Position numbers and translations under genes: made by a program
Notes under the pieces: model-generated
What the model was told of the DNA's origin: nothing
The model's input: the letters and a program-made list of their open reading frames with translations, nothing else
Database searches by the model: none
Part shown: positions 1 to 64,000 of the stretch, in pieces
How the letters are laid out: the number at the start of each line of letters is the position of its first letter
Numbering within the stretch: position 1 is the first letter of the stretch
Assembly: GCA_025464095.1 (NCBI GenBank)
Contig: JAODMF010000020.1
Coordinates: 124,001-188,000 of the forward strand
Origin: Glaciihabitans sp.
GTDB taxonomy: Bacteria; Actinomycetota; Actinomycetes; Actinomycetales; Microbacteriaceae
Direction of reading: 5' to 3'
Length of the DNA: 64,000 bases

Positions 1-536
1 AAGGTCAATAGCCGCACCCGCAGTCCGACCGAATCAATAAGAGCACTTCCTGCGTCGACACGTACACGGGGTCGCGTGCGGTGGTCGAGGGATTTCAACC
101 TCTCATGCAGTTGGGCATCAACGGCCCAAGCATGGTAGTCAGCAAGGAAGGTCGATGCCGCTTCGGCGCTCGCTCGCGATGTCTTTCCGCTGAACAGCCT
201 GCGTACTCCAAACTTCACCTTCACGTCGCGGCAGGCCGCCGCCACGTGGGTTGCGAGTGCCGAAAATGCGTCAGCATCCGACGAGGACAATGCGGACAGA
301 GCGGTCTGGCGTTCTAATGCCTCGAGCGAGTCCGAATCTTGTTCGCGTAATGGCAGAATTCTCCATTGAACGCCATCGTCATAAACTTCGACGGTGAGGT
401 GACGCAAGGCGAACTCCGCCCGATCGGCCTCCGCCGCGATTCGATTCCGGTCGTTGGAGATCGCTTCAGCCAGGTTGGACCACGACGAGATCTCAGCGGT
501 AAGGTCCTTTATTTGCTTTGTCGGGCTTTGCGCCAT
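1..536 (-). CDS. Hypothetical protein, C-terminus beyond left edge
   Basis: An open frame of at least 178 codons runs off the left edge without a stop. It starts at an ATG preceded by GAGGA seven bases upstream, and an in-frame TGA lies just before that, so the start is well fixed. The N-terminal 45 residues are rich in Ala, Glu, Arg and Ile and could form a helical or coiled-coil segment. No catalytic motif or signal peptide is visible, and I do not recognise the family. It lies in the decayed element and reads away from the ssb wreck. Confidence 0.5.
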   Translation of the reverse strand, partial: MAQSPTKQIKDLTAEISSWSNLAEAISNDRNRIAAEADRAEFALRHLTVEVYDDGVQWRILPLREQDSDSLEALERQTALSALSSSDADAFSALATHVAAACRDVKVKFGVRRLFSGKTSRASAEAASTFLADYHAWAVDAQLHERLKSLDHRTRPRVRVDAGSALIDSVGLRVRLLT

Positions 537-953
537 CGATCCTCATTGGTCATCGGAAAGGCCATTGAAACGTCAAGGCTGCATCGCACAGGCGGCGCAC
601 GACTCTCGGATCCTGAGAACACCTTATGTCTCGGCACCGGCAGGCAGTGCAGTGGGCCCCTTAATAGATCACTTCGCTAGTGAGGGGTGTGGTCGCACGT
701 CTCGCTAGCAGCCGCTTCGTACTCGACCAAAAAGGTGTGAGCGTCGCGGGCGCTGATCGGTCACCGCTGCGGTCGCCGAGTGGAGACAGAGGTTTCCACC
801 TATTTCGTGGCGACATCCCAGCGCGAGAATATGACGGTGGTCCCCTCCGGCTCGAAGGCGAGGCACCTGACAGAGAACCACGCGGTCGTCGTGCCGTGGA
901 TGTCCGCAAACTGCGAACGCGTTCACCGGGCTGGCGACGGCGGATGCTGCCGG
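537..953. other. Gene-poor degraded stretch
   Basis: No intact gene is supported here. On the minus strand, short coding-like pieces appear in different frames. One of about 35 codons (roughly 912-805) ends in FSRWDVATK and a stop. A second of about 26 codons (around 757-680) ends in CDHTPH and a stop. They look like small genes broken by frameshifts downstream of the ssb wreck, but neither family is recognised. Confidence 0.3.
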
Positions 954-1460
954 TCATGATGTCCTTCCTCTCGAGGGATGTCCTGTGGCGCAGTGAGGCG
1001 GATGGTTCCCCGACCATTTCGGCCAGGGAACCGTGCTGTCAGTCCTGCGTGGCGCCCAGTGCAATTGGCCCTGCTGCGTCTTTGGACTCTGCCGGAATGC
1101 TGCCCCGACCGTGCGAGTGAAGACTCCCGCTCCCCACAAGAGGTCGTGACCGATTGCTTCGGCCTCTACCTCGATGTGTATTCCAGTTCGTTCGTCGCTC
1201 TCCCATTCCCTGATGCGGAGCTTGCCAACGACGAGGATGCGGTCGCCCTTGTCCACGGATTCTGCGGTGTGGGCTGCGAGCTGGCGGAATGCCGTCACTG
1301 TGTACCAATTGGTCTCCCCGTCGATCTACTTCTCAGCCGAGGTGTCGAACCGGCGCTGTGTTGAGGCGAGACGGAACGAAGTGATAGGCAGCCCTTCGCT
1401 TGTGACGATGTGGCGCGGCTGGGTGGCAACCAACCCAGTGATGGTGATGTGGCCTGACAT
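954..1460 (-). pseudogene. ssb: Single-stranded DNA-binding protein, nonsense-mutated
   Basis: The minus strand encodes an SSB/OB-fold protein in one frame: MSGHITITGLVATQP, then TSFRLASTQRRFDT, WYTVTAFRQLAAHTAES, KGDRILVVGKLRIREW and IEVEAEAIGHDL. The start ATG at 1460 has AAGGAG upstream. An in-frame TAG at 1326-1328 falls between Lys and IDGETNW, where related proteins as I recall them carry Trp; TGG to TAG is a single-base change. SSB similarity ends near codon 120. The rest lacks the usual acidic C-terminal tail, so there may be a second lesion. Plasmid and ICE ssb genes assist transfer or replication. A restart at the GTG of VTAFRQL would lose the first OB-fold strands. Confidence 0.75.
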
Positions 1461-1795
1461 GGTGTTGCTCCTTCAATTGACGTATTCTTTCTGCCTTCCG
1501 GCACCCAGAGATAAGAAGCGGTAAGGAGGAGACCGCAATGGTCCGTGGAATACAGGAGTGAGCGCAGCGAGCGAGGATACGCCGCGAAAGCCGTTGAGGT
1601 CGGGGAAATTGGCGCGCATGATCGCCCAGTGAGGAGGGCAGAGGCTTGTGAGAGTTGCAGCGCGCCGTCAGGTGCTCCGCAAGGGCGTCACGATGCCGGC
1701 TTGTTCGTTGCCTGGTGAGGCTTTGGAACTCCACGCACACACGCTTGGAGAGTCGCGTCTTGACAGTGCGCCATGAGGCTCCCCAAACTTTGCAC

Positions 1796-2440
1796 ATGTG
1801 GAGTCCCGAGGAATACGACAACCACGTCCTAGAGGCCCGAAGCGGCGACGTCCAAGCGATGTTCCAGGTGGCGGTCTTTCACAATCGTCGCGGCGACATG
1901 GACGAGGCGCACGAGTGGTTCGAGAAAGCCGCGAATGCCGGAGCGATCGAAGCCCGGGCCTACCTCGGATGGGTCTACAAGATGAAGGACCTTCCGGATG
2001 AAGCCATCAGGTGGACCCGCCAAGCCGCTATGGACGGGAACGATAACGCAAAGGTCATGCTCGACATGCTTCTCAACCCGTCGGACGACTCGCGTCCCGA
2101 GATCGTGGCGATGGCGCACATGTCGAAATTGATGGGGGACGCAGCCGCCTCGCTGGGCAACTGGGCGCAGGCTCGAGATGGCTGGTACCGAGCGGCCGAC
2201 ATGGGCAATCTGGAAGCGATGACCCTGATGGGCCGTCTAGAAGAACAAGAGGGTGCCGCCGGTGCCGCGATCCTGTGGCACGAGAGAGCCGCTCTTCGAG
2301 GGTCCAACGAAAGCATGCTCCGCCTCGGGGGGATCCATCACCGGCGCGGCGACGCAAGCCTCGCACGCGAATGGTTCACCGTCGCGGCAGAGTCAGGCAA
2401 CACCGAGGCGGAGAAAATCCTTTGGGCGCTGCCTGACTAG
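1796..2440 (+). CDS. Sel1/TPR-repeat protein
   Basis: This 214-residue protein is built of Sel1-like helical repeats of about 36 residues: EARSGDVQAMFQVAVFHNRRGD, EWFEKAANAGAIEARAYLGWVY, GWYRAADMGNLEAMTLMGRL and EWFTVAAESGNTEAEKIL. Such solenoids act as protein-interaction scaffolds, and no enzymatic domain is attached. It has no signal peptide, so it is probably cytosolic. I chose ATG 1796 because the repeats begin just after it; a GTG at 1766 is equally open and neither has a clear ribosome site. It stands alone between the ssb and parB wrecks, and its partner is unknown. Confidence 0.65.
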   Translation: MWSPEEYDNHVLEARSGDVQAMFQVAVFHNRRGDMDEAHEWFEKAANAGAIEARAYLGWVYKMKDLPDEAIRWTRQAAMDGNDNAKVMLDMLLNPSDDSRPEIVAMAHMSKLMGDAAASLGNWAQARDGWYRAADMGNLEAMTLMGRLEEQEGAAGAAILWHERAALRGSNESMLRLGGIHHRRGDASLAREWFTVAAESGNTEAEKILWALPD

Positions 2441-2587
2441 CGGACTAGCGTGGAGTATTGCGCCATCCGCAGGATCAATGAAGTTCCGGCAAGACAGCCT
2501 GGGGAGTGTGAGGGGGCGGCAAGCGACCCTCACCGCCGGCACGGCGATGGTCCCCCACCGAAGTCAGGGGCCACGAACCCGGGGGCT

Positions 2588-3657
2588 CTACTCGCTGGTG
2601 AGTTCCTCGGCTGTTTCAGGGGCGCTGGACTCGGCGGTCTTCTCAGTTGCCGCGTCGAGCGCGATCTGCTCGACCTCGGATGCCGCATACCCCCACTCGA
2701 CCAACTGGACGAAGTAGGCCGCTGCGATTCCGGTCGGGTTGCGCCACGTGTCCTTCGTCACATGCGACTCGATGCCGCCGACAACGACCGCAGCGCGATC
2801 TGCGGCGCTCGGGTTCGGCTGCTCTGCACGATCGCACCGAGCTTGTCGGGTGCCCAATAGCCGCTGTTGTTTTCGATGCCGAGCAGGGCGTGGGCGAGCT
2901 CGTTTCCGCGGCCCATCGCATCCGAAACGTGACTGCGGAACTGCGTCACACCGAGGGCGACGAACTGCCCGGCGTTGCGCGGCATGGTCTTCCGCGATAG
3001 GAGGGTCGTCAGCCATTCGCGGCGAACGACCTCGGCTGAGGCCCACTCCTTGTTGTTGGCGATCAGTTCTCGCCGTGCGGCCTTGTCCTCGTCGGACATC
3101 GGCCCGCTCGCGCTTCCGCTGCTATCGGACTTGCGGAACCCGAGGTCTTTGAAGTCAGCGACGTAGTAGATCACTTCGACTTGTCCGCTGTAGAAGCTGC
3201 GCACGAACGCCGCCCGGTCGGCCGCCTCGGCAATGTCCTCGATGGTGACTCGCTCACCGTCCTTGCTGAGGAGGTTGCTGATGCGGGTGTGGTCGGTGTC
3301 GTAGTAGCCGGGATCACTTTCGAGGATCGTGAATCCTTTCTCGCGAAGCTCCACACAGGTTTGCGCCAGCTGCTCGGCGAGAGCCTTCTCGTCTCTTGCC
3401 CGCTGCGCGGTGTGGGCGAACTGCTCGGGCTGCTTGGTCGCAACCTCGATCAGCGACGCGACTGTGTCATCCTCGCCCTCGGACTCGATCAGGTCGGCAG
3501 CCTGATCCATCGTCAGCTGGTGCTCCGCGATCGCGGTAGTCGCGAATGGGTTCTCGGCCACTTTCAGACCTTGCTTCACCTGCGCTTGCTTGGTCGCCGT
3601 GCGGCGGGCGATCACCTGCGGGGTGAGTCCCTCGAACGCCAACTGCCTTGCGTACAA
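2588..3657 (-). pseudogene. ParB-like partition protein, truncated and frameshifted
   Basis: What remains begins with the helix-turn-helix part of a ParB/Spo0J-like protein (LAFEGLTPQVIARRTATKQ, QVKQGLKVAENPF) followed by a long C-terminal domain. The ParB nuclease-like N-terminal domain is missing: homology stops near 3690, where an in-frame TGA lies upstream. The frame breaks again near 2822. One frame ends shortly after (SSRM stop at 2758), while the natural continuation (AAVVVGGIESHVTKDTW to ETAEELTSE) is in the next frame and stops at 2588. Two independent lesions make a functional protein unlikely. ParB proteins segregate plasmids and large integrative elements, which fits this region's origin. 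Confidence 0.65.
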
Positions 3658-3959
3658 GCGGTCTCGACGCAGCGTTCCGCGACCCTTGGTTCAGTGGATA
3701 CGAATCAGAACCGAGGTGGCTGCGGCTCGCGGCAAGCGAGGCCGGAGTTCGCTGCATCAACTCCGGTTTCGAGCTTGACCCGCCGCTCGACGAGCGTCTC
3801 GCGGCGAGATTCAAGCAGGTTTGCGACGAGCATGGTGCGGTCGATGGGGCGTTTCTTCCGGTGACTCAGGTCGATCGCGACGGCCACCTCGTCGATACTG
3901 AGGACCGCGTCCAGAAATGCGCGGGGTTCCTCAAGGATCTAGTCGCTGCTGGGCTTTAG
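3648..3959 (+). CDS. Unrecognised gene fragment
   Basis: An open frame whose last 60 codons look protein-like (DERLAARFKQVCDEHG, DTEDRVQKCAGFLKDL, stop after VAAGL). Its 5' part overlaps the truncated end of parB on the other strand, so it is probably the 3' remnant of a gene cut by the same rearrangement. There is no ribosome site or recognised domain. The opposite strand is also open across 3705-3887, so even the strand is uncertain. Confidence 0.25.
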   Translation: MRTSGLDAAFRDPWFSGYESEPRWLRLAASEAGVRCINSGFELDPPLDERLAARFKQVCDEHGAVDGAFLPVTQVDRDGHLVDTEDRVQKCAGFLKDLVAAGL

Positions 3960-4059
3960 GGTCTACTCTCACCGTGACCCAGCGGGATGACCCGCCGAAA
4001 ATGTTGGTGGTCGGGCCTACCCTTCAGGCAGGCATCCACCGCTACCAAGGAGCGAAACT

Positions 4060-4533
4060 ATGGCGAAGTCGGTCTTTTACAGCTTTCACTACGAACGCGA
4101 TGTCAATCGTGTTCAGCTTGTGCGCAACATCAACGCGCTCGAAGCTCAGCCTTTCTTGAACGCCCAGAACTGGGAGGCCGTCCGTAGGGGAGGAAAGTCG
4201 GCCATCGAGAAATGGATATCAGACGAAATGGCCTATAAGAAGGCCGTTATCGTCCTTATCGGCAAGGAGACGGCCGGCCGCGAGTGGGTCAACTACGAGA
4301 TCAACAAGGCTTGGGCTGAACGGAAGCCTTTGCTCGGCGTTCGCATCCATGGCCTCTCATCCTTTGGTGCCGCGGACAGCGCGGGTGCGAGCCCGTTCTC
4401 AACGGCGTCAGGGATCCCCGTCTTCGATCCAACGGTGAAGGACTACTTGGGAAACATCGATACGAAGGCTACCTACAAGAAGTTGACGGAGAATCTCGAG
4501 TACTGGTCGGGCCAAGGTGTTGTCAAGCCATGA
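4060..4533 (+). CDS. TIR-like (MTH538/ThsB-type, DUF1863) protein
   Basis: This 157-residue protein matches the TIR-like DUF1863/MTH538 family, which includes ThsB of Thoeris defence. Visible features are the first strand and loop VFYSFHYERD (5-14), the strand AVIVLIG (62-68), the WVNYEI motif with Glu80 as candidate catalytic acid, and LLGVRIHG (91-98). Known ThsB proteins use NAD+ to make a cyclic-ADPR-type signal after phage infection. AAGGAG lies seven bases before the ATG. The stop overlaps the next start (ATGA at 4530), coupling it to a HIT gene. No ThsA (SIR2-SLOG or macro-TM) is adjacent. The fold is a confident call; the signalling role is inference. Confidence 0.8.
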   Translation: MAKSVFYSFHYERDVNRVQLVRNINALEAQPFLNAQNWEAVRRGGKSAIEKWISDEMAYKKAVIVLIGKETAGREWVNYEINKAWAERKPLLGVRIHGLSSFGAADSAGASPFSTASGIPVFDPTVKDYLGNIDTKATYKKLTENLEYWSGQGVVKP

Positions 4534-4973
4534 CCGAACTCGACTGCCCATTCTGCGAGATCGTTCAACTCGAAGATCCCGATGCCAGGGAAGTATTTCG
4601 AAATGAGCACGTTATCGCCTTCTTCCCCACTGAGCCCGCGACCCTAGGTCACACGCTCGTGATACCCCGCAAGCACATCGCTGGCATCTGGGAAATCGAC
4701 GACGCGACCGCAACTCAGTTGAGTCGGGTTACCCTGAAGCTTGCACATGCAATAAGAGATGCCGTCAAGCCAGAGGGATTGAACCTGATCCAATCAAATG
4801 GAGAAGCCGCGACACAGACTGTCAACCATTTGCACATCCATCTTGTGCCGCGATGGGAGAGTGACGGCATTGGCCGCATATGGCCGCGGGAAACCAACTT
4901 CTCGGAGCGTCAGAAGGATGATGCGTTAGAGAGGGTCCGGGATGCTCTTCGAATTGGAATGGCTAAGGGATGA
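4530..4973 (+). CDS. HIT-family nucleotide hydrolase
   Basis: This 147-residue histidine-triad protein carries the HxHxH triad in NHLHIHLVPRW (His100, His102, His104), the N-terminal CPFCEI pair and LGHTLVIPRKH. HIT enzymes hydrolyse or transfer nucleotidyl groups on substrates such as Ap4A, AMP-NH2 or dinucleoside polyphosphates. It overlaps the TIR-like gene by four bases, so the two are almost certainly co-translated. In this context it may process or degrade the nucleotide signal made by the TIR protein; that is inference. It converges on, and overlaps by 11 bases, the membrane-protein gene on the other strand. Confidence 0.85.
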   Translation: MTELDCPFCEIVQLEDPDAREVFRNEHVIAFFPTEPATLGHTLVIPRKHIAGIWEIDDATATQLSRVTLKLAHAIRDAVKPEGLNLIQSNGEAATQTVNHLHIHLVPRWESDGIGRIWPRETNFSERQKDDALERVRDALRIGMAKG

Positions 4974-5409
4974 GCGTTAGCGCGATGACGATCACACCTA
5001 CAGCAGCCACGGGAAGATAAAAACCCGCCAAAGACCACGACCAGATGATCTTTCGCCAGCGGCAGTTCTCCTCCCGGCGATCCTTTTTGTCGTCGTTGGG
5101 CTTGCCATAAAACGCCCTGCTGTTCATGTCATACACACGACCACGGCCACGCGACGCCCTGCTGAACAGCGCGCGGAAAGCACGTTCTTCTCTCAGGTAT
5201 CGCGCGTCAAGAAACGCAAACAAGCAAACGGCCGCGATGCCGAGCCCAGCTACCCGGGTGTCGTGATTCGCGAGGGCGTATCCGTAGGTTGCGGTCGCTA
5301 CAGGAAGGAGCCATGTCTTGGCCCTGGATGATGCGTAAGCCATCCGTGCAATCGCAGACTGGAGTTGTTCCAAGTGAAGCCTGCGATCGTCGCTAAGTTT
5401 GTTGCCCAT
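4963..5409 (-). CDS. Small multi-TM protein (SLATT-like architecture)
   Basis: This 148-residue protein has a charged N-terminal helix (about 5-30), two closely spaced hydrophobic helices (about 33-67), a charged middle (70-122, rich in Arg, Lys and Asp) and a C-terminal hydrophobic helix (about 128-147). The layout resembles SLATT-type membrane proteins, which are proposed effectors in nucleotide-signal defence systems; I infer this from layout and hydropathy only. The gene faces the TIR-HIT pair and overlaps the end of the HIT gene by 11 bases. It could be the effector of that pair or an unrelated neighbour. Confidence 0.65.
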   Translation of the reverse strand: MGNKLSDDRRLHLEQLQSAIARMAYASSRAKTWLLPVATATYGYALANHDTRVAGLGIAAVCLFAFLDARYLREERAFRALFSRASRGRGRVYDMNSRAFYGKPNDDKKDRREENCRWRKIIWSWSLAGFYLPVAAVGVIVIALTLIP

Positions 5410-5482
5410 CTCGAAATGTTCTCATGGTCGATGGCGGGCGACGTCGCAATTCCTGACGAGGTGCGGGGATGCCGCGAGTCTC

Positions 5483-5683
5483 CTACTCAGAGACCATCTC
5501 CGCTCCGCCATCGCCAGTGGGGGGCTTAGCCGGCGGCGGGACGTAGGCGACGGGTTGAATGCCGTGCTCCTCGACATGCCGAACCTCTGGTCGTGCCACC
5601 GGGGTTGCACTCGGCTTAGCCGGGTAGGCAACGCCGAGCAGCGCGCTCGGCTTGGACTGTGGATCCTTAGGCTCGTTTGACAT
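5483..5683 (-). CDS. Small Pro-rich protein
   Basis: A 66-residue protein starting MSNEPKDPQSKPSALLG with Pro-rich, low-complexity sequence (PPPAKPPTGDGG) and no membrane segment. The start ATG at 5683 lies 17 bases inside the end of the DUF6338 gene, so the two are an operon with likely translational coupling. An upstream start at 5716 would lengthen the overlap. The function is unknown; it probably serves as an accessory to the membrane protein before it. Confidence 0.55.
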   Translation of the reverse strand: MSNEPKDPQSKPSALLGVAYPAKPSATPVARPEVRHVEEHGIQPVAYVPPPAKPPTGDGGAEMVSE

Positions 5684-6368
5684 CGTCCTCTTCCTCGGAT
5701 GTGTTACGCCATTCAACTACGTCGCCGTCGGTGACCGATAGCCAAAGCCCCGTACTTCCGGCGACTGGTTCGACGAAAGCTCCCCTGTCGGTCATGACCC
5801 ACTGCTGCGCGAGAAACAAATCGCGAGCCTCCGGATACGTGCTTACGAACGAACCCTTGGTGTACCAGCCGCCGATCCAAGATCCGTCCGATCTCTTGAC
5901 CCGAACGAAACTGCCGTTGCCCGCAGTGCGCCAAGCGAAGTCCCAGCCGTTCGGGACAGGGCTGTACCCATGCCTACGCGCGGGCCTCTTCAACTTTGGG
6001 ATCCTCTTGCCGATCCAGCCACCGACCGAGATCCACTGGATTCTGCAATAGAAGATCAGCGAGATGGCCAAGGGAGCAAGAACAGCGAACATTAGGACGT
6101 TTGCACCGACGGCGCCAGGGTCAGTCACTCTGACCACATCCGCTGCTGGATCCACCGTAAGCCCGTCAGCCAAGTGACTGCCCCAGAGCCAGAAGTATGC
6201 AGCGTTAAGGACCGTGCTGAACAACAGCGCCTGCGCCAGCACCGTCGCGGTATCTCGGTCAGAGCTGCGTGCGCCCTCGAAAACCTTGCGGACGGCGATA
6301 AAGATCAATCCGGGAAGGGCCAACGCGACAAATGTCGCAATCGCGAACGTGGTGCTCGGAACGCCCAT
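5667..6368 (-). CDS. DUF6338-family membrane protein
   Basis: This 233-residue protein has three hydrophobic helices (about 6-26, 42-62 and 88-108) and a cytosolic C-terminal domain with the family pattern: NGWDFAW, FVRVKRSDGSWIGGWY, STYPEARDLFLAQQW and a late SVTDGDVVEW. The C-terminal half looks like a small beta-rich domain. AAGGGG precedes the ATG. The family is uncharacterised as far as I know. Its place in an accessory element beside a TIR-like cluster makes a role in element maintenance or defence possible, but nothing in the sequence proves this. Confidence 0.7.
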   Translation of the reverse strand: MGVPSTTFAIATFVALALPGLIFIAVRKVFEGARSSDRDTATVLAQALLFSTVLNAAYFWLWGSHLADGLTVDPAADVVRVTDPGAVGANVLMFAVLAPLAISLIFYCRIQWISVGGWIGKRIPKLKRPARRHGYSPVPNGWDFAWRTAGNGSFVRVKRSDGSWIGGWYTKGSFVSTYPEARDLFLAQQWVMTDRGAFVEPVAGSTGLWLSVTDGDVVEWRNTSEEEDDVKRA

Positions 6369-6458
6369 CGAGACCCCTTCGATTGATGTTCTTGGACTCT
6401 ATCCGGCCGTCTCGTCGCACGTCGGGAGCCTTGCGGGCGATCTGAATTTGCTACAGAT

Positions 6459-6478
6459 GTGGGCAAAGTGTGGGCAAA
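6459..6478. repeat. Paired GTGGGCAAA motif near tRNA-Arg
   Basis: Two GTGGGCAAA copies, at 6459-6467 and 6470-6478, are spaced 11 bp apart. The complementary pair TTTGCCCGC/TTTGCCCAC at 26952-26971 has the same period and stands the same 71 bp from the 3' end of tRNA-Thr. One helical turn between copies suggests an integrase arm or accessory-factor site. Part of the likeness could come from shared integrase coding sequence. Confidence 0.45.
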
Positions 6479-6587
6479 CCCACCGCGAGGGAGGGACCAG
6501 AGCCGCTAGATCCCAGTGTTTATAGGGAATTCTGAGGGAAATCCGAAGTGCCCCTGGAGGGACTCGAACCCCCAACCCTTTCCTTAG
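6459..6587 (+). pseudogene. Tyrosine-integrase C-terminal remnant
   Basis: In this frame the plus strand reads DVGKVWANPPRGRDQ, an internal TAG at 6507, then GNPKCPWRDSNPQPFP and a stop at 6585, inside the tRNA-Arg gene. RDSNPQPF is the typical last segment of integrases that use a tRNA 3' end as att. The integrase in the tRNA-Thr island ends SDSNRRPPLYK in the equivalent place, and VGK also matches its SVGKLRAK. The catalytic domain is gone, so this is a scar of the enzyme that inserted the left element. Confidence 0.55.
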
Positions 6588-6620
6588 GACGGAACTGCTC
6601 TTCCATTGAGCTACAGAGGC
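6549..6620 (-). tRNA. tRNA-Arg(CCU)
   Basis: The minus strand folds as a cloverleaf: acceptor GCCTCTG pairs with CAGGGGC, the D arm is GCTC/GAGC, the anticodon loop is GTCCTAA with anticodon CCT, and the T arm is GGGGGTTCGAGTCCCTC. CCA is not encoded. It marks the boundary between the accessory region and the core. The 3' half doubles as a presumed integration target, because an integrase remnant reads into it from the plus strand. Confidence 0.9.
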
Positions 6621-6716
6621 TGACCGCTTGAGTTTATCGGGCGGCGGGCCCGAGATCTTGTTGGCGAGGTCGCGACAAGTGCGATCAACGCGTAGCTCGA
6701 CGCCAATCGCCCACCC

Positions 6717-7214
6717 TCAGGCGGCAGGCGCCAGGAACTCGTCCCACTGCGGCTCGGCGCGCTCGACCCCGCGCAGGAGCCAGGTCGCACCGTGCGGCGC
6801 CCGCGGGTTGAGTCGCAGCCGCCAGTTCATCTCCTCCGGAGTGCGGTCGCCCTTCAGGTTGTTGCACTTGAGGCAGCACGCGACGAGGTTCTCCCAGGAG
6901 TCCTTGCCGCCGCGCGACCGCGGGTGAATGTGATCGATCGTGTTCGCCGTGCTGCCGCAGTATCCGCACCGGTGATTATCACGACGCAAGACCCCGCGTC
7001 GCGACACCGGAACGTTGCGACCGCTCGGGATGCGCACATAGCGACGCAGGATGATGACCGACGGGCGATCCCACGCACGCTCAGAACCCCAGACCGGGTG
7101 CTCGTCATCGCTCGCGACGATCGTTGCCTTCTCGTTCATCACGAGCACGAGGGCTCGCTTGAACGACACGACGGCGAGCGGCTCGTACCCGGCATTCAGG
7201 ACCAAAGTGCGCAT
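6717..7214 (-). CDS. HNH endonuclease (core type)
   Basis: This 165-residue HNH protein has a zinc-knuckle pair CGYCG and the HNH core IDHIHPRSRGG followed by ENLVACCLKCNNLKGD. The N-terminal part (TLVLNAGYEPLAVVSFKRA) is the usual leader of the actinobacterial and cyanobacterial chromosomal family of this kind. I chose ATG 7214 because GAGG sits six bases before it; an ATG at 7220 is less well placed. It is probably a core DNA-processing nuclease rather than a mobile one, and its exact role is not established. It begins the core region after tRNA-Arg. Confidence 0.8.
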   Translation of the reverse strand: MRTLVLNAGYEPLAVVSFKRALVLVMNEKATIVASDDEHPVWGSERAWDRPSVIILRRYVRIPSGRNVPVSRRGVLRRDNHRCGYCGSTANTIDHIHPRSRGGKDSWENLVACCLKCNNLKGDRTPEEMNWRLRLNPRAPHGATWLLRGVERAEPQWDEFLAPAA

Positions 7215-7524
7215 TGTCATCCTCTCGAAAGAGCCTGCACGGCTTGCAGGCATTCGAATGCGACTCGCAGTTTTTGAGCGAGGAGTTAGCAGGCAAACAA
7301 AAAGGCACCGCCGAAAACGACAGTGCCTTACTTGGTGCGCGCCTGAGCGCGGCTTTGACTACTGCGGCGTATGAAGAAGAGGGCGCGCGCATCCGTGGTT
7401 TGGATGGTGCGTATCTGCGACATTCGCTCTCCCGATTACCTCGTAGAACTCCGAGGGCTTCAGGTTAACCCATGAATATCACGCGGAGGTTACGGCCACG
7501 CGAGAGGCAGCTGAGCGTGTCGCG
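7215..7524. other. Intergenic region, HNH promoter side
   Basis: There is no supported gene. It contains a short palindrome (GCCTGCACGGCTTGCAGGC, about 7232-7250) just upstream of the HNH start, A-rich sequence near 7297-7320 (AACAAAAAGGCACCGCCG), and an AT-richer stretch around 7465-7490. Nothing else is recognised. Confidence 0.4.
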
Positions 7525-7602
7525 CCCCATTGCGGAGGACGACACGCCGCGTGAGCGCCGCGAAACGGCGTGCGCGCGGCGTGTCATCCTCCGCGGTGGG
7601 GG
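7525..7602. repeat. Dispersed palindromic element, copy A
   Basis: An imperfect inverted repeat with 27-base arms, 7525-7551 and 7576-7602, and a GC-rich loop. The left arm begins CCCCATTGCGGAGGACGACA. The same arms occur at 49784-49862 and 54614-54688. This copy ends three bases before the stop of the NlpC/P60 gene read from the other strand, so it can form a hairpin at the 3' end of that mRNA, like a terminator or a REP element. Confidence 0.8.
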
Positions 7603-7605
7603 TGG

Positions 7606-8406
7606 TCAGATGCCGAAACGCACTATGTAGAAGTTGGTTGTGTAGATCGCGTGGTTGCCGACGGTTCGTCCGGGCATGGGCGCGTCGATCATCCGGTTGC
7701 CACCCAGGTAGATGCCGACGTGGCTGCCACCGTCGATGACGACAACGTCGCCGGGACGCGCGGCCGATAGTGCGATCCTCGTGCCCGCCGCGCCCTGCGC
7801 CGACCCGGAGTGCGGCAGCGAGATGCCGAACTGCGCGTACACGTAGGCGACGAGCCCGGAGCAGTCGAACCCCGAGGGGCTCTCGCCTCCGAACACGTAG
7901 GGCGTTCCGGTGTAGCGCTCGGCAACGGAGACGACTTTCGCCAGGCTGAAGTGCGGCTGCGGCGGGTGCGCCAGAAGCGCGCCCAGGTTCGGGCCGGCGG
8001 CGAGTGCTGCGACCCGAACGGCCGCCCGCTTGCGCTGCAGGGCGGCGACGCTGGTGGCACCAATCGTGTCCCGCGACGCCGAGGGCACCGCGGCCGCGGT
8101 GAGCGCGACATCCATCGTGACCGTCTGCGATTTTGCCGCGAGGGTCTGCTCACGCTGCGCCGACGTCGACGCGGATGCGGTGGCCTGGCCGGTCGACGCG
8201 GCCCCGCTGGTCGCGGCGTACGCCGGCAGCGCCACCGTGGCGAACAGGCTCGGAACCACCAGGGCGGTGACCGCGAGGCTGAGGATGCCCGATCTGCGAG
8301 CCGCGCGGCGCGGCGCGCGAAAGACAGACTCCGCGGGAAGGCCCTGCGAGTCAGAAGGCTGGACCTGCTCGACGCTGCGAGGCGTTGGTCGTGAAAGGGA
8401 AGTCAT
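7606..8406 (-). CDS. Secreted NlpC/P60 peptidoglycan endopeptidase
   Basis: This 266-residue protein has a long N-terminal region with a hydrophobic export signal (SLAVTALVVPSLFATVALPAYAA), an Ala/Thr-rich linker, and a C-terminal NlpC/P60 domain. The domain has catalytic Cys in FDCSGLVAYVY, His in GGSHVGIYLG, and the third polar residue in the NHAIYTT segment. These enzymes cut stem peptides of peptidoglycan in cell growth and separation. It is a close paralogue of the gene just upstream: the catalytic domains align along their length. The 132-base gap between them holds a perfect hairpin, so the two may be separate transcripts. Confidence 0.9.
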   Translation of the reverse strand: MTSLSRPTPRSVEQVQPSDSQGLPAESVFRAPRRAARRSGILSLAVTALVVPSLFATVALPAYAATSGAASTGQATASASTSAQREQTLAAKSQTVTMDVALTAAAVPSASRDTIGATSVAALQRKRAAVRVAALAAGPNLGALLAHPPQPHFSLAKVVSVAERYTGTPYVFGGESPSGFDCSGLVAYVYAQFGISLPHSGSAQGAAGTRIALSAARPGDVVVIDGGSHVGIYLGGNRMIDAPMPGRTVGNHAIYTTNFYIVRFGI

Positions 8407-8507
8407 TCGTCGTATCCGTTCCTGCGCGACGAGGCGCGCATAGGAACCCCGAGTGGTCAGGGCGACTGCAAGAGGAGGGGCGCGAGAGCACCACAGGAGA
8501 ATCGATC

Positions 8508-8532
8508 GCCGGTGGGCACGAGGCCCACCGGC
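8508..8532 (-). terminator. Hairpin between the NlpC/P60 paralogues
   Basis: A perfect 10-bp stem (GCCGGTGGGC / GCCCACCGGC) with a five-base loop lies six bases past the stop of the upstream NlpC/P60 gene on the minus strand. There is no long U-tract, which is usual for actinobacterial terminators. Confidence 0.65.
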
Positions 8533-8538
8533 AAACGG

Positions 8539-9192
8539 CTACTTCCTAAAACGAACGAGGTAGTAATTGTTCGTGTAGATCTTGTGGTTGCCCACCGTGC
8601 GACCCGGCATGGGTGCGTCGAACATGCGACCGTGTCCCATGTAGATACCCACGTGCGAGCCACCGTCGATCACGACGACATCGCCGGCGTGAGCCTGCGA
8701 GCGCGCGACGCGGTAGCCCTTGCGGCCCTGCGCGACACCGGAGTGCGGCAGGCGAATACCGACATGGCGGTACACGTACGCCACGAAGCCGGAGCAGTCG
8801 AAGCCGTGGGGGCTCTCGCCGCCGTAGCGGTAAGCGACTCCGTGGTAGCGCTTCGCGAACTTCACGACGCGCTTGTGAAGGTTCGGCTTCTTCTTGTGGT
8901 GCTTCACCGCGGTCGTCGCCGGAGCGACGGCGGTCGTTGTGACCGCCAGCTGCGCTACCGAGACCGACTGCGAGGTCGACGCCGGTGTTGCCGCCGTCGC
9001 CGGAGCCGCGGTTGCGAGGAGTCCCGGGATCACCAGTGCGGTAACCGCCAGACTCAGGATGCTGGCCCTGCGGCCAGGTGAGGTTCGCTTCGTGAACGCC
9101 GAATCCGGGTTCGAACTGTTGTGAGCGAGTGAACTATCAGTGTTCGTTTGTTCGCAAACTGGTTGCGATTTCGTTGTTCCTATTTTTGTCAA
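8539..9192 (-). CDS. Secreted NlpC/P60 peptidoglycan endopeptidase (paralogue)
   Basis: This 217-residue protein has an export signal (SLAVTALVIPGLLATAAPATAA), a short Thr/Ala linker with a basic KHHKKKPNLHKR patch, and an NlpC/P60 domain with Cys in FDCSGFVAYVYRH and His in GGSHVGIYMG. The start is taken as TTG 9192, with AGGAG nine bases upstream. That TTG begins TTGACA, which could also act as a -35 element, so a later start cannot be excluded. The basic linker may bind anionic wall polymers. Tandem duplication with the gene at 7606 is clear from the shared SPxGFDCSG, PHSG and DAPMPGRTVGNH blocks. Confidence 0.88.
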   Translation of the reverse strand: MTKIGTTKSQPVCEQTNTDSSLAHNSSNPDSAFTKRTSPGRRASILSLAVTALVIPGLLATAAPATAATPASTSQSVSVAQLAVTTTAVAPATTAVKHHKKKPNLHKRVVKFAKRYHGVAYRYGGESPHGFDCSGFVAYVYRHVGIRLPHSGVAQGRKGYRVARSQAHAGDVVVIDGGSHVGIYMGHGRMFDAPMPGRTVGNHKIYTNNYYLVRFRK

Positions 9193-9404
9193 GAGTCATG
9201 CTCCTGCGCCTCGGCGACACTAGGTCGTCGCCCCATCACGTTCCGTATGTATATTCACGTCCCACACCGAAAGACAGGTAAACGAGACGTCTCGGGCGGG
9301 GCCTCGGGCCGGGCTGACTGGCGGCGAGGACGCGGCTACGTTACGGGAATGTTATGCAGGTGTCCATTCCTGTGCATAAATCTCGGGTGGGAAAACCCTG
9401 TGAA

Positions 9405-11425
<2,021 letters not shown>

Positions 11426-11538
11426 CGCCATAGGCTGGCATCATGCGCCTGTGGCTGAAAGACAGCGAACGACGACCGGACCCGAAGCCGGTGAAGACGG
11501 ATGACCGCAAGGCTCTCGTCGTCGGCCTCGCTGGCTGG

Positions 11539-12259
<721 letters not shown>

Positions 12260-12267
<8 letters not shown>

Positions 12268-12640
12268 CGAGGTCGTCGGCAACCTTGCGCAGAACGGCCG
12301 CAATCTTGCCGCCGTGATTCTTGTCCGGGTAGCGTCCGCGCTTGAGGCCGGAGCCAATTCCATCGAGAAGCTTGACGAGGTCCTCCACGATGACGGCCAT
12401 GTCATCCGCGGACTTTCGATTGAGCTTCGCCATGGTCGGCGGGGCCTCGAGAACGCGCACAGAGAGCGCCTGCGCACCCTTCTTGCCGTCGGCAATGCCG
12501 AACTCGAGCTTGGATCCCGGCTTCACAGTAACGCCAGCGGGAAGCGCCGAGGCGTGCAGAAAGACCTCCTGGCCATCATCCGAACTGATGAACCCGAAGC
12601 CTTTTTCGTCGTCGTAGAACTTGACCTTGCCGGTAGGCAT
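12260..12640 (-). CDS. Cold-shock-domain protein with C-terminal extension
   Basis: A 126-residue protein: an N-terminal cold-shock OB fold with RNP1-like KGFGFIS and RNP2-like VFLHASAL, then about 60 extra residues (MAKLNRKSADDMAVIVEDLVKLLDGIG...) likely to be helical. CSD proteins bind single-stranded RNA or DNA. The extended form is common in actinobacteria beside DUF3027. It starts the operon with DUF3027 and is divergent from the small membrane protein at 12718. Confidence 0.85.
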
Positions 12641-12717
12641 CCCAGTACCTCTTCCACACCGAGCAGTTCACGGTGCCCCATAAGGATACGGGGTGCAGCT
12701 ACCCCTATCCTTGAGGG

Positions 12718-12993
12718 GTGCCAAAAGATCCCGCAACCGCCGTGCCGCTCACCCGGCCGCAACGCTCGCTGGCGTTCATGACGGTGGCCATCGTCGGCCT
12801 CTCGCTCGTGTCAATCGTGGCGCTGCTCATTGGCGCAGCGGCGGGCGCAGCACCCCATTTCGCCGAGGGCCTGTGGCCCGTCGTGCGCATCCTTCCCCTC
12901 ATCGGGCTTCCGATCGGCGTTCTGCTCATCGTGGTGTTTTTTGTGCTGACCGCCGTGCATCGTGGCGGAGCGGCCAAGGGTGACGGCAAGTAA
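12718..12993 (+). CDS. Small two-helix membrane protein
   Basis: This 91-residue protein has two long hydrophobic helices (about 19-44 and 54-81) and short charged ends; the family is unknown. The GTG start follows TATCCT (12706-12711) by six bases with no Shine-Dalgarno, again suggesting a leaderless transcript. Its end overlaps the start of the helicase-associated gene, so the two are probably co-transcribed. Confidence 0.65.
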   Translation: MPKDPATAVPLTRPQRSLAFMTVAIVGLSLVSIVALLIGAAAGAAPHFAEGLWPVVRILPLIGLPIGVLLIVVFFVLTAVHRGGAAKGDGK

Positions 12994-14887
12994 CACCTCC
13001 ACGCTGACGCTGGCTGCTCGCCTGCGAAGCATGGGTGACGCGGAGCTCACCGAACTGATCACAGTTCGCGAGCTTCGTGAGTCGCGCATCAAGGACTTCT
13101 TCGACCTCGCTGAGGCGCTCCTCGATCCCTCGTCCGTGCAGGAAGCTCTCTCACACCTCGATCGCGCCTCGCTTGTCTCCATCGCGCTCGTGGGCGAATG
13201 GCCGGATGCTGCGGGCCCGACCACGGCGGAGGTCGTGACGCGCCAATCCGAACTGCTCGAGTCGGCGCCGGCACGCGACGGCGCACGCGAGCGCCTGCCC
13301 GCGACGGTCGCTGTCGCGCTCGAGCACGCACGCGCGCTCGCGCTGCTCGAACTCGACGGCGAGCGCTGGAGCGCCTATGCGCCCGTCGCCGACCAGCTCG
13401 CCGGGTGGCCAAGGGTCGGGTTGCCCGACACCAGGGCGCTCGCCACCGAACCACCGCCGGCCGGGCTGGAACTGGTCAGCGCCGCAGACATGCGCTTCAT
13501 CGACCACGGGGCCGCCGAGCAGGCGTTTGCGACCACGACCGCGATCGCCGCCCTACTCGCCGAACTGCAGGGAGAACCGGCCCGCGAGCTCGCGCGCGGC
13601 GGCATCGCGCTGCCCGACGCGAAGCGCCTCGCCGCGGCCATGTCCGTCGACATCGACGCGGTGCCGAGCCTCATCGCGATCGCCTCCCGCGCCGACCTAA
13701 TCGCACTCGATGCGGCCCAGTGGCTGCCGACCGCGGAGGCGCTCGGGTGGATGCTGCGGGCATCCGCCGAGCGCTGGGAATCGCTCGCGGGGGCCTGGTT
13801 CGGTCGCCTGCCTCCCGACATCCGCACCCTGCTCGCGGAGCGCGCCCACGCCACCTGGGGCACGCGCTTCGGCGACTACCTGCGCTGGCTGTACCCGGCC
13901 GGCGGCGACTGGATGCGCGACCGCGCGAGCGCGTACATGCGCGACGCGGAGCTGCTGGGCATCACCTCGAACGCGGCACCGAGCACCGCAGGCACGGCCC
14001 TGCTCGAGCGCGGCCCGGCCGCCGCGGCAGCCGCGATGCTGCCGCTGTTCCCCGCCGAGGTCGACCGCGTGTACGTGCAGCACGACCTCACCATCGTCTC
14101 CCCGGGTCCGCTGTTGCCGCGGCTGGATGCGCGCCTGCGCGAGTTCGCCGACGTCGAGAGCCGCGCGCTCGCCACCACCTACCGCGTGAGCCAGGCCAGC
14201 CTGAACCGGGCCATGGCGGCGGGAGCGACGGCGACCAGCCTGCGAAGGGTGCTCTCCGAGATATCGCTGACCGGCATCCCGCAGCCCCTCGATTACCTCA
14301 TCACCGGCACGGCCGCGCGCTACGGCACGGTTCGCGTCGGCTCGATCACTGGCTCGCCCGACCCCTCCGCGCGCACCTACGTCAACGCCGACGACGCCTC
14401 CGTGCTGAACGCGATCCTCGTCGACCACAGCCTGGGCGCGCTCGGCCTTACCCGGGTCGGCCCGCACCGCGCGGCGAGCCGCTTCGACCTCGACGTGGTC
14501 TTCTGGGCGCTGAACGATGCCCGGTACCCGGTCGCCGCGGAGGACGCGCACGGATCGATCGTCGTGCTGGAGCGGCGGCGGGTCGCCAAGCCGCCGGCTG
14601 CGGCATCCGAACCGTCCGGTGTTGCGCTCGTGCGACGGCTGCGCGAGGGCGGGGATCCGACCACCGAGCAGACCGGCCAGGCCTGGCTCGAACGCCAGCT
14701 CGATATGGCGATCAAGGGCAAGCTCGGCCTGACCGTGACGGTGCGGATGCCGGACGGCTCCCTGCTCGACCTGCAGCTCGAGCCCGCGAGTGTTGCCGGC
14801 GGGCGGTTGCGCGCGCGGGACCGCAAGTCCGACCTCGAGCGCACGCTCCCGCTGTCCAGCATCGCGGCCGTCGCGCCCCCGCAGTGA
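12980..14887 (+). CDS. Helicase-associated (Helicase_C_3-type) protein
   Basis: A protein of about 635 residues, Ala/Arg/Leu-rich, of the actinobacterial helicase-associated family always found beside the XPB-like helicase. It lacks Walker motifs. Recognisable parts are an N-terminal ARLRSMGDAELTELITVR wing and a C-terminal domain with VYVQHDLTIVSPGPL, STYRVSQASLNRA-like helices and IPQPLDYLI. It probably acts as a DNA-binding partner of the helicase 43 bases downstream. I chose GTG 12980 because GGAGCGG stands seven bases before it; GTG 12962 is also open. Confidence 0.8.
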   Translation: MTASNTSTLTLAARLRSMGDAELTELITVRELRESRIKDFFDLAEALLDPSSVQEALSHLDRASLVSIALVGEWPDAAGPTTAEVVTRQSELLESAPARDGARERLPATVAVALEHARALALLELDGERWSAYAPVADQLAGWPRVGLPDTRALATEPPPAGLELVSAADMRFIDHGAAEQAFATTTAIAALLAELQGEPARELARGGIALPDAKRLAAAMSVDIDAVPSLIAIASRADLIALDAAQWLPTAEALGWMLRASAERWESLAGAWFGRLPPDIRTLLAERAHATWGTRFGDYLRWLYPAGGDWMRDRASAYMRDAELLGITSNAAPSTAGTALLERGPAAAAAAMLPLFPAEVDRVYVQHDLTIVSPGPLLPRLDARLREFADVESRALATTYRVSQASLNRAMAAGATATSLRRVLSEISLTGIPQPLDYLITGTAARYGTVRVGSITGSPDPSARTYVNADDASVLNAILVDHSLGALGLTRVGPHRAASRFDLDVVFWALNDARYPVAAEDAHGSIVVLERRRVAKPPAAASEPSGVALVRRLREGGDPTTEQTGQAWLERQLDMAIKGKLGLTVTVRMPDGSLLDLQLEPASVAGGRLRARDRKSDLERTLPLSSIAAVAPPQ

Positions 14888-14930
14888 CCCTTCCCCAGCT
14901 TGTGCCAAGCCGCTCGCGTAGGCTGGGCGG

Positions 14931-16586
14931 GTGAATTTGCCCGACGGACCCCTGATTGTTCAAAGCGATCGGACCGTCCTCCTCGAGGTAGCGCATCCGC
15001 TCGCCGAAGACGCCCGCCACGACCTCTCGGTGTTCGCCGAACTGGAACGCGCGCCCGAGCACATCCACACCTACCGCATCACGCGCCTCGGCCTCTGGAA
15101 CGCCCGCGCCGCCGGCCACTCGGCGGAGGACATGATTGCCACCCTCACGCGGTACAGCCGCTTCGCGATTCCGCAGAGCGTCTCCGTCGACATGGTGGAG
15201 ACCGTCGGGCGCTACGGCCGGCTCGTGATCGACCGGGCTGACGACGGCGTGCTCACACTGACGGCGACGGATGCCGCGGTTCTGGCCGAGATCTCCCGCG
15301 GTCGCAAGGTGGCCGGCCTGCTCTTCGAGAAGCGCGGCCCGCACACGTACGTGATCCAGCCGTGGGCTCGCGGGCAACTCAAGCAGGAACTGCTGAAACT
15401 CGGCTGGCCCGCAGAGGACCTCGCCGGCTACACCCCCGGCACGCCGCACGCAATCGACCTGGATGAGACCGGCTGGGCACTGCGCGACTACCAGAACAAG
15501 GCGGTCGCCAACTTCTTTGAGCACGGCTCCGGCGTCGTGGTTCTCCCCTGTGGCGCGGGCAAGACCCTGGTCGGTGCTGGTGCGATGGCCGTCGCAAAGA
15601 CGACCACGCTCATCCTGGTGACCAACACGGTTTCCGCCCGCCAGTGGCGCTCCGAGCTGCTGAAGCGCACTTCGCTCACCGAGGACGAGATCGGCGAGTA
15701 CTCGGGGCAGGTCAAGCAGGTGCGCCCGGTCACGATCGCGACCTACCAGATTCTCACCGCGCGGCGGCAGGGCGAATACACGCACCTGGCGCTGCTGGAT
15801 GCCCTGGACTGGGGCCTCGTGATCTACGACGAGGTGCACCTGCTGCCCGCTCCCGTGTTCAAGCTCACCGCGGAACTGCAGGCACGCCGGCGGCTCGGGC
15901 TCACCGCGACGCTCGTGCGCGAGGACGGCCGCGAGGGCGACGTGTTCAGCCTCATCGGACCGAAGCGATTCGACGCTCCGTGGAAGGAGATCGAGGCGCA
16001 GGGGTTCATCTCGCCGGCATCCTGCTACGAGGTTCGCATCGACCTGCCGGAGCAGGAACGGCTCGAGTACGCGGCATCCGCCGACGACGAGCGCTACCGG
16101 CTGGCGGCGACCGCGCCGGCGAAACTCGGCGTGGTCAGGCAGCTGGTGAAGCGCCACGAGGGCGAACGGATCCTCGTGATCGGGCAGTACCTCGACCAGA
16201 TCGATGAGCTGGCGGAGGCGCTGCACGCACCCAAGCTCACCGGTGCGACCTCCATCGATGAGCGCGAGCGGCTGTACCAGGAGTTCCGCGACGGCATCAC
16301 GAAGGTGCTCGTCGTCTCCAAGGTCGCGAACTTCTCGGTCGACCTGCCGGAGGCGACCGTCGCCATCCAGGTCTCAGGGTCATTCGGGTCGCGGCAGGAA
16401 GAGGCACAGCGCCTCGGTCGCCTGCTGCGCCCGAAGGAGAGCGGCCTGCCGGCGAACTTCTACACCCTCGTTGCTCGCGACACCGTCGACCAGGATTTCG
16501 CCCAGAACCGCCAGCGCTTCCTCGCGGAGCAGGGCTACAGCTACACGATCCTCGACACCGACGACCTCGACGCGGTCGCCGCGTAA
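14931..16586 (+). CDS. XPB-type DNA repair helicase
   Basis: A 551-residue SF2 helicase of the bacterial XPB family: N-terminal damage-recognition-like domain (1-175), Walker A LPCGAGKT, the DEVH box in YDEVHLLPA, motif III LTATLV, and a C-terminal RecA domain with motif VI EEAQRLGRLLRPK. It uses ATP to unwind DNA in repair or transcription-coupled processes. TAGGCT at 14919-14924 lies six bases before the GTG start, suggesting a leaderless mRNA even though it lies downstream of its helicase-associated partner. The gene is followed by a large inverted repeat. Confidence 0.92.
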   Translation: MNLPDGPLIVQSDRTVLLEVAHPLAEDARHDLSVFAELERAPEHIHTYRITRLGLWNARAAGHSAEDMIATLTRYSRFAIPQSVSVDMVETVGRYGRLVIDRADDGVLTLTATDAAVLAEISRGRKVAGLLFEKRGPHTYVIQPWARGQLKQELLKLGWPAEDLAGYTPGTPHAIDLDETGWALRDYQNKAVANFFEHGSGVVVLPCGAGKTLVGAGAMAVAKTTTLILVTNTVSARQWRSELLKRTSLTEDEIGEYSGQVKQVRPVTIATYQILTARRQGEYTHLALLDALDWGLVIYDEVHLLPAPVFKLTAELQARRRLGLTATLVREDGREGDVFSLIGPKRFDAPWKEIEAQGFISPASCYEVRIDLPEQERLEYAASADDERYRLAATAPAKLGVVRQLVKRHEGERILVIGQYLDQIDELAEALHAPKLTGATSIDERERLYQEFRDGITKVLVVSKVANFSVDLPEATVAIQVSGSFGSRQEEAQRLGRLLRPKESGLPANFYTLVARDTVDQDFAQNRQRFLAEQGYSYTILDTDDLDAVAA

Positions 16587-16602
16587 CTGCGGCACTCCGC
16601 GT

Positions 16603-16664
16603 CTGTTCCCGCCCGGCACGAATGTGCCCGCGCGCCCGGGCACATTCGTCCCGAACGGGAACAG
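16603..16664 (+). terminator. Two-tier inverted repeat after XPB helicase
   Basis: The outer arms CTGTTCCCG / CGGGAACAG (16603-16611 and 16656-16664) enclose the inner arms ACGAATGTGCCC / GGGCACATTCGT (16618-16629 and 16638-16649), all perfect. It begins 16 bases past the helicase stop and lacks a T-run. It probably ends the helicase transcript. Confidence 0.65.
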
Positions 16665-16734
16665 AACCACGGCGGTCAGGATGCGAGCCGACGGCTCTCA
16701 GGATTCGCCCAGCGAACGCGCAGATACTTGCCGC

Positions 16735-17427
16735 ATGAGTGATGGACCCAAGATCCTTATCGTCGACGACGAGCCCAACATCCGCGACCTCCTGAGCACG
16801 AGCCTCCGCTTCGCCGGATTCGCCGTTCGCGCCGTCGGAAACGGTGCCCAGGCGATCTCCGCCGTGCTCGAGGAAGAGCCCGACCTGATCATCCTCGACG
16901 TCATGCTTCCCGACATGAACGGCTTCGGCGTGACCAAGCGCCTGCGCGCATCCGGGTACACCGCGCCGATCCTGTTCCTGACGGCGAAGGATGACACGGA
17001 AGACAAGATCACCGGCCTCACCGTCGGGGGCGACGACTACGTCACCAAGCCGTTCAGCCTCGACGAGATCGTTGCCCGGCTGAAGGCGATCCTCCGCCGC
17101 ACGATGCACGACGACGAGGAAGCCGTCATCCGTGCCGGCGAGCTCACCATGGACCAGGACACCCACGAGGTAACCGTCGGCGCCGAGCAGATCGAGCTCA
17201 GCCCGACCGAATTCAAGCTGCTCCGCTACCTCATGCTCAACCCCAACCGCGTTCTGTCGAAGGCGCAGATCCTCGACCACGTCTGGGAGTACGACTTCAA
17301 TGGCGACGCCGGAATCGTGGAGAGCTACATTTCCTACCTGCGCCGCAAGCTCGACCAGTTCTCCGAGGAGCCCATCATCCAGACCAAGCGGGGCTTCGGG
17401 TACATGTTGAAGGCGGCCAAGGTTTAG
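16735..17427 (+). CDS. OmpR-family response regulator
   Basis: A 230-residue protein with a receiver domain (acidic DDE, phosphoacceptor Asp55 in LIILDVMLPD, the conserved Lys in KPFSLDE) and a winged-helix output domain (LSPTEFKLLRYLMLNPNRV, SYISYLRRKLD, KRGFGYML). It is paired with the histidine kinase that starts 12 bases downstream, so they are one operon. A GATACT box ends six bases before the ATG. The stimulus is unknown; the layout is like the mycobacterial PrrA/TcrX type. Confidence 0.92.
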   Translation: MSDGPKILIVDDEPNIRDLLSTSLRFAGFAVRAVGNGAQAISAVLEEEPDLIILDVMLPDMNGFGVTKRLRASGYTAPILFLTAKDDTEDKITGLTVGGDDYVTKPFSLDEIVARLKAILRRTMHDDEEAVIRAGELTMDQDTHEVTVGAEQIELSPTEFKLLRYLMLNPNRVLSKAQILDHVWEYDFNGDAGIVESYISYLRRKLDQFSEEPIIQTKRGFGYMLKAAKV

Positions 17428-17439
17428 CCTTGCTGACCT

Positions 17440-19095
17440 ATGCATGAACAGTTGACGCGCTGGTGGAACGGCGTCTCGCTCCGGACGAAGATCACGGGCG
17501 TGACAGTGCTGTTGCTGACCCTCGGACTTGTCGTCGCGGGCCTCGGCACCATGAGCGTGCTGCGCAGTTACCTGATGGATCAGGTCGACGACAAGATTCT
17601 TTCCAACGCCCAGACGCTCACGGGCACGATCGAATATAAGAACACGGCCTCCGGCGTCGGCTGCACGATCACCTTCCTGCACATGGCGTCGACCGATTCG
17701 TACTACGTCGGCGTCATCGACAGCGACGGCCGCCTCATGTGCGACAACCGCGCGGAGAACCAGAGTCGCCCGGTGCTCCAGGGGCTTTCGCTCTCCGTAC
17801 TGCAGAACCACGACACCAAATTCACGGTTCCGGATACGCGGCACGTCACCCAGTGGCGGATGCTGGCATCCCTCCCCGACAGCGTCGACCAGGTCACGGT
17901 GCTGGTCGGCATCAGTCTGGACGACACCAACGGGCTGATCGCCCGGTACGCGGCCGCCTTCCTCTTCTTCGCCCTCACCGTCGTGTTGCTAGGCGGGGCG
18001 CTGACTCGCCTCCTCGTGACATCCACTTTCACGCCGCTGGTCGAGGTCGAACAGACTGCCGCGCGTTTCGCCGCCGGCGACTTCAGCCAGCGGCTGGGCG
18101 GCAACGCGCCCAACACCGAGGTCGGCCGCCTCAGCACGTCGCTGAACACCATGCTCAGTCGCATCGACTCCGCCTTCTCCGATCGCGCCAGGACGATCGA
18201 CCAGATGCGGCGGTTCGTCGGCGACGCGAGTCACGAACTGCGCACGCCGCTGGTGTCGGTGCGCGGCTACGCCGAGCTGTACCGGATGGGCGCCATCTCG
18301 ACACCGGACGAGGTGGCCCAGGCCATGGAACGCATCGAGAAGGAAGCGATCCGCATGGGCGAGCTGGTCGAGGATCTTCTCGAACTGGCCCGGATCGACG
18401 AGGCGAAGCCGCTCAAGCTCGCACCGGTCGACCTGCTCCCCCTCGCCCACGACGCGGCGCTGGATGCCATGGCCTATGCCCCCGACCGCCGCGTGACGGT
18501 CGTGCTGACCGACCCGATCCGCGAGGAGCGCGCGCCGGTCGTCACCGTCGCATCCGGACCAACCGCGCGTTCCGCGACCCTGGCCACCGGGCCGATCAAG
18601 TTCGCCGGCGCGACGCTGGCCTGGCTGCGTCGCCGACCTCGCCCCACCCGGGAGCTGTCGGTCGAGACCCTCGTGGAGACCGAGGCCGCACCCATGGGCG
18701 CCACGGTGCTCGCTGAAGAGAACAAGATCCGGCAGGTGATCACCAACCTGATGGGGAACGCGCTGCGCTTCACGCCGGCGGGCAGCCCCATCGAAATCGC
18801 CATCACCGTGGATGAGCCAGGGGACTCCGCCATCCTGTCGGTCATTGACCACGGCGACGGCATCCCGGAACAGATTCGCGACAAGATCTTCCAGCGCTTC
18901 TGGCGAGCCGACAATTCGCGCAACCGTGACACCGGCGGCACAGGACTCGGGCTCGCGATCGTCGCCTCCCTGGTCGCCTCTCACCGGGGCAGCGTGGATG
19001 TCGTGGAGACCCCCGGGGGCGGCTCGACCTTCCGCGTGCGGCTTCCCCTCCTCCACGAGGCACCCACGGCGAACGCCGCCCCCGCCCCGGCCTAG
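17440..19095 (+). CDS. Sensor histidine kinase with insertion
   Basis: A 551-residue membrane kinase: TM1 (about 18-40), an extracytoplasmic sensor loop, TM2 (about 165-190), HAMP, HisKA with the phospho-His in DASHELRTPLVSVRGY, and HATPase_c with NLMGNALRFTP and DTGGTGLGLAIV. Between HisKA and the N box it carries about 60 extra residues (around 365-425, Pro/Arg/Thr-rich, with WLRRRPRPTREL) not found in ordinary kinases, which could be a regulatory loop. It is co-transcribed with the regulator at 16735. Confidence 0.9.
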   Translation: MHEQLTRWWNGVSLRTKITGVTVLLLTLGLVVAGLGTMSVLRSYLMDQVDDKILSNAQTLTGTIEYKNTASGVGCTITFLHMASTDSYYVGVIDSDGRLMCDNRAENQSRPVLQGLSLSVLQNHDTKFTVPDTRHVTQWRMLASLPDSVDQVTVLVGISLDDTNGLIARYAAAFLFFALTVVLLGGALTRLLVTSTFTPLVEVEQTAARFAAGDFSQRLGGNAPNTEVGRLSTSLNTMLSRIDSAFSDRARTIDQMRRFVGDASHELRTPLVSVRGYAELYRMGAISTPDEVAQAMERIEKEAIRMGELVEDLLELARIDEAKPLKLAPVDLLPLAHDAALDAMAYAPDRRVTVVLTDPIREERAPVVTVASGPTARSATLATGPIKFAGATLAWLRRRPRPTRELSVETLVETEAAPMGATVLAEENKIRQVITNLMGNALRFTPAGSPIEIAITVDEPGDSAILSVIDHGDGIPEQIRDKIFQRFWRADNSRNRDTGGTGLGLAIVASLVASHRGSVDVVETPGGGSTFRVRLPLLHEAPTANAAPAPA

Positions 19096-19136
19096 CCCGC
19101 GCACCGGCAGGGCGGGCGCTGCATACGCTCGCCCGC

Positions 19137-19427
19137 ATGACTCGATACCAGGTAGACAGTGAAGCGGTTCTGGCGGCGACCGGCGCGGTGCGCGCATCCA
19201 TTGGCCGCATCCAGACCGAGGTGAGCGGCCTGCAGGGGCAGCTCACCGGCCTCAACGACTCGTGGAGCGGACAGGCCGCCAGCGCGTTCCAGGCGGTCGC
19301 GGCCGACTGGCACACGACGCAGCTGCGGGTGGAGGAGTCGCTCTCCGCGATCAACCAGGCCCTCTCGCTGGCTGCACAGCAGTACGCCGACGCCGAGTCG
19401 AGCAACGCGCGGCTGTTCGCCCGCTAG
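19137..19427 (+). CDS. WXG100-family protein
   Basis: A 96-residue helical-hairpin protein with the central turn motif WSG (LNDSWSGQAASAFQ) and a C-terminal AAQQYADAESSNARLF, matching the ESAT-6/WXG100 family of type VII secretion substrates. No type VII secretion ATPase or partner WXG gene is in the window, so it is an orphan. TACGCT at 19124-19129 lies seven bases before the ATG (leaderless pattern). Downstream, 19430-19500 is a low-complexity CGACCG-rich stretch. Confidence 0.85.
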   Translation: MTRYQVDSEAVLAATGAVRASIGRIQTEVSGLQGQLTGLNDSWSGQAASAFQAVAADWHTTQLRVEESLSAINQALSLAAQQYADAESSNARLFAR

Positions 19428-19600
19428 CTGCGCCAGGGCGGTCGCGACCGACCGCTCGACCGCTCGACCGCCCATCCGTCCGTCCGTTCGCGCGACCGAC
19501 CGCTCCGCGCGAGGTGAACCGACCCTAGTTGTCGCTTTGGCGTCGCGATACCGACAACAAGAGTCGGGTGGCCATGGTCGGCGGGCTACTCAGAACCGTT

Positions 19601-19639
19601 AAACGCCGAAAGGCGGCCCCCTGAGGGACCGCCTTTCGG
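19601..19639 (-). terminator. groL terminator
   Basis: The perfect 11-bp stem CCGAAAGGCGG / CCGCCTTTCGG (19606-19616 and 19629-19639), read on the minus strand, is followed by CGTTTAAC. It lies 70 bases past the groL stop. Confidence 0.8.
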
Positions 19640-19709
19640 TTGAACTGGCAAGCGTGGACCGGTCTCGGCGAGCTCGACCGTTACGCTCAGGCGCTGGCGC
19701 GCCTTTGGA

Positions 19710-21401
<1,692 letters not shown>

Positions 21402-21428
21402 TTAGCACTCAACAGAGGGGAGTGCCAA
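21402..21428. promoter_or_regulatory. CIRCE operator 1 (HrcA site)
   Basis: TTAGCACTC, nine bases, then GAGTGCCAA: one mismatch from the CIRCE consensus TTAGCACTC-N9-GAGTGCTAA. It lies 64 bases upstream of the groL start, where HrcA would block transcription until heat shock. Confidence 0.92.
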
Positions 21429-21436
21429 AAAGTATT

Positions 21437-21463
21437 CTGGCACTCCCCTGTGCCGAGTGCAAG
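21437..21463. promoter_or_regulatory. CIRCE-like operator 2
   Basis: CTGGCACTC, nine bases, then GAGTGCAAG: a weaker copy of the same inverted repeat, starting eight bases after the first. Together they form a tandem HrcA operator with centres 35 bp apart. Confidence 0.7.
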
Positions 21464-21491
21464 GCGAGCCGCCCCTCGCCGAACAAACGAA

Positions 21492-21524
21492 AGAACGCCG
21501 TCCGCGAAATGCGAACGACGTTCT
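21492..21524 (-). terminator. cspA terminator
   Basis: The stem AGAACGCCGTCCGC / GCGAACGACGTTCT with loop GAAAT pairs fully if two G-U pairs are allowed. It lies 25 bases past the cspA stop on the minus strand and is followed by a T-rich stretch (TTCGTTTGTTCG). Confidence 0.7.
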
Positions 21525-21548
21525 GACGTCGGGATGAGCGGTGCGCGA

Positions 21549-21755
21549 CTACTGCGCCAGGCGCACCGACTCTGCCTGTGGGCCCTTTGCTCCGGTGCCG
21601 ACCTCAAAGCTGACCTGCTGGCCCTCCTCGAGCACCTTGTATCCACCCATGTCGATCGCGGAATAGTGGACGAAAACGTCCTGTCCTCCACCGTCGACGG
21701 TGATGAATCCATAGCCCTTTTCAGCGTTGAACCACTTGACGGTTCCGTTCGCCAT
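21549..21755 (-). CDS. cspA: Cold-shock protein CspA family
   Basis: A classic 68-residue cold-shock protein: [15 protein letters not shown] with RNP1 and DVFVHYSAI with RNP2. It acts as a nucleic-acid chaperone that melts RNA structure. Upstream, 21756-21993 holds no gene. Its first 200 bases are AT-richer than the surroundings and probably contain the promoter and a long 5' leader, as is usual for csp genes. Confidence 0.95.
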
Positions 21756-21993
21756 GTCCTACTCCCTGCTGTGTTCCCTACGGCGCACCGATGCAGCGGT
21801 GCTCCGGGTCAGAACGCACGGGCGCGCTCCCCATGAAGGTTCGGTGGCAGAGCGCGGGTGCGGTACCAAACAAAGCCGGTTGGGCGACCAATCCCAGATA
21901 TTAGCGGAGCAGACGGGAGCGAAAACAGAGGAATTTTGCAATTAAACAAATGCGTAACACAACCGCGTCAGGCGGCTCGCTGAGGATTAGCCG

Positions 21994-22563
21994 CTAATTT
22001 CCCGAGGCGTAGTCGGCGCCGAGCACCACGGTGATCTTCGTACCCTTGTAGACGTCGCTCTGAACAACCCTCGACAAACCGAGGGCCTGGGCGATTCCGA
22101 GGGCAACATCCTTGTCGGCGGTCGCACGGTAATAGACGGTCGTGTTCTTGAAGGTCGTCGTGTTGGATGCGGTGGTCGCGACGATCTTCCAGTGCGCCTT
22201 CTTGAGAACCGCTGCCGCTTTCGTCTCCAGGTTCTGCGTCGCAGTTCCGTTGAGCACCGTCACCGTGATCTTGCGCTTCTTCACCGAGGGCGCGTTGGCG
22301 TCGGTGGCCGGGACGGTAATCTGCGTCGGGCTCGAGGACGGCACGGGCGTCGCGGACTGGGCCGCAAACGGCCAGGCGATGTGGAACCCGGGGTCAACGC
22401 GCGAGAGGTAGTACAGCGTGCCGATGATGATCACGGCGGTTGCGAGCACCGCCCAGGCGAAAGCGATCCAACCCCCGCCGCGTGCGCGTGGTCCGCGGTG
22501 GGCGCCCACGCGCTCAAGGTCGTTCGGCAGGTCGTCGAACTGATCTTTGGGGTAGGTCGCCAT
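21994..22563 (-). CDS. LytR C-terminal-domain membrane protein
   Basis: This 189-residue protein has a charged cytosolic N-terminus, one TM helix (about 31-52), a Pro/Ser/Thr linker and an extracytoplasmic LytR_C domain (VTVLNGTATQNLETKAAAVL, then TTVYYRATADKDVALGIAQAL and ITVVLGAD). The domain is the accessory C-terminal module of LytR-CpsA-Psr cell-wall enzymes, here without the catalytic part. It follows the DUF3263 gene by four bases (one operon). Confidence 0.85.
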   Translation of the reverse strand: MATYPKDQFDDLPNDLERVGAHRGPRARGGGWIAFAWAVLATAVIIIGTLYYLSRVDPGFHIAWPFAAQSATPVPSSSPTQITVPATDANAPSVKKRKITVTVLNGTATQNLETKAAAVLKKAHWKIVATTASNTTTFKNTTVYYRATADKDVALGIAQALGLSRVVQSDVYKGTKITVVLGADYASGN

Positions 22564-22567
22564 GGCT

Positions 22568-22924
22568 TCAGTCGTTCGTTTCTTCGGAGGAGATGCGGGA
22601 AGATGACCCGCCGGGGCCGGAGCTTCTCAATGCTCGAGTGGCTCGAGCCTGCGTACGCGCGTCACGCGCTCGCTGCAGGCGCTTCACCAGCATCGGATCC
22701 GCACGCACCGCACCGGGTGAGTCGATCACTGCATTCAGCAATTGATAGTACCGGGCAGAGGAGAGGTCGAATTCCCGGGCGATTGCTTCTTCCTTCGCCC
22801 CGGCGTGACGCCACCACTGCCGCTCGAATTCGAGGATCCGCTGGTCGCGTTCGGACAGCGTGGAACCTCGCGGGTTCCGCTGTTCCGGCGCAGCCGACAT
22901 GCCCTCATCCTTCGTCGTCGCCAT
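22568..22924 (-). CDS. DUF3263 protein
   Basis: This 118-residue protein has the DUF3263 core LSERDQRILEFERQWWRHAGAKE and AIAREFDLSSARYYQLLN, a helix-turn-helix-like actinobacterial family of unknown function. The basic tail (LVKRLQRARDARTQARATRAL) could touch nucleic acid. ATG 22924 is chosen because the family core follows it closely. It forms an operon with the LytR_C gene. Confidence 0.85.
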   Translation of the reverse strand: MATTKDEGMSAAPEQRNPRGSTLSERDQRILEFERQWWRHAGAKEEAIAREFDLSSARYYQLLNAVIDSPGAVRADPMLVKRLQRARDARTQARATRALRSSGPGGSSSRISSEETND

Positions 22925-23002
22925 ACTAGGACTCCCCGGCTGGGCGAACACTGGTGCAACGCGGCACAAACGGTGATCGAGCAATGCCCAGATCACGACT
23001 GG

Positions 23003-23977
23003 CTACCGGGGGCGGATCCAGTCCAGCGAGCGGCCGTGCGCACCGGTCCAGGCCAGTGGACGCCCATCCATGCCCAGCGCGAACAATCCGGGCCGCGGCG
23101 GCTCGACGCCCTGCAGCGCATCCCGGACGCTCGGCACGATGCCGACGCCCTCGTTCGAGATCCACCGGGCGTCGAGGGAGGTCACTGTGTCGATGAATCG
23201 CGCGCGGTTCTCGGGGGTGAGGTAGACGATGGCTGCGGACGCGACGACCACGAGGGTGGCGTCGGCGGGAGCCTCGGCGGCGAGCCCGCGCAGGGCGGCC
23301 GTTGCGTCCCCGCGCACGATGCGCGGCGGATCCGCGCTGACGATGTCCATCGCCGCCCGGATGCGCGCGCGGCGCGCGTGCTGCTCGGGCCAGATGAGCG
23401 TCTCCAGCCAGAGCCGGTCATCCGCCACGGTGAGATCGAGCGGGTTCAGGTCGATGCCTGCTCGCCAGGTGATCTCGGGCACGGCATCCGGAATCGGCGG
23501 GTTGCCCGTCGTCGCGCACTCCAACAGCACGGTGCTCGGCCCCGCGGCCGGGTCGAGCCGGTGGCCGTCGTAGTCGTAGCTGTAGCGATCGGGGTAGAGG
23601 CAGAGGCCCGCGGATGCCCCGACCTCTAGCAGCGCCAGCGGCCCCGGCACGAGCGCGAGGGCCGGGAGCAACACCGCACATCGGCGCGGTTCGTTGGTCT
23701 GAGTCGCACGCACGAGTGCCTCCGCGCGAACGGCGTCCCAGTGATCGGCCAGCCAGTCTCGCCACGGGCCGTACGGTCCCTCAGGTGCGCCCAGCAAACG
23801 CGAGACGGCGAAGATGAGGTTGGGCTGCTGCTTGGGCCTGGGCAGTTCGGCGATCAGCGCGAGGATGCCAGCATCCGCTGCGACGCCCAGCGCCCACTCC
23901 TCGTAGATCGCCGACTCGCCGCGGGCCTCGTGTTCGGCGAAGCGGAGGTACCAGGCCGCGGTCGCCGGATCAGTCAC
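23003..23977 (-). CDS. DUF2332 protein
   Basis: A 324-residue protein of the DUF2332 family (AAWYLRFAEHEARGESAIYEEWALGVA, LLEVGASAGLCLYPDRYSYDY, IDLNPLDLTVADDRLWLETLIWPEQHARRARI). The VGASAGLCL segment resembles a nucleotide- or SAM-binding glycine loop, but no catalysis has been shown. The GTG start at 23977 overlaps the stop of the ElaA gene by eight bases, marking an operon. A much longer upstream extension in the same frame (to 24232) lies within elaA and is rejected. Confidence 0.85.
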   Translation of the reverse strand: MTDPATAAWYLRFAEHEARGESAIYEEWALGVAADAGILALIAELPRPKQQPNLIFAVSRLLGAPEGPYGPWRDWLADHWDAVRAEALVRATQTNEPRRCAVLLPALALVPGPLALLEVGASAGLCLYPDRYSYDYDGHRLDPAAGPSTVLLECATTGNPPIPDAVPEITWRAGIDLNPLDLTVADDRLWLETLIWPEQHARRARIRAAMDIVSADPPRIVRGDATAALRGLAAEAPADATLVVVASAAIVYLTPENRARFIDTVTSLDARWISNEGVGIVPSVRDALQGVEPPRPGLFALGMDGRPLAWTGAHGRSLDWIRPR

Positions 23978-24434
23978 CGGCAACGGCCCGGTACATCGAG
24001 ACGTGCGGCAAACCGGCCTCGTGGTACACCTCGCCGAATGGCTCGAAGCCGAACTTCTCGTACAGCGACGCGATGTATTCCTGGGCATGCAGGAGCAGCG
24101 GTCGGCTGCCGTAGTGCTCGATGGCTTCGCCGAGCAGCACCTGGGCCAGGCCCTCGCCGCGACGGTCGGACCGCACGACAACGCGACCGACGATGGTGCG
24201 GGCGTCCCGGTGTTGCGGCTCGGCATCCTCAATCACGCGCAGGTAGGCGGCGACCCCGAGGTCGTCGGCAATCCACAGGTGCCTGGTCGTCGACTCCTGG
24301 TCGCGGTTATCGAGTTCCTCCTCGTCGATCCGCTGCTCGACGAAGAACACGTCCGTTCGCAGCTTGAGGATCGCGTAGAGCTCTGTCGTTGTGAGTTCGC
24401 CCCACGGCTTCTGCACTACGGAACAATCGGGCAT
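23970..24434 (-). CDS. ElaA-like GNAT acetyltransferase
   Basis: A 154-residue protein with the ElaA pattern (ELTTTELYAILKLRTDVFFVEQ, then HLWIADD, VGRVVVRSDRRGEGLAQVLL with the acetyl-CoA loop R-R-G-E-G, and YEKFGFEPFGEVYHE). It should acetylate a small amine or protein N-terminus using acetyl-CoA; the substrate is unknown. It is divergent from msrB (56 bases between starts) and coupled to DUF2332. Confidence 0.9.
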   Translation of the reverse strand: MPDCSVVQKPWGELTTTELYAILKLRTDVFFVEQRIDEEELDNRDQESTTRHLWIADDLGVAAYLRVIEDAEPQHRDARTIVGRVVVRSDRRGEGLAQVLLGEAIEHYGSRPLLLHAQEYIASLYEKFGFEPFGEVYHEAGLPHVSMYRAVAGD

Positions 24435-24490
24435 GGGTGCGAGTTTAATCGTGTGAGCAACATCCGATCGCTTGTCCCAAGGAGGATCCA

Positions 24491-24889
24491 ATGGCATACC
24501 CCGTGACTAAGTCCGACGCCGAGTGGCGCGAGGAGCTCGAGCCCGACAAGTTCGCCGTGCTGCGGGAGGCCGCGACGGAGCGGCCATGGTCGGGTGCGCT
24601 GCTCGACGAGAAGCGGCCGGGCACCTACACCTGCGCGGCGTGCGGAGCGGAACTCTTCACCAGCGGCGCCAAGTTCGACTCCGGCAGCGGCTGGCCGAGC
24701 TTCTTCGAGGCCGTCAACCCGGATGCTGTCGAACTCAAGGTCGACAACTCGCTCGGCACCACACGCACAGAGGTGCTCTGCGCGGCCTGCGGTTCGCATC
24801 TCGGGCACCTGTTCGATGACGCGTACCAGACGCCAACCGGCGACCGGTACTGCATGAACTCGTTGTCCCTCGGGTTCGCTCCGGAGTGA
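24491..24889 (+). CDS. msrB: Peptide-methionine (R)-S-oxide reductase
   Basis: A 132-residue MsrB that reduces methionine-R-sulfoxide in proteins with thioredoxin as donor. Zinc ligands are Cys48/Cys51 and Cys97/Cys100 (two CAAC motifs), and the catalytic Cys121 sits in RYCMNSLSL. The substrate-site GSGWPSFF and HLGHLFDD are present. AAGGAGG precedes the ATG. The stop overlaps the nitroreductase start by four bases, so the two are co-translated. Confidence 0.96.
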   Translation: MAYPVTKSDAEWREELEPDKFAVLREAATERPWSGALLDEKRPGTYTCAACGAELFTSGAKFDSGSGWPSFFEAVNPDAVELKVDNSLGTTRTEVLCAACGSHLGHLFDDAYQTPTGDRYCMNSLSLGFAPE

Positions 24890-25431
24890 GCATCCTCGAT
24901 TCGGTCGCGAGCCGGCGGTCGCACCCGCGCGTGACCGCCGACGCTCCGACGCACGCGCAGCTGCTGCCTCTCGTCGAGGCGGCGGCGACCGTGGCGGATC
25001 ACGCGGCGCTGCGGCCGTGGCGCCTCATCGAACTGCGCGGGGCCTCGCGGGAACGCCTGGGCGACGCGTTCGTCGAGGCCAGCGGGCTGGATGATGAGAA
25101 CGCCCAGCGCCTGCGCGCCAAGCCGCTGCGGGCATCCCTTCTCATCGCCATCGTCGCCGTGCACCGCCCGAGCTTCAAAGTGACGGACTGGGAGCAGGAT
25201 GCTGCGGCGGCGGGAGTCGCGCACATCCTGAGCCTGCTGCTCAACGAGGCGGGCTGGGGCGTGATGTGGCGGACCGGCGGCCACACCCGCGCAGATGCTG
25301 TGCGGCGCGTGCACGATCTCGCCGACAACGAGCAGCTGCTGGGCTGGTTGTACGTGGGCGGGGTGACGGACGAGCCCAAGTCTGCCGCGCGCCTCGGGTT
25401 TGACGCCGAGGGTGTGCTGAGCGTTTTGTAG
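24886..25431 (+). CDS. Nitroreductase-family protein
   Basis: A 181-residue protein like the short actinobacterial nitroreductases: SRRSHPRVTADAP at the FMN-phosphate site, DHAALRPWRLIEL, and a late GWGVMWRTGG and LGWLYVGGV. Such enzymes use FMN and NAD(P)H to reduce nitro or quinone substrates. Its coupling to msrB suggests a redox or oxidative-stress role. The GTG start at 24886 overlaps the msrB stop. Confidence 0.85.
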   Translation: MSILDSVASRRSHPRVTADAPTHAQLLPLVEAAATVADHAALRPWRLIELRGASRERLGDAFVEASGLDDENAQRLRAKPLRASLLIAIVAVHRPSFKVTDWEQDAAAAGVAHILSLLLNEAGWGVMWRTGGHTRADAVRRVHDLADNEQLLGWLYVGGVTDEPKSAARLGFDAEGVLSVL

Positions 25432-25776
25432 CGGGGTGGTGTTGGGGTAGGGCGGGGCTGCGGGCTGGTATCGCGTGGGGCGTCGTGACCGTGGTGGCGG
25501 GAGAAACATGCACGTGGCGGGGGTTGTGGCGGCCGTCTGTACTGGCGGCGGGAGTTATGTCGTGATGGCGGGAGCCTGGGCTCCCGCCATCAGCACATAT
25601 CCCCCGCCGCTTTCGCCACAGCTCCCGCCATTGCACCGCAACTCCCGCCACCACCGCGTTCGCAGGGGTTCACCGCGTTCAACCGCGTTCGCAGTCTGGC
25701 GCCGTCGGGCTGCACCAGGCATCGAGCCGCAACTATGCCGCCACATCCCCCGCCGCCGCGCCGCATCCCCCGCCAC
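25432..25776. repeat. Repeat-rich intergenic region (GGCGGGAG cluster)
   Basis: There is no gene in these 345 bases between convergent genes. About ten copies of a GGCGGGAG/GGCGGGGG core occur: forward near 25495, 25515, 25545 and 25567, and inverted near 25580, 25601, 25622, 25641, 25746 and 25766. Most are followed by TTATG-, TTGTG- or ATGTG-like bases. A perfect 26-bp palindrome lies at 25565-25590. CCGCGTTCGCAG is also repeated near 25653 and 25683. Confidence 0.7.
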
Positions 25777-26751
25777 CTACGCCGAGGTACCCGCCCGCCG
25801 CCGCGGGATCGACGCGATGGCCACCGCGACCAGGGTGAGCGCGGTGCCGACGACGGTCGTCCAGGCGAGTCCGATCGTGTCGGCGGGGGCGACAATGTCG
25901 AGCAGAAGCGACATCAGCAGCTGGCCCGCGATCGCGCAGAGGCTCTGCAGCAGCACCCCGATGATCGGGGTCGCGATCGCGAATCCGGCGATGAAGACGC
26001 AGCCAAGAGCACCGCCGATGTACAGCCACGGCTCCGGCGGCAGCGACTTCGGCAGGCCGGCGATCACCGAGTGAACGATCGCAAAAACGACCAGCACTGC
26101 CGTGCCGCTCAGGAAGTTGAGGAACGTCGCCGTCAGCGCCGAATCCGCCAGCGTCTTCACCTGCCCGTTGACCGCCTGCTGCCAGCCGAGAAACAGTCCG
26201 ACGATGAACGGCATGAGCAGCATCCAGATGGGGACGCCGGTGCGCATCTGCGGAGCAACAGCGACTACAACGGCGACCAGGGCAAGCACCGTGCCAACCA
26301 AGCGACCGGGCGTAACCGGCTTAGCCGGAATGCGGCCGAGCCCGCGGGCGTCGATCGCGAGTCCGCTCAGCGTCTGACCCGCGACGACCGCGACGGTGAA
26401 CAGGGCGATTCCGAGGATCGCCGCAGTCAGCCCCTGCGACAGAACCAACAGGCCGCCAGCCGCTCCTCCACAGACGTACCACCAAGTCAGCTCCCGGGTG
26501 CGCACAGCGGTCGCAATCGTGCGGAGGCCGGCGCGGCCGCGCGGATTGAAAATCAGCACGATGCTCAGGATGACCAACCCCGACCCGAAGGAAATCACGG
26601 CCGCGATAAACCCGTCCCCCAACTCGTAGCCGAGTTGCCCGTTGATGCGTGACTGCAGCGCGACGAGGGCGCCGCAGAGCGTTGTGAACACGATCACGAG
26701 GGGAACGGCGGGTGCGGCGGTGCGCGTGCGATTGGCTGTTGGAGAACTCAT
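25777..26751 (-). CDS. DMT-superfamily (YdcZ/DUF606) permease
   Basis: A 324-residue membrane protein with about ten helices arranged as two YdcZ-like halves (LQSRINGQLGYELGDGFIAAVISFGSG in the first, WQQAVNGQVKTLADSALTATFLNFLSG in the second). The paired NGQ...ATFxNFxxG pattern shows the internal duplication. Substrates of this drug/metabolite branch are unknown. ATG 26751 is taken because upstream residues read as non-membrane shadow sequence. Its promoter region adjoins tRNA-Thr. Confidence 0.88.
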   Translation of the reverse strand: MSSPTANRTRTAAPAVPLVIVFTTLCGALVALQSRINGQLGYELGDGFIAAVISFGSGLVILSIVLIFNPRGRAGLRTIATAVRTRELTWWYVCGGAAGGLLVLSQGLTAAILGIALFTVAVVAGQTLSGLAIDARGLGRIPAKPVTPGRLVGTVLALVAVVVAVAPQMRTGVPIWMLLMPFIVGLFLGWQQAVNGQVKTLADSALTATFLNFLSGTAVLVVFAIVHSVIAGLPKSLPPEPWLYIGGALGCVFIAGFAIATPIIGVLLQSLCAIAGQLLMSLLLDIVAPADTIGLAWTTVVGTALTLVAVAIASIPRRRAGTSA

Positions 26752-26807
26752 CGCCTCAACGCTAGCGGGACTGGCGCGCGCCGCCGCGCAGGTATTATTG
26801 GCCGGTC

Positions 26808-26881
26808 GCCTCCATAGCTCAGTTGGCCAGAGCACCGCTCTTGTAAAGCGGGGGTCGTCGGTTCGAATCCGACTGGGGGCT
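26808..26881 (+). tRNA. tRNA-Thr(UGU)
   Basis: A cloverleaf with acceptor GCCTCCA / TGGGGGC, D arm GCTC...GAGC, anticodon loop CTTGTAA with anticodon TGT, and T arm GTCGG TTCGAAT CCGAC. CCA is not encoded. Bases 26840 onward recur exactly at 31533, so this gene is the integration target of the island to its right, and its function is kept by the element's copy. Confidence 0.95.
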
Positions 26882-26882
26882 C
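26840..26882 (+). repeat. attL of the tRNA-Thr island
   Basis: The left 43-bp att copy, starting in the anticodon loop and ending one base past the tRNA. It also encodes the last codons of the integrase on the minus strand. Confidence 0.93.
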
Positions 26883-26951
26883 CCTAGGAATCCCAGATCA
26901 GCTGCTTGTTTCGCTGCTCTTGATGCTACGGCGCGAACGCTATCGCGCCGC

Positions 26952-26971
26952 TTTGCCCGCAATTTGCCCAC
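26952..26971. repeat. Paired TTTGCCC motif inside the integrase gene
   Basis: TTTGCCCGC and TTTGCCCAC, 11 bp apart, lie 71 bp beyond the 3' end of tRNA-Thr. The mirror pair near tRNA-Arg (6459-6478) has identical spacing and distance. It could be a recombination accessory site shared by related integrases, or conserved integrase coding sequence (VGKLRAK). Confidence 0.45.
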
Positions 26972-28104
26972 ACTCAGAGGTGCCGCAGTGGCATTCAAAG
27001 CGACCGCAACGCTGTCCAGGTCTTCGTCGAAGGGGTCGCTGTAGGTGTCGAGAGTTTCCTTTGCGGAGCTGTGCCCGAGCATCCGCTGTAGGGCTTTGAC
27101 GTTCGCGCCGGCCGATACCGCAAGGCTCGCGCACGTGTGTCGAAGCTCGTGCGGAGTCAGCCCGGGGATGCCGATGGTCGCTGCAGCATCGTCGAACCAC
27201 CCGCGGCGGAACGTGCGATTGCGCAGGACCGCGCCGGACTTGGAGCTCACGAAGACATGGTCGGTGGGCTTCTTGCCTTCAATGTGGATGGAGAGCTGCT
27301 CGAGGATGAACTCCGGAACGGGAATCGACCGCTCCTCGTAGTCCTTCGTCGTCGACTCCTGCAGGTAGCCATTCACTTCGACCATCGTGCTGTGCACGTC
27401 AAGACGACCTCGAACGAGATCAACGTCACGTACGCGAAGCCCGGAGAGTTCACCCCACCGCAGCCCGGTGTAGGCGAGCACGAGAACAAGAAGGCCGAAA
27501 CCTTCTCCCGCGGGCTTGGCATCGATGGCTTCTGCAAGCGCAACGACTTGTTCGTGCGGGAGGAACTTCTTGCGAGTCTTGATCTGCTTGGGCAGCTTCA
27601 GCCGCGCTGCTGGGTTGGCCGGAAGTCGTCCATCGTCGACTGCCAGCTGGAGTACCGCGGATAGGACATTGACGATCTTGCGCACCGAGCCAGGGCTCTG
27701 CGTTGCCCTCAGCTTGGACGCCCACTGCTGCGCCTGCAGCCTCGAGAAGTCAGCGAGGGCGGGGTGTCCGACCGTCGGGATGATGTGGATGCGCACGACG
27801 CCCTTAACTCGATCGAGCGTCGATGCTCGCAGGTCGAATCGGCTCTCGACCCATGACGTCATCCACTGGGCGATAGTGACTCGCGCGCGGCTCGGGTCGA
27901 TGTATCGGCCAGTGTTCTTCGCCACTTCGACTGAGGTCCGGAAGTGTTCTGCGTTCGCTTAGTTCTGAACCTACGCTTGTCAGCCTGGCTGTGGTCGGGC
28001 TTGCGATAGCGCACGCGGTACCGTCGTCCGCCCATCGTTTCGTACGGAGTGACGCTACCCACGTGGTTTTCCGATCGATCTCATGACGTCAGTACAACTC
28101 TCAC

Positions 28105-29262
28105 CTATGACACTGTTCCGTCGTTTGTCCAATCACTCGGCGCGACGTTCGCATATGGCCACAGGCCAATTTTGCTGAACATGGCGACGAAAATGACGTG
28201 CATCGACTCCGCCGGATTGGGCGGGGCCCCTCCTCCCCCAATGGTGGACATTCCATTTGTCCCGTCAAAGATGGCGCCCTCAGGAACCTCCCATGCGCCT
28301 GCGAGCCGCGCGGCGAAATTCTTCCAGTCCCAGGTGCCCGCGAAATCTCCGGGGTCGGGAGTCATGATCGTGGCGAAACCGTTCCCGCCGCTAATCAGAT
28401 GATCTTGATTGCTCCAAGATGTCTCTGACATATAGGCAAGCCGCGCGTATACCTCCCGAAACTGTGTGGGGTGGAGAGGGAACGACTTCGCTGTGTCGAT
28501 CTGCGGCTGACGAACCCCTTCCGATCGCCCCCAATCTTGCAATATGGCAACCACGCCGATCTTGCCTATTCGAATTCCGATTATTGGAAGCATCAAGTCG
28601 TCAAGGTAGTCGAACCTGAACTCCGGCTCGTCTGAATCAAGGCACTCGAAGAAATGGAACGAAGCTGGGCCGGGTGATTTATGCTCCCATTGAACGACGC
28701 CCGCCGCCGCTTGGAGTAAAAAGTGGTGGAATTGAATGCTTTCGAGATGAGCCACTGGAACGAGCCGAGCTCCAGCCTGATCCGATACCGAGAGTGGCTG
28801 CAGCGATTCCTTATAGACGAGACCGTAGTAAATCTTCCCCAACCAAAGGAATAGATCCAGCCGATCGAGATTGGCGAACGCGTCGATACCGTCGCGATAT
28901 GCGCTCCGCACGCGAGATTCAATACCGCTCAGGTCCACTCCATTGCAAGTTAGGCAGCAAGGAACCGTCAGACGGCGATAATGCAGCGCTCTGCCGTTGA
29001 TTTGGTTGACGGATGAATCCCACATGTTCAGCTCATGGAGGAGCCATTTCGGAAAGACATGTTCAATTGTTCTCTGCGAGTTGCCCACCGGGATATGGGC
29101 ACCACACAGGAAGCAGCAGTCGTCGCCGAATCTCTGCACACGATCAATCAGGAACTGCTCGTGCGGGCTGCGGGGCTCCAACTCTGTAGACACCCGCTCA
29201 TTCTGTTCCACTCTCAGCTCGCGCGGCGGCTTGTGAGGCTTTTGCAGCGAGAGTCGCTCCAT
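28105..29262 (-). CDS. HNH-type putative nuclease (island cargo)
   Basis: A protein of about 385 residues with an N-terminal HNH/zinc-finger module: CFLCG (Cys51, Cys54), RTIEHVFPKWLL (Glu68-His69 as the likely metal and general-base pair), and a second knuckle CCLTCN (Cys104, Cys107). The remaining 280 residues are a domain I do not recognise, with LFLWLGKIYYGLVYK and FHHFLLQAAAGVV. The layout of a single large protein, a nuclease-like head and an island location resembles solitary anti-phage proteins, but that role is inference. ATG 29262 or GTG 29265 are equal start candidates. Confidence 0.75.
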   Translation of the reverse strand: MERLSLQKPHKPPRELRVEQNERVSTELEPRSPHEQFLIDRVQRFGDDCCFLCGAHIPVGNSQRTIEHVFPKWLLHELNMWDSSVNQINGRALHYRRLTVPCCLTCNGVDLSGIESRVRSAYRDGIDAFANLDRLDLFLWLGKIYYGLVYKESLQPLSVSDQAGARLVPVAHLESIQFHHFLLQAAAGVVQWEHKSPGPASFHFFECLDSDEPEFRFDYLDDLMLPIIGIRIGKIGVVAILQDWGRSEGVRQPQIDTAKSFPLHPTQFREVYARLAYMSETSWSNQDHLISGGNGFATIMTPDPGDFAGTWDWKNFAARLAGAWEVPEGAIFDGTNGMSTIGGGGAPPNPAESMHVIFVAMFSKIGLWPYANVAPSDWTNDGTVS

Positions 29263-29383
29263 CACGACGCGAGCTCATCGATTGAAGCGTATTTCGCTCT
29301 GGCGTTTGCTGCACGGCCTGAGGGTGATTCCGACCGAATCCATTGCGCTCGAGCTTCCCAATCGCCACTAGCTGAACTCGCGA

Positions 29384-29944
29384 TCATCGATTCAGAATTT
29401 GATGGGGTGTCGTCCCAATAGTCGGGATCGGGAGCCCGTACTTCTTGTGCTGCTCCCGGTAGTAGGACGTTTGCAATACCTCGGCCCGTTTAGCGTCAGC
29501 GGGAGTCCATGGCACAAGGTCGACGGCCTGGCAGCGTCGTGTTGCGTTCGGGAAGACGCCCGCGACTCCATCGGCGAGCTTGCAGGCCATCAGATCAGAC
29601 CGGCTCTTATCGCGCCAGGTCTGCTCCGGATCCGAAGGCTTGGCTCGGTAGCTGTAGTTGTCGAGGCAGAAGCCGATCGGATCCCTCATATCGAAGCCCA
29701 CGCCGGTAGATGTTTGGCCAGAGTTTGGATCGTCTGTACCAAAACAGATCATGTAGGGGCCCTGTTTGGCGCCGGGCCAGACGAGTGCCGCCGCGACCGT
29801 TGAGCTAGTGACGAGAAGAGCTGCGGCTCCCGCGATCGCGACAATTTTGTAGCGCCTTCGCGCGATGCTGCGGTGGACGCCATGCTCGATGCGTCGAAGA
29901 GCATCGTCGATGTATTCCGCGTCTAGGTCAACATATGTCTTCAT
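29384..29944 (-). CDS. Single-TM protein downstream of ECF sigma factor
   Basis: This 186-residue protein has a cytosolic head (DLDAEYIDDALRRIEHGVHRSIARRR), one TM helix (about 33-54, VAIAGAAALLVTSSTVAAALVW) and an extracytoplasmic part with conserved-looking Cys residues (YMICFGTD, FCLDNYSYR, MACKLADG, RRCQAVD). It starts nine bases after the sigma-factor stop. The position and topology fit an anti-sigma or sigma-linked signalling protein, but no zinc anti-sigma motif is visible. Confidence 0.65.
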   Translation of the reverse strand: MKTYVDLDAEYIDDALRRIEHGVHRSIARRRYKIVAIAGAAALLVTSSTVAAALVWPGAKQGPYMICFGTDDPNSGQTSTGVGFDMRDPIGFCLDNYSYRAKPSDPEQTWRDKSRSDLMACKLADGVAGVFPNATRRCQAVDLVPWTPADAKRAEVLQTSYYREQHKKYGLPIPTIGTTPHQILNR

Positions 29945-29953
29945 CAGGGGTCC

Positions 29954-30496
29954 TTAGTCAGATTCAGATCGAATAGTTTTGAGGCGACGCCTAGCGCGCT
30001 CTACGCGCTTCGCGACGGCAGCGGTACTCACCTTCAGTTGTGCGGCGGCCTCCCGATACGAAACTCCGTCGATTAAGCAGAGTTTGCAGATCGCCTGATC
30101 GAGCGGAGTCATGGTGGCGATCTCGGCCAGAACCCACTCCAGTTCCTCGCCTGCCTCGTTTACGGCGCGGGAAGTGAAATCCGGGTGGGCAGCGAGATCC
30201 GCCGCCTCGTGTTTCCGAGAGCGGCGATACAAATTGGCGCCGTGGTTCCGGCAGGTAACCAATAGCCAAGGCAGGACAGTGTCGCCTTCGATGTCGAGAA
30301 ATCTGCGCTTCTTCCAAAGCGTCATAAAAGTCTCTTGCACCAACTCCTCGGCATCGCTCCTGTCGCCAGCGAGACGCCATGCGTATCGGAGCACCGTGGC
30401 CCCATACCGGCTGAGGATCGCATCGAAGTCGGCACGCGACTTGAAGCGCTCTGCGGCGTCCGCTGCGGTATCAGCCTCTGGTTTGGTGTTCGTCAT
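29954..30496 (-). CDS. ECF-type RNA polymerase sigma factor (island)
   Basis: This 180-residue sigma factor has region 2 (FDAILSRYGATVLRYAWRLAGDRSDAEELVQETFMTLWKKRR) and region 4 (LIDGVSYREAAAQLKVSTAAVAKRVERARRRLK). It would direct RNA polymerase to a small regulon, perhaps only this island. A strong GGAGGTGA ribosome site precedes the ATG. It is followed by a single-TM protein, the usual place for an anti-sigma factor. Upstream, 30497-30740 has no gene and ends at the stop of the DUF7674-like gene. Confidence 0.88.
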   Translation of the reverse strand: MTNTKPEADTAADAAERFKSRADFDAILSRYGATVLRYAWRLAGDRSDAEELVQETFMTLWKKRRFLDIEGDTVLPWLLVTCRNHGANLYRRSRKHEAADLAAHPDFTSRAVNEAGEELEWVLAEIATMTPLDQAICKLCLIDGVSYREAAAQLKVSTAAVAKRVERARRRLKTIRSESD

Positions 30497-30740
30497 GGGA
30501 TTTCACCTCCTGCTTATGAGGTGTCTCCATGCGCTGGATCATGACATGTGATGCTCCAGTTGACTACAGGGCGCCCGTACGCAAAAGCCGTGTCCGGGAA
30601 TTTTGGCCCGCGCCACGTGGAACTCTGTGATGCACAACACACCCTTGACGGTTCTGTATCAATAGCGGTCTGACACTTCGAGGTCGTCTAGTCCTGGCAA
30701 TTGTGGGTCGACGTTCCGGGATGAACCATGTGCGCACTGC

Positions 30741-31148
30741 TTATTCTTGTTTTGGCGGCCGCCAATTGAGCTGGCGGTCCCGCTCGTCCAAGAGGGGCTT
30801 GGGCCAGCTGGCGATAAATTCCGGCGTCTCTTCCGCGAACGCGCCGACATGCTCGACGAACGAAACTGCGATGGCATTGTTCACGTATCCATCGCACTTC
30901 TCGAAGACTGCGCTCACGAGTGCGAGCACCCTTGCGGCCGTCACTCGATCTCCCGAACCGAATGCTGCGGTGGAAAAGCGCAGAACGTCAGGAAGCAGCA
31001 GATGCAGGAGTAATTCTCCGTCGTAGTCAGCTAGATGCTCGTCGACCACTGGCCCGATCTCGGGCACAGCGGCAAGAAGGCGTTCGACGAAGTTGGATGC
31101 GGTCACCTGAGATTCGATCACGCGTCCAGTATCCCGAGTGGTTGTCAT
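30741..31148 (-). CDS. DUF7674-like hypothetical protein
   Basis: A 135-residue acidic helical protein (ASNFVERLLAAVPEIGPVVDEHL, DGELLLHLLLPDVLRF, AIAVSFVEHVGAF, ETPEFIASWPKPL). It looks like the DUF7674 family of small cytosolic proteins, some linked to toxin immunity; the function is unknown. ATG 31148 is preferred to 31181 because the first eleven residues of the longer form are low-complexity. It is the outermost cargo gene near attR. Confidence 0.6.
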   Translation of the reverse strand: MTTTRDTGRVIESQVTASNFVERLLAAVPEIGPVVDEHLADYDGELLLHLLLPDVLRFSTAAFGSGDRVTAARVLALVSAVFEKCDGYVNNAIAVSFVEHVGAFAEETPEFIASWPKPLLDERDRQLNWRPPKQE

Positions 31149-31345
31149 CCCTGACGCCCATGGCCCGGTGGTTGAGCCCATCTATCGACGCGGGACCCGC
31201 TTCCAAGTCAGCGGAGCCCAGTCCGGCAACCTCGTCTAGGCCGACACCTCGCTACTCGTCCTGGACGACCAACGACCGCGCACATAGAGCACCCGTGGCG
31301 AACGCTGGGCCTAAATCGGCACAGACGACCATGCAAAACCCAAAG

Positions 31346-31384
31346 GTGTCACCGATGTCCCGAGGCAAAAGTGTCACCGATGTC
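31346..31384. repeat. GTGTCACCGATGTC pair, possible IS481-type relic
   Basis: Two exact 14-bp copies (31346-31359 and 31371-31384), 25 bp apart. This sequence is reminiscent of the ends of IS481-like insertion sequences in actinobacteria. No transposase remains. The surrounding 31149-31532 holds no convincing gene. Confidence 0.35.
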
Positions 31385-31532
31385 GGACAGATCACAGCAC
31401 GTGGAATCTCGTCTCGTTTTCCGGTGCCCACATTTTGCCCACAACCGAGGAACATCCAGCGCATACGGAAGTGACGCAAATGTCGTCAAATGCCTGTATT
31501 TGTGCGGAAGTTGGGCACCATCAACCGTCGCG

Positions 31533-31575
31533 CTTGTAAAGCGGGGGTCGTCGGTTCGAATCCGACTGGGGGCTC
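31533..31575 (+). repeat. attR of the tRNA-Thr island
   Basis: The right 43-bp att copy, identical to 26840-26882. It contains the tRNA-Thr anticodon-loop-to-3' sequence without the 5' half, so it is not a functional tRNA. Confidence 0.93.
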
Positions 31576-31653
31576 AACTAACAGCCCGGCCATCGGCGTC
31601 GCCAAAGGCGAAGCATCGCCCGCATCCGAATCCGAACCCGACCCCGCTCCTTC

Positions 31654-32427
31654 TCAGGCCTTCTCCCCCGCGAGGTTCCGCCTCGTGGGCACTTCCGGCC
31701 GGACCTTCACGGTGCGGTGGGTGTCTATGGCGATCACGCTCCCGAGGATGACGAACGACAGCGAGATCGATGCGAGGGCGTCGGTTGCCCAGTGGTAGCC
31801 GAGATAGACCCGGCAGATGGAGGCGAAGAAGATGACGACTGCAGCGACGATGAATCCGACGATCGGGGCTTTCGACGATTCTCGTCGGGAGAAAACGAGG
31901 TAGGTCGTCAGCAGCAGAAAGTCTGACGCTCCCATGACGTGCCCGGACGGGAACGAAAACGTCGTATCGGGACCGAACAGCATGAGGCTGAGCGGCGGCC
32001 TCGGGCGTTGCACCGCGTGCGCGATGAGCTGCACGACGATCACTCCCGACAGGGTGCCGGCCGCGAGCAAGAGCGGACGCCACAGATGCTTGGCGAAGAA
32101 CCCCCACAACACCGTGGCGACCAGGATGATGATCGGCAGGGCGATCGGCCCGAAAAGGATGGCCAGGGCGATCATCACGACCGTCAGCTGCGGCGTGCGC
32201 GCGGCGTTCAGCCAGTGCTCGATCGGAACGTCGATCTTCGACAGGTCGTCTTTCTGCAGCACGTCGGTGAGCACGATGAAGAAGCAGGTGAGCCCGACGG
32301 CGGCGAGGGATGCGGCCCAGATGTAGAGGTTGCGCCGAGCCTGCCGGCTGACGAGCCGCTCCTCGACGATGAACTTTTCGTGGAGAGCACGAATGCGGCT
32401 TTGCGAACGCTGGGGAGCGGACGTCAT
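31654..32427 (-). CDS. PAP2-family membrane phosphatase
   Basis: A 257-residue protein with about six TM helices and the PAP2 signature split over three blocks: AHAVQRPRPP, FPSGH and RVYLGYHWATD (the last His as nucleophile). It would dephosphorylate lipid phosphates such as undecaprenyl pyrophosphate or phosphatidic acid at the membrane. ATG 32427 has AAGGA nine bases upstream; the longer form from 32475 lacks this. Confidence 0.88.
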   Translation of the reverse strand: MTSAPQRSQSRIRALHEKFIVEERLVSRQARRNLYIWAASLAAVGLTCFFIVLTDVLQKDDLSKIDVPIEHWLNAARTPQLTVVMIALAILFGPIALPIIILVATVLWGFFAKHLWRPLLLAAGTLSGVIVVQLIAHAVQRPRPPLSLMLFGPDTTFSFPSGHVMGASDFLLLTTYLVFSRRESSKAPIVGFIVAAVVIFFASICRVYLGYHWATDALASISLSFVILGSVIAIDTHRTVKVRPEVPTRRNLAGEKA

Positions 32428-32626
32428 TGGGGTCCTTCCGTCTGGGCGAGACTCGACGACAAGCACGAGCCTCAACGTTGGAACTGCTCACGACCGCCGA
32501 ATTTACGAGGGTCGGCATAACAGGCTATCCATATGCAACGGCGGAACGGGAGGGGGTGGCGTTGCCGCTTTTTGTTCGATTGTCAACCGTGGTGACGGCC
32601 AACCCGCGCGCCAATAAGCTTCCGTC

Positions 32627-33439
32627 GTGATGTCTAACCCGGTGAAACAGGCGGCTCGACAGGGCCGCAACAGCACTCCCGTCCACTTTCTCGTGCGCTT
32701 GGGCTATGCGGTCAACGGCCTACTCCACGCGCTGATCGGCGTCATCGCCATTGGCGTCGCGGTCGGCGGGAGCCATCGCGAGGCCGACCAGTCCGGTGCA
32801 CTGGCGACCCTGGCATCCAGCCCCGGCGGGGTTTTCCTGCTGTGGACCGTTTTCGTCGGATTGACCGCCCTTGGCCTCTGGCTGATCGTGAGCGCGTTCC
32901 TCACCGGCCCGGCGGACAGGAAGAAGCGTGCGGGCCACATCGTGTCCGAACTCGGCAAGGGTGTCGTCTATCTCGCCGTCGCGGCCACGACATTCACCTA
33001 CGCCCGTGGCGGCAGCTCGAACAGCGCGCGCGGCAGCCGCAAACTGAGCGCCAGCCTGCTTGCCGCGCCCGGCGGCGTACTCATCGTCGTGCTCATTGGT
33101 GCGGTGATCTTCGGCATCGGCGTGTACTTCATCGTCAAGGGCATTTCCAAGCGCTTCACGCGTGACCTCAGTCTGCCCGCTGGCTCAGCAGGCACGGCAA
33201 CGGTCGTCGTCGGGGTCGTCGGCTACGTGGCCAAGGGCGTGGTGCTCTGCACCGTCGGCGTCCTGTTCGTGATTGCGGCCGTCACCGTCGACCCGCACAA
33301 GTCGTCGGGCCTCGACGGCGGACTCAAGGCGCTCGCCGCCCTGCCATACGGCACGGTCATCCTCGTGTCGGTGGGGATCGGACTGATCGCCTACGCGCTG
33401 TACAGCTTCGTGCGGGCACGCTTCGCGCACCTCGGCTGA
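32627..33439 (+). CDS. DUF1206 membrane protein
   Basis: This 270-residue protein has six TM helices in three two-helix repeats, each beginning with a Gly-Tyr pattern: VRLGYAVNGLLHALIGV, ELGKGVVYLAVA, GVVGYVAKGVVLCTVGV. The triple repeat is the DUF1206 hallmark; the function is unknown. TAAGCT (32615-32620) lies six bases before the GTG, fitting a leaderless transcript. Confidence 0.88.
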   Translation: MMSNPVKQAARQGRNSTPVHFLVRLGYAVNGLLHALIGVIAIGVAVGGSHREADQSGALATLASSPGGVFLLWTVFVGLTALGLWLIVSAFLTGPADRKKRAGHIVSELGKGVVYLAVAATTFTYARGGSSNSARGSRKLSASLLAAPGGVLIVVLIGAVIFGIGVYFIVKGISKRFTRDLSLPAGSAGTATVVVGVVGYVAKGVVLCTVGVLFVIAAVTVDPHKSSGLDGGLKALAALPYGTVILVSVGIGLIAYALYSFVRARFAHLG

Positions 33440-33527
33440 GCGCCGGCCCGGCCAATCCTGTAAGAACACTCAACTCGGACGCCGGATTTTCGGGTTCCCC
33501 CGCAGCCCTGCTGGCGAGCATGGGGTT

Positions 33528-34787
33528 ATGACAGAAAGTGCGGACACCGCGGGCGGCACCGAGCTCCGAGTGGCCCCCCTGACCGTTTCGGTGATCGTCC
33601 CGACTTTCAACGAGGCGCCCAACGTCGCCGAGCTCGTGCGGCGCATCCAGACGAGCCTGGTCGGCCGCAATGCCGAGATCATCTTCGTGGATGATTCGAC
33701 CGACGACACCCCCGCCGCCATCGAGCTCGCGGCATCCGAGTTCCAGATCCCGGTCCGGCTCATCCACCGCCCGCAGCCGACCGGCGGCCTGTCCGGCGCG
33801 GTGCTGGCCGGGCTGCGCGCCGCGGACAGCGACTGGTGCGTCATTCTCGACGGCGACCTGCAGCATCCGCCTGAGGTGATTCCAACCCTGCTGGATTCCG
33901 CGGCCGAACAGGGCGCGGACGTCGCGGTCGCCTCGCGGCACGTGCTCGGCGGATCAGCGGCGGGGCTCAGCGGGCGGATGCGGCACGTCGTCTCGTCCTC
34001 GGCGGGCATCCTGACCCGGGCGATGTTCCCGACGCGCCTGCGTAACGTCACCGACCCGATGACCGGCTTCTTCGCCGTAAAGCGTTCCGCACTGAATCTG
34101 GACAGCCTGCGCCCGCGTGGCTTCAAGATCCTGCTCGAGGTTCTCGCCCGCAACACCCTCACGGTCGTGGAGGAGCCGTTCGTCTTCGGCGAGCGCAGGG
34201 CCGGCGAGTCGAAAGCCGACTTTCGGCAGGGGATGCGCTTCCTCCTGCAGCTGGCGACGCTGCGGTTCGGGCGCCTCTCCGGTTTTGCCGTCATCGGGGC
34301 GCTCGGCGCCGTGGGAAACCTCGCGATCATGGCCGGGCTCCAGGCTCTCGGCACCTGGTACCTGCTCGCGGCCATCATCGCGGCAGTGGTCACCATCACG
34401 ACGAACTTCCTGATGCTGGAGCGGTTCGTCTTCCACGACCTCCGGGCGGAGGGCCGCAGCGTCTGGATGCGCCTGGTGCAGTCGGTCACGTTCAACGGCA
34501 GCGAGACCGTCATTCGCACGGCCGTCCTGTGGCTGCTGGTCGAGTCGACGCCGTTCCCCAGCATCGCTGCCCAGGCGGCACTGCTCGCGATCGCGTTCGT
34601 GCTGCGGTTCGTGTACCACTCCCGCGTCGTCTACAAGCCGCGACCCACTTCGACTCCCAGCCACGACCTCACCGGTGTGCCGGCGAGCTTCGAGAACGAA
34701 CCCGCTGCGCCGCCTCGGACGAGTGCGGACGAGGTGCACCGTGCCGGTTCGGCGATCGGAAACGTGCCAGCGAACCGCGAGCCCTGA
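33528..34787 (+). CDS. Polyprenyl-phosphate glycosyltransferase fused to GtrA domain
   Basis: A 419-residue protein with an N-terminal GT2 domain (VSVIVPTFNEAPNVAELV, DD in FVDDSTDD, DLQHPPEV with DGD, GFFAVKRSALN) like dolichol-phosphate mannosyltransferase, then a four-helix GtrA domain (about 237-370, FAVIGALGAVGNLAIMAGLQ, VVTITTNFLMLERFVF). It would load a sugar from a nucleotide donor on polyprenyl phosphate and help flip it for cell-envelope glycosylation. It converges on the EEP gene with a seven-base gap. Confidence 0.9.
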   Translation: MTESADTAGGTELRVAPLTVSVIVPTFNEAPNVAELVRRIQTSLVGRNAEIIFVDDSTDDTPAAIELAASEFQIPVRLIHRPQPTGGLSGAVLAGLRAADSDWCVILDGDLQHPPEVIPTLLDSAAEQGADVAVASRHVLGGSAAGLSGRMRHVVSSSAGILTRAMFPTRLRNVTDPMTGFFAVKRSALNLDSLRPRGFKILLEVLARNTLTVVEEPFVFGERRAGESKADFRQGMRFLLQLATLRFGRLSGFAVIGALGAVGNLAIMAGLQALGTWYLLAAIIAAVVTITTNFLMLERFVFHDLRAEGRSVWMRLVQSVTFNGSETVIRTAVLWLLVESTPFPSIAAQAALLAIAFVLRFVYHSRVVYKPRPTSTPSHDLTGVPASFENEPAAPPRTSADEVHRAGSAIGNVPANREP

Positions 34788-34794
34788 TCCCCCT

Positions 34795-35628
34795 TCAGGA
34801 CGAGGGACGCGCAACCTGCACGACGGCCTGCACCGGCACGTGGTCGGATGCCCACGCGCCGCGGAACCGGGTCACGTTGATGCCTGAGCGCAACACCGAG
34901 ATGGTGGGGGTCGCGAGGATCCAGTCGATGCGCTTGCGCTCGAGTGCCGGGGCTCGGTAGTCGGGAAACGTTCCCCACGCCTGGCTGAGCCGCACGTGGG
35001 TCGCCTGCCAGCAGTCGACCAGCGCGCCGCCGCCCACCAGTCGCTCGTGCGGCAGCGAGTCATCATCGGTATTGAAGTCACCGGTGACGAGGGCCGGCAG
35101 GGGCGAGGATGCGACGAGACGAAGGATCTCGTCGGCCGACTTCATCCGCGACCTGCGCGAGTACTGGTCGAAGTGCGTGTTGAGCGCCCGGAATTCGACT
35201 CCCGTGGCGAGATCCTTGAAGCTCGCCCGAACGACGACCCGCGGCGTCGGGTTGCCCCAGGTTGTCGACCCCGCAATCGATGGGGTGTCCGACAGCGCAG
35301 TCTGTTCCCAGTCGAGCAGCGCAAGCCGCTCCTGGTCGTAGAACAGCGGGCAGCCCTCGCCGCCCTGGTTCGCGTTACGGCCGTGCCCGAGGCGCCGGTA
35401 GCTCCTGCCCAGCACTCGCTGCACGAATTTTGCCTGGTCGGGCAGTGCTTCCTGGACCCCGAGGATGGTGGGCCGCTCGGCCTCGAGAATTCGTTTGATG
35501 AGGATACGGCGCCGCTCCCACAGGTCGGGACTGCGCAGGATGAGCCGCCGCATCCGGCGACGGATGTTGAACGACATGACATGGAGTTCGGGCGCGGGGA
35601 CCGGACCGATGAACACGCCCCCCGTCAT
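34795..35628 (-). CDS. Endonuclease/exonuclease/phosphatase-family hydrolase
   Basis: This 277-residue EEP-fold protein shows the metal and catalytic motifs: MSFNIRRRM, GVQEALP (Glu), NTHFDQYSRRSR (His), VTGDFNTD (Asp-x-Asn) and SDHVPV (Asp-His). It has no signal peptide. Substrates could be DNA, phosphoinositides or other phosphodiesters and cannot be chosen from the sequence. It reads away from the DsbA-like gene region on the same strand, with a 39-base gap. Confidence 0.88.
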   Translation of the reverse strand: MTGGVFIGPVPAPELHVMSFNIRRRMRRLILRSPDLWERRRILIKRILEAERPTILGVQEALPDQAKFVQRVLGRSYRRLGHGRNANQGGEGCPLFYDQERLALLDWEQTALSDTPSIAGSTTWGNPTPRVVVRASFKDLATGVEFRALNTHFDQYSRRSRMKSADEILRLVASSPLPALVTGDFNTDDDSLPHERLVGGGALVDCWQATHVRLSQAWGTFPDYRAPALERKRIDWILATPTISVLRSGINVTRFRGAWASDHVPVQAVVQVARPSS

Positions 35629-35667
35629 GGCTGCAAGCCTATGCGCGCGGGACCGCGGGCGCCGCGA

Positions 35668-36612
35668 CTAGTTCTTGCGCTTCTTCGGCGGCGTCGTCGC
35701 CGTCGGCGTTGGAGTCGGCGTCGGTGTCGAGGTGGTGCTCTCGTTGAACGCTGCGCCGGCCGCCTGCACGATGAACGCGCCGAACGCAGCCGCATCCGCT
35801 GGCGCGCCCTTGTACTTGAGCCCGTTCACGATCACGGTCGGCGTTCCCGCGATCTTCGTCACGTTGGAGTTCGGGATCGGCCCGGCGAGTGCCCGAAGTG
35901 TCGCGGCCTTGACCCACGACTTGAATCGCTGGTCGCGGATGCAGCTGGCGACCGAGTCCTCGCTGACACCCGCCTTCTGCATCGCCGCAACGAGCTGGTC
36001 GTCCGTGAGGCCGGGCGCGCGCTCCTTCGGCTGCTCGGCGAACAACTCGTTGCTGGCCGCCCAGTACCTGTCCGGCACATAGTTGGCGACGCAAGCCGCG
36101 GCATTCGCCGACCGCGTCGAATACTGGGTTCCCTGCGAGTTGGAGTCGAGGATCGAGATCGGGTGGATCTCGACCGTCGCGGCTCCCTTCGAGAGGAAGG
36201 ACTGCAACTGCGCGCTGTTGGCCGACATGAACTTCTGTGCGTACACGTTCGCATAGTCGACGTAGACCTGAATGTCGATGACGTTGGATTTGGCATCCCA
36301 GGCGCTGGGAACAGGCGCGGCGTCTGCTTCCAGCGCGGCGGTTGGAATTGCCTTCATACCCCGGCCGATCTGGATGCCGTCACTGAGCATGTTCAGCGGG
36401 CCCGGGCGAGCGGAGTGGCTCGTGAACAGCAATACGACCGCGACAACGGCCAGTGCCACGAGGATTGCGCCAACGATCCCGCCACGGATCAGCAGGTGGC
36501 GACGGGTTTCCTTTTTGCGCTGCTGCCTGCGGATGGACTTCGCCTTTTCGCGCGCGGCTTCGCGCACGTCGGAGCCGTTCGGGCGATCGTCGCCCAAATC
36601 GGGGTTCGTCAT
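35668..36612 (-). CDS. DsbA-like thioredoxin-fold membrane protein lacking CXXC
   Basis: A 314-residue protein: charged cytosolic head, one TM helix (about 43-65), a DsbA_4-type thioredoxin domain (DIQVYVDYANVYAQKF through VTKIAGTPTVIVNGLKYKG, with the conserved cis-Pro loop GTPT) and a Thr/Pro-rich tail. In active relatives the first strand ends in a CPYC-type motif. Here that place reads ANVYAQ, with both cysteines gone. Two other Cys (AAACVANY and ASCIRDQR) remain. It is probably a binding or scaffolding variant rather than an oxidase. Confidence 0.85.
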   Translation of the reverse strand: MTNPDLGDDRPNGSDVREAAREKAKSIRRQQRKKETRRHLLIRGGIVGAILVALAVVAVVLLFTSHSARPGPLNMLSDGIQIGRGMKAIPTAALEADAAPVPSAWDAKSNVIDIQVYVDYANVYAQKFMSANSAQLQSFLSKGAATVEIHPISILDSNSQGTQYSTRSANAAACVANYVPDRYWAASNELFAEQPKERAPGLTDDQLVAAMQKAGVSEDSVASCIRDQRFKSWVKAATLRALAGPIPNSNVTKIAGTPTVIVNGLKYKGAPADAAAFGAFIVQAAGAAFNESTTSTPTPTPTPTATTPPKKRKN

Positions 36613-36773
36613 GAAGCCTCACTTGCGTCGGGATTCCAGAAGTCTGTCGCGCTCCCGAGGGGGGGAAATCGCTCTCAGGATAGTAGAAGCTCAATCTGGG
36701 AGGTTTCCACACGCGGGCTGTACGAGCCTAGCGAGCGGCCCCGTTTTACGTTCTCCCCAGTGCGAGTGACATA

Positions 36774-36797
36774 ATGGCCGATGGTGGTCTCGGCCAT
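36774..36797. promoter_or_regulatory. Inverted repeat upstream of sugar-ABC ATPase
   Basis: ATGGCCGA, eight bases, then TCGGCCAT, a perfect 8-bp inverted repeat. GTGACATAAT just before it looks like the -10 region of the promoter, so the repeat would overlap the transcription start, a normal place for a repressor operator. The protein is not identified. Confidence 0.45.
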
Positions 36798-36853
36798 CAT
36801 CCATTCACTCGGATCGTCCGGCACGTACCTGCCGGTGAAGGAGAAATTCAATA

Positions 36854-37945
<1,092 letters not shown>

Positions 37946-37958
37946 GTAGTTCCAGCCA

Positions 37959-38002
37959 CAGGAGCCCGCCGCCCCTCAGGGTGACGGGCTCCTGCGCTTT
38001 TT
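37959..38002 (+). terminator. Rho-independent terminator after sugar-ABC ATPase
   Basis: CAGGAGCCCG pairs with CGGGCTCCTG, followed by CGCTTTTT. It lies 14 bases past the stop and is the clearest intrinsic terminator in the window. Confidence 0.9.
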
Positions 38003-38040
38003 GCGGCACTCGATCGGGCGCCAGTTAGGCTCTGTTCACC

Positions 38041-39318
38041 ATGAGCGGTTCACTGAACATCACCTCGGCCATCGTCGACCCGGCGCTGCTCGACCTTCCG
38101 TGGGCGCTGCCGCTGGAGAGCTGGCCGGACGACAACATCGCCGCTCTTCCCAAGGGCATCTCGCGGCACATCGTGCGATTCGCCCACCTCTCCGGCTCGG
38201 TCATCGCCATCAAGGAGACGTCGGCGGAGTACGCTCGCCGCGAGTACGAGATGCTGCGCACCCTGCAGTCCCGGGACATCCCCTGCGTCGATCCGGTCGC
38301 CGTCATCACCGACCGCACGACGCTGACCGGCGAACCGCTGGATGCTGTACTCGTCACCCGGCACCTCAGGTTCTCGCTGCCCTACCGCGCCCTGTACTCA
38401 TCCAGCCTCCGCCCCGAAACGGCGACCCGCCTGGTGGACGCCCTCGCCGTGCTGCTCGTGCGCCTGCACATCGTCGGATTCTTCTGGGGCGATGTCTCCC
38501 TCTCGAACACGCTCTTTCGTCGGGATGCCGGCGCCTTCGCCGCGTATCTCGTCGACGCGGAGACCGGCCAGCTCTACGACGGTCTCTCGAACGGCCAGCG
38601 CGAAAACGACCTGGAGATCGCGCGCGTCAACATCGCGGGCGAGCTGCTCGACCTGCAGGCAGGCGGGCGCCTCGAGGAGGAGCTCGACCCGATCGCCATC
38701 AGCAACGGAATCGTCGCCGCCTACCGCACCCTCTGGACCGAGCTGACCGGTTCCGAGGAGTTTGCGCAGTCGGAGCGCTGGCGCATCAACCAGCGGGTCG
38801 AGCGGCTCAACAACCTCGGCTTCGATATCGAGGAACTCGCGATCAAGACGGATGAGACCGGCACCCAGGTACGCATCCAGCCCAAGGTCGTGGACGCCGG
38901 CCACCACCAGCGCCGCCTGCTGCGCCTCACCGGCCTCGACGCCGAGGAGAACCAGGCACGCCGGCTGCTCAATGACCTCGACTCCTACACCGCGACCTTC
39001 AAGAAGAAGGGCGTGGATGAGGAGGTCGTCGCGCACGAGTGGCTCGCGACCGTCTTCGAGCCCGTCATTCGCGCGATCCCCCGCGACCTCAAGGGACGCC
39101 TCGAGCCGGCCGAGGTGTTCCACCAGCTGCTTGACCACCGCTGGTACATGTCACAGAACGAGGGGCGAGACGTTCCTCTCGCCGAAGCGCTCAACTCCTA
39201 TGTCGATACCGTGCTGCGGCACCGTCGCGACGAGGCCACCGTGATCAACCCGCCGACCGGAACCATCACCCTGCTGACGGCGATCATCGGCGAGGACGAC
39301 TGGCGCCTGAAGGTCTGA
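38041..39318 (+). CDS. DUF4032 kinase-like protein
   Basis: A 425-residue actinobacterial protein. The N-terminal half resembles a Kdo/WaaP-type kinase fold (FAHLSGSVIAIKETS with the Lys, LLVRLHIVGFFWGDVSLSNTLFR with a catalytic-loop-like GDVSLSN, and YLVDAETG as the DFG-like metal site). The C-terminal half is DUF4032. Substrate and activity are unknown. TAGGCT at 38026-38031 lies nine bases before the ATG with no ribosome site. Confidence 0.88.
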   Translation: MSGSLNITSAIVDPALLDLPWALPLESWPDDNIAALPKGISRHIVRFAHLSGSVIAIKETSAEYARREYEMLRTLQSRDIPCVDPVAVITDRTTLTGEPLDAVLVTRHLRFSLPYRALYSSSLRPETATRLVDALAVLLVRLHIVGFFWGDVSLSNTLFRRDAGAFAAYLVDAETGQLYDGLSNGQRENDLEIARVNIAGELLDLQAGGRLEEELDPIAISNGIVAAYRTLWTELTGSEEFAQSERWRINQRVERLNNLGFDIEELAIKTDETGTQVRIQPKVVDAGHHQRRLLRLTGLDAEENQARRLLNDLDSYTATFKKKGVDEEVVAHEWLATVFEPVIRAIPRDLKGRLEPAEVFHQLLDHRWYMSQNEGRDVPLAEALNSYVDTVLRHRRDEATVINPPTGTITLLTAIIGEDDWRLKV

Positions 39319-39330
39319 CCTGCCCGGTTG

Positions 39331-40353
39331 CTAGGGCGTGACCGCGCGGCGCTTCGCGATCTCGTAGAGCGCCACGGAGGCCGCAATACCGGCGTTGAGT
39401 GACTCGGTGGCCGCGCTGATCGGAATCGACACAACCGCGTCGCACGACTCGGTCACGAGCCTGGACAGGCCCTTGCCCTCGCTGCCGATGACGAGCATCA
39501 CCGGCTCGTTCGCGAGCTGAAGTTCGGGCAGCGACACGTCGCCTCCGCCGTCAAGGCCGAGCACGAAGACGCCGCGCTGCTGGAACTCCTTGATCGTGCG
39601 CGTCAGGTTGCCCGCCATTGCGACGGGAGTACGGGCGGCGGCACCGGCGGACGTCTTCCACGCGGATGCCGTCAGCCCAACCGAGCGGCGCTGCGGCACG
39701 ATGACGCCCTGGCCGCCGAAAGCGGCAACCGAGCGGATGATCGCTCCCAGGTTGCGGGGATCGGTGATGCCGTCCAGCGCGACGAACAGCGGCTTCTTTC
39801 CACGGCTGATGGTCAGGTCGAGCAACTCCAGCGGCTCCGCATACTCGTACGGCGGAACCTTCAGGGCGAGCCCCTGGTGCACGGAGTCGAAGCCAGCCAG
39901 CCGGTCGAGCTCGGGGCGCATGACCTCAAGCACCGGGAGGCCGCGATCGTTCGCGAGTTTCAGTGCCTCCTTGACCCGCTCATCCACTTCGATGCGGGTT
40001 GCGACGTAGAGAGCGGTCGCGGGGATCTTCGCCCGCAGCGCCTCGACGACCGAGTTGCGGCCGGTGACGACTTCGCTTTCGTCCGAGGTCTTGCCGCGCG
40101 AGCGTGGGCGTGAGCTGGGAGCGCCGGCGGCCTTGCCCGGCTTGCCTCCTGGATTCGCGCGACCGCCGGCCGCCTCGTACCGTTCCTGGGCAGCCTTGCG
40201 CTTGCCCGCGGGGTGGTACGGGCGATCGACGGCCTTCGGCGTGGGCTTCTTGCCCTCGAGCGCCTGGCGTCCCTGCCCGCCGGAGCCGACCTGCGGTCCC
40301 TTGCGTGCCTTGCGTACTGCGCCCGCACGGGGCTTGTTTGCTGGGCTTTTCAT
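39331..40353 (-). CDS. rlmB: 23S rRNA 2'-O-methyltransferase (TrmH/RlmB family)
   Basis: A 340-residue SpoU methyltransferase: a Lys/Arg/Gly-rich disordered N-terminus (1-95), a substrate-binding domain ([13 protein letters not shown]), and the knotted catalytic domain with motif 1 [15 protein letters not shown], motif 2 [14 protein letters not shown] and motif 3 [19 protein letters not shown]. It methylates a guanosine ribose in 23S rRNA with SAM. Its start overlaps the cysS stop by four bases, the usual actinobacterial order. Confidence 0.93.
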
Positions 40354-41783
40354 TGTTCAATGCTCCAATGTGAGTCCGTGGCGCCATCTTCGATGGAGAT
40401 GCCTGCCGCGGTCAGTTCGTTCCGGATGCGGTCGGCCGCCGCGAAGTCGCGGTCTTTCCGCGCGCTTTCCCTGTCTTCGATCAGCCGCTCAACCAGGGCG
40501 CTGAGCGCCCGCTCGGCTGCGGTGTTTTTCGTCGCCCGCCACTCGGGCGACAGCGGGTTGATGCCGAGCACCTCGGTCATTGCGAGAACCTGCGCGCGAA
40601 TGTTGGCGGCCAGCTGCAGGTCTTCATCGTCGAGCGCTGCGTTTCCCGATCGGACGCTGTCGTGGAGAACGGCCAGCGCCTGCGGAATGGCGAGGTCGTC
40701 ATCCATCGCGGCCGCGAACGCTTCGGGAACGAGTCCCGCGGTCGCCGCGGTGAACCGCGACGCTTCGAGTCGACGAGCCGCGCGGGTGAGGAAGACTTCG
40801 ATGCGATCGAGTGCGGCCTCGGCTTCGAGCAGGGCGCCATCGTGATAGTCGATGGTCGAGCGATAGTGCGCGGCACCGAGAAAGTAGCGAACGACGAGAG
40901 GGCGTGACAGCTGAAGAAACTCCGCTGCGAAAATCGAGTTGCCCAGCGACTTGGACATCTTCTGGCCGTTCACATTCACGAGTCCGTTGTGCACCCAGTG
41001 GTTCGCGAAGGCGTAGCCGGCCGCTGTCGACTGGGCCAGCTCGTTCTCGTGGTGCGGAAAGCGCAGGTCGAGCCCGCCGCCGTGGATGTCGAATTGGGTG
41101 CCCAGGTAGCGCGACGACATGGCGGAGCACTCAATGTGCCATCCGGGTCGACCGGCGCCCCATGGCGAGGTCCAGGATGCCGAGGCCGGTTCCTCCGGTT
41201 TCGACCCCTTCCAGAGGGCGAAGTCCTGCGGCGCGTGCTTGCCGCGCGGGTCGGCATCGGCTGCCGCGACCATGTCGGCCGGTTTCTGGTTGGTGAGCTC
41301 GCCGTAGGCGGGCCAGCTGCCGGTGTCGAAATACACGTCGCCCGAACCGTCCGCGGCGGGGTACGCGTGACCGCGGTCGATCAGCAGGGCGATGAGATCC
41401 TGCATCTGGCTGACGCTGGCGGTGGCCCGGGGCTCGTAGGTGGGAGCGAGGATGCCAAGCTTCTGGTACCCGGCGGTGAACTCGAGTTCGAAGCGATAGG
41501 CGAGCGCCCACCATTCCTCGCTGCCAGATTCCGCCGAGCCGGTCGATGCGCTCGCGAGGATCTTGTCGTCGATGTCGGTGACGTTGCGCACGAGGGTAAC
41601 GGTGAAGCCGCGGTAGGTGAACCAGCGGCGCCAGAGGTCATAGACGAGCGCCGACCTCAGGTGCCCGATGTGCGGCGACGACTGCACCGTCGGGCCACAG
41701 ACGTAGATGCCCACCTGGCCGTCAACAAGAGGAACGAAGTCCGCGAGGGACTGCGCTTTGGTGTCGTATAGCCGGATGGTCAC
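40350..41783 (-). CDS. cysS: Cysteinyl-tRNA synthetase
   Basis: A 477-residue class I synthetase that charges tRNA-Cys. HIGH appears as [14 protein letters not shown] and KMSKS in [11 protein letters not shown]. The zinc-site residues Cys (YVCGPTV), Cys (HIECSAMS) and His (FPHHENE) are present. A DALR-type helical domain ends the protein. It lies between ispDF (39-base gap) and rlmB (four-base overlap). Confidence 0.97.
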
Positions 41784-41822
41784 TACGAGAGTTTAGCGAT
41801 GACCCGCTGGGGAGCCGCGAAG

Positions 41823-42998
41823 TTACGCGGCGGACGTCGTCAGCAGCGCCGTCGCAATTGCCGCGATCCCCTGCCCGCGGCCCGTGAAGCCGAGGCCGTC
41901 CGAGGTCGTCGCGGAGACGCTCACGGGCGCTCCGACGAGTGCCGTGAGCAGCCGCTCCACCTCGGCACGACGGGGCGCCATCCGGGGGGTCTGGCCCACG
42001 ACCTGAACGGCGACATTCTGGATGTCATACCCCGCGCCCCGCACGAGCGTGACGGTCGCCCTCACAAAGACATCGCCGTGGGCACCCGCAAACGCCGGGT
42101 CAGCCGTGCCGAAGCGGCCCCCGATGTCGCCCAACCCCGCCGCTGACAACAGCGCGTCGCAGATGGCGTGCGCCAGTGCATCGCCGTCGCTGTGCCCGGC
42201 GAGGCCCACCTCGTCGGGCCAGTGGATGCCGCCCAGCCAGAGCGGGCGCGTCGCGTCGTAGGCGTGCACGTCGATCCCGATCCCGGTGCGGCTCTGGGCG
42301 ACCAAACCGGTCGAATCCATCTCGCCGAGCAGCGCGCTCGCGCGTCGCAGGTCCCAGGCCGTGGTGATCTTGAAGGCCAGTGCGTCGCCGCCAATCACGT
42401 GCACGCGATGACCCGCGGCCGAATACACCGCCGCGTCATCGGTCTGCTCGTCGCCGCCCGCGCGATAGGCGTCGAGAAGCTTTCGCAACGGGAATCCCTG
42501 GGGCGTTTGCACGGCCGCCAACTCGGAACGGTCGACGGTTTCGATCGCGAGCCCGGCATCCACCCGTTTGATCGTGTCGGCCACCTGGAGGCCGGGAATG
42601 ACGCCGTCGCCCGTGCGACGTACCTCGGCGGCGACAGACCGAAAGAGCGCGGCGGGAGTGAGGGCGCGTGCGGCGTCGTGAACCAGGACCACGTCCACCT
42701 GGTCTGAGAGTGCCGCCAGCCCGTTGGCGACCGACCAGTGGCGCTCGGCGCCGCCCTCGACAACCCGAACGTGCTCACCGGCGACGCCGGCAACGCGGCG
42801 GACAATCTCCCGGGCGTGCTCCGCGCGGTCGCCCGCGACCACGACAACGATCTCAACCGGTTCTTCGATCTCGAACAGAGGCTCGAGAGCCCGCTCAAGA
42901 AGCGTCTTGCCATTCAGCTCGACGAACGCCTTGGGCTCGGTTCCGCCCAGCCTCGTGCCCCGGCCGGCCGCAACGACGACCACGCCCAGTTGTGCCAC
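41823..42998 (-). CDS. ispDF: Bifunctional IspD-IspF (MEP pathway)
   Basis: This 391-residue fusion has an N-terminal MEP cytidylyltransferase IspD (VVVAAGRGTRLGGTEPKAF, VLVHDAARAL, TDDAAVYSAAGHRV) and a C-terminal IspF (GIGIDVHAYD with metal ligands, GHSDGDALAHAICDALLSAAGLGDIG). It catalyses two non-consecutive steps of isoprenoid precursor synthesis. Actinobacteria often have separate enzymes, but the fusion is common in Microbacteriaceae. It lies 21 bases after carD. Confidence 0.95.
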   Translation of the reverse strand: MAQLGVVVVAAGRGTRLGGTEPKAFVELNGKTLLERALEPLFEIEEPVEIVVVVAGDRAEHAREIVRRVAGVAGEHVRVVEGGAERHWSVANGLAALSDQVDVVLVHDAARALTPAALFRSVAAEVRRTGDGVIPGLQVADTIKRVDAGLAIETVDRSELAAVQTPQGFPLRKLLDAYRAGGDEQTDDAAVYSAAGHRVHVIGGDALAFKITTAWDLRRASALLGEMDSTGLVAQSRTGIGIDVHAYDATRPLWLGGIHWPDEVGLAGHSDGDALAHAICDALLSAAGLGDIGGRFGTADPAFAGAHGDVFVRATVTLVRGAGYDIQNVAVQVVGQTPRMAPRRAEVERLLTALVGAPVSVSATTSDGLGFTGRGQGIAAIATALLTTSAA

Positions 42999-43019
42999 GG
43001 TCTCCCCCGCCTGGCCGGG

Positions 43020-43502
43020 TTAGGAGGCCAGCACCTCGTCGAGAACGGTCGATGCCTGCTCTTCGTCCGTCTTCTCGGCGAGCGCGAGCTCAGAAATGAG
43101 GATCTGGCGCGCCTTCGCCAGCATGCGCTTCTCGCCAGCCGAGAGCCCGCGATCCTGGTCGCGACGCCACAGGTCGCGCACGACCTCCGATACCTTGATC
43201 ACATCGCCGGAGGCGAGCTTCTCGAGGTTCGCCTTGTAGCGGCGTGACCAGTTGGTCGGCTCCTCGGTGAAGGGGGCACGCAGCACGTCGAAGACGCGGT
43301 CGAGGCCCTCCTTGCCGATGACATCGCGAACGCCGACGAGGTCGACGTTTTCCGCGGGAACTTCGATCGTCAGGTCACCCTGGGTCACGTTGAGCTTCAG
43401 GTAAAGCTTCTCTTCGCCCCTGATGATTCTCTTCTTCACCTCGGTGATGGTTGCAGCGCCGTGATGCGGGTAAACGACTGTCTCGCCGACCTCAAAAAGC
43501 AT
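43020..43502 (-). CDS. carD: CarD-family RNA polymerase regulator
   Basis: This 160-residue protein has an N-terminal RNAP-interaction domain ([17 protein letters not shown]) and a basic helical C-terminal DNA-binding domain ([47 protein letters not shown]). It binds the beta subunit and stabilises open complexes, especially at rRNA promoters. It heads the carD-ispDF-cysS-rlmB run. Confidence 0.95.
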
Positions 43503-43550
43503 GAATGGGCTCCGTTCGAAGACACCCAGTTTATCACAGGGGCCTCTCAG

Positions 43551-43600
43551 TAAGGCTGGCCTTACCTACCGTCGACGACCGGCCTAGGTAAGCTAATCGA
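43551..43600. promoter_or_regulatory. Possible metal-box palindromes between carD and lipoprotein
   Basis: TAAGGCTGGCCTTA (43551-43564) is palindromic except at its centre. CCTAGGTAAGCTAATCG follows at about 43583. Both resemble halves of IdeR/DtxR boxes (AGGTAAGCTAA-like). An ideR gene is in the window, but neither flanking gene is obviously iron-related. Confidence 0.25.
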
Positions 43601-43631
43601 ACGACTGGTTTTGGCGGTTCTGGAGGGTCCT

Positions 43632-44177
43632 GTGCGAGCACGAGTTGCGGCGTCCATTGTGTTGGCGGCGGGCCTGACGCTCGGCGCATCCGGGTGCTCG
43701 TTCTTTGCACCGCAGGGCACGCTGGCGAATTACGATGCCAGTGACGGAGTCAGCGCGACGGTCGGCAACCTGCAGGTGCGCAACGCCTTCGGCATCACCA
43801 ATGACGGCAAGTCCGTCAACCTGGTGATGGTGCTCGTGAACACCGGCGACACCGAGATCTCCGCGACGCTGCAGTACGGCTTCGGCGCTGGCAAGCCCGG
43901 CACCGGCTCGAGCGCGAGCATCCCGGTTCCGGCGCACGGCGTGATCTCCTTCGGCAATGGCACCACGCCGCAGCTGGTGCTCCCCAACACGTCGTCGAAG
44001 CCCGGCACTCTGTTGCCGCTATTCGTGCAGTACGGCCAGGAGTCGGGCAAGGAATTGCAGGTTCCGGTACTGGACTCGAGCCTGACGGCCTACTCGACCC
44101 TCGTGCCGACGCCGGTTCCCACGCCGACGTCGACGGGCACGCCCATTCCGACCGGCACACCGACCCCTGCCCCATAG
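43632..44177 (+). CDS. Secreted lipoprotein, unknown function
   Basis: This 181-residue protein has a lipoprotein signal ending LGASGC (lipobox Cys about residue 22) and a beta-rich domain (ATVGNLQVRNAFGITNDGKSVNLVMVLVNTGD) of the type that binds or shields at the cell surface. It ends in a Pro/Thr repeat tail (VPTPVPTPTSTGTPIPTGTPTPAP in part). GTG 43632 has GGAGGG upstream. It converges on regX3; the function is unknown. Confidence 0.8.
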   Translation: MRARVAASIVLAAGLTLGASGCSFFAPQGTLANYDASDGVSATVGNLQVRNAFGITNDGKSVNLVMVLVNTGDTEISATLQYGFGAGKPGTGSSASIPVPAHGVISFGNGTTPQLVLPNTSSKPGTLLPLFVQYGQESGKELQVPVLDSSLTAYSTLVPTPVPTPTSTGTPIPTGTPTPAP

Positions 44178-44198
44178 GGCACCGCGGCCGCGAGGTCG

Positions 44199-44879
44199 CT
44201 ACGCCTCGAAGCGGTAGCCGAGCCCGCGCACGGTGACGAGCCGCACCGGGTCTGACGGCGCATCCTCGATCTTCGAACGGATGCGCTTGATGTGCACGTC
44301 GAGCGTCTTGGTGTCGCCGAAGTAGTCGGCGCCCCACACGCGATCGATCAGCTGACCGCGGGTCAGTACGCGACCAGCATTGCGCAGGAGCAACTCGAGC
44401 AGTTCGAACTCCTTGAGCGGCATCGGGGTCTCCTTGCCGGCGACTGACACCGTGTGGCGTTCCACATCCATGCGCACGCTCCCCGCCTCGAGCACGGCCT
44501 CCCGGCTGCCATCGTCCTCGGTGCGGCGACGGAGTACGGCACGGATGCGGGCGAGCAGTTCCCGGGTCGAATAGGGCTTTGTCACGTAGTCGTCCGCTCC
44601 CAGCTCGAGCCCGACGACGATGTCGACCTCGCTGTCCTTGGCGGTCAGCATGATGATCGGCACGGTGGACCGCTGGCGAATCTCGCGGCACACCTCGGTG
44701 CCGGGAAGGCCGGGCAGCATGAGGTCGAGCAGCACGACGTCGGCGCCATTGCGATCGAACTCGGCGACGGCCGCGTGCCCGTCGTCCGCGATTACCGTCT
44801 CGTAGCCCTCGCGCTCGAGAAGGAAGGCGAGTGGCTCGCTGAGCGACTTCTCGTCTTCGACGAGCAGGATTCTGGTCAT
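44199..44879 (-). CDS. regX3: Response regulator RegX3/PhoP type
   Basis: This 226-residue OmpR-family regulator has receiver Asp52 in VVLLDLMLPGLPG, the Lys in TKPYSTREL and a winged helix (LKEFELLELLLRNAGRVLTRGQL, HIKRIRSKIE, VRGLGYRFEA). It is coupled by a four-base overlap to the kinase upstream and placed opposite phoU, which is the SenX3-RegX3 phosphate-starvation arrangement. It should bind the 11-bp PHO repeats before phoU and pstS. Confidence 0.93.
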   Translation of the reverse strand: MTRILLVEDEKSLSEPLAFLLEREGYETVIADDGHAAVAEFDRNGADVVLLDLMLPGLPGTEVCREIRQRSTVPIIMLTAKDSEVDIVVGLELGADDYVTKPYSTRELLARIRAVLRRRTEDDGSREAVLEAGSVRMDVERHTVSVAGKETPMPLKEFELLELLLRNAGRVLTRGQLIDRVWGADYFGDTKTLDVHIKRIRSKIEDAPSDPVRLVTVRGLGYRFEA

Positions 44880-46033
44880 TTCTCGATCGCTCCAAGGCTG
44901 GCCGCCGAGGCCGGGGAGGCCTCAGGAAGACGGATGGTGAACGTGGAACCGTGCCCGTGCTGCGACCACACGCGAACGTCGCCGCCGTGGTTTTGAACCA
45001 CGTGCTTGACGATGCTGAGGCCGAGTCCCGATCCGCCAGTGTGGCGGCTGCGCGCGGGGTCGACGCGGAAGAATCGCTCGAACACTCGGTCGCGCTCGTC
45101 CTCAGCGATGCCGACGCCCTGGTCGGTGACGGCAATCTCGACGATCCCGTCGCTGGAGTTGACGCCGACTCCGACGCGGGAGCCCTTCGGGGAGTACTGG
45201 ATGGCGTTCGCGATGAGGTTGTGAAGGGCCACCACCAGCAGCGCCTCGTCACCGTAGACGGCGGTGCCGGCATCCCCGCCGCTGACGATCGAAATGCGGT
45301 TGGCGTCCGCGGCAACGTGGTTCTGGTCGATGGCCGAGGAGATCACCCGATCGATTTCGACCAGCTCCGGCTTGGTGAGCGCGTCGGCGGCCTGCAGCCG
45401 GGAGAGGTCGATGATCTCCTGGGTGATGCGGGCCAGCCGCTCCGCCTCCTTGGTGAGGCGCTTGGCGAACCGCTTCACCTGCACCGGCTCGCTTGCGGCA
45501 CTCGCCAGGGCCTCCGCCAGCAGGCCGACGGCGCCGATCGGCGTCTTCAACTCGTGGCTGATGTTTGCGACGAAATCGCGGCGCACCTCATCCAGCCGGT
45601 AGCTCTCCGTGCGGTCCTCGGCGAGCAGCAGGATGTAGCGCGCGCCGAGGCGGGCAACGCGAACGAACAGGTAGATGTTGGCCTCACCGAACGGCCCGCG
45701 AGACAGGTGCAGTTCGTCGGTGATGGGCTCGTTCTGGCGGCGGGCGCGGTCGACCATGGCGACGAGCTCCGGATGCACGAGAGCGTGGTTCCACACCAGT
45801 CCGAAGGCGAGCGCGCCCGGCGATGCCTTGACGACGTTGTTCGACGGATCGAGTACCACGCCCGCAGATTCCAGGGCATCGATGACCTGGTCGACGCCAT
45901 CCGGAACCGCGTTGCTGACCACGTCCACCGCGTGCTGGCCACGCCGCGCGGCGAGCACGATGACGACGACAATGCCAGCCCCCACGACGACGCCGAAGGC
46001 CAGCGACAGAGCCACCAGCAGTGCGGAGTCCAT
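44876..46033 (-). CDS. senX3: Phosphate sensor kinase SenX3
   Basis: A 385-residue kinase with a single clear N-terminal TM helix (about 5-28), a PAS-like linker, HisKA with phospho-His in ISHELKTPIGAVG, and HATPase_c (ALHNLIANAIQYSPKGS, DQGVGIAEDERD, HTGGSGLGLSIVKHV). SenX3 senses phosphate indirectly through the Pst transporter and PhoU. It is transcribed divergently from phoU. Confidence 0.93.
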   Translation of the reverse strand: MDSALLVALSLAFGVVVGAGIVVVIVLAARRGQHAVDVVSNAVPDGVDQVIDALESAGVVLDPSNNVVKASPGALAFGLVWNHALVHPELVAMVDRARRQNEPITDELHLSRGPFGEANIYLFVRVARLGARYILLLAEDRTESYRLDEVRRDFVANISHELKTPIGAVGLLAEALASAASEPVQVKRFAKRLTKEAERLARITQEIIDLSRLQAADALTKPELVEIDRVISSAIDQNHVAADANRISIVSGGDAGTAVYGDEALLVVALHNLIANAIQYSPKGSRVGVGVNSSDGIVEIAVTDQGVGIAEDERDRVFERFFRVDPARSRHTGGSGLGLSIVKHVVQNHGGDVRVWSQHGHGSTFTIRLPEASPASAASLGAIEK

Positions 46034-46105
46034 AGCGACTAGATTAGACGGGAGTTCACGCGTGGCTCAGTGCCGAAGTGGGCCGTCCGCGGCAGGTGAC
46101 GCATT

Positions 46106-46138
46106 GTTCAGCCGTCGGACATTGGCCGTTAACTTTGT
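46106..46138. promoter_or_regulatory. PHO-box repeats between senX3 and phoU
   Basis: Three 11-bp units in a row: GTTCAGCCGTC, GGACATTGGCC and GTTAACTTTGT. The first and third match the GTTCACC/GTTAACC-type PHO repeat bound by PhoP/RegX3. They lie in the divergent promoter region, 64 bases before phoU, so they could control both directions. Confidence 0.55.
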
Positions 46139-46201
46139 CCGGGCAGTGTGGTCTCATCTGTGCGGGCGATTGGCCCTGCTTGACCAAGGGACATAAACAA
46201 C

Positions 46202-46852
46202 ATGCGCGAGGTATTCCAGCAGGAGCTGCGTGAGGTGCAGGAACGCCTCATCGAGATTGCCAGCCTCGTCGCGACATCGATCGAGAACGCGACCACCGCC
46301 TTCAACGAATCGAACGTCGGCCTCGCCGAAACGGTCATCGCCGACGACGACAAGATCGACGCGGCTGCCCTCGAACTCGACGAGCTGGCCATCAACATCC
46401 TCGCCCGCCAGCAGCCGGTTGCCCGTGACCTTCGCATCGTGGTGAGCGCCCTGCGCATCTCGGCCTCCCTCGAGCGCATGGGCGACATGGCCGAGCACAT
46501 CGCACAGCTGGCCCGCTACCGTTTTCCCGACAAGGTCGTGCCCAAGAGCCTGCGCGGCACGTTCAGCAAGCTCGGCACCCTCGACGTCGAGATCGCGAGG
46601 AAGCTCGTGGAACTGCTGCGCACCGAGGATGTCCGGCTCGCCGAAGAGATTCGCAACGACGATGACCGGATCGACGCGCTGCACCTCAGCGTCTTCGACA
46701 AGGTGCTCGGCGAGACCTGGAAGGGTGCCGCTGTAGACACGGTGGATGCGACGCTCGCCTCCCGCTACCACGAGCGCTTCGCCGACCACGCGGTTTCGAT
46801 CGCCAAGAAAGTGCAGTACCTCGCGACCGGCGAATGGGCCGCGGCCGAGTAG
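46202..46852 (+). CDS. phoU: Phosphate-transport regulator PhoU
   Basis: This 216-residue protein has two PhoU three-helix bundles (LREVQERLIEIASLVATSIENA and LDVEIARKLVELLRTEDVRLAEE) with the metal-binding EXXXD-type acidic motifs (ERMGDMAEHIAQLAR, HERFADHAVSIAKKV). It relays Pst status to SenX3 and damps phosphate uptake. It heads a run with two DUF202 genes; the first starts three bases after its stop. Confidence 0.95.
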   Translation: MREVFQQELREVQERLIEIASLVATSIENATTAFNESNVGLAETVIADDDKIDAAALELDELAINILARQQPVARDLRIVVSALRISASLERMGDMAEHIAQLARYRFPDKVVPKSLRGTFSKLGTLDVEIARKLVELLRTEDVRLAEEIRNDDDRIDALHLSVFDKVLGETWKGAAVDTVDATLASRYHERFADHAVSIAKKVQYLATGEWAAAE

Positions 46853-46855
46853 CCG

Positions 46856-47218
46856 ATGCCCCTACGGTTTCCGCGTCGCCTGTACGAGCGTGGGTCTGAG
46901 CCGGACCCTCGCTTCACGCTCGCCAACGAGCGAACCTTCCTCGCCTGGACCAGCTTCTCCCTCGCCATCCTCGCCACCGGGGTAGCCCTCGACGTGATCG
47001 CCGTGCCAGCGCCGCGGGTCTTCACCTTCCTCGCGTCACTGCTCCTGCTCGTGCTCGGCGTGGTCACGCCCGCCGTCGCGTGGGTCCAGTGGATGCGCAC
47101 CGAGGCGGCCCTGCGCGAGGATCGGCCGCTGCCCGCGTCGAACCTGATGCCCATCGTGGCTCTGCTCCTCACCCTCGTCGGCATCGTGCTGCTCGTCGGC
47201 GTGATGCTGGGCCGATGA
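46856..47218 (+). CDS. DUF202/YidH membrane protein
   Basis: This 120-residue protein has three TM helices and the DUF202 hallmark LANERTFLAWTSFSLAILATGVAL. It lies between phoU and a second, shorter DUF202 gene, overlapping the latter by four bases. Heterogeneous DUF202 pairs are common in bacteria; the function is unknown. Confidence 0.85.
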   Translation: MPLRFPRRLYERGSEPDPRFTLANERTFLAWTSFSLAILATGVALDVIAVPAPRVFTFLASLLLLVLGVVTPAVAWVQWMRTEAALREDRPLPASNLMPIVALLLTLVGIVLLVGVMLGR

Positions 47219-47538
47219 CCACCGCGCGCCCGGGGCTCCAGCCCGAGCGCACCGCGCTGGCGTGGCGCAGGACGTCGCTCGGCCTCGGCGTTGTCGGGCT
47301 GGGGGCGTCGCGACTCGCCGCCGAGGGGATCGGAGTGTGGGCGCTCGTGCCTGCCCTGGCCTGTGTCGCCGCCTGCGGCATCCTCTGGATCGTCGCCGGT
47401 CGGCGAACGACACGGGCGGCCGATGCGATGGCTCAGGGCGTGTCGCCCGGTTCGGGAGCGGGGCTCCTGCTCGCAACGGCCGCCTTCACGTGCATCCTCG
47501 GCGTTGGCGGGCTCGTGCTCGTGGTCTCCGGCGGGTGA
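47215..47538 (+). CDS. DUF202 membrane protein, second subunit
   Basis: A 107-residue partner of the gene before it: LQPERTALAWRRTSLGLGVVGLGASRL is the DUF202 motif, followed by two more hydrophobic helices. The start ATG 47215 overlaps the previous stop, so the two should be made together, perhaps as a hetero-oligomer. The stop lies one base from that of the opposite gene. Confidence 0.85.
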   Translation: MTTARPGLQPERTALAWRRTSLGLGVVGLGASRLAAEGIGVWALVPALACVAACGILWIVAGRRTTRAADAMAQGVSPGSGAGLLLATAAFTCILGVGGLVLVVSGG

Positions 47539-47539
47539 G

Positions 47540-48160
47540 TCAGGCCTCGTTGGGCGCGCTCTGCGGTCGCTCCACGAAGTTGATGCCGAAAACGTCACGG
47601 TAGTCGGCACCGCCGATCTGCGCGCCGGTCTTCGGGTCGAGCACCACGCGGCTCGGAGCCTGGAAGTCGAGAAGTGTGCCCTCGCAGAAGATGCCGGTGG
47701 CATCCGCTTTGGTCACCCGCAGCTTGTCCAGCACGATGCGGCCGCTGCGCCACAGGATGCCGTCCGCGCCGACCGCGACGATCTCGGTGAACTCCACCAG
47801 GAGCAGCAGGCCGAGGTCATGCACGGGCGTCGGGAGGGCCATGTAGGTCTCGAGCGGCACCATGGCCTCGGGCGAGCGCACCGGGATGAACGCGCCGCCG
47901 CGCTGGCCGCGCTCGGGCAACCGCACCATCGCATCCGGGCTCGGCGTGCCCAGGAGCGTGCCGGGCCTCGCCGGCGGCACCATCCCGACCCACGGTTCGA
48001 GGCCGGCCGGCGTCACGACGGCGACGGGCTCCAGCGCCGTGCGGGACGGCCAGAGACCGAGCGGGAGGGCGTGCATGCCCCAGTCGTCTTCCGGCGCGAG
48101 CTCAGGATCGAGCTGCACCTCGTAGTTCGTCGCGAACCCGAGCGCGCCGAAAGTCGCCAC
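47540..48160 (-). CDS. Conserved hypothetical protein beside gpmA
   Basis: A 206-residue soluble protein with no signal, TM helix or known motif. Recognisable stretches are GFATNYEVQLDPELAPEDDWGMHALP, LETYMALPTPVHDLGLLLLVEF and DYRDVFGINFVERP. It follows gpmA by five bases on the same strand, so it is co-transcribed with a glycolytic gene. I do not recognise the family. Confidence 0.65.
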   Translation of the reverse strand: MATFGALGFATNYEVQLDPELAPEDDWGMHALPLGLWPSRTALEPVAVVTPAGLEPWVGMVPPARPGTLLGTPSPDAMVRLPERGQRGGAFIPVRSPEAMVPLETYMALPTPVHDLGLLLLVEFTEIVAVGADGILWRSGRIVLDKLRVTKADATGIFCEGTLLDFQAPSRVVLDPKTGAQIGGADYRDVFGINFVERPQSAPNEA

Positions 48161-48165
48161 TGGCG

Positions 48166-48909
48166 CTACTTCTTGCCCTGGTTGGCGACCGCGGCCGCAC
48201 CGGCGGCGGCAGCCTCGGGGTCGAGGTACACGCCCGGCGCGGTCGGGCGAAAGTCGTCGTCGAGCTCGTAGACCAGCGGGATGCCGGTGGGGATGTTCAA
48301 CTCGGCGATGTCCTCGTCGCTGATGTTGTCGAGGTGCTTCACCAGCGCGCGCAGGCTGTTGCCGTGCGCGGTGACCAGGACGGTCTTGCCCGCGGCGAGA
48401 TCCTTGGTGATGTCGGACTCCCAGTAGGGCAGCATCCGGTCGATCACCAGCTTCAGCGACTCGGTGCGCGGAATCTCGCCGTCGATGCCCACGTAACGCT
48501 CATCGTCGACCTGGCTGTACTCAGCATCGTCGTCGAGCGGGGGCGGGGGCACGTCGAAGCTGCGGCGCCACACCTGGAACTTCTCGGCGCCGTACTCCTC
48601 GAGGGTTTGCGCCTTGTCCTTGCCCTGCAGCGCGCCGTAGTGGCGCTCGTTGAGGCGCCAGCTGCGCTTGACCGGAATCCACAGGCGGTCGGCGACCTCG
48701 AGAGCGAGGTTCGCGGTCTGGATCGCACGCGTGAGCACGCTCGTGTAGAGGATTTCCGGCGTGAGCCCGGATCCCGCGAGCAGTTCGCCGGCGCGCCTGG
48801 CCTCGGTGACTCCCTGGTCGCTGAGGCGGACATCCACCCAACCGGTGAAGAGGTTTTTCTGGTTCCAGTCGGAGTTGCCGTGCCGCAGCAGGATCAGCGT
48901 CGAAGTCAT
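48166..48909 (-). CDS. gpmA: 2,3-bisphosphoglycerate-dependent phosphoglycerate mutase
   Basis: A 247-residue mutase of the histidine-phosphatase fold. The phospho-His is in [19 protein letters not shown], with the substrate residues [22 protein letters not shown] and the second His in [21 protein letters not shown]. It interconverts 3- and 2-phosphoglycerate in glycolysis. Confidence 0.97.
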
Positions 48910-49006
48910 GGCTTCAGCTTATCGACGCTGCCCACGGGCTAATTCCTGCCATTCGTGCCGCGGCGCTGGTGACGAATTGCGTTACGCAAGAGGCGAGAAT
49001 GGACGC

Positions 49007-49780
49007 ATGGCGGAGGGGCGGGTCACGCGCGGCACGACGGGCACGAACCGGCTGCGCCGCGTCGACCGCTGGATTGCGACCCTGCCGGCGCTGCGTCGGG
49101 CGGCGGATCCGCTCGTCGTCGACCTGGGCTACGGCGCGAGCGCGACGACACCGCTCGAACTGCACGCCCGGCTCGCGCGGGTGCGGCCGGATGTCGAGGT
49201 CATCGGGATCGAGATCGACCCTGACCGCGTGCGGCTGGCCGCGCTCTCCGCCCGGCCCGGGGTGAGCTTCCGGCTGGGCGGGTTCGAGGTACCGCTGCCC
49301 CGCGAACGCCTGGCAACGGTCATCCGGGCGTTCAATGTGCTGCGGCAGTACGACGAGTCGGAGGTGCCCGCCGCCTGGGACCGGATGCTCGCCCGGCTGC
49401 AGCCCGGCGGCGTGCTGGTCGAGGGCACCTGCAATGAGGTCGGAAGGGTCTGCAGCTGGGTCGATCTCACCGCCGAGGGGCCGCAGTCGCTCACGCTCAG
49501 CCTGCGGCTGGCGGAGCTAGAGAAGCCCTCGATCGTGGCCGAGCGACTGCCGAAGGCGCTCATCCATCGCAATGTGCCGGGCGAGCGCATCCATTCGTTC
49601 CTGAACGATCTCGACCGGCTGTGGAGCTACAACGCGGCGCTGTCGGTCTACGGCGCGTCCCAGCGCTGGATCGCTGCGGTCGAGGGGATGCGGAACGCCG
49701 GCTGGCCGGTGCGCGGAACGAGGGCGCGCTGGAGGCTGGGCGAGCTCACCATCGACTGGCAGGCCGTCGCGCCCCTCTAG
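49007..49780 (+). CDS. Class I SAM-dependent methyltransferase-like protein
   Basis: A 257-residue protein with a Rossmann-type SAM site: motif I LVVDLGYGASATTPLEL, the acidic end of strand 2 in VIGIEIDPDRV, and VIRAFNVLRQYDESEVPAAW. The substrate is unknown. GAGAAT ends six bases before the ATG (leaderless pattern). The gene ends three bases before palindromic element copy B. Confidence 0.8.
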   Translation: MAEGRVTRGTTGTNRLRRVDRWIATLPALRRAADPLVVDLGYGASATTPLELHARLARVRPDVEVIGIEIDPDRVRLAALSARPGVSFRLGGFEVPLPRERLATVIRAFNVLRQYDESEVPAAWDRMLARLQPGGVLVEGTCNEVGRVCSWVDLTAEGPQSLTLSLRLAELEKPSIVAERLPKALIHRNVPGERIHSFLNDLDRLWSYNAALSVYGASQRWIAAVEGMRNAGWPVRGTRARWRLGELTIDWQAVAPL

Positions 49781-49783
49781 CCG

Positions 49784-49862
49784 CCCCCATTGCGGAGGAC
49801 GACACGCCGCGTGGGGAGCCGCGCGCGCCCCCGTTGCGGCGTGTCATCCTCCGCAATGGGGG
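49784..49862. repeat. Dispersed palindromic element, copy B
   Basis: Arms 49784-49810 and 49836-49862 (27 bases each, one mismatch) with a GC-rich loop. It is the best-preserved of the three copies (see 7525-7602 and 54614-54688). It fills nearly the whole gap between two convergent genes, so it may act as a two-way terminator. Confidence 0.85.
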
Positions 49863-49864
49863 TT

Positions 49865-50986
49865 TTAGCCGGAGAGGACGGGCAGCAGCGCGCGCGCCTG
49901 GTCCTCGTCGCGACCGGCCGCGACGAGCAGGTCCACGACGAGGGGCCGCACGAGAAGCACGAGAACCGAGTCGGTGACGGCGGCGTCCGGGATCAACTCC
50001 GCGGGATCGAGCGTCGTCGCAATGTCGGCCAGGTCGCGCGCTGCCGCGGCAGCGGCATCAGGTCGGTCGATGCTCTCGCCGAGCAGCACGACGTCCTGGT
50101 TGACGCGGGCGAGGAGGTTCGCAATCTCAGGTCGTGAGCGGCCGTCCCTGACCAGGAAGGATGCCCGGCGCGCGATCACCCTCAGGTGACGAGCCGCGAG
50201 GTCCATGCCGGCGAGCACCCGCGCCTGGTGGCGCAGTTCGGCCAGGTGGCGGCGCAGAAACGGGGAGATACGCGCGATCGCGATCGCCGACTCCAGCGAC
50301 GACGACCAGTCGTCGACGAGCGACTGCGTGCGACGCAGCCGCGTGATCGAGAGGGATGCGGCACCCTCATCGCCGTCGCGCAGCCCGGTGACCAGGGTGC
50401 CGAGCGATTCGGTCAGCGTCGAGAGCAGCCTGCGCGCGTCGCGTCCCGCGATCCGCCGAGGATCGCGCGGAACCAGCGCGGTCACGGCGAGCGCGATCAC
50501 CCCGCCCACCGCCGCGTCGATGCTTCGGTTGAAGACGCCACCGGGCGCGGTCGGCAACACCAGCACGAGCATTGACTGCACCCCGGCCGCGATCGCGAAC
50601 GCGTTGCTCGAGGTCACCAGCCGGGCGACCACCAGCGTCACGAGCAGGGTGAGCGCCATCTGCCACAGGCCGCGACCGATTCCGAGCAACAGCACCTCGC
50701 TGAGCGCGACACCGACGAGGATGCCGACGGCCGACTCCAGCACGCGGCGCGGCCGGGCATCCCGCGCGAATCCGAGCGACGAGATGACGACCGTGATCGC
50801 CAGCAGCGGGCTGGTGTGTCCGAGCGCATAGAACGCGATCGAGTAGCTGGCGATGACGCCGACCACGATCTGCAGGATCGCCGGCAGCGAGGCGGCCGTG
50901 CGGTCGAGGGCGAGCTGAACGCCCAGCCGGCGACGGATGCGCCGTTCAAAGCGCGCGAGGGAACGAGCTGACGCCGTCGGCGCCAT
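49865..50986 (-). CDS. FUSC-family membrane protein
   Basis: This 373-residue protein has about six TM helices in the first half (GHTSPLLAITVVISSLGFARD, VLESAVGILVGVALSEVLLLG, LLVTLVVARLV, AAVGGVIALAVTALVPRD) and a helical cytosolic second half. This is the aromatic-acid-exporter/FUSC layout. The transported substrate is unknown. It begins two bases after the ygfZ stop on the same strand. Confidence 0.82.
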   Translation of the reverse strand: MAPTASARSLARFERRIRRRLGVQLALDRTAASLPAILQIVVGVIASYSIAFYALGHTSPLLAITVVISSLGFARDARPRRVLESAVGILVGVALSEVLLLGIGRGLWQMALTLLVTLVVARLVTSSNAFAIAAGVQSMLVLVLPTAPGGVFNRSIDAAVGGVIALAVTALVPRDPRRIAGRDARRLLSTLTESLGTLVTGLRDGDEGAASLSITRLRRTQSLVDDWSSSLESAIAIARISPFLRRHLAELRHQARVLAGMDLAARHLRVIARRASFLVRDGRSRPEIANLLARVNQDVVLLGESIDRPDAAAAAARDLADIATTLDPAELIPDAAVTDSVLVLLVRPLVVDLLVAAGRDEDQARALLPVLSG

Positions 50987-50988
50987 TC

Positions 50989-52062
50989 CTAGCGCCTGAC
51001 CGCGCCCAGTCGGGGAAGGCGCGGGATGTCGGCCTCCGCCCCCGCATCCGGCGGCACGATGACCTCCTGCGCCGCTGCGATCTCTATGCCGTCGGTCGCA
51101 ACGGAAAGGTCGGCCGTCGGGGAGGTGTTGCGCTTCACCACGGCGAGCGCGATCGGGCCCAGCTCGAAATGCAGCGCAGACGAGGTGACCGCCCCCACCT
51201 GGGCGCCGTCACTCGACACGGGATCGCCGTGTGCTGGCAACACCCCGTCGGAACCGTCCAGGTGCAGCAGTACCAGCCGCCGCGGTGGGTGGCCGAGGTT
51301 GTGCACCTTTGCGACAGTCTCCTGCCCGCGGTAGCAGCCCTTAGAGAGGTGAACGGCGGAGCGGAGCCAGTCCAGCTCGTGCGGGATCGTGCGCTCGTCC
51401 GCCTCCGTTGCGCGCCGCGGGCGCCACGCGGCGATGCGGAGCGCCTCGAGGGCGAGCGTGCCGGCCACCGGCAGCGCGGCCGCCTCGGCGAGACGCGAGC
51501 GCTCGATGAGCAGCTCGGAGTAGGTCCAGGAGCTGGCCGGGTGGTCGGCGACCTGCGCGTACTGGTGGCCGCCCGCGACGACGGAAACCCACGGGTCGCG
51601 CCAGGCGAGCGCGACGTCGTTGGGCGCGGCGGGCGCAAGGGCGGGCGAGCCGAGCGTTCCGATGGTGGCAAAGTCGGCCGTGCGATCGGCCAGTTCCACG
51701 CGGAGCATGAACCGCATCCGATCGAGCCAGGCGAGAAGGCCCTCACCCTCGTCGGCCTCGAGCAGCAGCCAGGTCGAGACACCATCGTCGAGCAGGCGGA
51801 CGGCGTACTCCAGCCGCCCGGTCGGGTCGAGCAGCAGGGTCTCGGCCGATGCGCCGGGGGCGAGGCCGGCTACGGCCTGGGTGGTGAGCGAGTCGATCCA
51901 GGTGAGGCGGTCCGGCCCCGTCACGGTGAGGACGGCACGATCGGACAGGTCGACGACGGCGTCGCCGGATGCCAGCAGACGCTGCTCCCCGAGCGGGTTG
52001 CCATAGTGCTGCGGCGGGCTTCCAACGGCGCCCTGCAGGGATTCAAACGGGTCAGTCGACAC
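50989..52062 (-). CDS. ygfZ: YgfZ/GcvT-like folate-binding protein
   Basis: A 357-residue protein with a GcvT-like fold and the YgfZ signature KGCYRGQE (in HLSKGCYRGQETVAKVHNLG). YgfZ proteins bind tetrahydrofolate and help build or repair Fe-S clusters. The N-terminal VTGPDRLTWIDSLTTQ is typical. The GTG start at 52062 overlaps the nitrobindin stop by 11 bases, a frequent actinobacterial pair. Confidence 0.92.
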   Translation of the reverse strand: MSTDPFESLQGAVGSPPQHYGNPLGEQRLLASGDAVVDLSDRAVLTVTGPDRLTWIDSLTTQAVAGLAPGASAETLLLDPTGRLEYAVRLLDDGVSTWLLLEADEGEGLLAWLDRMRFMLRVELADRTADFATIGTLGSPALAPAAPNDVALAWRDPWVSVVAGGHQYAQVADHPASSWTYSELLIERSRLAEAAALPVAGTLALEALRIAAWRPRRATEADERTIPHELDWLRSAVHLSKGCYRGQETVAKVHNLGHPPRRLVLLHLDGSDGVLPAHGDPVSSDGAQVGAVTSSALHFELGPIALAVVKRNTSPTADLSVATDGIEIAAAQEVIVPPDAGAEADIPRLPRLGAVRR

Positions 52063-52648
52063 GGGCGAGCCTTCCGGAGGAGTGGGTGCGTAGGTCCTGG
52101 CCGAGGGCGGCGATGTCCCAGGCCCAGAGCAGGTGGCCGTCGACGAGCCCGTAGATGCGGGTGGCCGCCGCGTACTCCTTCGCGGTGGCGGTGCGCATGA
52201 CCGCATCCGTCGCGAGGTCGATTCGCGGGCCTTTCACGCGACCGAGATACAACTCATTGATTCCGCCCGGATGCAGCAGCGACACCTCGATATCGAACCC
52301 GCCGACCTCGTTGCGAAGCGTCTCGACGGCTTCCGCGGTCGCAAAGGGGCGCGGACCAGTGGCCGGCAGCATCCCCGGCCCGGCGTCGCCGTCGGTCGCG
52401 CCGCGGCTCAGGCGCCAGTAGCCGGTTTCGGCAACGAGAGGGGTCAACTGCTCATCCAGCAGCCAGGTGTAGGAGGAGTAGTTGAGGAAGGGCAGGCCGT
52501 CCTGGCTGAACGAGACGCGCTGGCCGAACTCGTGGTTGACGGTCTCGTCGCCGATCTCGTAGTTCACCACGCCTGTGCCCTCCCAGACCCCGATGAGCCA
52601 GGAGAGCGGAACAAGCTCCGACGGAAGTTTCGCGTCGAGGTCGATCAC
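52052..52648 (-). CDS. Nitrobindin-like heme protein (FABP/DUF1794)
   Basis: A 198-residue beta-barrel protein with the family motif GVWEGTG near residue 20, GQRVSFSQDGLPFLNYSSYTW and the late HSSGRLARVD. Nitrobindins bind ferric heme and isomerise peroxynitrite. It is coupled to ygfZ and preceded by two small membrane proteins on the same strand. Confidence 0.9.
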   Translation of the reverse strand: MIDLDAKLPSELVPLSWLIGVWEGTGVVNYEIGDETVNHEFGQRVSFSQDGLPFLNYSSYTWLLDEQLTPLVAETGYWRLSRGATDGDAGPGMLPATGPRPFATAEAVETLRNEVGGFDIEVSLLHPGGINELYLGRVKGPRIDLATDAVMRTATAKEYAAATRIYGLVDGHLLWAWDIAALGQDLRTHSSGRLARVD

Positions 52649-52666
52649 GGGCGAACCGCGCAGCGC

Positions 52667-52777
52667 TTAGCGCTGGCCCCGAAACAGGTTGTACAGCACG
52701 ACAACGGAGATGAACCCGATCGAAAGCGCCGCGAGAACGAGGAGTCCGATGTAGAAGAGTTCAAGGGCGAGCAGCAT
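52667..52777 (-). CDS. 36-residue single-TM microprotein
   Basis: A short frame from ATG 52777 to TAA 52667 encodes MLLALELFYIGLLVLAALS, further hydrophobic residues, and the basic end NLFRGQR. It is one long TM helix with a positive cytosolic tail. It lies tightly between two same-strand genes with nine- and eighteen-base gaps. The clean start and stop and its position in the operon suggest a real membrane microprotein, of unknown role. Confidence 0.55.
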   Translation of the reverse strand: MLLALELFYIGLLVLAALSIGFISVVVLYNLFRGQR

Positions 52778-52786
52778 TGTTTAATC

Positions 52787-53047
52787 CTACGCGTGAACAA
52801 AGGCGAGCACGGCCGTCGCAACCCCGAGAATCAGCACCGCGCCACCGAGTGATGCCATCACCCGCAGCACGAGCCCTTCTTTCTCCGACACCGCGAGCTG
52901 GATTACGAAGGTGAGCAGAGTGACGCTCGCGAGCGCGATTGTCAGCCAGGAGAAGTATTCGTCGTTCGGCGAAAGCACCGCGACCAGGATCGCCCCCACG
53001 ACGGCGACGGCCCAGACAGCCAGGATGCTCGGAAGCTTCGTCGTCAC
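52787..53047 (-). CDS. Small three-helix membrane protein
   Basis: This 86-residue protein has three TM helices (about 6-26, 33-51 and 60-84) and short loops (SPNDEYFSW, SEKEGLV). It belongs to a small actinobacterial family of unknown function. It is the first gene of the run with the microprotein, nitrobindin and ygfZ, and divergent from glnR with a 52-base gap. Confidence 0.72.
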   Translation of the reverse strand: MTTKLPSILAVWAVAVVGAILVAVLSPNDEYFSWLTIALASVTLLTFVIQLAVSEKEGLVLRVMASLGGAVLILGVATAVLAFVHA

Positions 53048-53099
53048 ATACCGATCTTAAGGCGCTTATAGACTGTCCCCACGCACTTTGGAGGACCCC

Positions 53100-53789
53100 G
53101 TGGCGCAGCTGTTGATACTGACCTCTGCGGTCGACACCGAGGTCCTACCCGCCCTGGGGCTTCTCAGCCATAAGGTCCGGCAGATCCCGGCATCGCCCGC
53201 GTCGCTGATCAGCGCCCCGACTTCCGATCTGATCATCGTGGATGCGCGCCAGGATCTGGCCAGCGCAAAGTCCCTCTGCAAGATCCTGAACACGACGGGG
53301 CTCAACGTTCCGCTGGTACTCGTTCTCACCGAGGGCGGACTCACCGCCGTCAGCGCGGACTGGGGAGTGGACGACGTCATCCTCGAATCGGCCGGTCCAG
53401 CCGAGGTGGATGCGCGCGTCCGGCTCGTCATCGGCCGCATGATCGCCGATAAGTCGAGCTCGAAGATCCAGGCCTCCGGCGTCGTGATCGACGAGGCGAG
53501 CTACTCGGCGAAGGTGCATGGACGCCCACTCGACCTCACCTTCAAGGAGTTCGAGCTGCTGCGGTTCTTCGCAACGCACCCGTCGCGCGTGTTCACCCGC
53601 GAACAGCTGCTCAGCGAGGTGTGGGGCTACGACTACTTCGGCGGCACGCGCACCGTTGACGTGCACGTGCGTCGCCTGCGCGCCAAGCTCGGCGACCTCG
53701 AGTCGCTCATCGGAACCGTTCGCAACGTCGGGTACCGCTTCAACGTCTACGAAGACGACAATGAGCGACTCAGCCCAGTCGGATCCTGA
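53100..53789 (+). CDS. glnR: GlnR-type nitrogen response regulator
   Basis: This 229-residue protein has an atypical receiver ([63 protein letters not shown]) and an OmpR-type winged helix ([43 protein letters not shown]). It matches the orphan GlnR family that activates nitrogen genes without a partner kinase; none is adjacent. GTG 53100 has GGAGG six bases upstream. It overlaps mshD by 29 bases. Confidence 0.85.
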
Positions 53790-54630
53790 CTGGCTGTTCG
53801 CCCTCGCGGATCGCGCCCGCGGCGCGGACGGCAGTCCCCCATTCTCGGATGGCGCCCTGGTCGAGTACCGACAGGGAGCCCGCTCCCTTGTCTCTATCGG
53901 CGAGGTGGCCGCGGCGCTGGTTCGGCCTGGCACCGATGACGCGGAGGCGGAATTCGTCGTCGACCCGGATGCCCGCGGCCGCGGCAACGGAACGGCACTT
54001 CTCGAGACCCTGCTGTCGACCTCGCCTGGTGGGCTGCGCATCTGGGCTCACGGGGACCACCCCGCCGCCCGTGCCCTCGCCGCCAGCCACGGGCTGGTGG
54101 CGGTCCGAACCCTCCTGCACCTCGCGGCCAACCTCCGTGAGCGACCGTCCTCGCAACCGTCCTCGGGATCGCAACCGACTTCGACCGCGGCGCCCGTCGA
54201 GCAGCGATCCTTCAGCGTCGGGCAGGACGAGCGAGCCTGGCTCGACGTCAACGCGCGCACCTTCGCGTCCCACGAGGAGCAGGGCCGGGTCACTCTCGCC
54301 GACCTGCAGGTGCTCGAGAGCGAGCCGTGGTTTCGGGCAGACGACTTTTTGCTGCTGGAGCGGGACGGCATCCTGTTCGGCTTCTGCTGGCTGAAGATCG
54401 AGGGTCAGCTGGGCGAGTTTTACGTGGTCGGCGTCGATCCCGACCATCAGGGCGAGGGGCTCGGCCGCACGCTCGTGGAGGCCGGCGTTGCGCGCCTGCT
54501 CGAGCGGGGCATCCATTCGGCGCACCTCTACGTTGAGGGCGACAACGAGGCCGCGCTGCGGCTCTACCGCTCGTTCGGCTTCACCGAAGCGTCGGTCGAC
54601 ATCCAGTACCAAACCCATTCCGGAGGATGA
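53761..54630 (+). CDS. mshD: Mycothiol synthase
   Basis: A 289-residue protein with two GNAT domains. The active C-terminal one holds the acetyl-CoA loop [18 protein letters not shown] and the end [22 protein letters not shown]. It acetylates Cys-GlcN-Ins to give mycothiol, the actinobacterial thiol buffer. The linker ([17 protein letters not shown]) is Ser-rich. The last four codons and the stop lie inside palindromic element copy C, so the repeat has written the C-terminal HSGG. Confidence 0.9.
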
Positions 54631-54688
54631 CACGCCGCGCCGGAGCCCCACGAACGCGACAGCGCGGCGTGTCGTCCTCCGCAATGGG
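54614..54688. repeat. Dispersed palindromic element, copy C
   Basis: Arms 54614-54640 and 54662-54688 (27 bases, two mismatches), the same family as 7525-7602 and 49784-49862. It overlaps the 3' end of mshD and precedes ppk by 62 bases. Confidence 0.82.
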
Positions 54689-54750
54689 GGAATGCCCAGA
54701 GTTAACGTGCGCGAACCACGCCGCTCGGCCACGGGTGCCAGTATTGGGGG

Positions 54751-56931
54751 ATGGAATCCGAGGCGTACCAGACCGATGCGGCCGTCGGCGCGGATTACCT
54801 CGACGACTACGAGGATGAATCCACCTCCGTCGACGACGGCTCCCTCCCCGCCGACCGCTACCTCGATCGCGAACTGAGCTGGCTCGCGTTCAACCAGCGC
54901 GTGCTCGAGCTCGCCGAAGACCCGAACGTGCCGCTGCTGGAGCGCGCAAACTTTCTCGCGATCTTCTCCACGAACCTCGATGAGTTCTTCATGGTGCGCG
55001 TCGCCGGGCTCAAGCGCCGCATCGCGACCGGCCTCGCCGTGCCCACGAACCTCGGCCGCACCCCCCTGCAGGCACTCGCCGACATCAGCGCGGCCGCGCA
55101 CGAGCTGCAGAACCGGCACGCGCGCGTCTTCCACGAGCAGGTCAAACCGGCGATGGATGACGCGGGCATCCACATCGAGTCCTGGTCCGACCTCGAAGAG
55201 AGCGACCGCGTTCGCGTCGACGAGATCTTCTCGGCCCAGATCTTCCCGGTGCTGATGCCGCTTGCGGTCGACCCCGCGCATCCGTTCCCCTACATCTCGG
55301 GACTCTCGCTCAACCTCTCCATCCGCGTGCGCAGCCCGAAGACGAACCGCGTCGAGTTCGCCCGCGTCAAGGTTCCCAGCGTGCTGCCGCGTTTCGTGCA
55401 GCTTCCGGATGACGACAGCGGTCGCCTGCGCTTCATCCCCCTCGAAGACCTCATCTCCAATCACATGGAAGACCTGTTCCCCGGGATGCAGATCCTCGAG
55501 CACCACGAGTTCCGCGTCACACGCAACGAAGACGTGGAGATCGAAGAGGACGAGTCGGAGAACCTGATCCAGGCGCTCGAGAAGGAGCTGCTGAAGCGAC
55601 GGTTCGGCCCGCCCATCCGGCTCGAAATCACGGACGACATGGATGACGTCACCCTCAGCCTGCTCATGCAGGAGCTCGACATCACCGCGCAGGAGGTGTA
55701 CCGCCTGCCCGCCCCCCTCGACCTGGGCGGCCTGTTCGAGGTCACCCGCATCGACCGGCCGCTGCTGAAGTATCCGAAGAGCCTGCCGACGACCAGCGCG
55801 AACCTGCTGCCGACGGAGGCGACCGAGGTGCCCGACATCTTTGCGTCGATCACGCGGCGCGACATCCTGCTGCATCATCCGTACGAGTCGTTTGCCACCA
55901 GCGTGCAGGCGTTCCTCGAGCAGGCCGCCGCCGACCCGAACGTACTCGCGATCAAGCAGACGCTATATCGCACCAGCGGCGACAGCCCGATCGTGGAGGC
56001 GCTCATCGATGCGGCGCAGTCCGGAAAGGCCGTGCTGGCACTGGTCGAGATCAAGGCGCGCTTCGACGAGACGGCGAACATCAGCTGGGCGCGCAAGCTC
56101 GAGAAGGCGGGCGTGCACGTCGTCTACGGCCTCGTCGGCCTGAAGACGCACTGCAAGCTGGCGCTGGTCGTACGCCAGGAGAAGAACGGCGCGCTCAAGC
56201 ACTACAGCCACATCGGCACCGGCAACTACAACCCGAAGACGAGCCGCATCTACGAGGATCTCGGCCTGCTCACCGACAGCGACACGGTCGGCAAAGACCT
56301 CACCCGCCTGTTCAACGAGCTCTCGGGCTATGCCATCGAGAAGAAGTTCAAGCGGCTGCTCGTCGCCCCCCTCCACCTGCGCAAGGGCCTGCTCAAGCGC
56401 ATCGCCACCGAGGCGGAAAACGCTCGGGACGGCCTGCCGTCGGGCATCCGGATCAAGGTGAACTCCATCGTGGATGAGGCGATCATCGACGCGCTGTACC
56501 GTGCCAGTAACGCGGGTGTTCCGGTCGACATCGTGGTGAGGGGAATCTGCTCGCTGCGGCCGGAACGGGAGGGCATCAGCGAGAACATCCGGGTACGTTC
56601 CCTCCTCGGCCGCTACCTCGAGCACTCCCGCATCTTCTCCTTCGTCAATGGCGGCGACCGCCAGGTCTACATCGGCAGCGCGGACATGATGCACCGCAAC
56701 CTTGACCGCAGGGTCGAGGCGCTCGTGCGGCTCAACGACCCGGATCACCTCGCGGAGATCGACGACCTCTTCGACCTGTCGATGTCCGACGAGACCTCCT
56801 CGTGGTGGCTCGACGAGTCCGGCGCCTGGATCCGCCATGCCGTGGATGAGAATGGCGTTCCGCTTCAGGACCTGCAGAACGTGCTGATGGCGCAGATCCA
56901 GCAACGCCGCCGTTCGGGGCCGATTCGATGA
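54751..56931 (+). CDS. ppk: Polyphosphate kinase 1
   Basis: A 726-residue PPK1 that reversibly moves the ATP gamma-phosphate to polyphosphate. Catalytic His is in [18 protein letters not shown], and PLD-like active-site residues are in [14 protein letters not shown] and [18 protein letters not shown]. The acidic N-terminal 40 residues are extra. It lies next to the phosphate genes and may draw on PstSCAB uptake. A 14-bp tandem duplication covers its stop. Confidence 0.96.
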
Positions 56932-56948
56932 GCACGATTCGATGAGCA
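56921..56948 (+). repeat. 14-bp tandem duplication at the ppk stop
   Basis: CGATTCGATGAGCA occurs twice in direct succession. The first copy contains the ppk stop TGA, and the second shifts the distance to the next start. It is probably a slippage duplication. Confidence 0.6.
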
Positions 56949-56955
56949 GGTTTTG

Positions 56956-57912
56956 ATGAGCGCAGTGCCGACGGCGACCACGCCGGTTATTGCAGCGGGT
57001 GCGGTGTGCTGGCGAATCGTGGACGGCGATGCGCGCATCCTTCTCGTTCACCGTACGCAGCACAGGGATGTCTCCCTGCCGAAGGGCAAGGTCGACCCCG
57101 GCGAGACCCTGCCCCAGACCGCCGTTCGCGAAATTGCGGAGGAGACGGGTCTCACCATCGTGCTCGGCGCTCCCCTCGGCCAGATCAGCTACGTGCTTCC
57201 GAACGGCCGCGACAAGCTCGTGTACTACTGGTCGGCAGAGGTCGACGGGAACACGCTCGAGGCCTCGCGCTTCACGCCGAACGACGAGATCGACGCGTTG
57301 GAGTGGGTGTCGCTGGCGAAGGCGCGCAAACGGCTGAGCTACCCGCACGACATCGAGGTGGTCGACGCTTTTGCCGAGCGGCTGGCCGCGGGAAACGCCC
57401 GCACGTTCGCCATCATCGCCCTGCGGCATGGCAAAGCGGTCCCCGCTGAAAGCTGGGATGGGCCGGATGCGACGCGCCCGCTCCTGCAGCGCGGCGTCGA
57501 CCAGGCCGCGAGCATAGCCATGGGCATCGCGGCCTTCCGACCGGCCAGGCTTGCGAGCAGCACGGCGGTGCGGTGCGTTCAGACTCTCGCACCGACGGCC
57601 CGATTGACCGGTCTTCCGGTGCGCGAGACGGCCAAGATCAGCCAGGATGCCTGGGAGGACGACACCGCGTCGGTCTCGTCAGTCGTCGCGAAGCGCCTGA
57701 GGCGCATGCAGACAGCAGTGCTCTGCAGCCACGGGCCCGTGCTTCCCGCGATCATCGATGAGGTCGCGCGCCAGACCAACACCGTGGTGACGAGCGCACT
57801 GCGTGCGGCCGCCCGACTCTCGACCGGGGAATACACCGTGCTGCACATTTCGGCCGAGCATCCGGATGCGGGCATCGTCGCGATCGAAACGCACAGCCCA
57901 ACCGCGGAGTGA
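56956..57912 (+). CDS. MutT1-like NUDIX plus histidine-phosphatase protein
   Basis: A 318-residue two-domain protein. The NUDIX box (GKVDPGETLPQTAVREIAEETGL) fills the first 140 residues. A SixA-like histidine phosphatase follows, with phospho-His in IALRHGKAV and the second His in VLCSHGPVLP. This is the mycobacterial MutT1 layout, which removes 8-oxo-dGTP/GTP and oxidised diadenosine compounds. ATG 56956 follows ppk closely, so the two are probably one operon. Confidence 0.88.
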   Translation: MSAVPTATTPVIAAGAVCWRIVDGDARILLVHRTQHRDVSLPKGKVDPGETLPQTAVREIAEETGLTIVLGAPLGQISYVLPNGRDKLVYYWSAEVDGNTLEASRFTPNDEIDALEWVSLAKARKRLSYPHDIEVVDAFAERLAAGNARTFAIIALRHGKAVPAESWDGPDATRPLLQRGVDQAASIAMGIAAFRPARLASSTAVRCVQTLAPTARLTGLPVRETAKISQDAWEDDTASVSSVVAKRLRRMQTAVLCSHGPVLPAIIDEVARQTNTVVTSALRAAARLSTGEYTVLHISAEHPDAGIVAIETHSPTAE

Positions 57913-57926
57913 ACCGTTAGCAGTTC

Positions 57927-57948
57927 GTTCACCTTCCGTTCACCCTGC
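57927..57948 (+). promoter_or_regulatory. PHO box upstream of pstS
   Basis: Two adjacent 11-bp repeats, GTTCACCTTCC and GTTCACCCTGC, match the actinobacterial PHO-box pattern. A weaker unit (GTTAGCAGTTC) sits directly before them at 57916-57926. They lie 91 bases before the pstS start, where RegX3 or PhoP would activate under phosphate limitation. Confidence 0.75.
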
Positions 57949-58038
57949 GGCGCGTTCGCGGTTAACCCGTCGACGTAGCTTCGATAGCGGGTCGCACCGG
58001 CCCACATCCTGAAATCACACATCCCTGATTGGAACACT

Positions 58039-59124
58039 GTGAACTTGACACGTACCGGCAGCATCGCTGTCGTTGCCGTCGCAGCCGCGATTCTTCTCTC
58101 TTCCTGTGCCACGAACGAGACGCCGTCGGGCGGAGCCTCGACGAGCGCACTCTCCGGCACCCTCAGCGGCATCGGATCGTCCGCACAGGCCGCAGCCGAA
58201 ACCGCCTGGGCCGCCGACTTCCAGACCGCCAACTCGGGCGCGACCATCAACTACGATCCGCAGGGCTCGGGCGCCGGCCGCACGAGCTTCACCTCCGGCG
58301 CTGCAGACTTCGCCGGTTCTGACGCCGCCCTGAAGGCCGAAGAGCTGGCCACCGTCTCGCCGCTGTGCGCCGCCGGCACCAAGATGATCGATCTCCCGGT
58401 CTACATCTCGCCGATTGCCGTTGCGTACAACCTCGCCGGCGTGACCGACCTGAAGCTCGACGCGACGACGATCGCCGGCATCTTCAAGGGAACGATCACG
58501 ACCTGGAATGACAAGGCGATCACCGCCCAGAACCCCGGCGTGACGCTTCCGAGCGCGAAGATCACCGTGGTTCACCGTTCAGACGACTCCGGTACGACCC
58601 AGAACTTCACGGAGTACCTGAGCGCCAACGCTCCGGCCGTGTGGGATGCACCCGCCGCGCAGACCTACCCCTACCAGGTCGGTGACGCTGCCAAGGGCGG
58701 CTCCGGAGTCGCGGATGCCGCCAAGGCAACCAAGAACAGCATCGCCTACCTCGACGAGTCAGCCGCGACCGGCCTCGGCATCGCCGAACTCAAGGTCGGC
58801 TCCAGCTACGTGAAGATCAACGCGGCCGGTGCAGCGGATGTCGTTGCCAAGTCCCCGCTGGCCGACGCGCGCGGTGCGAACGACCTGGCGATCACGATCG
58901 ACCGCAAGAACACCGACGCCAACGCGTGGCCGATGGTTCTGGTCAGCTACCTGATTGTCTGCAACGACTACAAGGATGACGCCAAGGGCGCGCTAGTGAA
59001 GGCGTACGCAACCTATGTCGCATCCAGCGCGGGCCAGGCCAGCGCCGCCAAGGCTGCTGGTTCTGCGCCGCTCGCGCCTGACCTTGCCACCAAGGTCGCT
59101 GCTGCTGTCGCTACCATCAAGTAA
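58039..59124 (+). CDS. pstS: Phosphate-binding lipoprotein PstS
   Basis: A 361-residue lipoprotein: signal SIAVVAVAAAILLSSC with the lipobox Cys near 23, then the phosphate-binding fold with the usual SGAGRTSF-type loop (QGSGAGRTSFTSGAADFAGSD) and VVHRSDDSGTTQNFTEYL. It captures phosphate outside the membrane for PstCA. The GTG start gives a normal signal length. A hairpin lies between it and pstC. Confidence 0.97.
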   Translation: MNLTRTGSIAVVAVAAAILLSSCATNETPSGGASTSALSGTLSGIGSSAQAAAETAWAADFQTANSGATINYDPQGSGAGRTSFTSGAADFAGSDAALKAEELATVSPLCAAGTKMIDLPVYISPIAVAYNLAGVTDLKLDATTIAGIFKGTITTWNDKAITAQNPGVTLPSAKITVVHRSDDSGTTQNFTEYLSANAPAVWDAPAAQTYPYQVGDAAKGGSGVADAAKATKNSIAYLDESAATGLGIAELKVGSSYVKINAAGAADVVAKSPLADARGANDLAITIDRKNTDANAWPMVLVSYLIVCNDYKDDAKGALVKAYATYVASSAGQASAAKAAGSAPLAPDLATKVAAAVATIK

Positions 59125-59137
59125 CACGCTTCACAAA

Positions 59138-59176
59138 GTCGACCCGGGTGGCGCCCAGCGCGCAGCCCGGGTCGAC
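59138..59176 (+). terminator. Hairpin between pstS and pstC
   Basis: The perfect 11-bp stem GTCGACCCGGG / CCCGGGTCGAC without a T-run, 14 bases after the pstS stop. It probably reduces read-through or protects the pstS mRNA 3' end, so that more binding protein than permease is made. Confidence 0.6.
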
Positions 59177-59232
59177 TGTGCGGGTAGAACCACTTTCCCG
59201 ACGTACCCGACGAGGACTTCAGAAGGCCGAGA

Positions 59233-60174
59233 ATGACCACCGAACCGCCGCGCGTTATCAAGGCCCGAGTGCGGCCCGGCGATCGCGTGTTCTCTTCTGC
59301 CACGATCATCGCCGGATCACTGATCCTTGCCATCCTTGCCGCCGTCGCCATCTTCCTGGTGGTGCAGAGCATTCCGGCCCTGGTCGCCCCCAAGGGCGCC
59401 CTGCCCGACAGCGCCCCCAATTTCTGGGTCTACGTCGGGCCGCTCGTCTTCGGCACCGTTTGGGCCGCCGCAATCGCCCTGATCATCGCGACCCCGCTCG
59501 CGATTGGTATCGCACTCTTCATCTCGCACTACGCACCGCGTCGCATTGCATCCGCCCTCGGCTACATCGTGGACCTGCTGGCCGCCGTGCCGTCTGTCGT
59601 CTTTGGCCTGTGGGGCGTCACCGTGCTGGCGCCCGCCGTGCAGCCGTTCTACGCCTGGCTGAACACCAACCTCGGGTGGATCCCGATCTTCGGCGGCACC
59701 GTGTCCGGTACCGGCCGCACGATCCTCACCGTCGCTATCGTCCTCGCCGTGATGATCCTGCCCATCATGACCGCGGTCAACCGCGAGATCTTCCTGCAGA
59801 CGCCTCGCCTGCATGAGGAGGCGGCGCTCGCACTCGGCGCAACCCGCTGGGAAATGATCCGCACCGCCGTTCTGCCGTTCGCGCGGCCCGGCATCGTCTC
59901 CTCCGCAATGCTGGGCCTCGGCAGGGCGCTCGGCGAGACGCTGGCCGTCGCGATAGTGCTCTCCCCCGCGCTCGTCGTCAACTTCTTCCTGCTCACCTCG
60001 CAGAACCCGAACACGATCGCCGCGAACATCGCGAACCAGTTTGCGGAAGCAGCCGGACTCGGCGTCAACGCCCTCATCGCCTCCGGCCTCATCCTCTTCG
60101 TCATCACCTTTGCCGTGAACGCTATCGCTCGCTTCGTCGTCAGTCGCCGTAAGGCCTTCTCGGGAGCCAACTGA
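59233..60174 (+). CDS. pstC: Phosphate permease PstC
   Basis: This 313-residue ABC permease has six TM helices and the cytosolic coupling loop EEAALALGATRWEMIRTAVLP (EAA motif). It forms the phosphate channel with PstA. Its stop overlaps the pstA ATG by one base (TGATG). Confidence 0.96.
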   Translation: MTTEPPRVIKARVRPGDRVFSSATIIAGSLILAILAAVAIFLVVQSIPALVAPKGALPDSAPNFWVYVGPLVFGTVWAAAIALIIATPLAIGIALFISHYAPRRIASALGYIVDLLAAVPSVVFGLWGVTVLAPAVQPFYAWLNTNLGWIPIFGGTVSGTGRTILTVAIVLAVMILPIMTAVNREIFLQTPRLHEEAALALGATRWEMIRTAVLPFARPGIVSSAMLGLGRALGETLAVAIVLSPALVVNFFLLTSQNPNTIAANIANQFAEAAGLGVNALIASGLILFVITFAVNAIARFVVSRRKAFSGAN

Positions 60175-61271
60175 TGAGCGCGCAGACTGCAACCGGCGCG
60201 AACGTCGGCATCGCCAACTCCCTGACGACCGGCAAACTGCCCCGCGGATCGGTATGGATGGTCCTGCTCGGCAGCTGGGTTCTCATGTCGATCGTCTTCC
60301 TGCTGGTGAAGACGGCCACGGGCGCCAAGGACTTCAACATCGTGGCGGCGATCTTCCTCGGCACCGTGCTGTTCGACGTGCTCATCTACGTGCTGTCGTT
60401 GCTGGTTGAGGGCGTGCGCAAGGCCACCGATCGGCTGATCACCTCGCTGGTCAGCACCGCCTTCATCGTGGCGCTGCTGCCGCTGATCTCGCTGCTGTAC
60501 ACCGTCGTCGCGAATGGCCTCGGACGCATGATCGAGCCGTCGTTCTTCTCGCAGTCGATGCGCAACGTCACGGACGCCAGCGGGGGCGTCGTACACGCCC
60601 TCTACGGCACGATCGAGATCACTCTTGCCGCGACGATCATTTCGGTGCCCATCGGCCTGCTGACCTCCATCTACCTGGTCGAATACGGCCGCGGCTGGCT
60701 CGCGCGCATCATCACGTTCCTCGTCGACGTCATGACCGGCATCCCATCGATCGTGGCCGGCCTCTTCGCATTCTCGCTGTTCGCCCTCATCACCAACAAC
60801 CCCGGCTACCGGTCCGGATTCGGCGGCGCGGTCGCGCTGTCGGTGCTGATGATCCCGATCGTCGTTCGGTCGTCCGAGGAGATGCTCAAACTCGTTCCCA
60901 ACGAGCTGCGCGAGGCGTCGTTCGCGCTGGGGGTGCCGAAGTGGCTGACCGTTCTCAAGATCGTGATTCCGACTGCCCTTCCCGGCATCACCACCGGGGT
61001 CACGCTGGCCATCGCCCGCGTCATCGGCGAGACGGCGCCCCTGCTGATCATCGCCGGTACTACCGCGAGCATGAACCTGAACCTCTTCAGTGATCGGATG
61101 ATGTCCGTCCCGGTCTTCGTCTACATGCAGTACGCCGCCCAGGGCGCAGACCAGAACGCGTTCGTCAGCCGGGCCTGGGCGGCCGCGCTCACCCTGATCC
61201 TGATCGTCATGGCGCTGAACCTCATCGCCCGGCTGGTCGCCCGAATCTTCTCTCCCAAGCTCGGCCGCTAA
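60174..61271 (+). CDS. pstA: Phosphate permease PstA
   Basis: A 365-residue ABC permease. The first 100 residues form two extra TM helices before the usual six; the EAA loop is [21 protein letters not shown]. The N-terminal extension (about 65 residues beyond Escherichia coli PstA) is usual in this actinobacterial group. It pairs with PstC. Confidence 0.95.
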
Positions 61272-61296
61272 GCGGCATCCACCCCGAAGGAAACTC

Positions 61297-62076
61297 GTGT
61301 CCAAGCGCATCGAAGTCAAAGACCTGAATGTCTTCTACGGAAAGTTCAAGGCCGTTGAGGACGTCACCCTCACCATCGAGCCACGCACGGTCACCGCGTT
61401 CATCGGCCCGAGCGGATGCGGCAAGTCGACGTTCCTCCGCACGCTGAACCGCATGCACGAGGTGATTCCTGGCGCGTACGTGGAGGGTGAGGTGCTGATC
61501 GACGGCAACAACCTGTACGGGCCGGGCGTCGACCCCGTGCTCGTGCGGCGCGAGGTCGGCATGGTGTTCCAGCGCCCCAACCCGTTTCCGACCATGTCGA
61601 TTCGCGACAACGTGCTCGCCGGGGTCAAGCTCAACAACCGCCGGATGTCGAAAGCCGACGGCGACGAACTGGTCGAGAAGTCGCTGCAGGGCGCCAATCT
61701 CTGGAACGAGGTCAAGGACCGCCTGGCGCTCCCGGGATCCGGACTCTCGGGCGGCCAGCAGCAGCGCCTGTGCATCGCCCGGGCGATCGCCGTCTCACCC
61801 GAGGTGATCCTCATGGACGAGCCCTGCTCCGCACTCGACCCGATCTCGACGCTGGCCATCGAAGACCTCATCGAAGAGTTGAAACTCGCCTACACGATCG
61901 TGATCGTGACGCACAACATGCAGCAGGCGAGCCGCGTCTCCGACCGGACCGCGTTCTTCAACATCGCCGGAACCGGCAAGCCGGGCAAGCTCATTGAGTA
62001 CAACGACACCAACACGATCTTCTCCAAGCCGAGCGTTCAGGCTACTGAGGACTACGTGTCCGGCAAGTTCGGATAA
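61297..62076 (+). CDS. pstB: Phosphate-transport ATPase PstB
   Basis: This 259-residue ABC ATPase has Walker [13 protein letters not shown] loop [11 protein letters not shown], signature [16 protein letters not shown], Walker [17 protein letters not shown] and H-loop VTHNMQQ. It powers PstCA. The GTG start follows GAAGGAAA. It ends the pst operon, 22 bases before the convergent rskA stop. Confidence 0.97.
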
Positions 62077-62098
62077 CTGGCGCCGCCAGCAGCGCGCT

Positions 62099-62902
62099 CT
62101 AGGCTGACGCGATCGCGACGACCGGCTTGGTCGTCGGCGCACCGGATCCCCCGCGCGGCTCGATGGTCACACCGACGGTGTCACCCGCATGCATCGTGCC
62201 GTCGAGAACACGCCAATCACTGTCGCCGTTGATGTCGAGCAGGCCGGCAGGCGTAGCGGCACCCGTCGCATCGATGTACCAGAGCTCGTAGGTCTTGTCG
62301 CTCGGCAGCGTTGCGACCCCGGTCATCGTCAGCATGGACTTGCCAACGCTGGCCGCCCAGACGAGTTTCGCCGTGCCCCCGGTGGAGACGGGCGACACGG
62401 CGGACGTGGCATCCGGCGCGTTGGTGATTTGGGCAAGCTCGTTCGCCTGGTGGGTCTGGTCCCCGGAGTTCTGCACGATGTTGGCGACCACTCCCCCGCC
62501 GACGATCAGTGCGACCGCCGCGGCGACCGCGGTCAGGGCTATCACCGGCCGCGTAAACCAGCGCGACTTCGCCGTGTCGCTCGCGCTCGTGGACGGCCCA
62601 CCGAGCGGCACGTCCCCTGGTGAGCCAGGCACGAGGGCAGCCACCGGCGGAATGACCTTCGACAGCTGCGGCGTGCTCGCGATCCTGCCCATCAGGCGCT
62701 CTTTCAGGGCGGCGGAGGGTTCAACCGGACGAACGGCGAGCCCGAGCAGCACTGCGGTGTCGGTCAACTCCGTCACCTCGTGCCTTGCCTGTTCCGAGTC
62801 GGCGAGCTGGGCTTCGAGCTCGCTCCGCTCGTCGGCATCCAACGCGTTGAGAACATAGGCGCCCGTGTTGGTGGCGAGGTCTTTCCTGCCCCGGGCGGTC
62901 AT
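62099..62902 (-). CDS. rskA: Anti-sigma-K factor RskA
   Basis: This 267-residue protein has a cytosolic anti-sigma domain (TGAYVLNALDADERSELEAQLADS), one TM helix (about 119-142) and an extracytoplasmic RskA domain (ATLPSDKTYELWYIDATGAATPAGLLD, VGVTIEPRGGSGAPTTKPV). It holds SigK at the membrane until cut by regulated proteolysis. It overlaps the sigK stop by four bases. Confidence 0.92.
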   Translation of the reverse strand: MTARGRKDLATNTGAYVLNALDADERSELEAQLADSEQARHEVTELTDTAVLLGLAVRPVEPSAALKERLMGRIASTPQLSKVIPPVAALVPGSPGDVPLGGPSTSASDTAKSRWFTRPVIALTAVAAAVALIVGGGVVANIVQNSGDQTHQANELAQITNAPDATSAVSPVSTGGTAKLVWAASVGKSMLTMTGVATLPSDKTYELWYIDATGAATPAGLLDINGDSDWRVLDGTMHAGDTVGVTIEPRGGSGAPTTKPVVAIASA

Positions 62903-63504
62903 GAGCCGACCCCCAGTTCGTCACGCAGGCGGATCATGCCGTCGCGCAGTCGCGTCTTGACCGTGCCGATTGGCACGGACAACATTGTCGCCACCTCACT
63001 GTGGCTGTACCCGCCGTAGTACGCGAGTGAAACGGCCTGGCGCTGCAGTTCGGTGAGCCGAGCCATGGCCTTCTCCACCCGCTCGTGCTCGATCCGGATT
63101 TCGACGGACTCGGCCACCGAGTCATACTCGGGAGCGAAATCGCGGATGCCGACCCTGGTGTCACGATCGCGGCTCGACTGGGAGGACCGGATGCGATCGA
63201 CCGCGCGACGATGAGCCATGGTGAGAATCCAGGTGGATGCCCCACCCTTGCTCGGGTCATACCGGGTTGCGTTCTGCCACACCTCGAGAAAGATCTCCTG
63301 AGTCACTTCTTCCGATTGCGCGACATCCCTGAGCAGTCGACGGACAAGCCCGAGCACTCGTGGCGAGACCTGGTCGTAGAGCTGGCCAAACGCCGCCTGG
63401 TCGCCCTCGGCGACGCGGGCGAGGAGGTCGGCCTGGCTCACCGGGAGCGCCGAGCCGACTCCTCCTGAGCTGCCATCGATCTCGTTGGGCACAAGATCAA
63501 GCAT
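62899..63504 (-). CDS. sigK: ECF sigma factor SigK
   Basis: This 201-residue group IV sigma factor has region 2 (GDQAAFGQLYDQVSPRVLGLVRRLL, SEEVTQEIFLEVWQ) and region 4 (LTELQRQAVSLAYYGGYSHSEVATMLSVPIGTVKTRLRDGM). ATG 63504 is chosen over an upstream frame of about 50 codons because region 2 follows at the usual distance and GGGAG lies upstream. It is paired with RskA, which would keep it inactive without an envelope signal. Confidence 0.92.
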   Translation of the reverse strand: MLDLVPNEIDGSSGGVGSALPVSQADLLARVAEGDQAAFGQLYDQVSPRVLGLVRRLLRDVAQSEEVTQEIFLEVWQNATRYDPSKGGASTWILTMAHRRAVDRIRSSQSSRDRDTRVGIRDFAPEYDSVAESVEIRIEHERVEKAMARLTELQRQAVSLAYYGGYSHSEVATMLSVPIGTVKTRLRDGMIRLRDELGVGS

Positions 63505-63709
63505 CGCAGGTTCGCTCCCGGGGTGCGCCGCGTGATCCTTGCCGAGACATGCCAAAGATTCGGCGCGCCCGCTGCAACGGATTGGTTCGCGCATCCGCTC
63601 TCGCGACGTGCAGCGGGGTGAACCCGGGCCGCGGAACGCCTCTCGGCGCAAGGCCGCTCGAAGCGGCTATTAGTGGAGCCCGGGGTTACCGCGGCCCGGA
63701 CCATCCATT

Positions 63710-64000
63710 TTAGTCCAGTTGCCCGGCCCGGTGAAGCCGAGCGCACGCGGTGAATTCGTCGGCGGTAATCGCCAGCCGCGATGCGCGGGAGGTGAGCTCG
63801 GTTGCGCGCTCGGGATTGACGGCCTCGGCGTCATCCGCCAGGTTGGTCGCACCGGCCGCCGAGATGCGGCAAAACGCTGCGGCCCGGTCGAGGGCAACGC
63901 CGAAATCGCCCGTGAACAGTCCGCGCAGGATCTGGTCGGCGAGCGCGGTGATCTCCTCCGGTCCGGTCGGCATCGGGGCGCCGGCGATCACCGTGTCGAT
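63710..64000 (-). CDS. Unrecognised protein, 5' end at right edge
   Basis: An open frame reads in from the right edge and ends at 63710. Its last 90 residues are helical and Ala-rich (TALADQILRGLFTGDFGVALDRAAAFCRISA, RLAITADEFTACARLHRAGQLD). Possible internal starts are GTG 63991 and ATG 63973, but the true start may lie outside the window. No known domain is visible. It is separated from sigK by 205 bases. Confidence 0.5.
   Translation of the reverse strand: MDTVIAGAPMPTGPEEITALADQILRGLFTGDFGVALDRAAAFCRISAAGATNLADDAEAVNPERATELTSRASRLAITADEFTACARLHRAGQLD

Follow-up and report, generated by a model that had tools for sequence, protein, structure and literature searches.

Features of the tRNA-Arg(CCU) Locus

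The window analyzed here is a stretch of 64,000 nucleotides (C23:124001-188000) from a genome of 2.5 Mb that is assembled in 29 contigs and is 83% complete. Near its left end lies a tRNA-Arg(CCU) gene with the following surroundings (positions prefixed C23 are those of the contig, all others those of the window).

1-6547: right end of the island at tRNA-Arg; the remainder, C23:93930-124000, lies left of the window
1-536, minus strand: part of an 876-aa DpdE/DrmD-like helicase, C23:121906-124536 (PADLOC DpdE, 874.9 bits; Pfam)
4060-4533, plus strand: ThsB-like TIR protein, cargo (PF08937, E 2e-26; PADLOC ThsB)
4530-4973, plus strand: HIT-domain protein overlapping the TIR gene, cargo (PF01230)
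5667-6368, minus strand: DUF6338 protein, where an integrase would be expected (PF19865)
6459-6478, plus strand: predicted near arm-type pair GTGGGCAAA-GT-GTGGGCAAA, 69 bp off the tRNA 3' end (family-wide pattern)
6548-6571, minus strand: att repeat, the tRNA 3' end; the same 24 bp recur at C23:93906-93929, 36.6 kb leftward
6548-6620, minus strand: tRNA-Arg(CCU), integration target (ARAGORN)
C23:94033-94052: predicted far arm-type pair of the same island, 103 bp inside the far att copy

The word GTGGGCAAA occurs at 6459-6467 and again at 6470-6478, a direct repeat with the 11-bp period that the original prediction had described. No other perfect 9-mer direct repeat at lag 11 exists within the 64-kb window. 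The word has four matches in the window versus 0.27 expected, and none of 100 shuffles reached four or more. It had also been predicted that tRNA-Arg is an old integration site, and a search to the left for a second copy of its 3' end had been proposed. A whole-genome search (up to three mismatches) finds exactly one further copy, 24 bp identical, at C23:93906-93929, and the length between the two copies is 36,618 bp. The pair inside this far copy reads GTGGGCAAA-AT-GTGGGCAAA. Paired half-sites thus flank the core on both sides, at 69 and 103 bp, spacings also seen in related elements, and tRNA-Arg is indeed an occupied site. As the second att copy 36.6 kb to the left has its own arm pair, window positions 1-6547 represent the right end of the island. 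Bases 1-6548 had been taken for an integrase-borne import; the import is supported, and this stretch makes up one end of an island of 36,618 bp that reaches 30 kb beyond the window on its left side. A further, inverted copy (TTTGCCCAC) lies directly ahead of the far pair, at C23:94020-94028 (L006:10020-10028).

The island combines accessory defense cargo (Pfam, PADLOC) with low GC, 0.588 compared to 0.672 in window positions 8000-26000; the left flank is likewise low (0.577). Besides the genes listed above, the cargo includes an nSTAND3-Mrr protein, a complete HmaA/HmaB/HmaC set, the DpdE/DrmD-like helicase, an LmuB-like ATPase, a SIR2-domain protein, a PNP-superfamily effector-like protein and a HipA-like kinase (Pfam, PADLOC). 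The Hma set occupies C23:110555-121909 (L007:6555-17909), with the HipA-like kinase between HmaB and HmaA. The ThsB-like TIR and HIT-domain genes (4060-4973) overlap by four bases, and no ThsA was seen adjoining the TIR gene; the two may possibly form a TIR system in which a nucleotide hydrolase is the partner. The island is a further example of an already known kind of tRNA-inserted element, and with it a full Hma-type defense block appears to have reached this genome via an element of a known integrase class.

The tRNA-Arg Site in Related Genomes

We fetched 20 relatives at tRNA-Arg and scored 19, leaving out L077 for its short tRNA match; L058 extends 131 bp beyond the tRNA. The pair is present in five of the 19 (L063, L065, L066, L070 and L071), 68-71 bp off the tRNA end, and an integrase of the arm-pair family lies within the fetched stretch in these five and in none of the others. 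L070 and L071 show the att copy and the far pair as well, and in L063, L070 and L071 the integrase adjoining the tRNA is displaced or fragmentary. In same-family genomes the distance from the 5' end of tRNA-Arg to an HNH gene ranges from ~100 bp to several kilobases, differing by genus.

Comparison with strains whose tRNA-Arg site is empty had also been suggested, and among the 20 relatives none is both close and empty with the same left flank. When the 9.9-kb stretch bordering the far att copy on its left was compared with the tRNA-Arg regions of the 20 relatives, no counterpart was found except the serine recombinase of L061. The reverse search of the left flank returned merely transporter-like or other paralogous matches and integrases, and the samples searched contained no other genome of the window's genus. 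The island boundary is placed by the 24-bp repeat together with the arm pairs.

Other Integration Sites in the Same Genome

A degenerate form of the pair pattern (three mismatches) matches nine places in the whole genome, compared to none for the reversed control. Seven of the nine lie next to an att copy or the 3' end of a tRNA (two att copies were judged by repeat or by eye), and the remaining two have no tRNA within their 3-kb locus. One of these sites, at tRNA-Thr(UGU), lies within the window.

26808-26883, plus strand: tRNA-Thr(UGU), second occupied site (ARAGORN)
26819-27925, minus strand: tyrosine integrase ORF, 368 aa, without the arm-binding domain, which is upstream in another frame
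26840-26882, plus strand: tRNA-Thr att repeat, 43 bp (other copy at 31533-31575)
26952-26971, minus strand: predicted near arm-type pair of the tRNA-Thr element
31423-31442, minus strand: predicted far arm-type pair belonging to the tRNA-Thr element, separated by 90 bp from the att copy
31533-31575, plus strand: far att copy of the tRNA-Thr element

This element measures 4.7 kb and has arm pairs at both ends. The same motif pair as at tRNA-Arg had been predicted here, at exactly 71 bp from both tRNAs. The pair is present (26952-26971), one half with one mismatch, and the spacing is near-equal rather than twice 71, with 69 bases at tRNA-Arg and 68 at tRNA-Thr. The tRNA-Thr integrase, described as living, is not clearly so, given that its 368-aa ORF lacks the arm-binding domain encoded upstream in a different frame. 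This split between the catalytic ORF and the arm domain (window 26819-28075) may reflect either a genuine mutation or a fault in the assembly.

At tRNA-Leu(UAA), the pair is accompanied by an integrase-like fragment (read by eye), and the pair at tRNA-Arg equals this one over 25 bp. The original prediction tied the tRNA-Arg island to the integrase of the tRNA-Thr element; given this identity with the Leu pair, and a half-site class that is the commonest of all, kinship to the Thr element in particular is no more than a possibility. tRNA-Met(CAU) has a truncated integrase and a GTGGTCAAA variant of the pair, and another pair lies at what is left of a tRNA-Arg(ACG) end, a decayed copy (judged by eye). 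No intact integrase of the arm-pair family was seen in the 83%-complete assembly. On contig C25, L009:502-594 holds four copies of TGTGCCCAC with a 28-bp period, a layout unrelated to the arm pairs.

Probable Origin of an Island without a Detectable Integrase

The pair at 6459-6478 is very probably the integrase-side arm-type pair of a 36.6-kb defense island that a tyrosine integrase with a putative Arm-DNA-bind_4 domain put into tRNA-Arg(CCU) at its 3' end; the island is now without a detectable integrase gene. The catalytic part of such an enzyme would recombine the tRNA 3'-end core, as in bivalent phage integrases, while its N-terminal domain would grip the paired half-sites on both sides, the near one ~70 bp and the far one ~100 bp off the core. 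We infer that the integrase bound the arm words, as we do the past excision of the island and the manner in which the integrase was lost.

PF00589 has no match anywhere in the island (C23:93906-130571); its four matches in the genome lie on C12, C3 and C14 and at tRNA-Thr. The original prediction held that a decayed integrase tail is still legible in a frame that ends CPWRDSNPQPFP-stop inside tRNA-Arg, and had asked for the remnant to be aligned to tyrosine integrases. An open frame does end DSNPQPFP within the tRNA. It is open over a short stretch only, however, and no integrase similarity is found ahead of the CPWRDSNPQPFP tail. A tblastn search of the island with ten integrases produced no convincing hit, the best having E 0.003 at 28% identity. 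The peptide is the antisense of the tRNA T-arm: read on the opposite strand, all five tRNAs examined yield such a tail, namely DSNPQPFP for Arg(CCU), SDSNRRPPL for Thr, GSNPDWD for Leu, DLNPRHH for Met and DLNPRP for Arg-ACG. Five tRNAs giving a like peptide mean that the CPWRDSNPQPFP tail is no scar, and we give the decayed-tail reading almost no credence.

The lack of any detected integrase remnant in the tRNA-Arg island, when the Leu and Met sites retain fragments, would also fit a satellite that never had an integrase and was inserted in trans by an enzyme of the same half-site class encoded elsewhere, for example by the tRNA-Thr element, the tRNA-Leu element or a phage. The identity of the near Arg pair with the Leu pair over 25 bp fits such sharing as well. 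On the other hand, the core sequences differ among the Arg, Thr and Leu sites, and relatives at tRNA-Arg usually hold an integrase or a remnant, which favors loss and leaves the satellite reading rather unlikely. A truncated serine recombinase with an in-frame stop (C23:92604-93932; L006:8604-9932), whose frame runs into the far att copy, offers another candidate for the inserting enzyme, with the GTGGGCAAA pairs then being unrelated. Its PF07508 and zinc-ribbon domains (L006:8604-9506) lie just outside the far att copy, and the relative L061 also has a serine recombinase at tRNA-Arg. Yet the recombinase sits outside both att copies, and the arm pairs at both ends are spaced as in tyrosine-integrase elements. 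We therefore regard insertion by this recombinase as very improbable; more likely, the remnant belongs to an earlier insertion at tRNA-Arg. Its position outside the far att copy points to a region with a composite history, and together with L061 it suggests that two recombinase types may use the tRNA-Arg site.

Paired Half-Sites across the Integrase Family

We collected at least 80 loci with related integrases from named genomes, 62 of which face a tRNA (ARAGORN). Among the matches listed, a perfect 7-mer repeat at lag 11 occurs within the 140 bp before the tRNA 3' end in 59 of these 62 loci. Other lags from 9 to 30 are seen in 0-2 of the 62 listed loci, with the exception of lag 21, which forms a smaller second peak (8/62 among the same matches). 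The pair mostly ends 57-76 bp from the tRNA end, again among the 62 tRNA loci listed. In all 18 listed loci that show both att copies, a lag-11 repeat also forms a far pair (7/7 in 17 loci, 6/7 in one), located 82-113 bp from the att copy, compared to 103 bp in the tRNA-Arg island. The target tRNAs among the matches listed include Arg, Thr, Leu, Met, Phe, Ser, Val, Glu, Lys, Tyr, Ala and Asp. In 12 loci (for example L194, L209, L231 and L405), the arm pair near the integrase end is inverted (TGCCCACA), much as has been reported for pairs in Cluster K1 phages.

The exact word pair, with one mismatch allowed, is present in 54 of 199 family genomes and in none for the reversed control. Among the best 30 pair loci, 15 have a tRNA 59-73 bp beyond the pair. 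The integrase is near-complete in six of these 15, a fragment in five, and absent within 1.5 kb in four; in two of those four, an integrase lies 1.5-2.7 kb away by coordinates. With five fragments and four without an integrase among these 15 tRNA sites, integrase-less or damaged sites appear to be common. Island finders such as TIGER map by comparison with intact-site reference genomes, and the study in PMC10111431 began from integrase hits. Integrase-less islands may be missed by such approaches, given the need for intact-site references and the start from integrase hits, whereas the arm-pair word marks such islands directly.

A Candidate Code for Arm-Site Recognition

Half-site words vary between integrases and repeat within one site, and they covary with three residues of the integrase arm domain. 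We write the word as TG(T/C)-b4-b5-b6-CA and the residues as Y-[b5]-V-[b4]-Y and [b6]-KRGF; in Y-R-V-X-Y ... Z-K-R-G-F, X is the b4 residue and Z the b6 residue, and the b5 residue is called Y. Examples of the word classes are the TGTGGGCA-class (L137 integrase) and the TGTTGCCA-class (L083 integrase). A two-position rule (b4 by X, b6 by Z) was set down from integrase loci before testing. Further loci were then gathered from three partly shared sets of 80 viral places, the best 30 family loci and 60 stretches. From 381 loci, we dropped 78 without an arm-string match, 65 without a pair and 14 out of register, and the remainder collapse to 99 distinct arm strings. The 12 inverted-pair loci were counted as TGTGGGCA by a hand rule.

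Across the 99 arm strings, Arg at X goes with G at b4 in 76 of 78 cases, Leu, Ile, Ala, Ser or Val with T in 18/18, Gln with A in 2/2, and Asn with G in one. For Z and b6, the counts are D-G 54/54, E-G 3/3, Q-C 14/14, S-C 6/8, K-C 6/7, T-T 6/7, M-T 3/3 and R-C 2/3; for Y and b5, R-G 84/85 and M-C 6/7, with few others. The R/D combination accounts for 54 of the 99 strings and is the commonest half-site class, which includes the tRNA-Arg pair. Among 72 test strings outside the training loci, the rule holds for 67/68 covered at b4 and 57/59 covered at b6, and its non-G (non-majority) predictions for 9/9 and 13/15, respectively, although the test strings are related to those used for training. Mutual information, computed for 19 columns in 97 strings, puts X at the top for b4, Y for b5 and Z for b6. 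An extended rule, whose classes were fitted on all data, fits both bases in 94 of 99 strings, compared to at most 52 for shuffled words. The exceptions are L079 and L398 (Ser gives T in both), L285 and L225, and L121 looks like a register slip.

It could be argued that residues and words covary simply by shared descent, with no recognition involved; the strings are related, and the (R, D) combination makes up 54/99 of them. Tree-independent pairs, drawn from a core-domain tree that excludes the arm, nevertheless agree in 11/11 cases at b6 (p 0.00098) and in about 6/6 at b4 (median p 0.031, resting on few independent switches), with about 4/5 for Z = T/M, which is not significant. Residues and bases also recombine across 20 residue combinations, and in closely related phages a difference at one arm base comes with a difference at the residue matched to it. 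Hence, shared descent by itself seems an improbable explanation.

Eight phages were examined, taken from the 60 records listed out of 77. The Gordonia phages Schmidt and Gsput1 (M, R, K) have TGTGCCCA or CGTGCCCA pairs on both sides, fitting the M-C and K-C trends; they fall outside the original two-position rule at b6. CrimD has Leu at position 19 with TGTTGATG, and Anaya has Arg at 19 with CGTGGATG, as does Adephagia in the pair found for it, so the three fit the code at b4. Position 19 of Cluster K1 is X and obeys the rule, whereas b5 stays the same when position 17 (Y) varies. The account of these phages in PMC3203893 gives one arm base, T versus G, and two integrase positions, 17 and 19; it also gives two T and two G sites for Adephagia, a mix that the code leaves unexplained. 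In IME1320_01, Asp at the b4 residue goes with C if the repeat is read in the code register (one case, with the register chosen). No pair was found in the phages Finkle and Poushou, and the integrases of Gaia, WXIN and BAKA carry a different arm domain.

Modeled with AlphaFold2 (35 sequences; pLDDT 80, pTM 0.62), the arm domain has strands at 3-9, 12-20 and 26-32 and a helix at 35-51. Residues 16 and 18 alternate on strand 2 of the three-stranded sheet, and residue 28 is on strand 3. Foldseek found no PDB match for the model at E <0.001, and the arm-domain alignment had no match to PDB sequences. VIA-align gave weak similarities to the AP2-DNA complex 6sy0 (Z 5.2, 2.9 A, 59 aligned) and to 1gcc (Z 4.4, 3.9 A, 51), and to the arm-type domain 3jtz (Z 3.4, 2.6 A, 50). 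With the PF14657 (Arm-DNA-bind_4) profile, L083 scores 24.4 against a cut-off of 22.3, L119 and L065 fall below it, and L092 and the window ORF have no match.

It is likely, judging from these sequence comparisons, that this large family of actinobacterial integrases recognizes arm sites through a direct-readout code of three residues and three bases. The half-site word would be set mainly by three residues of the N-terminal domain: at b4, Arg would specify G, small or aliphatic residues T and Gln A; at b5, Arg would specify G and Met usually C; at b6, Asp or Glu would specify G, Thr or Met T, and Gln, Lys and usually Ser C. Contacts such as Arg with G and Gln with A are general knowledge of protein-DNA recognition. 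Residue 18 may accordingly read the top strand at base 4 (Arg-G, Gln-A, T for small or aliphatic residues, possibly Asp-C). Base 5 would be read by residue 16, and base 6 by residue 28 via the opposite strand (Asp/Glu-C, Lys/Gln-G). If this is true, arm sites could be predicted from the protein, the integrase class could be inferred for islands without an integrase, and islands of the same class (here R/R/D) may share integrases in trans. Confirmation would answer how arm specificity is set and would allow integration vectors to be sortable to avoid cross-reaction.

Comparison with Known Systems

Several described systems share parts of this arrangement. The AICEs pSAM2 and pACPL are likewise reported to have a tRNA 3'-end att with arm repeats, and the pSAM2 integrase to bind its arm repeats; their repeat sequence is another, and pACPL retains int and xis (from the portions of PMC3364876 on these elements). 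The IntTn916 subgroup has an N-terminal arm-binding domain of three strands plus a helix, with no recognition code described in the corresponding part of PMC8138268. In Cluster J phages, attP has its core at a tRNA, ~100 bp from int, flanked by direct-repeat pairs, and the authors of PMC3706429 saw no systematic match of sites to domains; the word there is TGCATACG, and the arm domain is a different one.

In the open-access literature we found no published recognition code, and of 258 papers containing one of the half-site words, none of the 20 listed deals with integration. The nearest is PMC3203893, whose authors (Pope et al.) consider related integrases to be ill-defined in their specificity. 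As described there, the attP of Cluster K phages (CrimD, Anaya and Adephagia) resembles the sites reported here in having two arm-site pairs with 11-bp repeats around a tmRNA 3'-end core, and in that one base differs along with integrase positions 17 and 19, which are named as recognition candidates. It differs in host, target RNA and half-site word, and its right pair is inverted. The proposed code agrees with these published attP variants, and it generalizes the two-residue hint: in the relevant passages, PMC3203893 names its candidates from one case, whereas the 99 arm strings analyzed here link position 19 with b4 and a third position with b6.

Follow-up and report, generated by a model that had tools for sequence, protein, structure and literature searches.

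REP-like repeats are tied to one enzyme class, the Y1 transposases, and why hosts keep such repeats is, to our knowledge, still an open question. Rickettsia palindromic elements (RPE) are likewise palindromic and occur as in-frame insertions in protein genes, at loops that tolerate them, and MITEs and the terminal repeats of transposons are further short, non-autonomous inverted-repeat sequences. The DUF559/MTES_1575 proteins are very abundant in actinobacteria, and we know of no explanation for their role. RAYT genes are inherited vertically, and REPINs are more numerous in genomes that have a RAYT (PMC8049555). The MTES_1575_REase domain has been described as having a Vsr fold (PMC3710099), and the homing endonuclease I-Bth0305I binds, as a dimer, to a target nearly 60 bp long (PMC3943268).

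For the elements described here, three of which lie in a window of 64,000 nucleotides of bacterial DNA, REPIN-RAYT is the closest described system; its defining enzyme was looked for in five genomes and not found, and its hairpin constraint is absent. As in REPIN-RAYT, short paired palindromes are dispersed through the genome, a single-copy and vertically inherited enzyme gene is bracketed by its own copies, copy number is higher where the enzyme is present, sequences are lineage-specific, and there are BIME-like composites. Unlike in REPIN-RAYT, the enzyme is a predicted AbiEi-winged-helix/Vsr-like nuclease and not Y1, the half-sites are independent (a duplex dyad and not a hairpin), solo arms are absent from the genome that contains the window, the span is fixed at 57–60 bp, and some copies lie inside proteins. 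The predicted C-terminal fold of the nuclease matches the EDxHD/Vsr-like enzyme I-Bth0305I, whose target length also matches the span of the element; unlike I-Bth0305I, the nuclease is encoded by a chromosomal gene that sits between rimM and trmD, outside any intron or phage, is tied to many dispersed palindromes, and has an N-terminal AbiEi-like domain. Compared by family features only, our elements are like RPE in being palindromes that insert in frame and keep the frame, and unlike RPE in sequence, in host, in being mostly intergenic and in having an identified nuclease partner. They differ from MITEs in that the gene they flank stays at a single site and encodes no known transposase.

A dispersed palindrome family of fixed span

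The window (positions 124001–188000 of contig C23) belongs to a Microbacteriaceae draft genome, G000, with 2.50 Mb in 29 contigs and 83% completeness. The original prediction placed three palindromes in it, and all three are where it had put them (Table 1), with arms that are 86–100% complementary and centres that are mutually unrelated. Copy 1 is separated by 4 bp from the stop codon of an NlpC/P60 gene, copy 2 fits exactly into the space that separates the stop codons of a convergent gene pair, and the left arm of copy 3 provides the TGA stop codon (54628–54630) of the GNAT acetyltransferase gene upstream of it.

Table 1. Coordinates of the three window elements, their adjoining genes, and the nuclease gene of the same genome.
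Feature	Position	Strand	Details
Element copy 1	7525–7602	.	Core 7534–7592: arms 7534–7549 and 7577–7592, 27-nt centre 7550–7576
Element copy 1, outer arms			Reach to 7525 and 7602
Element copy 2	49784–49862	.	Core 49794–49852: arms 49794–49809 and 49837–49852, centre 49810–49836
Element copy 3	54614–54690	.	Core 54622–54680: arms 54622–54637 and 54665–54680, centre 54638–54664
NlpC/P60 protein gene	7606–8406	-	3′ end adjoins copy 1
Methyltransferase-like ORF	48761–49780	+	Stop 4 bp ahead of copy 2; start codon uncertain
FUSC-like membrane protein gene	49865–50986	-	Stop 3 bp past copy 2
GNAT acetyltransferase (mshD-like) ORF	53518–54630	+	Terminates inside copy 3; true start internal to ORF
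Polyphosphate kinase gene	54751–56931	+	Downstream of copy 3
Nuclease gene	G000 C3:56324–57202	Opposite to rimM/trmD	Between rimM and trmD

The window has several other features. The NlpC/P60 gene beside copy 1 is in tandem with a related gene for an NlpC/P60-type secreted protein at 8539–9192 (71% DNA identity over 300 bases; Pfam match on the first of the two). In the region 26808–31575, 47 nt of the 3′ part of a tRNA-Thr (TGT) are duplicated, with 98% identity, at 31529–31575. The 4.7-kb segment between the tRNA and this duplicate, which carries a tyrosine integrase gene (26819–27925, minus strand) and a sigma-factor-like ORF, is a predicted integrated element with attachment repeats. An msiK cis-regulatory RNA is present at 36792–36849 (Rfam RF01747, 61.7 bits); Rfam has no family at the positions of the palindromes.

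By matching a one-arm pattern genome-wide we counted 19 two-arm copies in G000, so the three in the window are not the only ones, and a reversed-pattern control gave none. Solo arms are absent from G000, as each of the 27 exact matches to a single arm falls within one of the 19 two-arm elements. The distance between arm starts is 43 bp in every copy, the core spans 59 bp (a 16-bp arm, a 27-nt centre and a second 16-bp arm), and about 10 more matching bases extend beyond each core arm, for full arms of about 28 bp. The variable loop of the original prediction is variable in sequence, the centres of separate copies being unrelated, but its length is fixed.

A scan of 85k species genomes, in which spans of 50–70 were permitted, returned 47 stretches. 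With the exception of two single off-type hits of planctomycete type, which look like chance, they come from Microbacteriaceae or near relatives–for example, Salinibacterium, Homoserinibacter, Leifsonia SCN 70-46 and Micrococcales 72-143–and span 57–60. G292, a member of genus g79, has 25 copies. A looser search with single arms, permitting 2 mismatches, returned only noise across 59 relatives. Two close pairs of elements, at L088:5230–5418 and L128:1492–1786 (spacings of 112 and 219 bp), have centres that are similar in part and are probably local tandem duplications.

Siting, copying and half-site structure

The siting of 18 copies in G000 could be called: 9 are between convergent genes, 6 between co-directional genes and 3 between divergent genes. 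Convergent junctions are over-represented compared to the background of the window (9/18 vs 11/60 junctions; binomial P = 0.002), and most of the copies in convergent gaps abut stop codons. The siting at gene 3′ ends that had been proposed from the window holds in part; in relatives, some copies lie within coding sequences. The convergent sites, together with the strong inverted repeats, are what would be seen if the elements were bidirectional terminators that convergent genes share and that gene conversion has spread, and a family-specific terminator was one of the readings first offered. We found that 0 of 186 ends have a U-tract beyond the element (at least 5 T within 10 nt). Since there is no U-tract, and copies are also present at divergent junctions and within proteins, the elements are not a terminator family as such; moreover, variation between the arms is not compensatory, and terminators do not need a fixed arm spacing of 43 bp. 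We consider this explanation very unlikely.

The copies within ORFs of relatives are in frame. They are found in an HrpA-like helicase and (twice) in a DEAD-box helicase in G292, and in an alpha-mannosidase in G080, and they are always translated R-E-D-D-T/A-P ... G-V-S-S-S-R. HrpA is the one site at which we compared the insertion with empty sites in relatives. Only one of nine congeners (G292) has it; the entire insert of ~26 residues is missing in the others, which have a short acidic loop instead, and in two congeners the loops are longer and unrelated-looking. Because the ~26-aa segment is wholly missing in relatives, the entire element must have been inserted, and the idea that the centre is captured target DNA is ruled out at HrpA. 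By eye, no target-site duplication is seen in the flanks of the G000 copies, and intergenic copies are without close empty sites. In G292 the rimM gene (L168:3270–3905) terminates within an element, so that its product gains a new C-terminal extension (..DSVREDDAPTEA).

Six dispersed copies in G162 are near-identical across both arms and centre, several of them being part of a composite with a second element. This near-identity indicates that copying takes in the whole element or composite, and that centres diverge later while half-sites are kept, which is why copies of some age, those of the window among them, share only their half-sites. Elements of this family have dispersed, are copied whole, and have inserted in frame in particular lineages. 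The proposal of a dispersed family that is mobile or under selection is supported by the 19 copies, the lineage-specific insertion and the recent amplification in a relative. The composites of G162 (C1:972800–974100 and C4:433950–435100; loci L244 and L246) are BIME-like: a conserved linker of ~12 bp connects a 57-type element with a 59-type one, and the composites are repeated in the genome.

Where arm positions are variable, left and right arms differ independently of each other within each genome, with the observed number of Watson-Crick pairs equal to expectation at every position (for example, 38 observed vs 42.2 expected at arm position 11). The arms of a second family, in the g98 species described below, are likewise independent, save at position 4, which divides two subfamilies. 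Covariation of the outer arms, seen when all copies are taken together, is gone within genomes and reflects genus-specific arm sequences. Because the arms vary independently, the hairpin is not what selection keeps, and each half-site holds its own consensus, like the site of a dimeric protein in duplex DNA. The element is best read as a dyad-symmetric double-stranded DNA site with two conserved half-sites at fixed spacing, 57–60 bp long.

We also considered whether the centre folds as a sub-hairpin, and rejected this as it has no more structure than shuffled sequence (mean z = -0.12). The centres are not quite random either, as they have a weak positional composition. Their A/T pattern has peaks ~11 bp apart (P < 1/2000), as expected for a bent duplex, and the best reading is that the centre would count by its length and A/T phasing, and not by its sequence.

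The original prediction compared the palindromes with REP/BIME elements, and thus with REP or REPIN sequences mobilised by a Y1 (RAYT) transposase. Dispersed paired palindromes with a variable middle have this appearance, and the composite arrays of G162 resemble BIMEs. The Y1 transposase that this reading calls for (Y1_Tnp, PF01797) is absent from all five element-bearing genomes searched, and was detected in E. coli as a positive control. Solo arms and hairpin covariation are absent too, and the gene that the elements flank encodes a different nuclease. Mobilisation by Y1 is therefore already largely refuted, and we find it scarcely credible. Judged from sequence, the family is neither a REP/RAYT element nor an intrinsic terminator.

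A nuclease gene bracketed by the elements

By comparing the flanks of the elements we found that one locus has two copies in many lineages, one on either side of a gene that lies between rimM and trmD in the opposite orientation. Two copies bracket this gene in eight lineages, which include G000, G292, G305, ACE_ACT13, FW300, S. metalliresistens and Leifsonia SCN 70-46; in G292 it no longer adjoins trmD, with other genes in between. The gene is single-copy, vertically placed between the two housekeeping genes, and codes for a protein of ~290 residues. The protein matches DUF559, REase_MTES_1575 (just below the cut-off) and, at its N-terminus, AbiEi_4 (sub-threshold), and residues E183, D210, E220, D222, H227 and D236 are invariant in an alignment of 34 sequences. 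Foldseek searches with an AF2 model, itself weak (mean pLDDT 67) and giving modest E-values, hit the AbiEi antitoxin 6y8q, the catalytic domain of I-Bth0305I (3r3p; prob 1.0, TM 0.72 on target), NGO0050 and Vsr. The protein is best read as a predicted nuclease with an AbiEi-like winged-helix N-terminus and a C-terminus of the Vsr/EDxHD type.

We searched 400 Microbacteriaceae genomes with a profile of the nuclease. The highest scores were in G305 (469 bits), G000 (437), G292 (405) and G391 (362), and the rest scored 291 or less. G305, G000 and G292 have 9, 19 and 25 strict copies of the element, respectively; their top rank is partly circular because the seven-sequence model contains them, and G391 is the only independent case. 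All genomes with 9 or more strict copies possess the nuclease, and the congeners of G292 that have no ortholog contain 0–3 strict copies, or a few more if weaker matches are counted. G391, which is outside the model and has 0 strict copies, served as a blind test. Its nuclease ortholog, between trmD and rimM, is flanked by variant palindromes of equal span (GTTGCGGAGGAG...) that number 19 copies genome-wide; among seven other species of the genus, six are without this variant and one has three.

A similar association exists at more distant nucleases. In a set of 26 such loci (52 gene sides), a strong inverted repeat was sought within 330 bp and found at 52% of the 52 sides, compared to 0/104 distal segments and 0.6% of shuffled flanks. 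The left and right palindromes of one nuclease were alike in 14 of 24 cases, above the 95th percentile of mismatched pairs, and palindrome sequences differ between genera. A clear palindrome is absent at about half of the sides in this set, and at most order-level homologs. Each of eight g98 species carries 6–16 copies of the palindrome GGGMGGAGA...TCTCCKCCC, with spans of 57–59 nt throughout; G342 has 4 dispersed copies of another type, and G037, from a different family, has a near-perfect 72-bp palindrome in 3 copies, two of them bracketing the nuclease. Elements and nucleases are associated, then, and have diversified together. At the nuclease gene flanks of loci L185, L198, L184, L195, L196 and L194, the palindrome sequence differs from one nuclease clade to the next (for example, AATTCAGGCTCAGCTGCGACACGCC, CAAACGTCGCGGCAACC and GTGCCAAATGAAGGAAC).

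Conflict systems repeatedly contain AbiEi-like and Vsr-like (restriction-type) domains (PMC3710099), which is consistent with a selfish or defence cassette whose nuclease attacks DNA that either lacks or has the element, the elements protecting or addicting the host. We regard this as highly improbable, given a single-copy gene with a vertical position between two housekeeping genes and a locus in which no partner methylase or toxin gene was recognised; it would also leave the dispersal of the elements unexplained.

A candidate enzyme-site pair

We think that the element is probably the cognate dyad binding site, and the dependent repeat, of a domesticated homing-type nuclease. A nuclease homodimer would recognise the dyad by means of its winged-helix and nuclease domains, much as I-Bth0305I binds its ~60-bp target as a dimer. 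Cutting by the nuclease, followed by host repair, would copy the element at a low rate to tolerant sites, namely gaps between convergent genes and disordered protein loops. Binding (or a benefit to the host) would maintain selection on the half-sites while the centres drift, and where the nuclease is absent the elements would remain few. Such a scheme would work like REPIN-RAYT, with a non-homologous enzyme and a duplex, not a hairpin, as substrate. We infer the binding, the cutting, the copying reaction and any host benefit; it is the 57–60-bp dyad that suggests cleavage of a long target by a dimer.

A nuclease that only binds and regulates, moving nothing, fits most of the data, and the main rival is a purely regulatory or architectural role, with no mobilisation. 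The elements would then be fixed sites–operators, or sites that organise the nucleoid or chromosome–for a winged-helix nuclease that regulates its own gene and others, and they would be maintained by function. The half-sites are conserved independently, like protein-binding half-sites, two copies bracket the nuclease gene and some are in divergent promoter regions, the length and A/T phasing of the centre suggest a wrapped duplex, and the AbiEi-like N-terminus is a domain of the antitoxin/repressor type. However, half of the copies are between convergent stop codons and some are in frame in protein loops, which are poor places for operators, and a fixed site accounts badly for the recent dispersed amplification in G162 and for catalytic residues that are invariant across 34 homologs. 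We therefore see a role without mobilisation as rather unlikely.

There is a wider proposition, on which we are evenly balanced: that a large actinobacterial family of chromosomal AbiEi/Vsr-like nucleases, each keeping and multiplying its own fast-evolving palindromic duplex target, may be an independent, non-homologous counterpart of REPIN-RAYT, consisting of homing endonucleases domesticated as repeat keepers. In the open-access literature we found no publication that connects palindromic repeats with DUF559/MTES_1575 proteins, so the novelty is provisional. If the proposition is true, the arrangement of an enzyme gene between two copies of a dispersed repeat, itself sparse where the enzyme is lacking, would have evolved more than once, with an unrelated nuclease and another type of substrate. 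The element and its nuclease would be a small, testable enzyme-site pair that offers a role for DUF559/MTES_1575 proteins, and in-frame insertion of the element would be a source of new protein segments.
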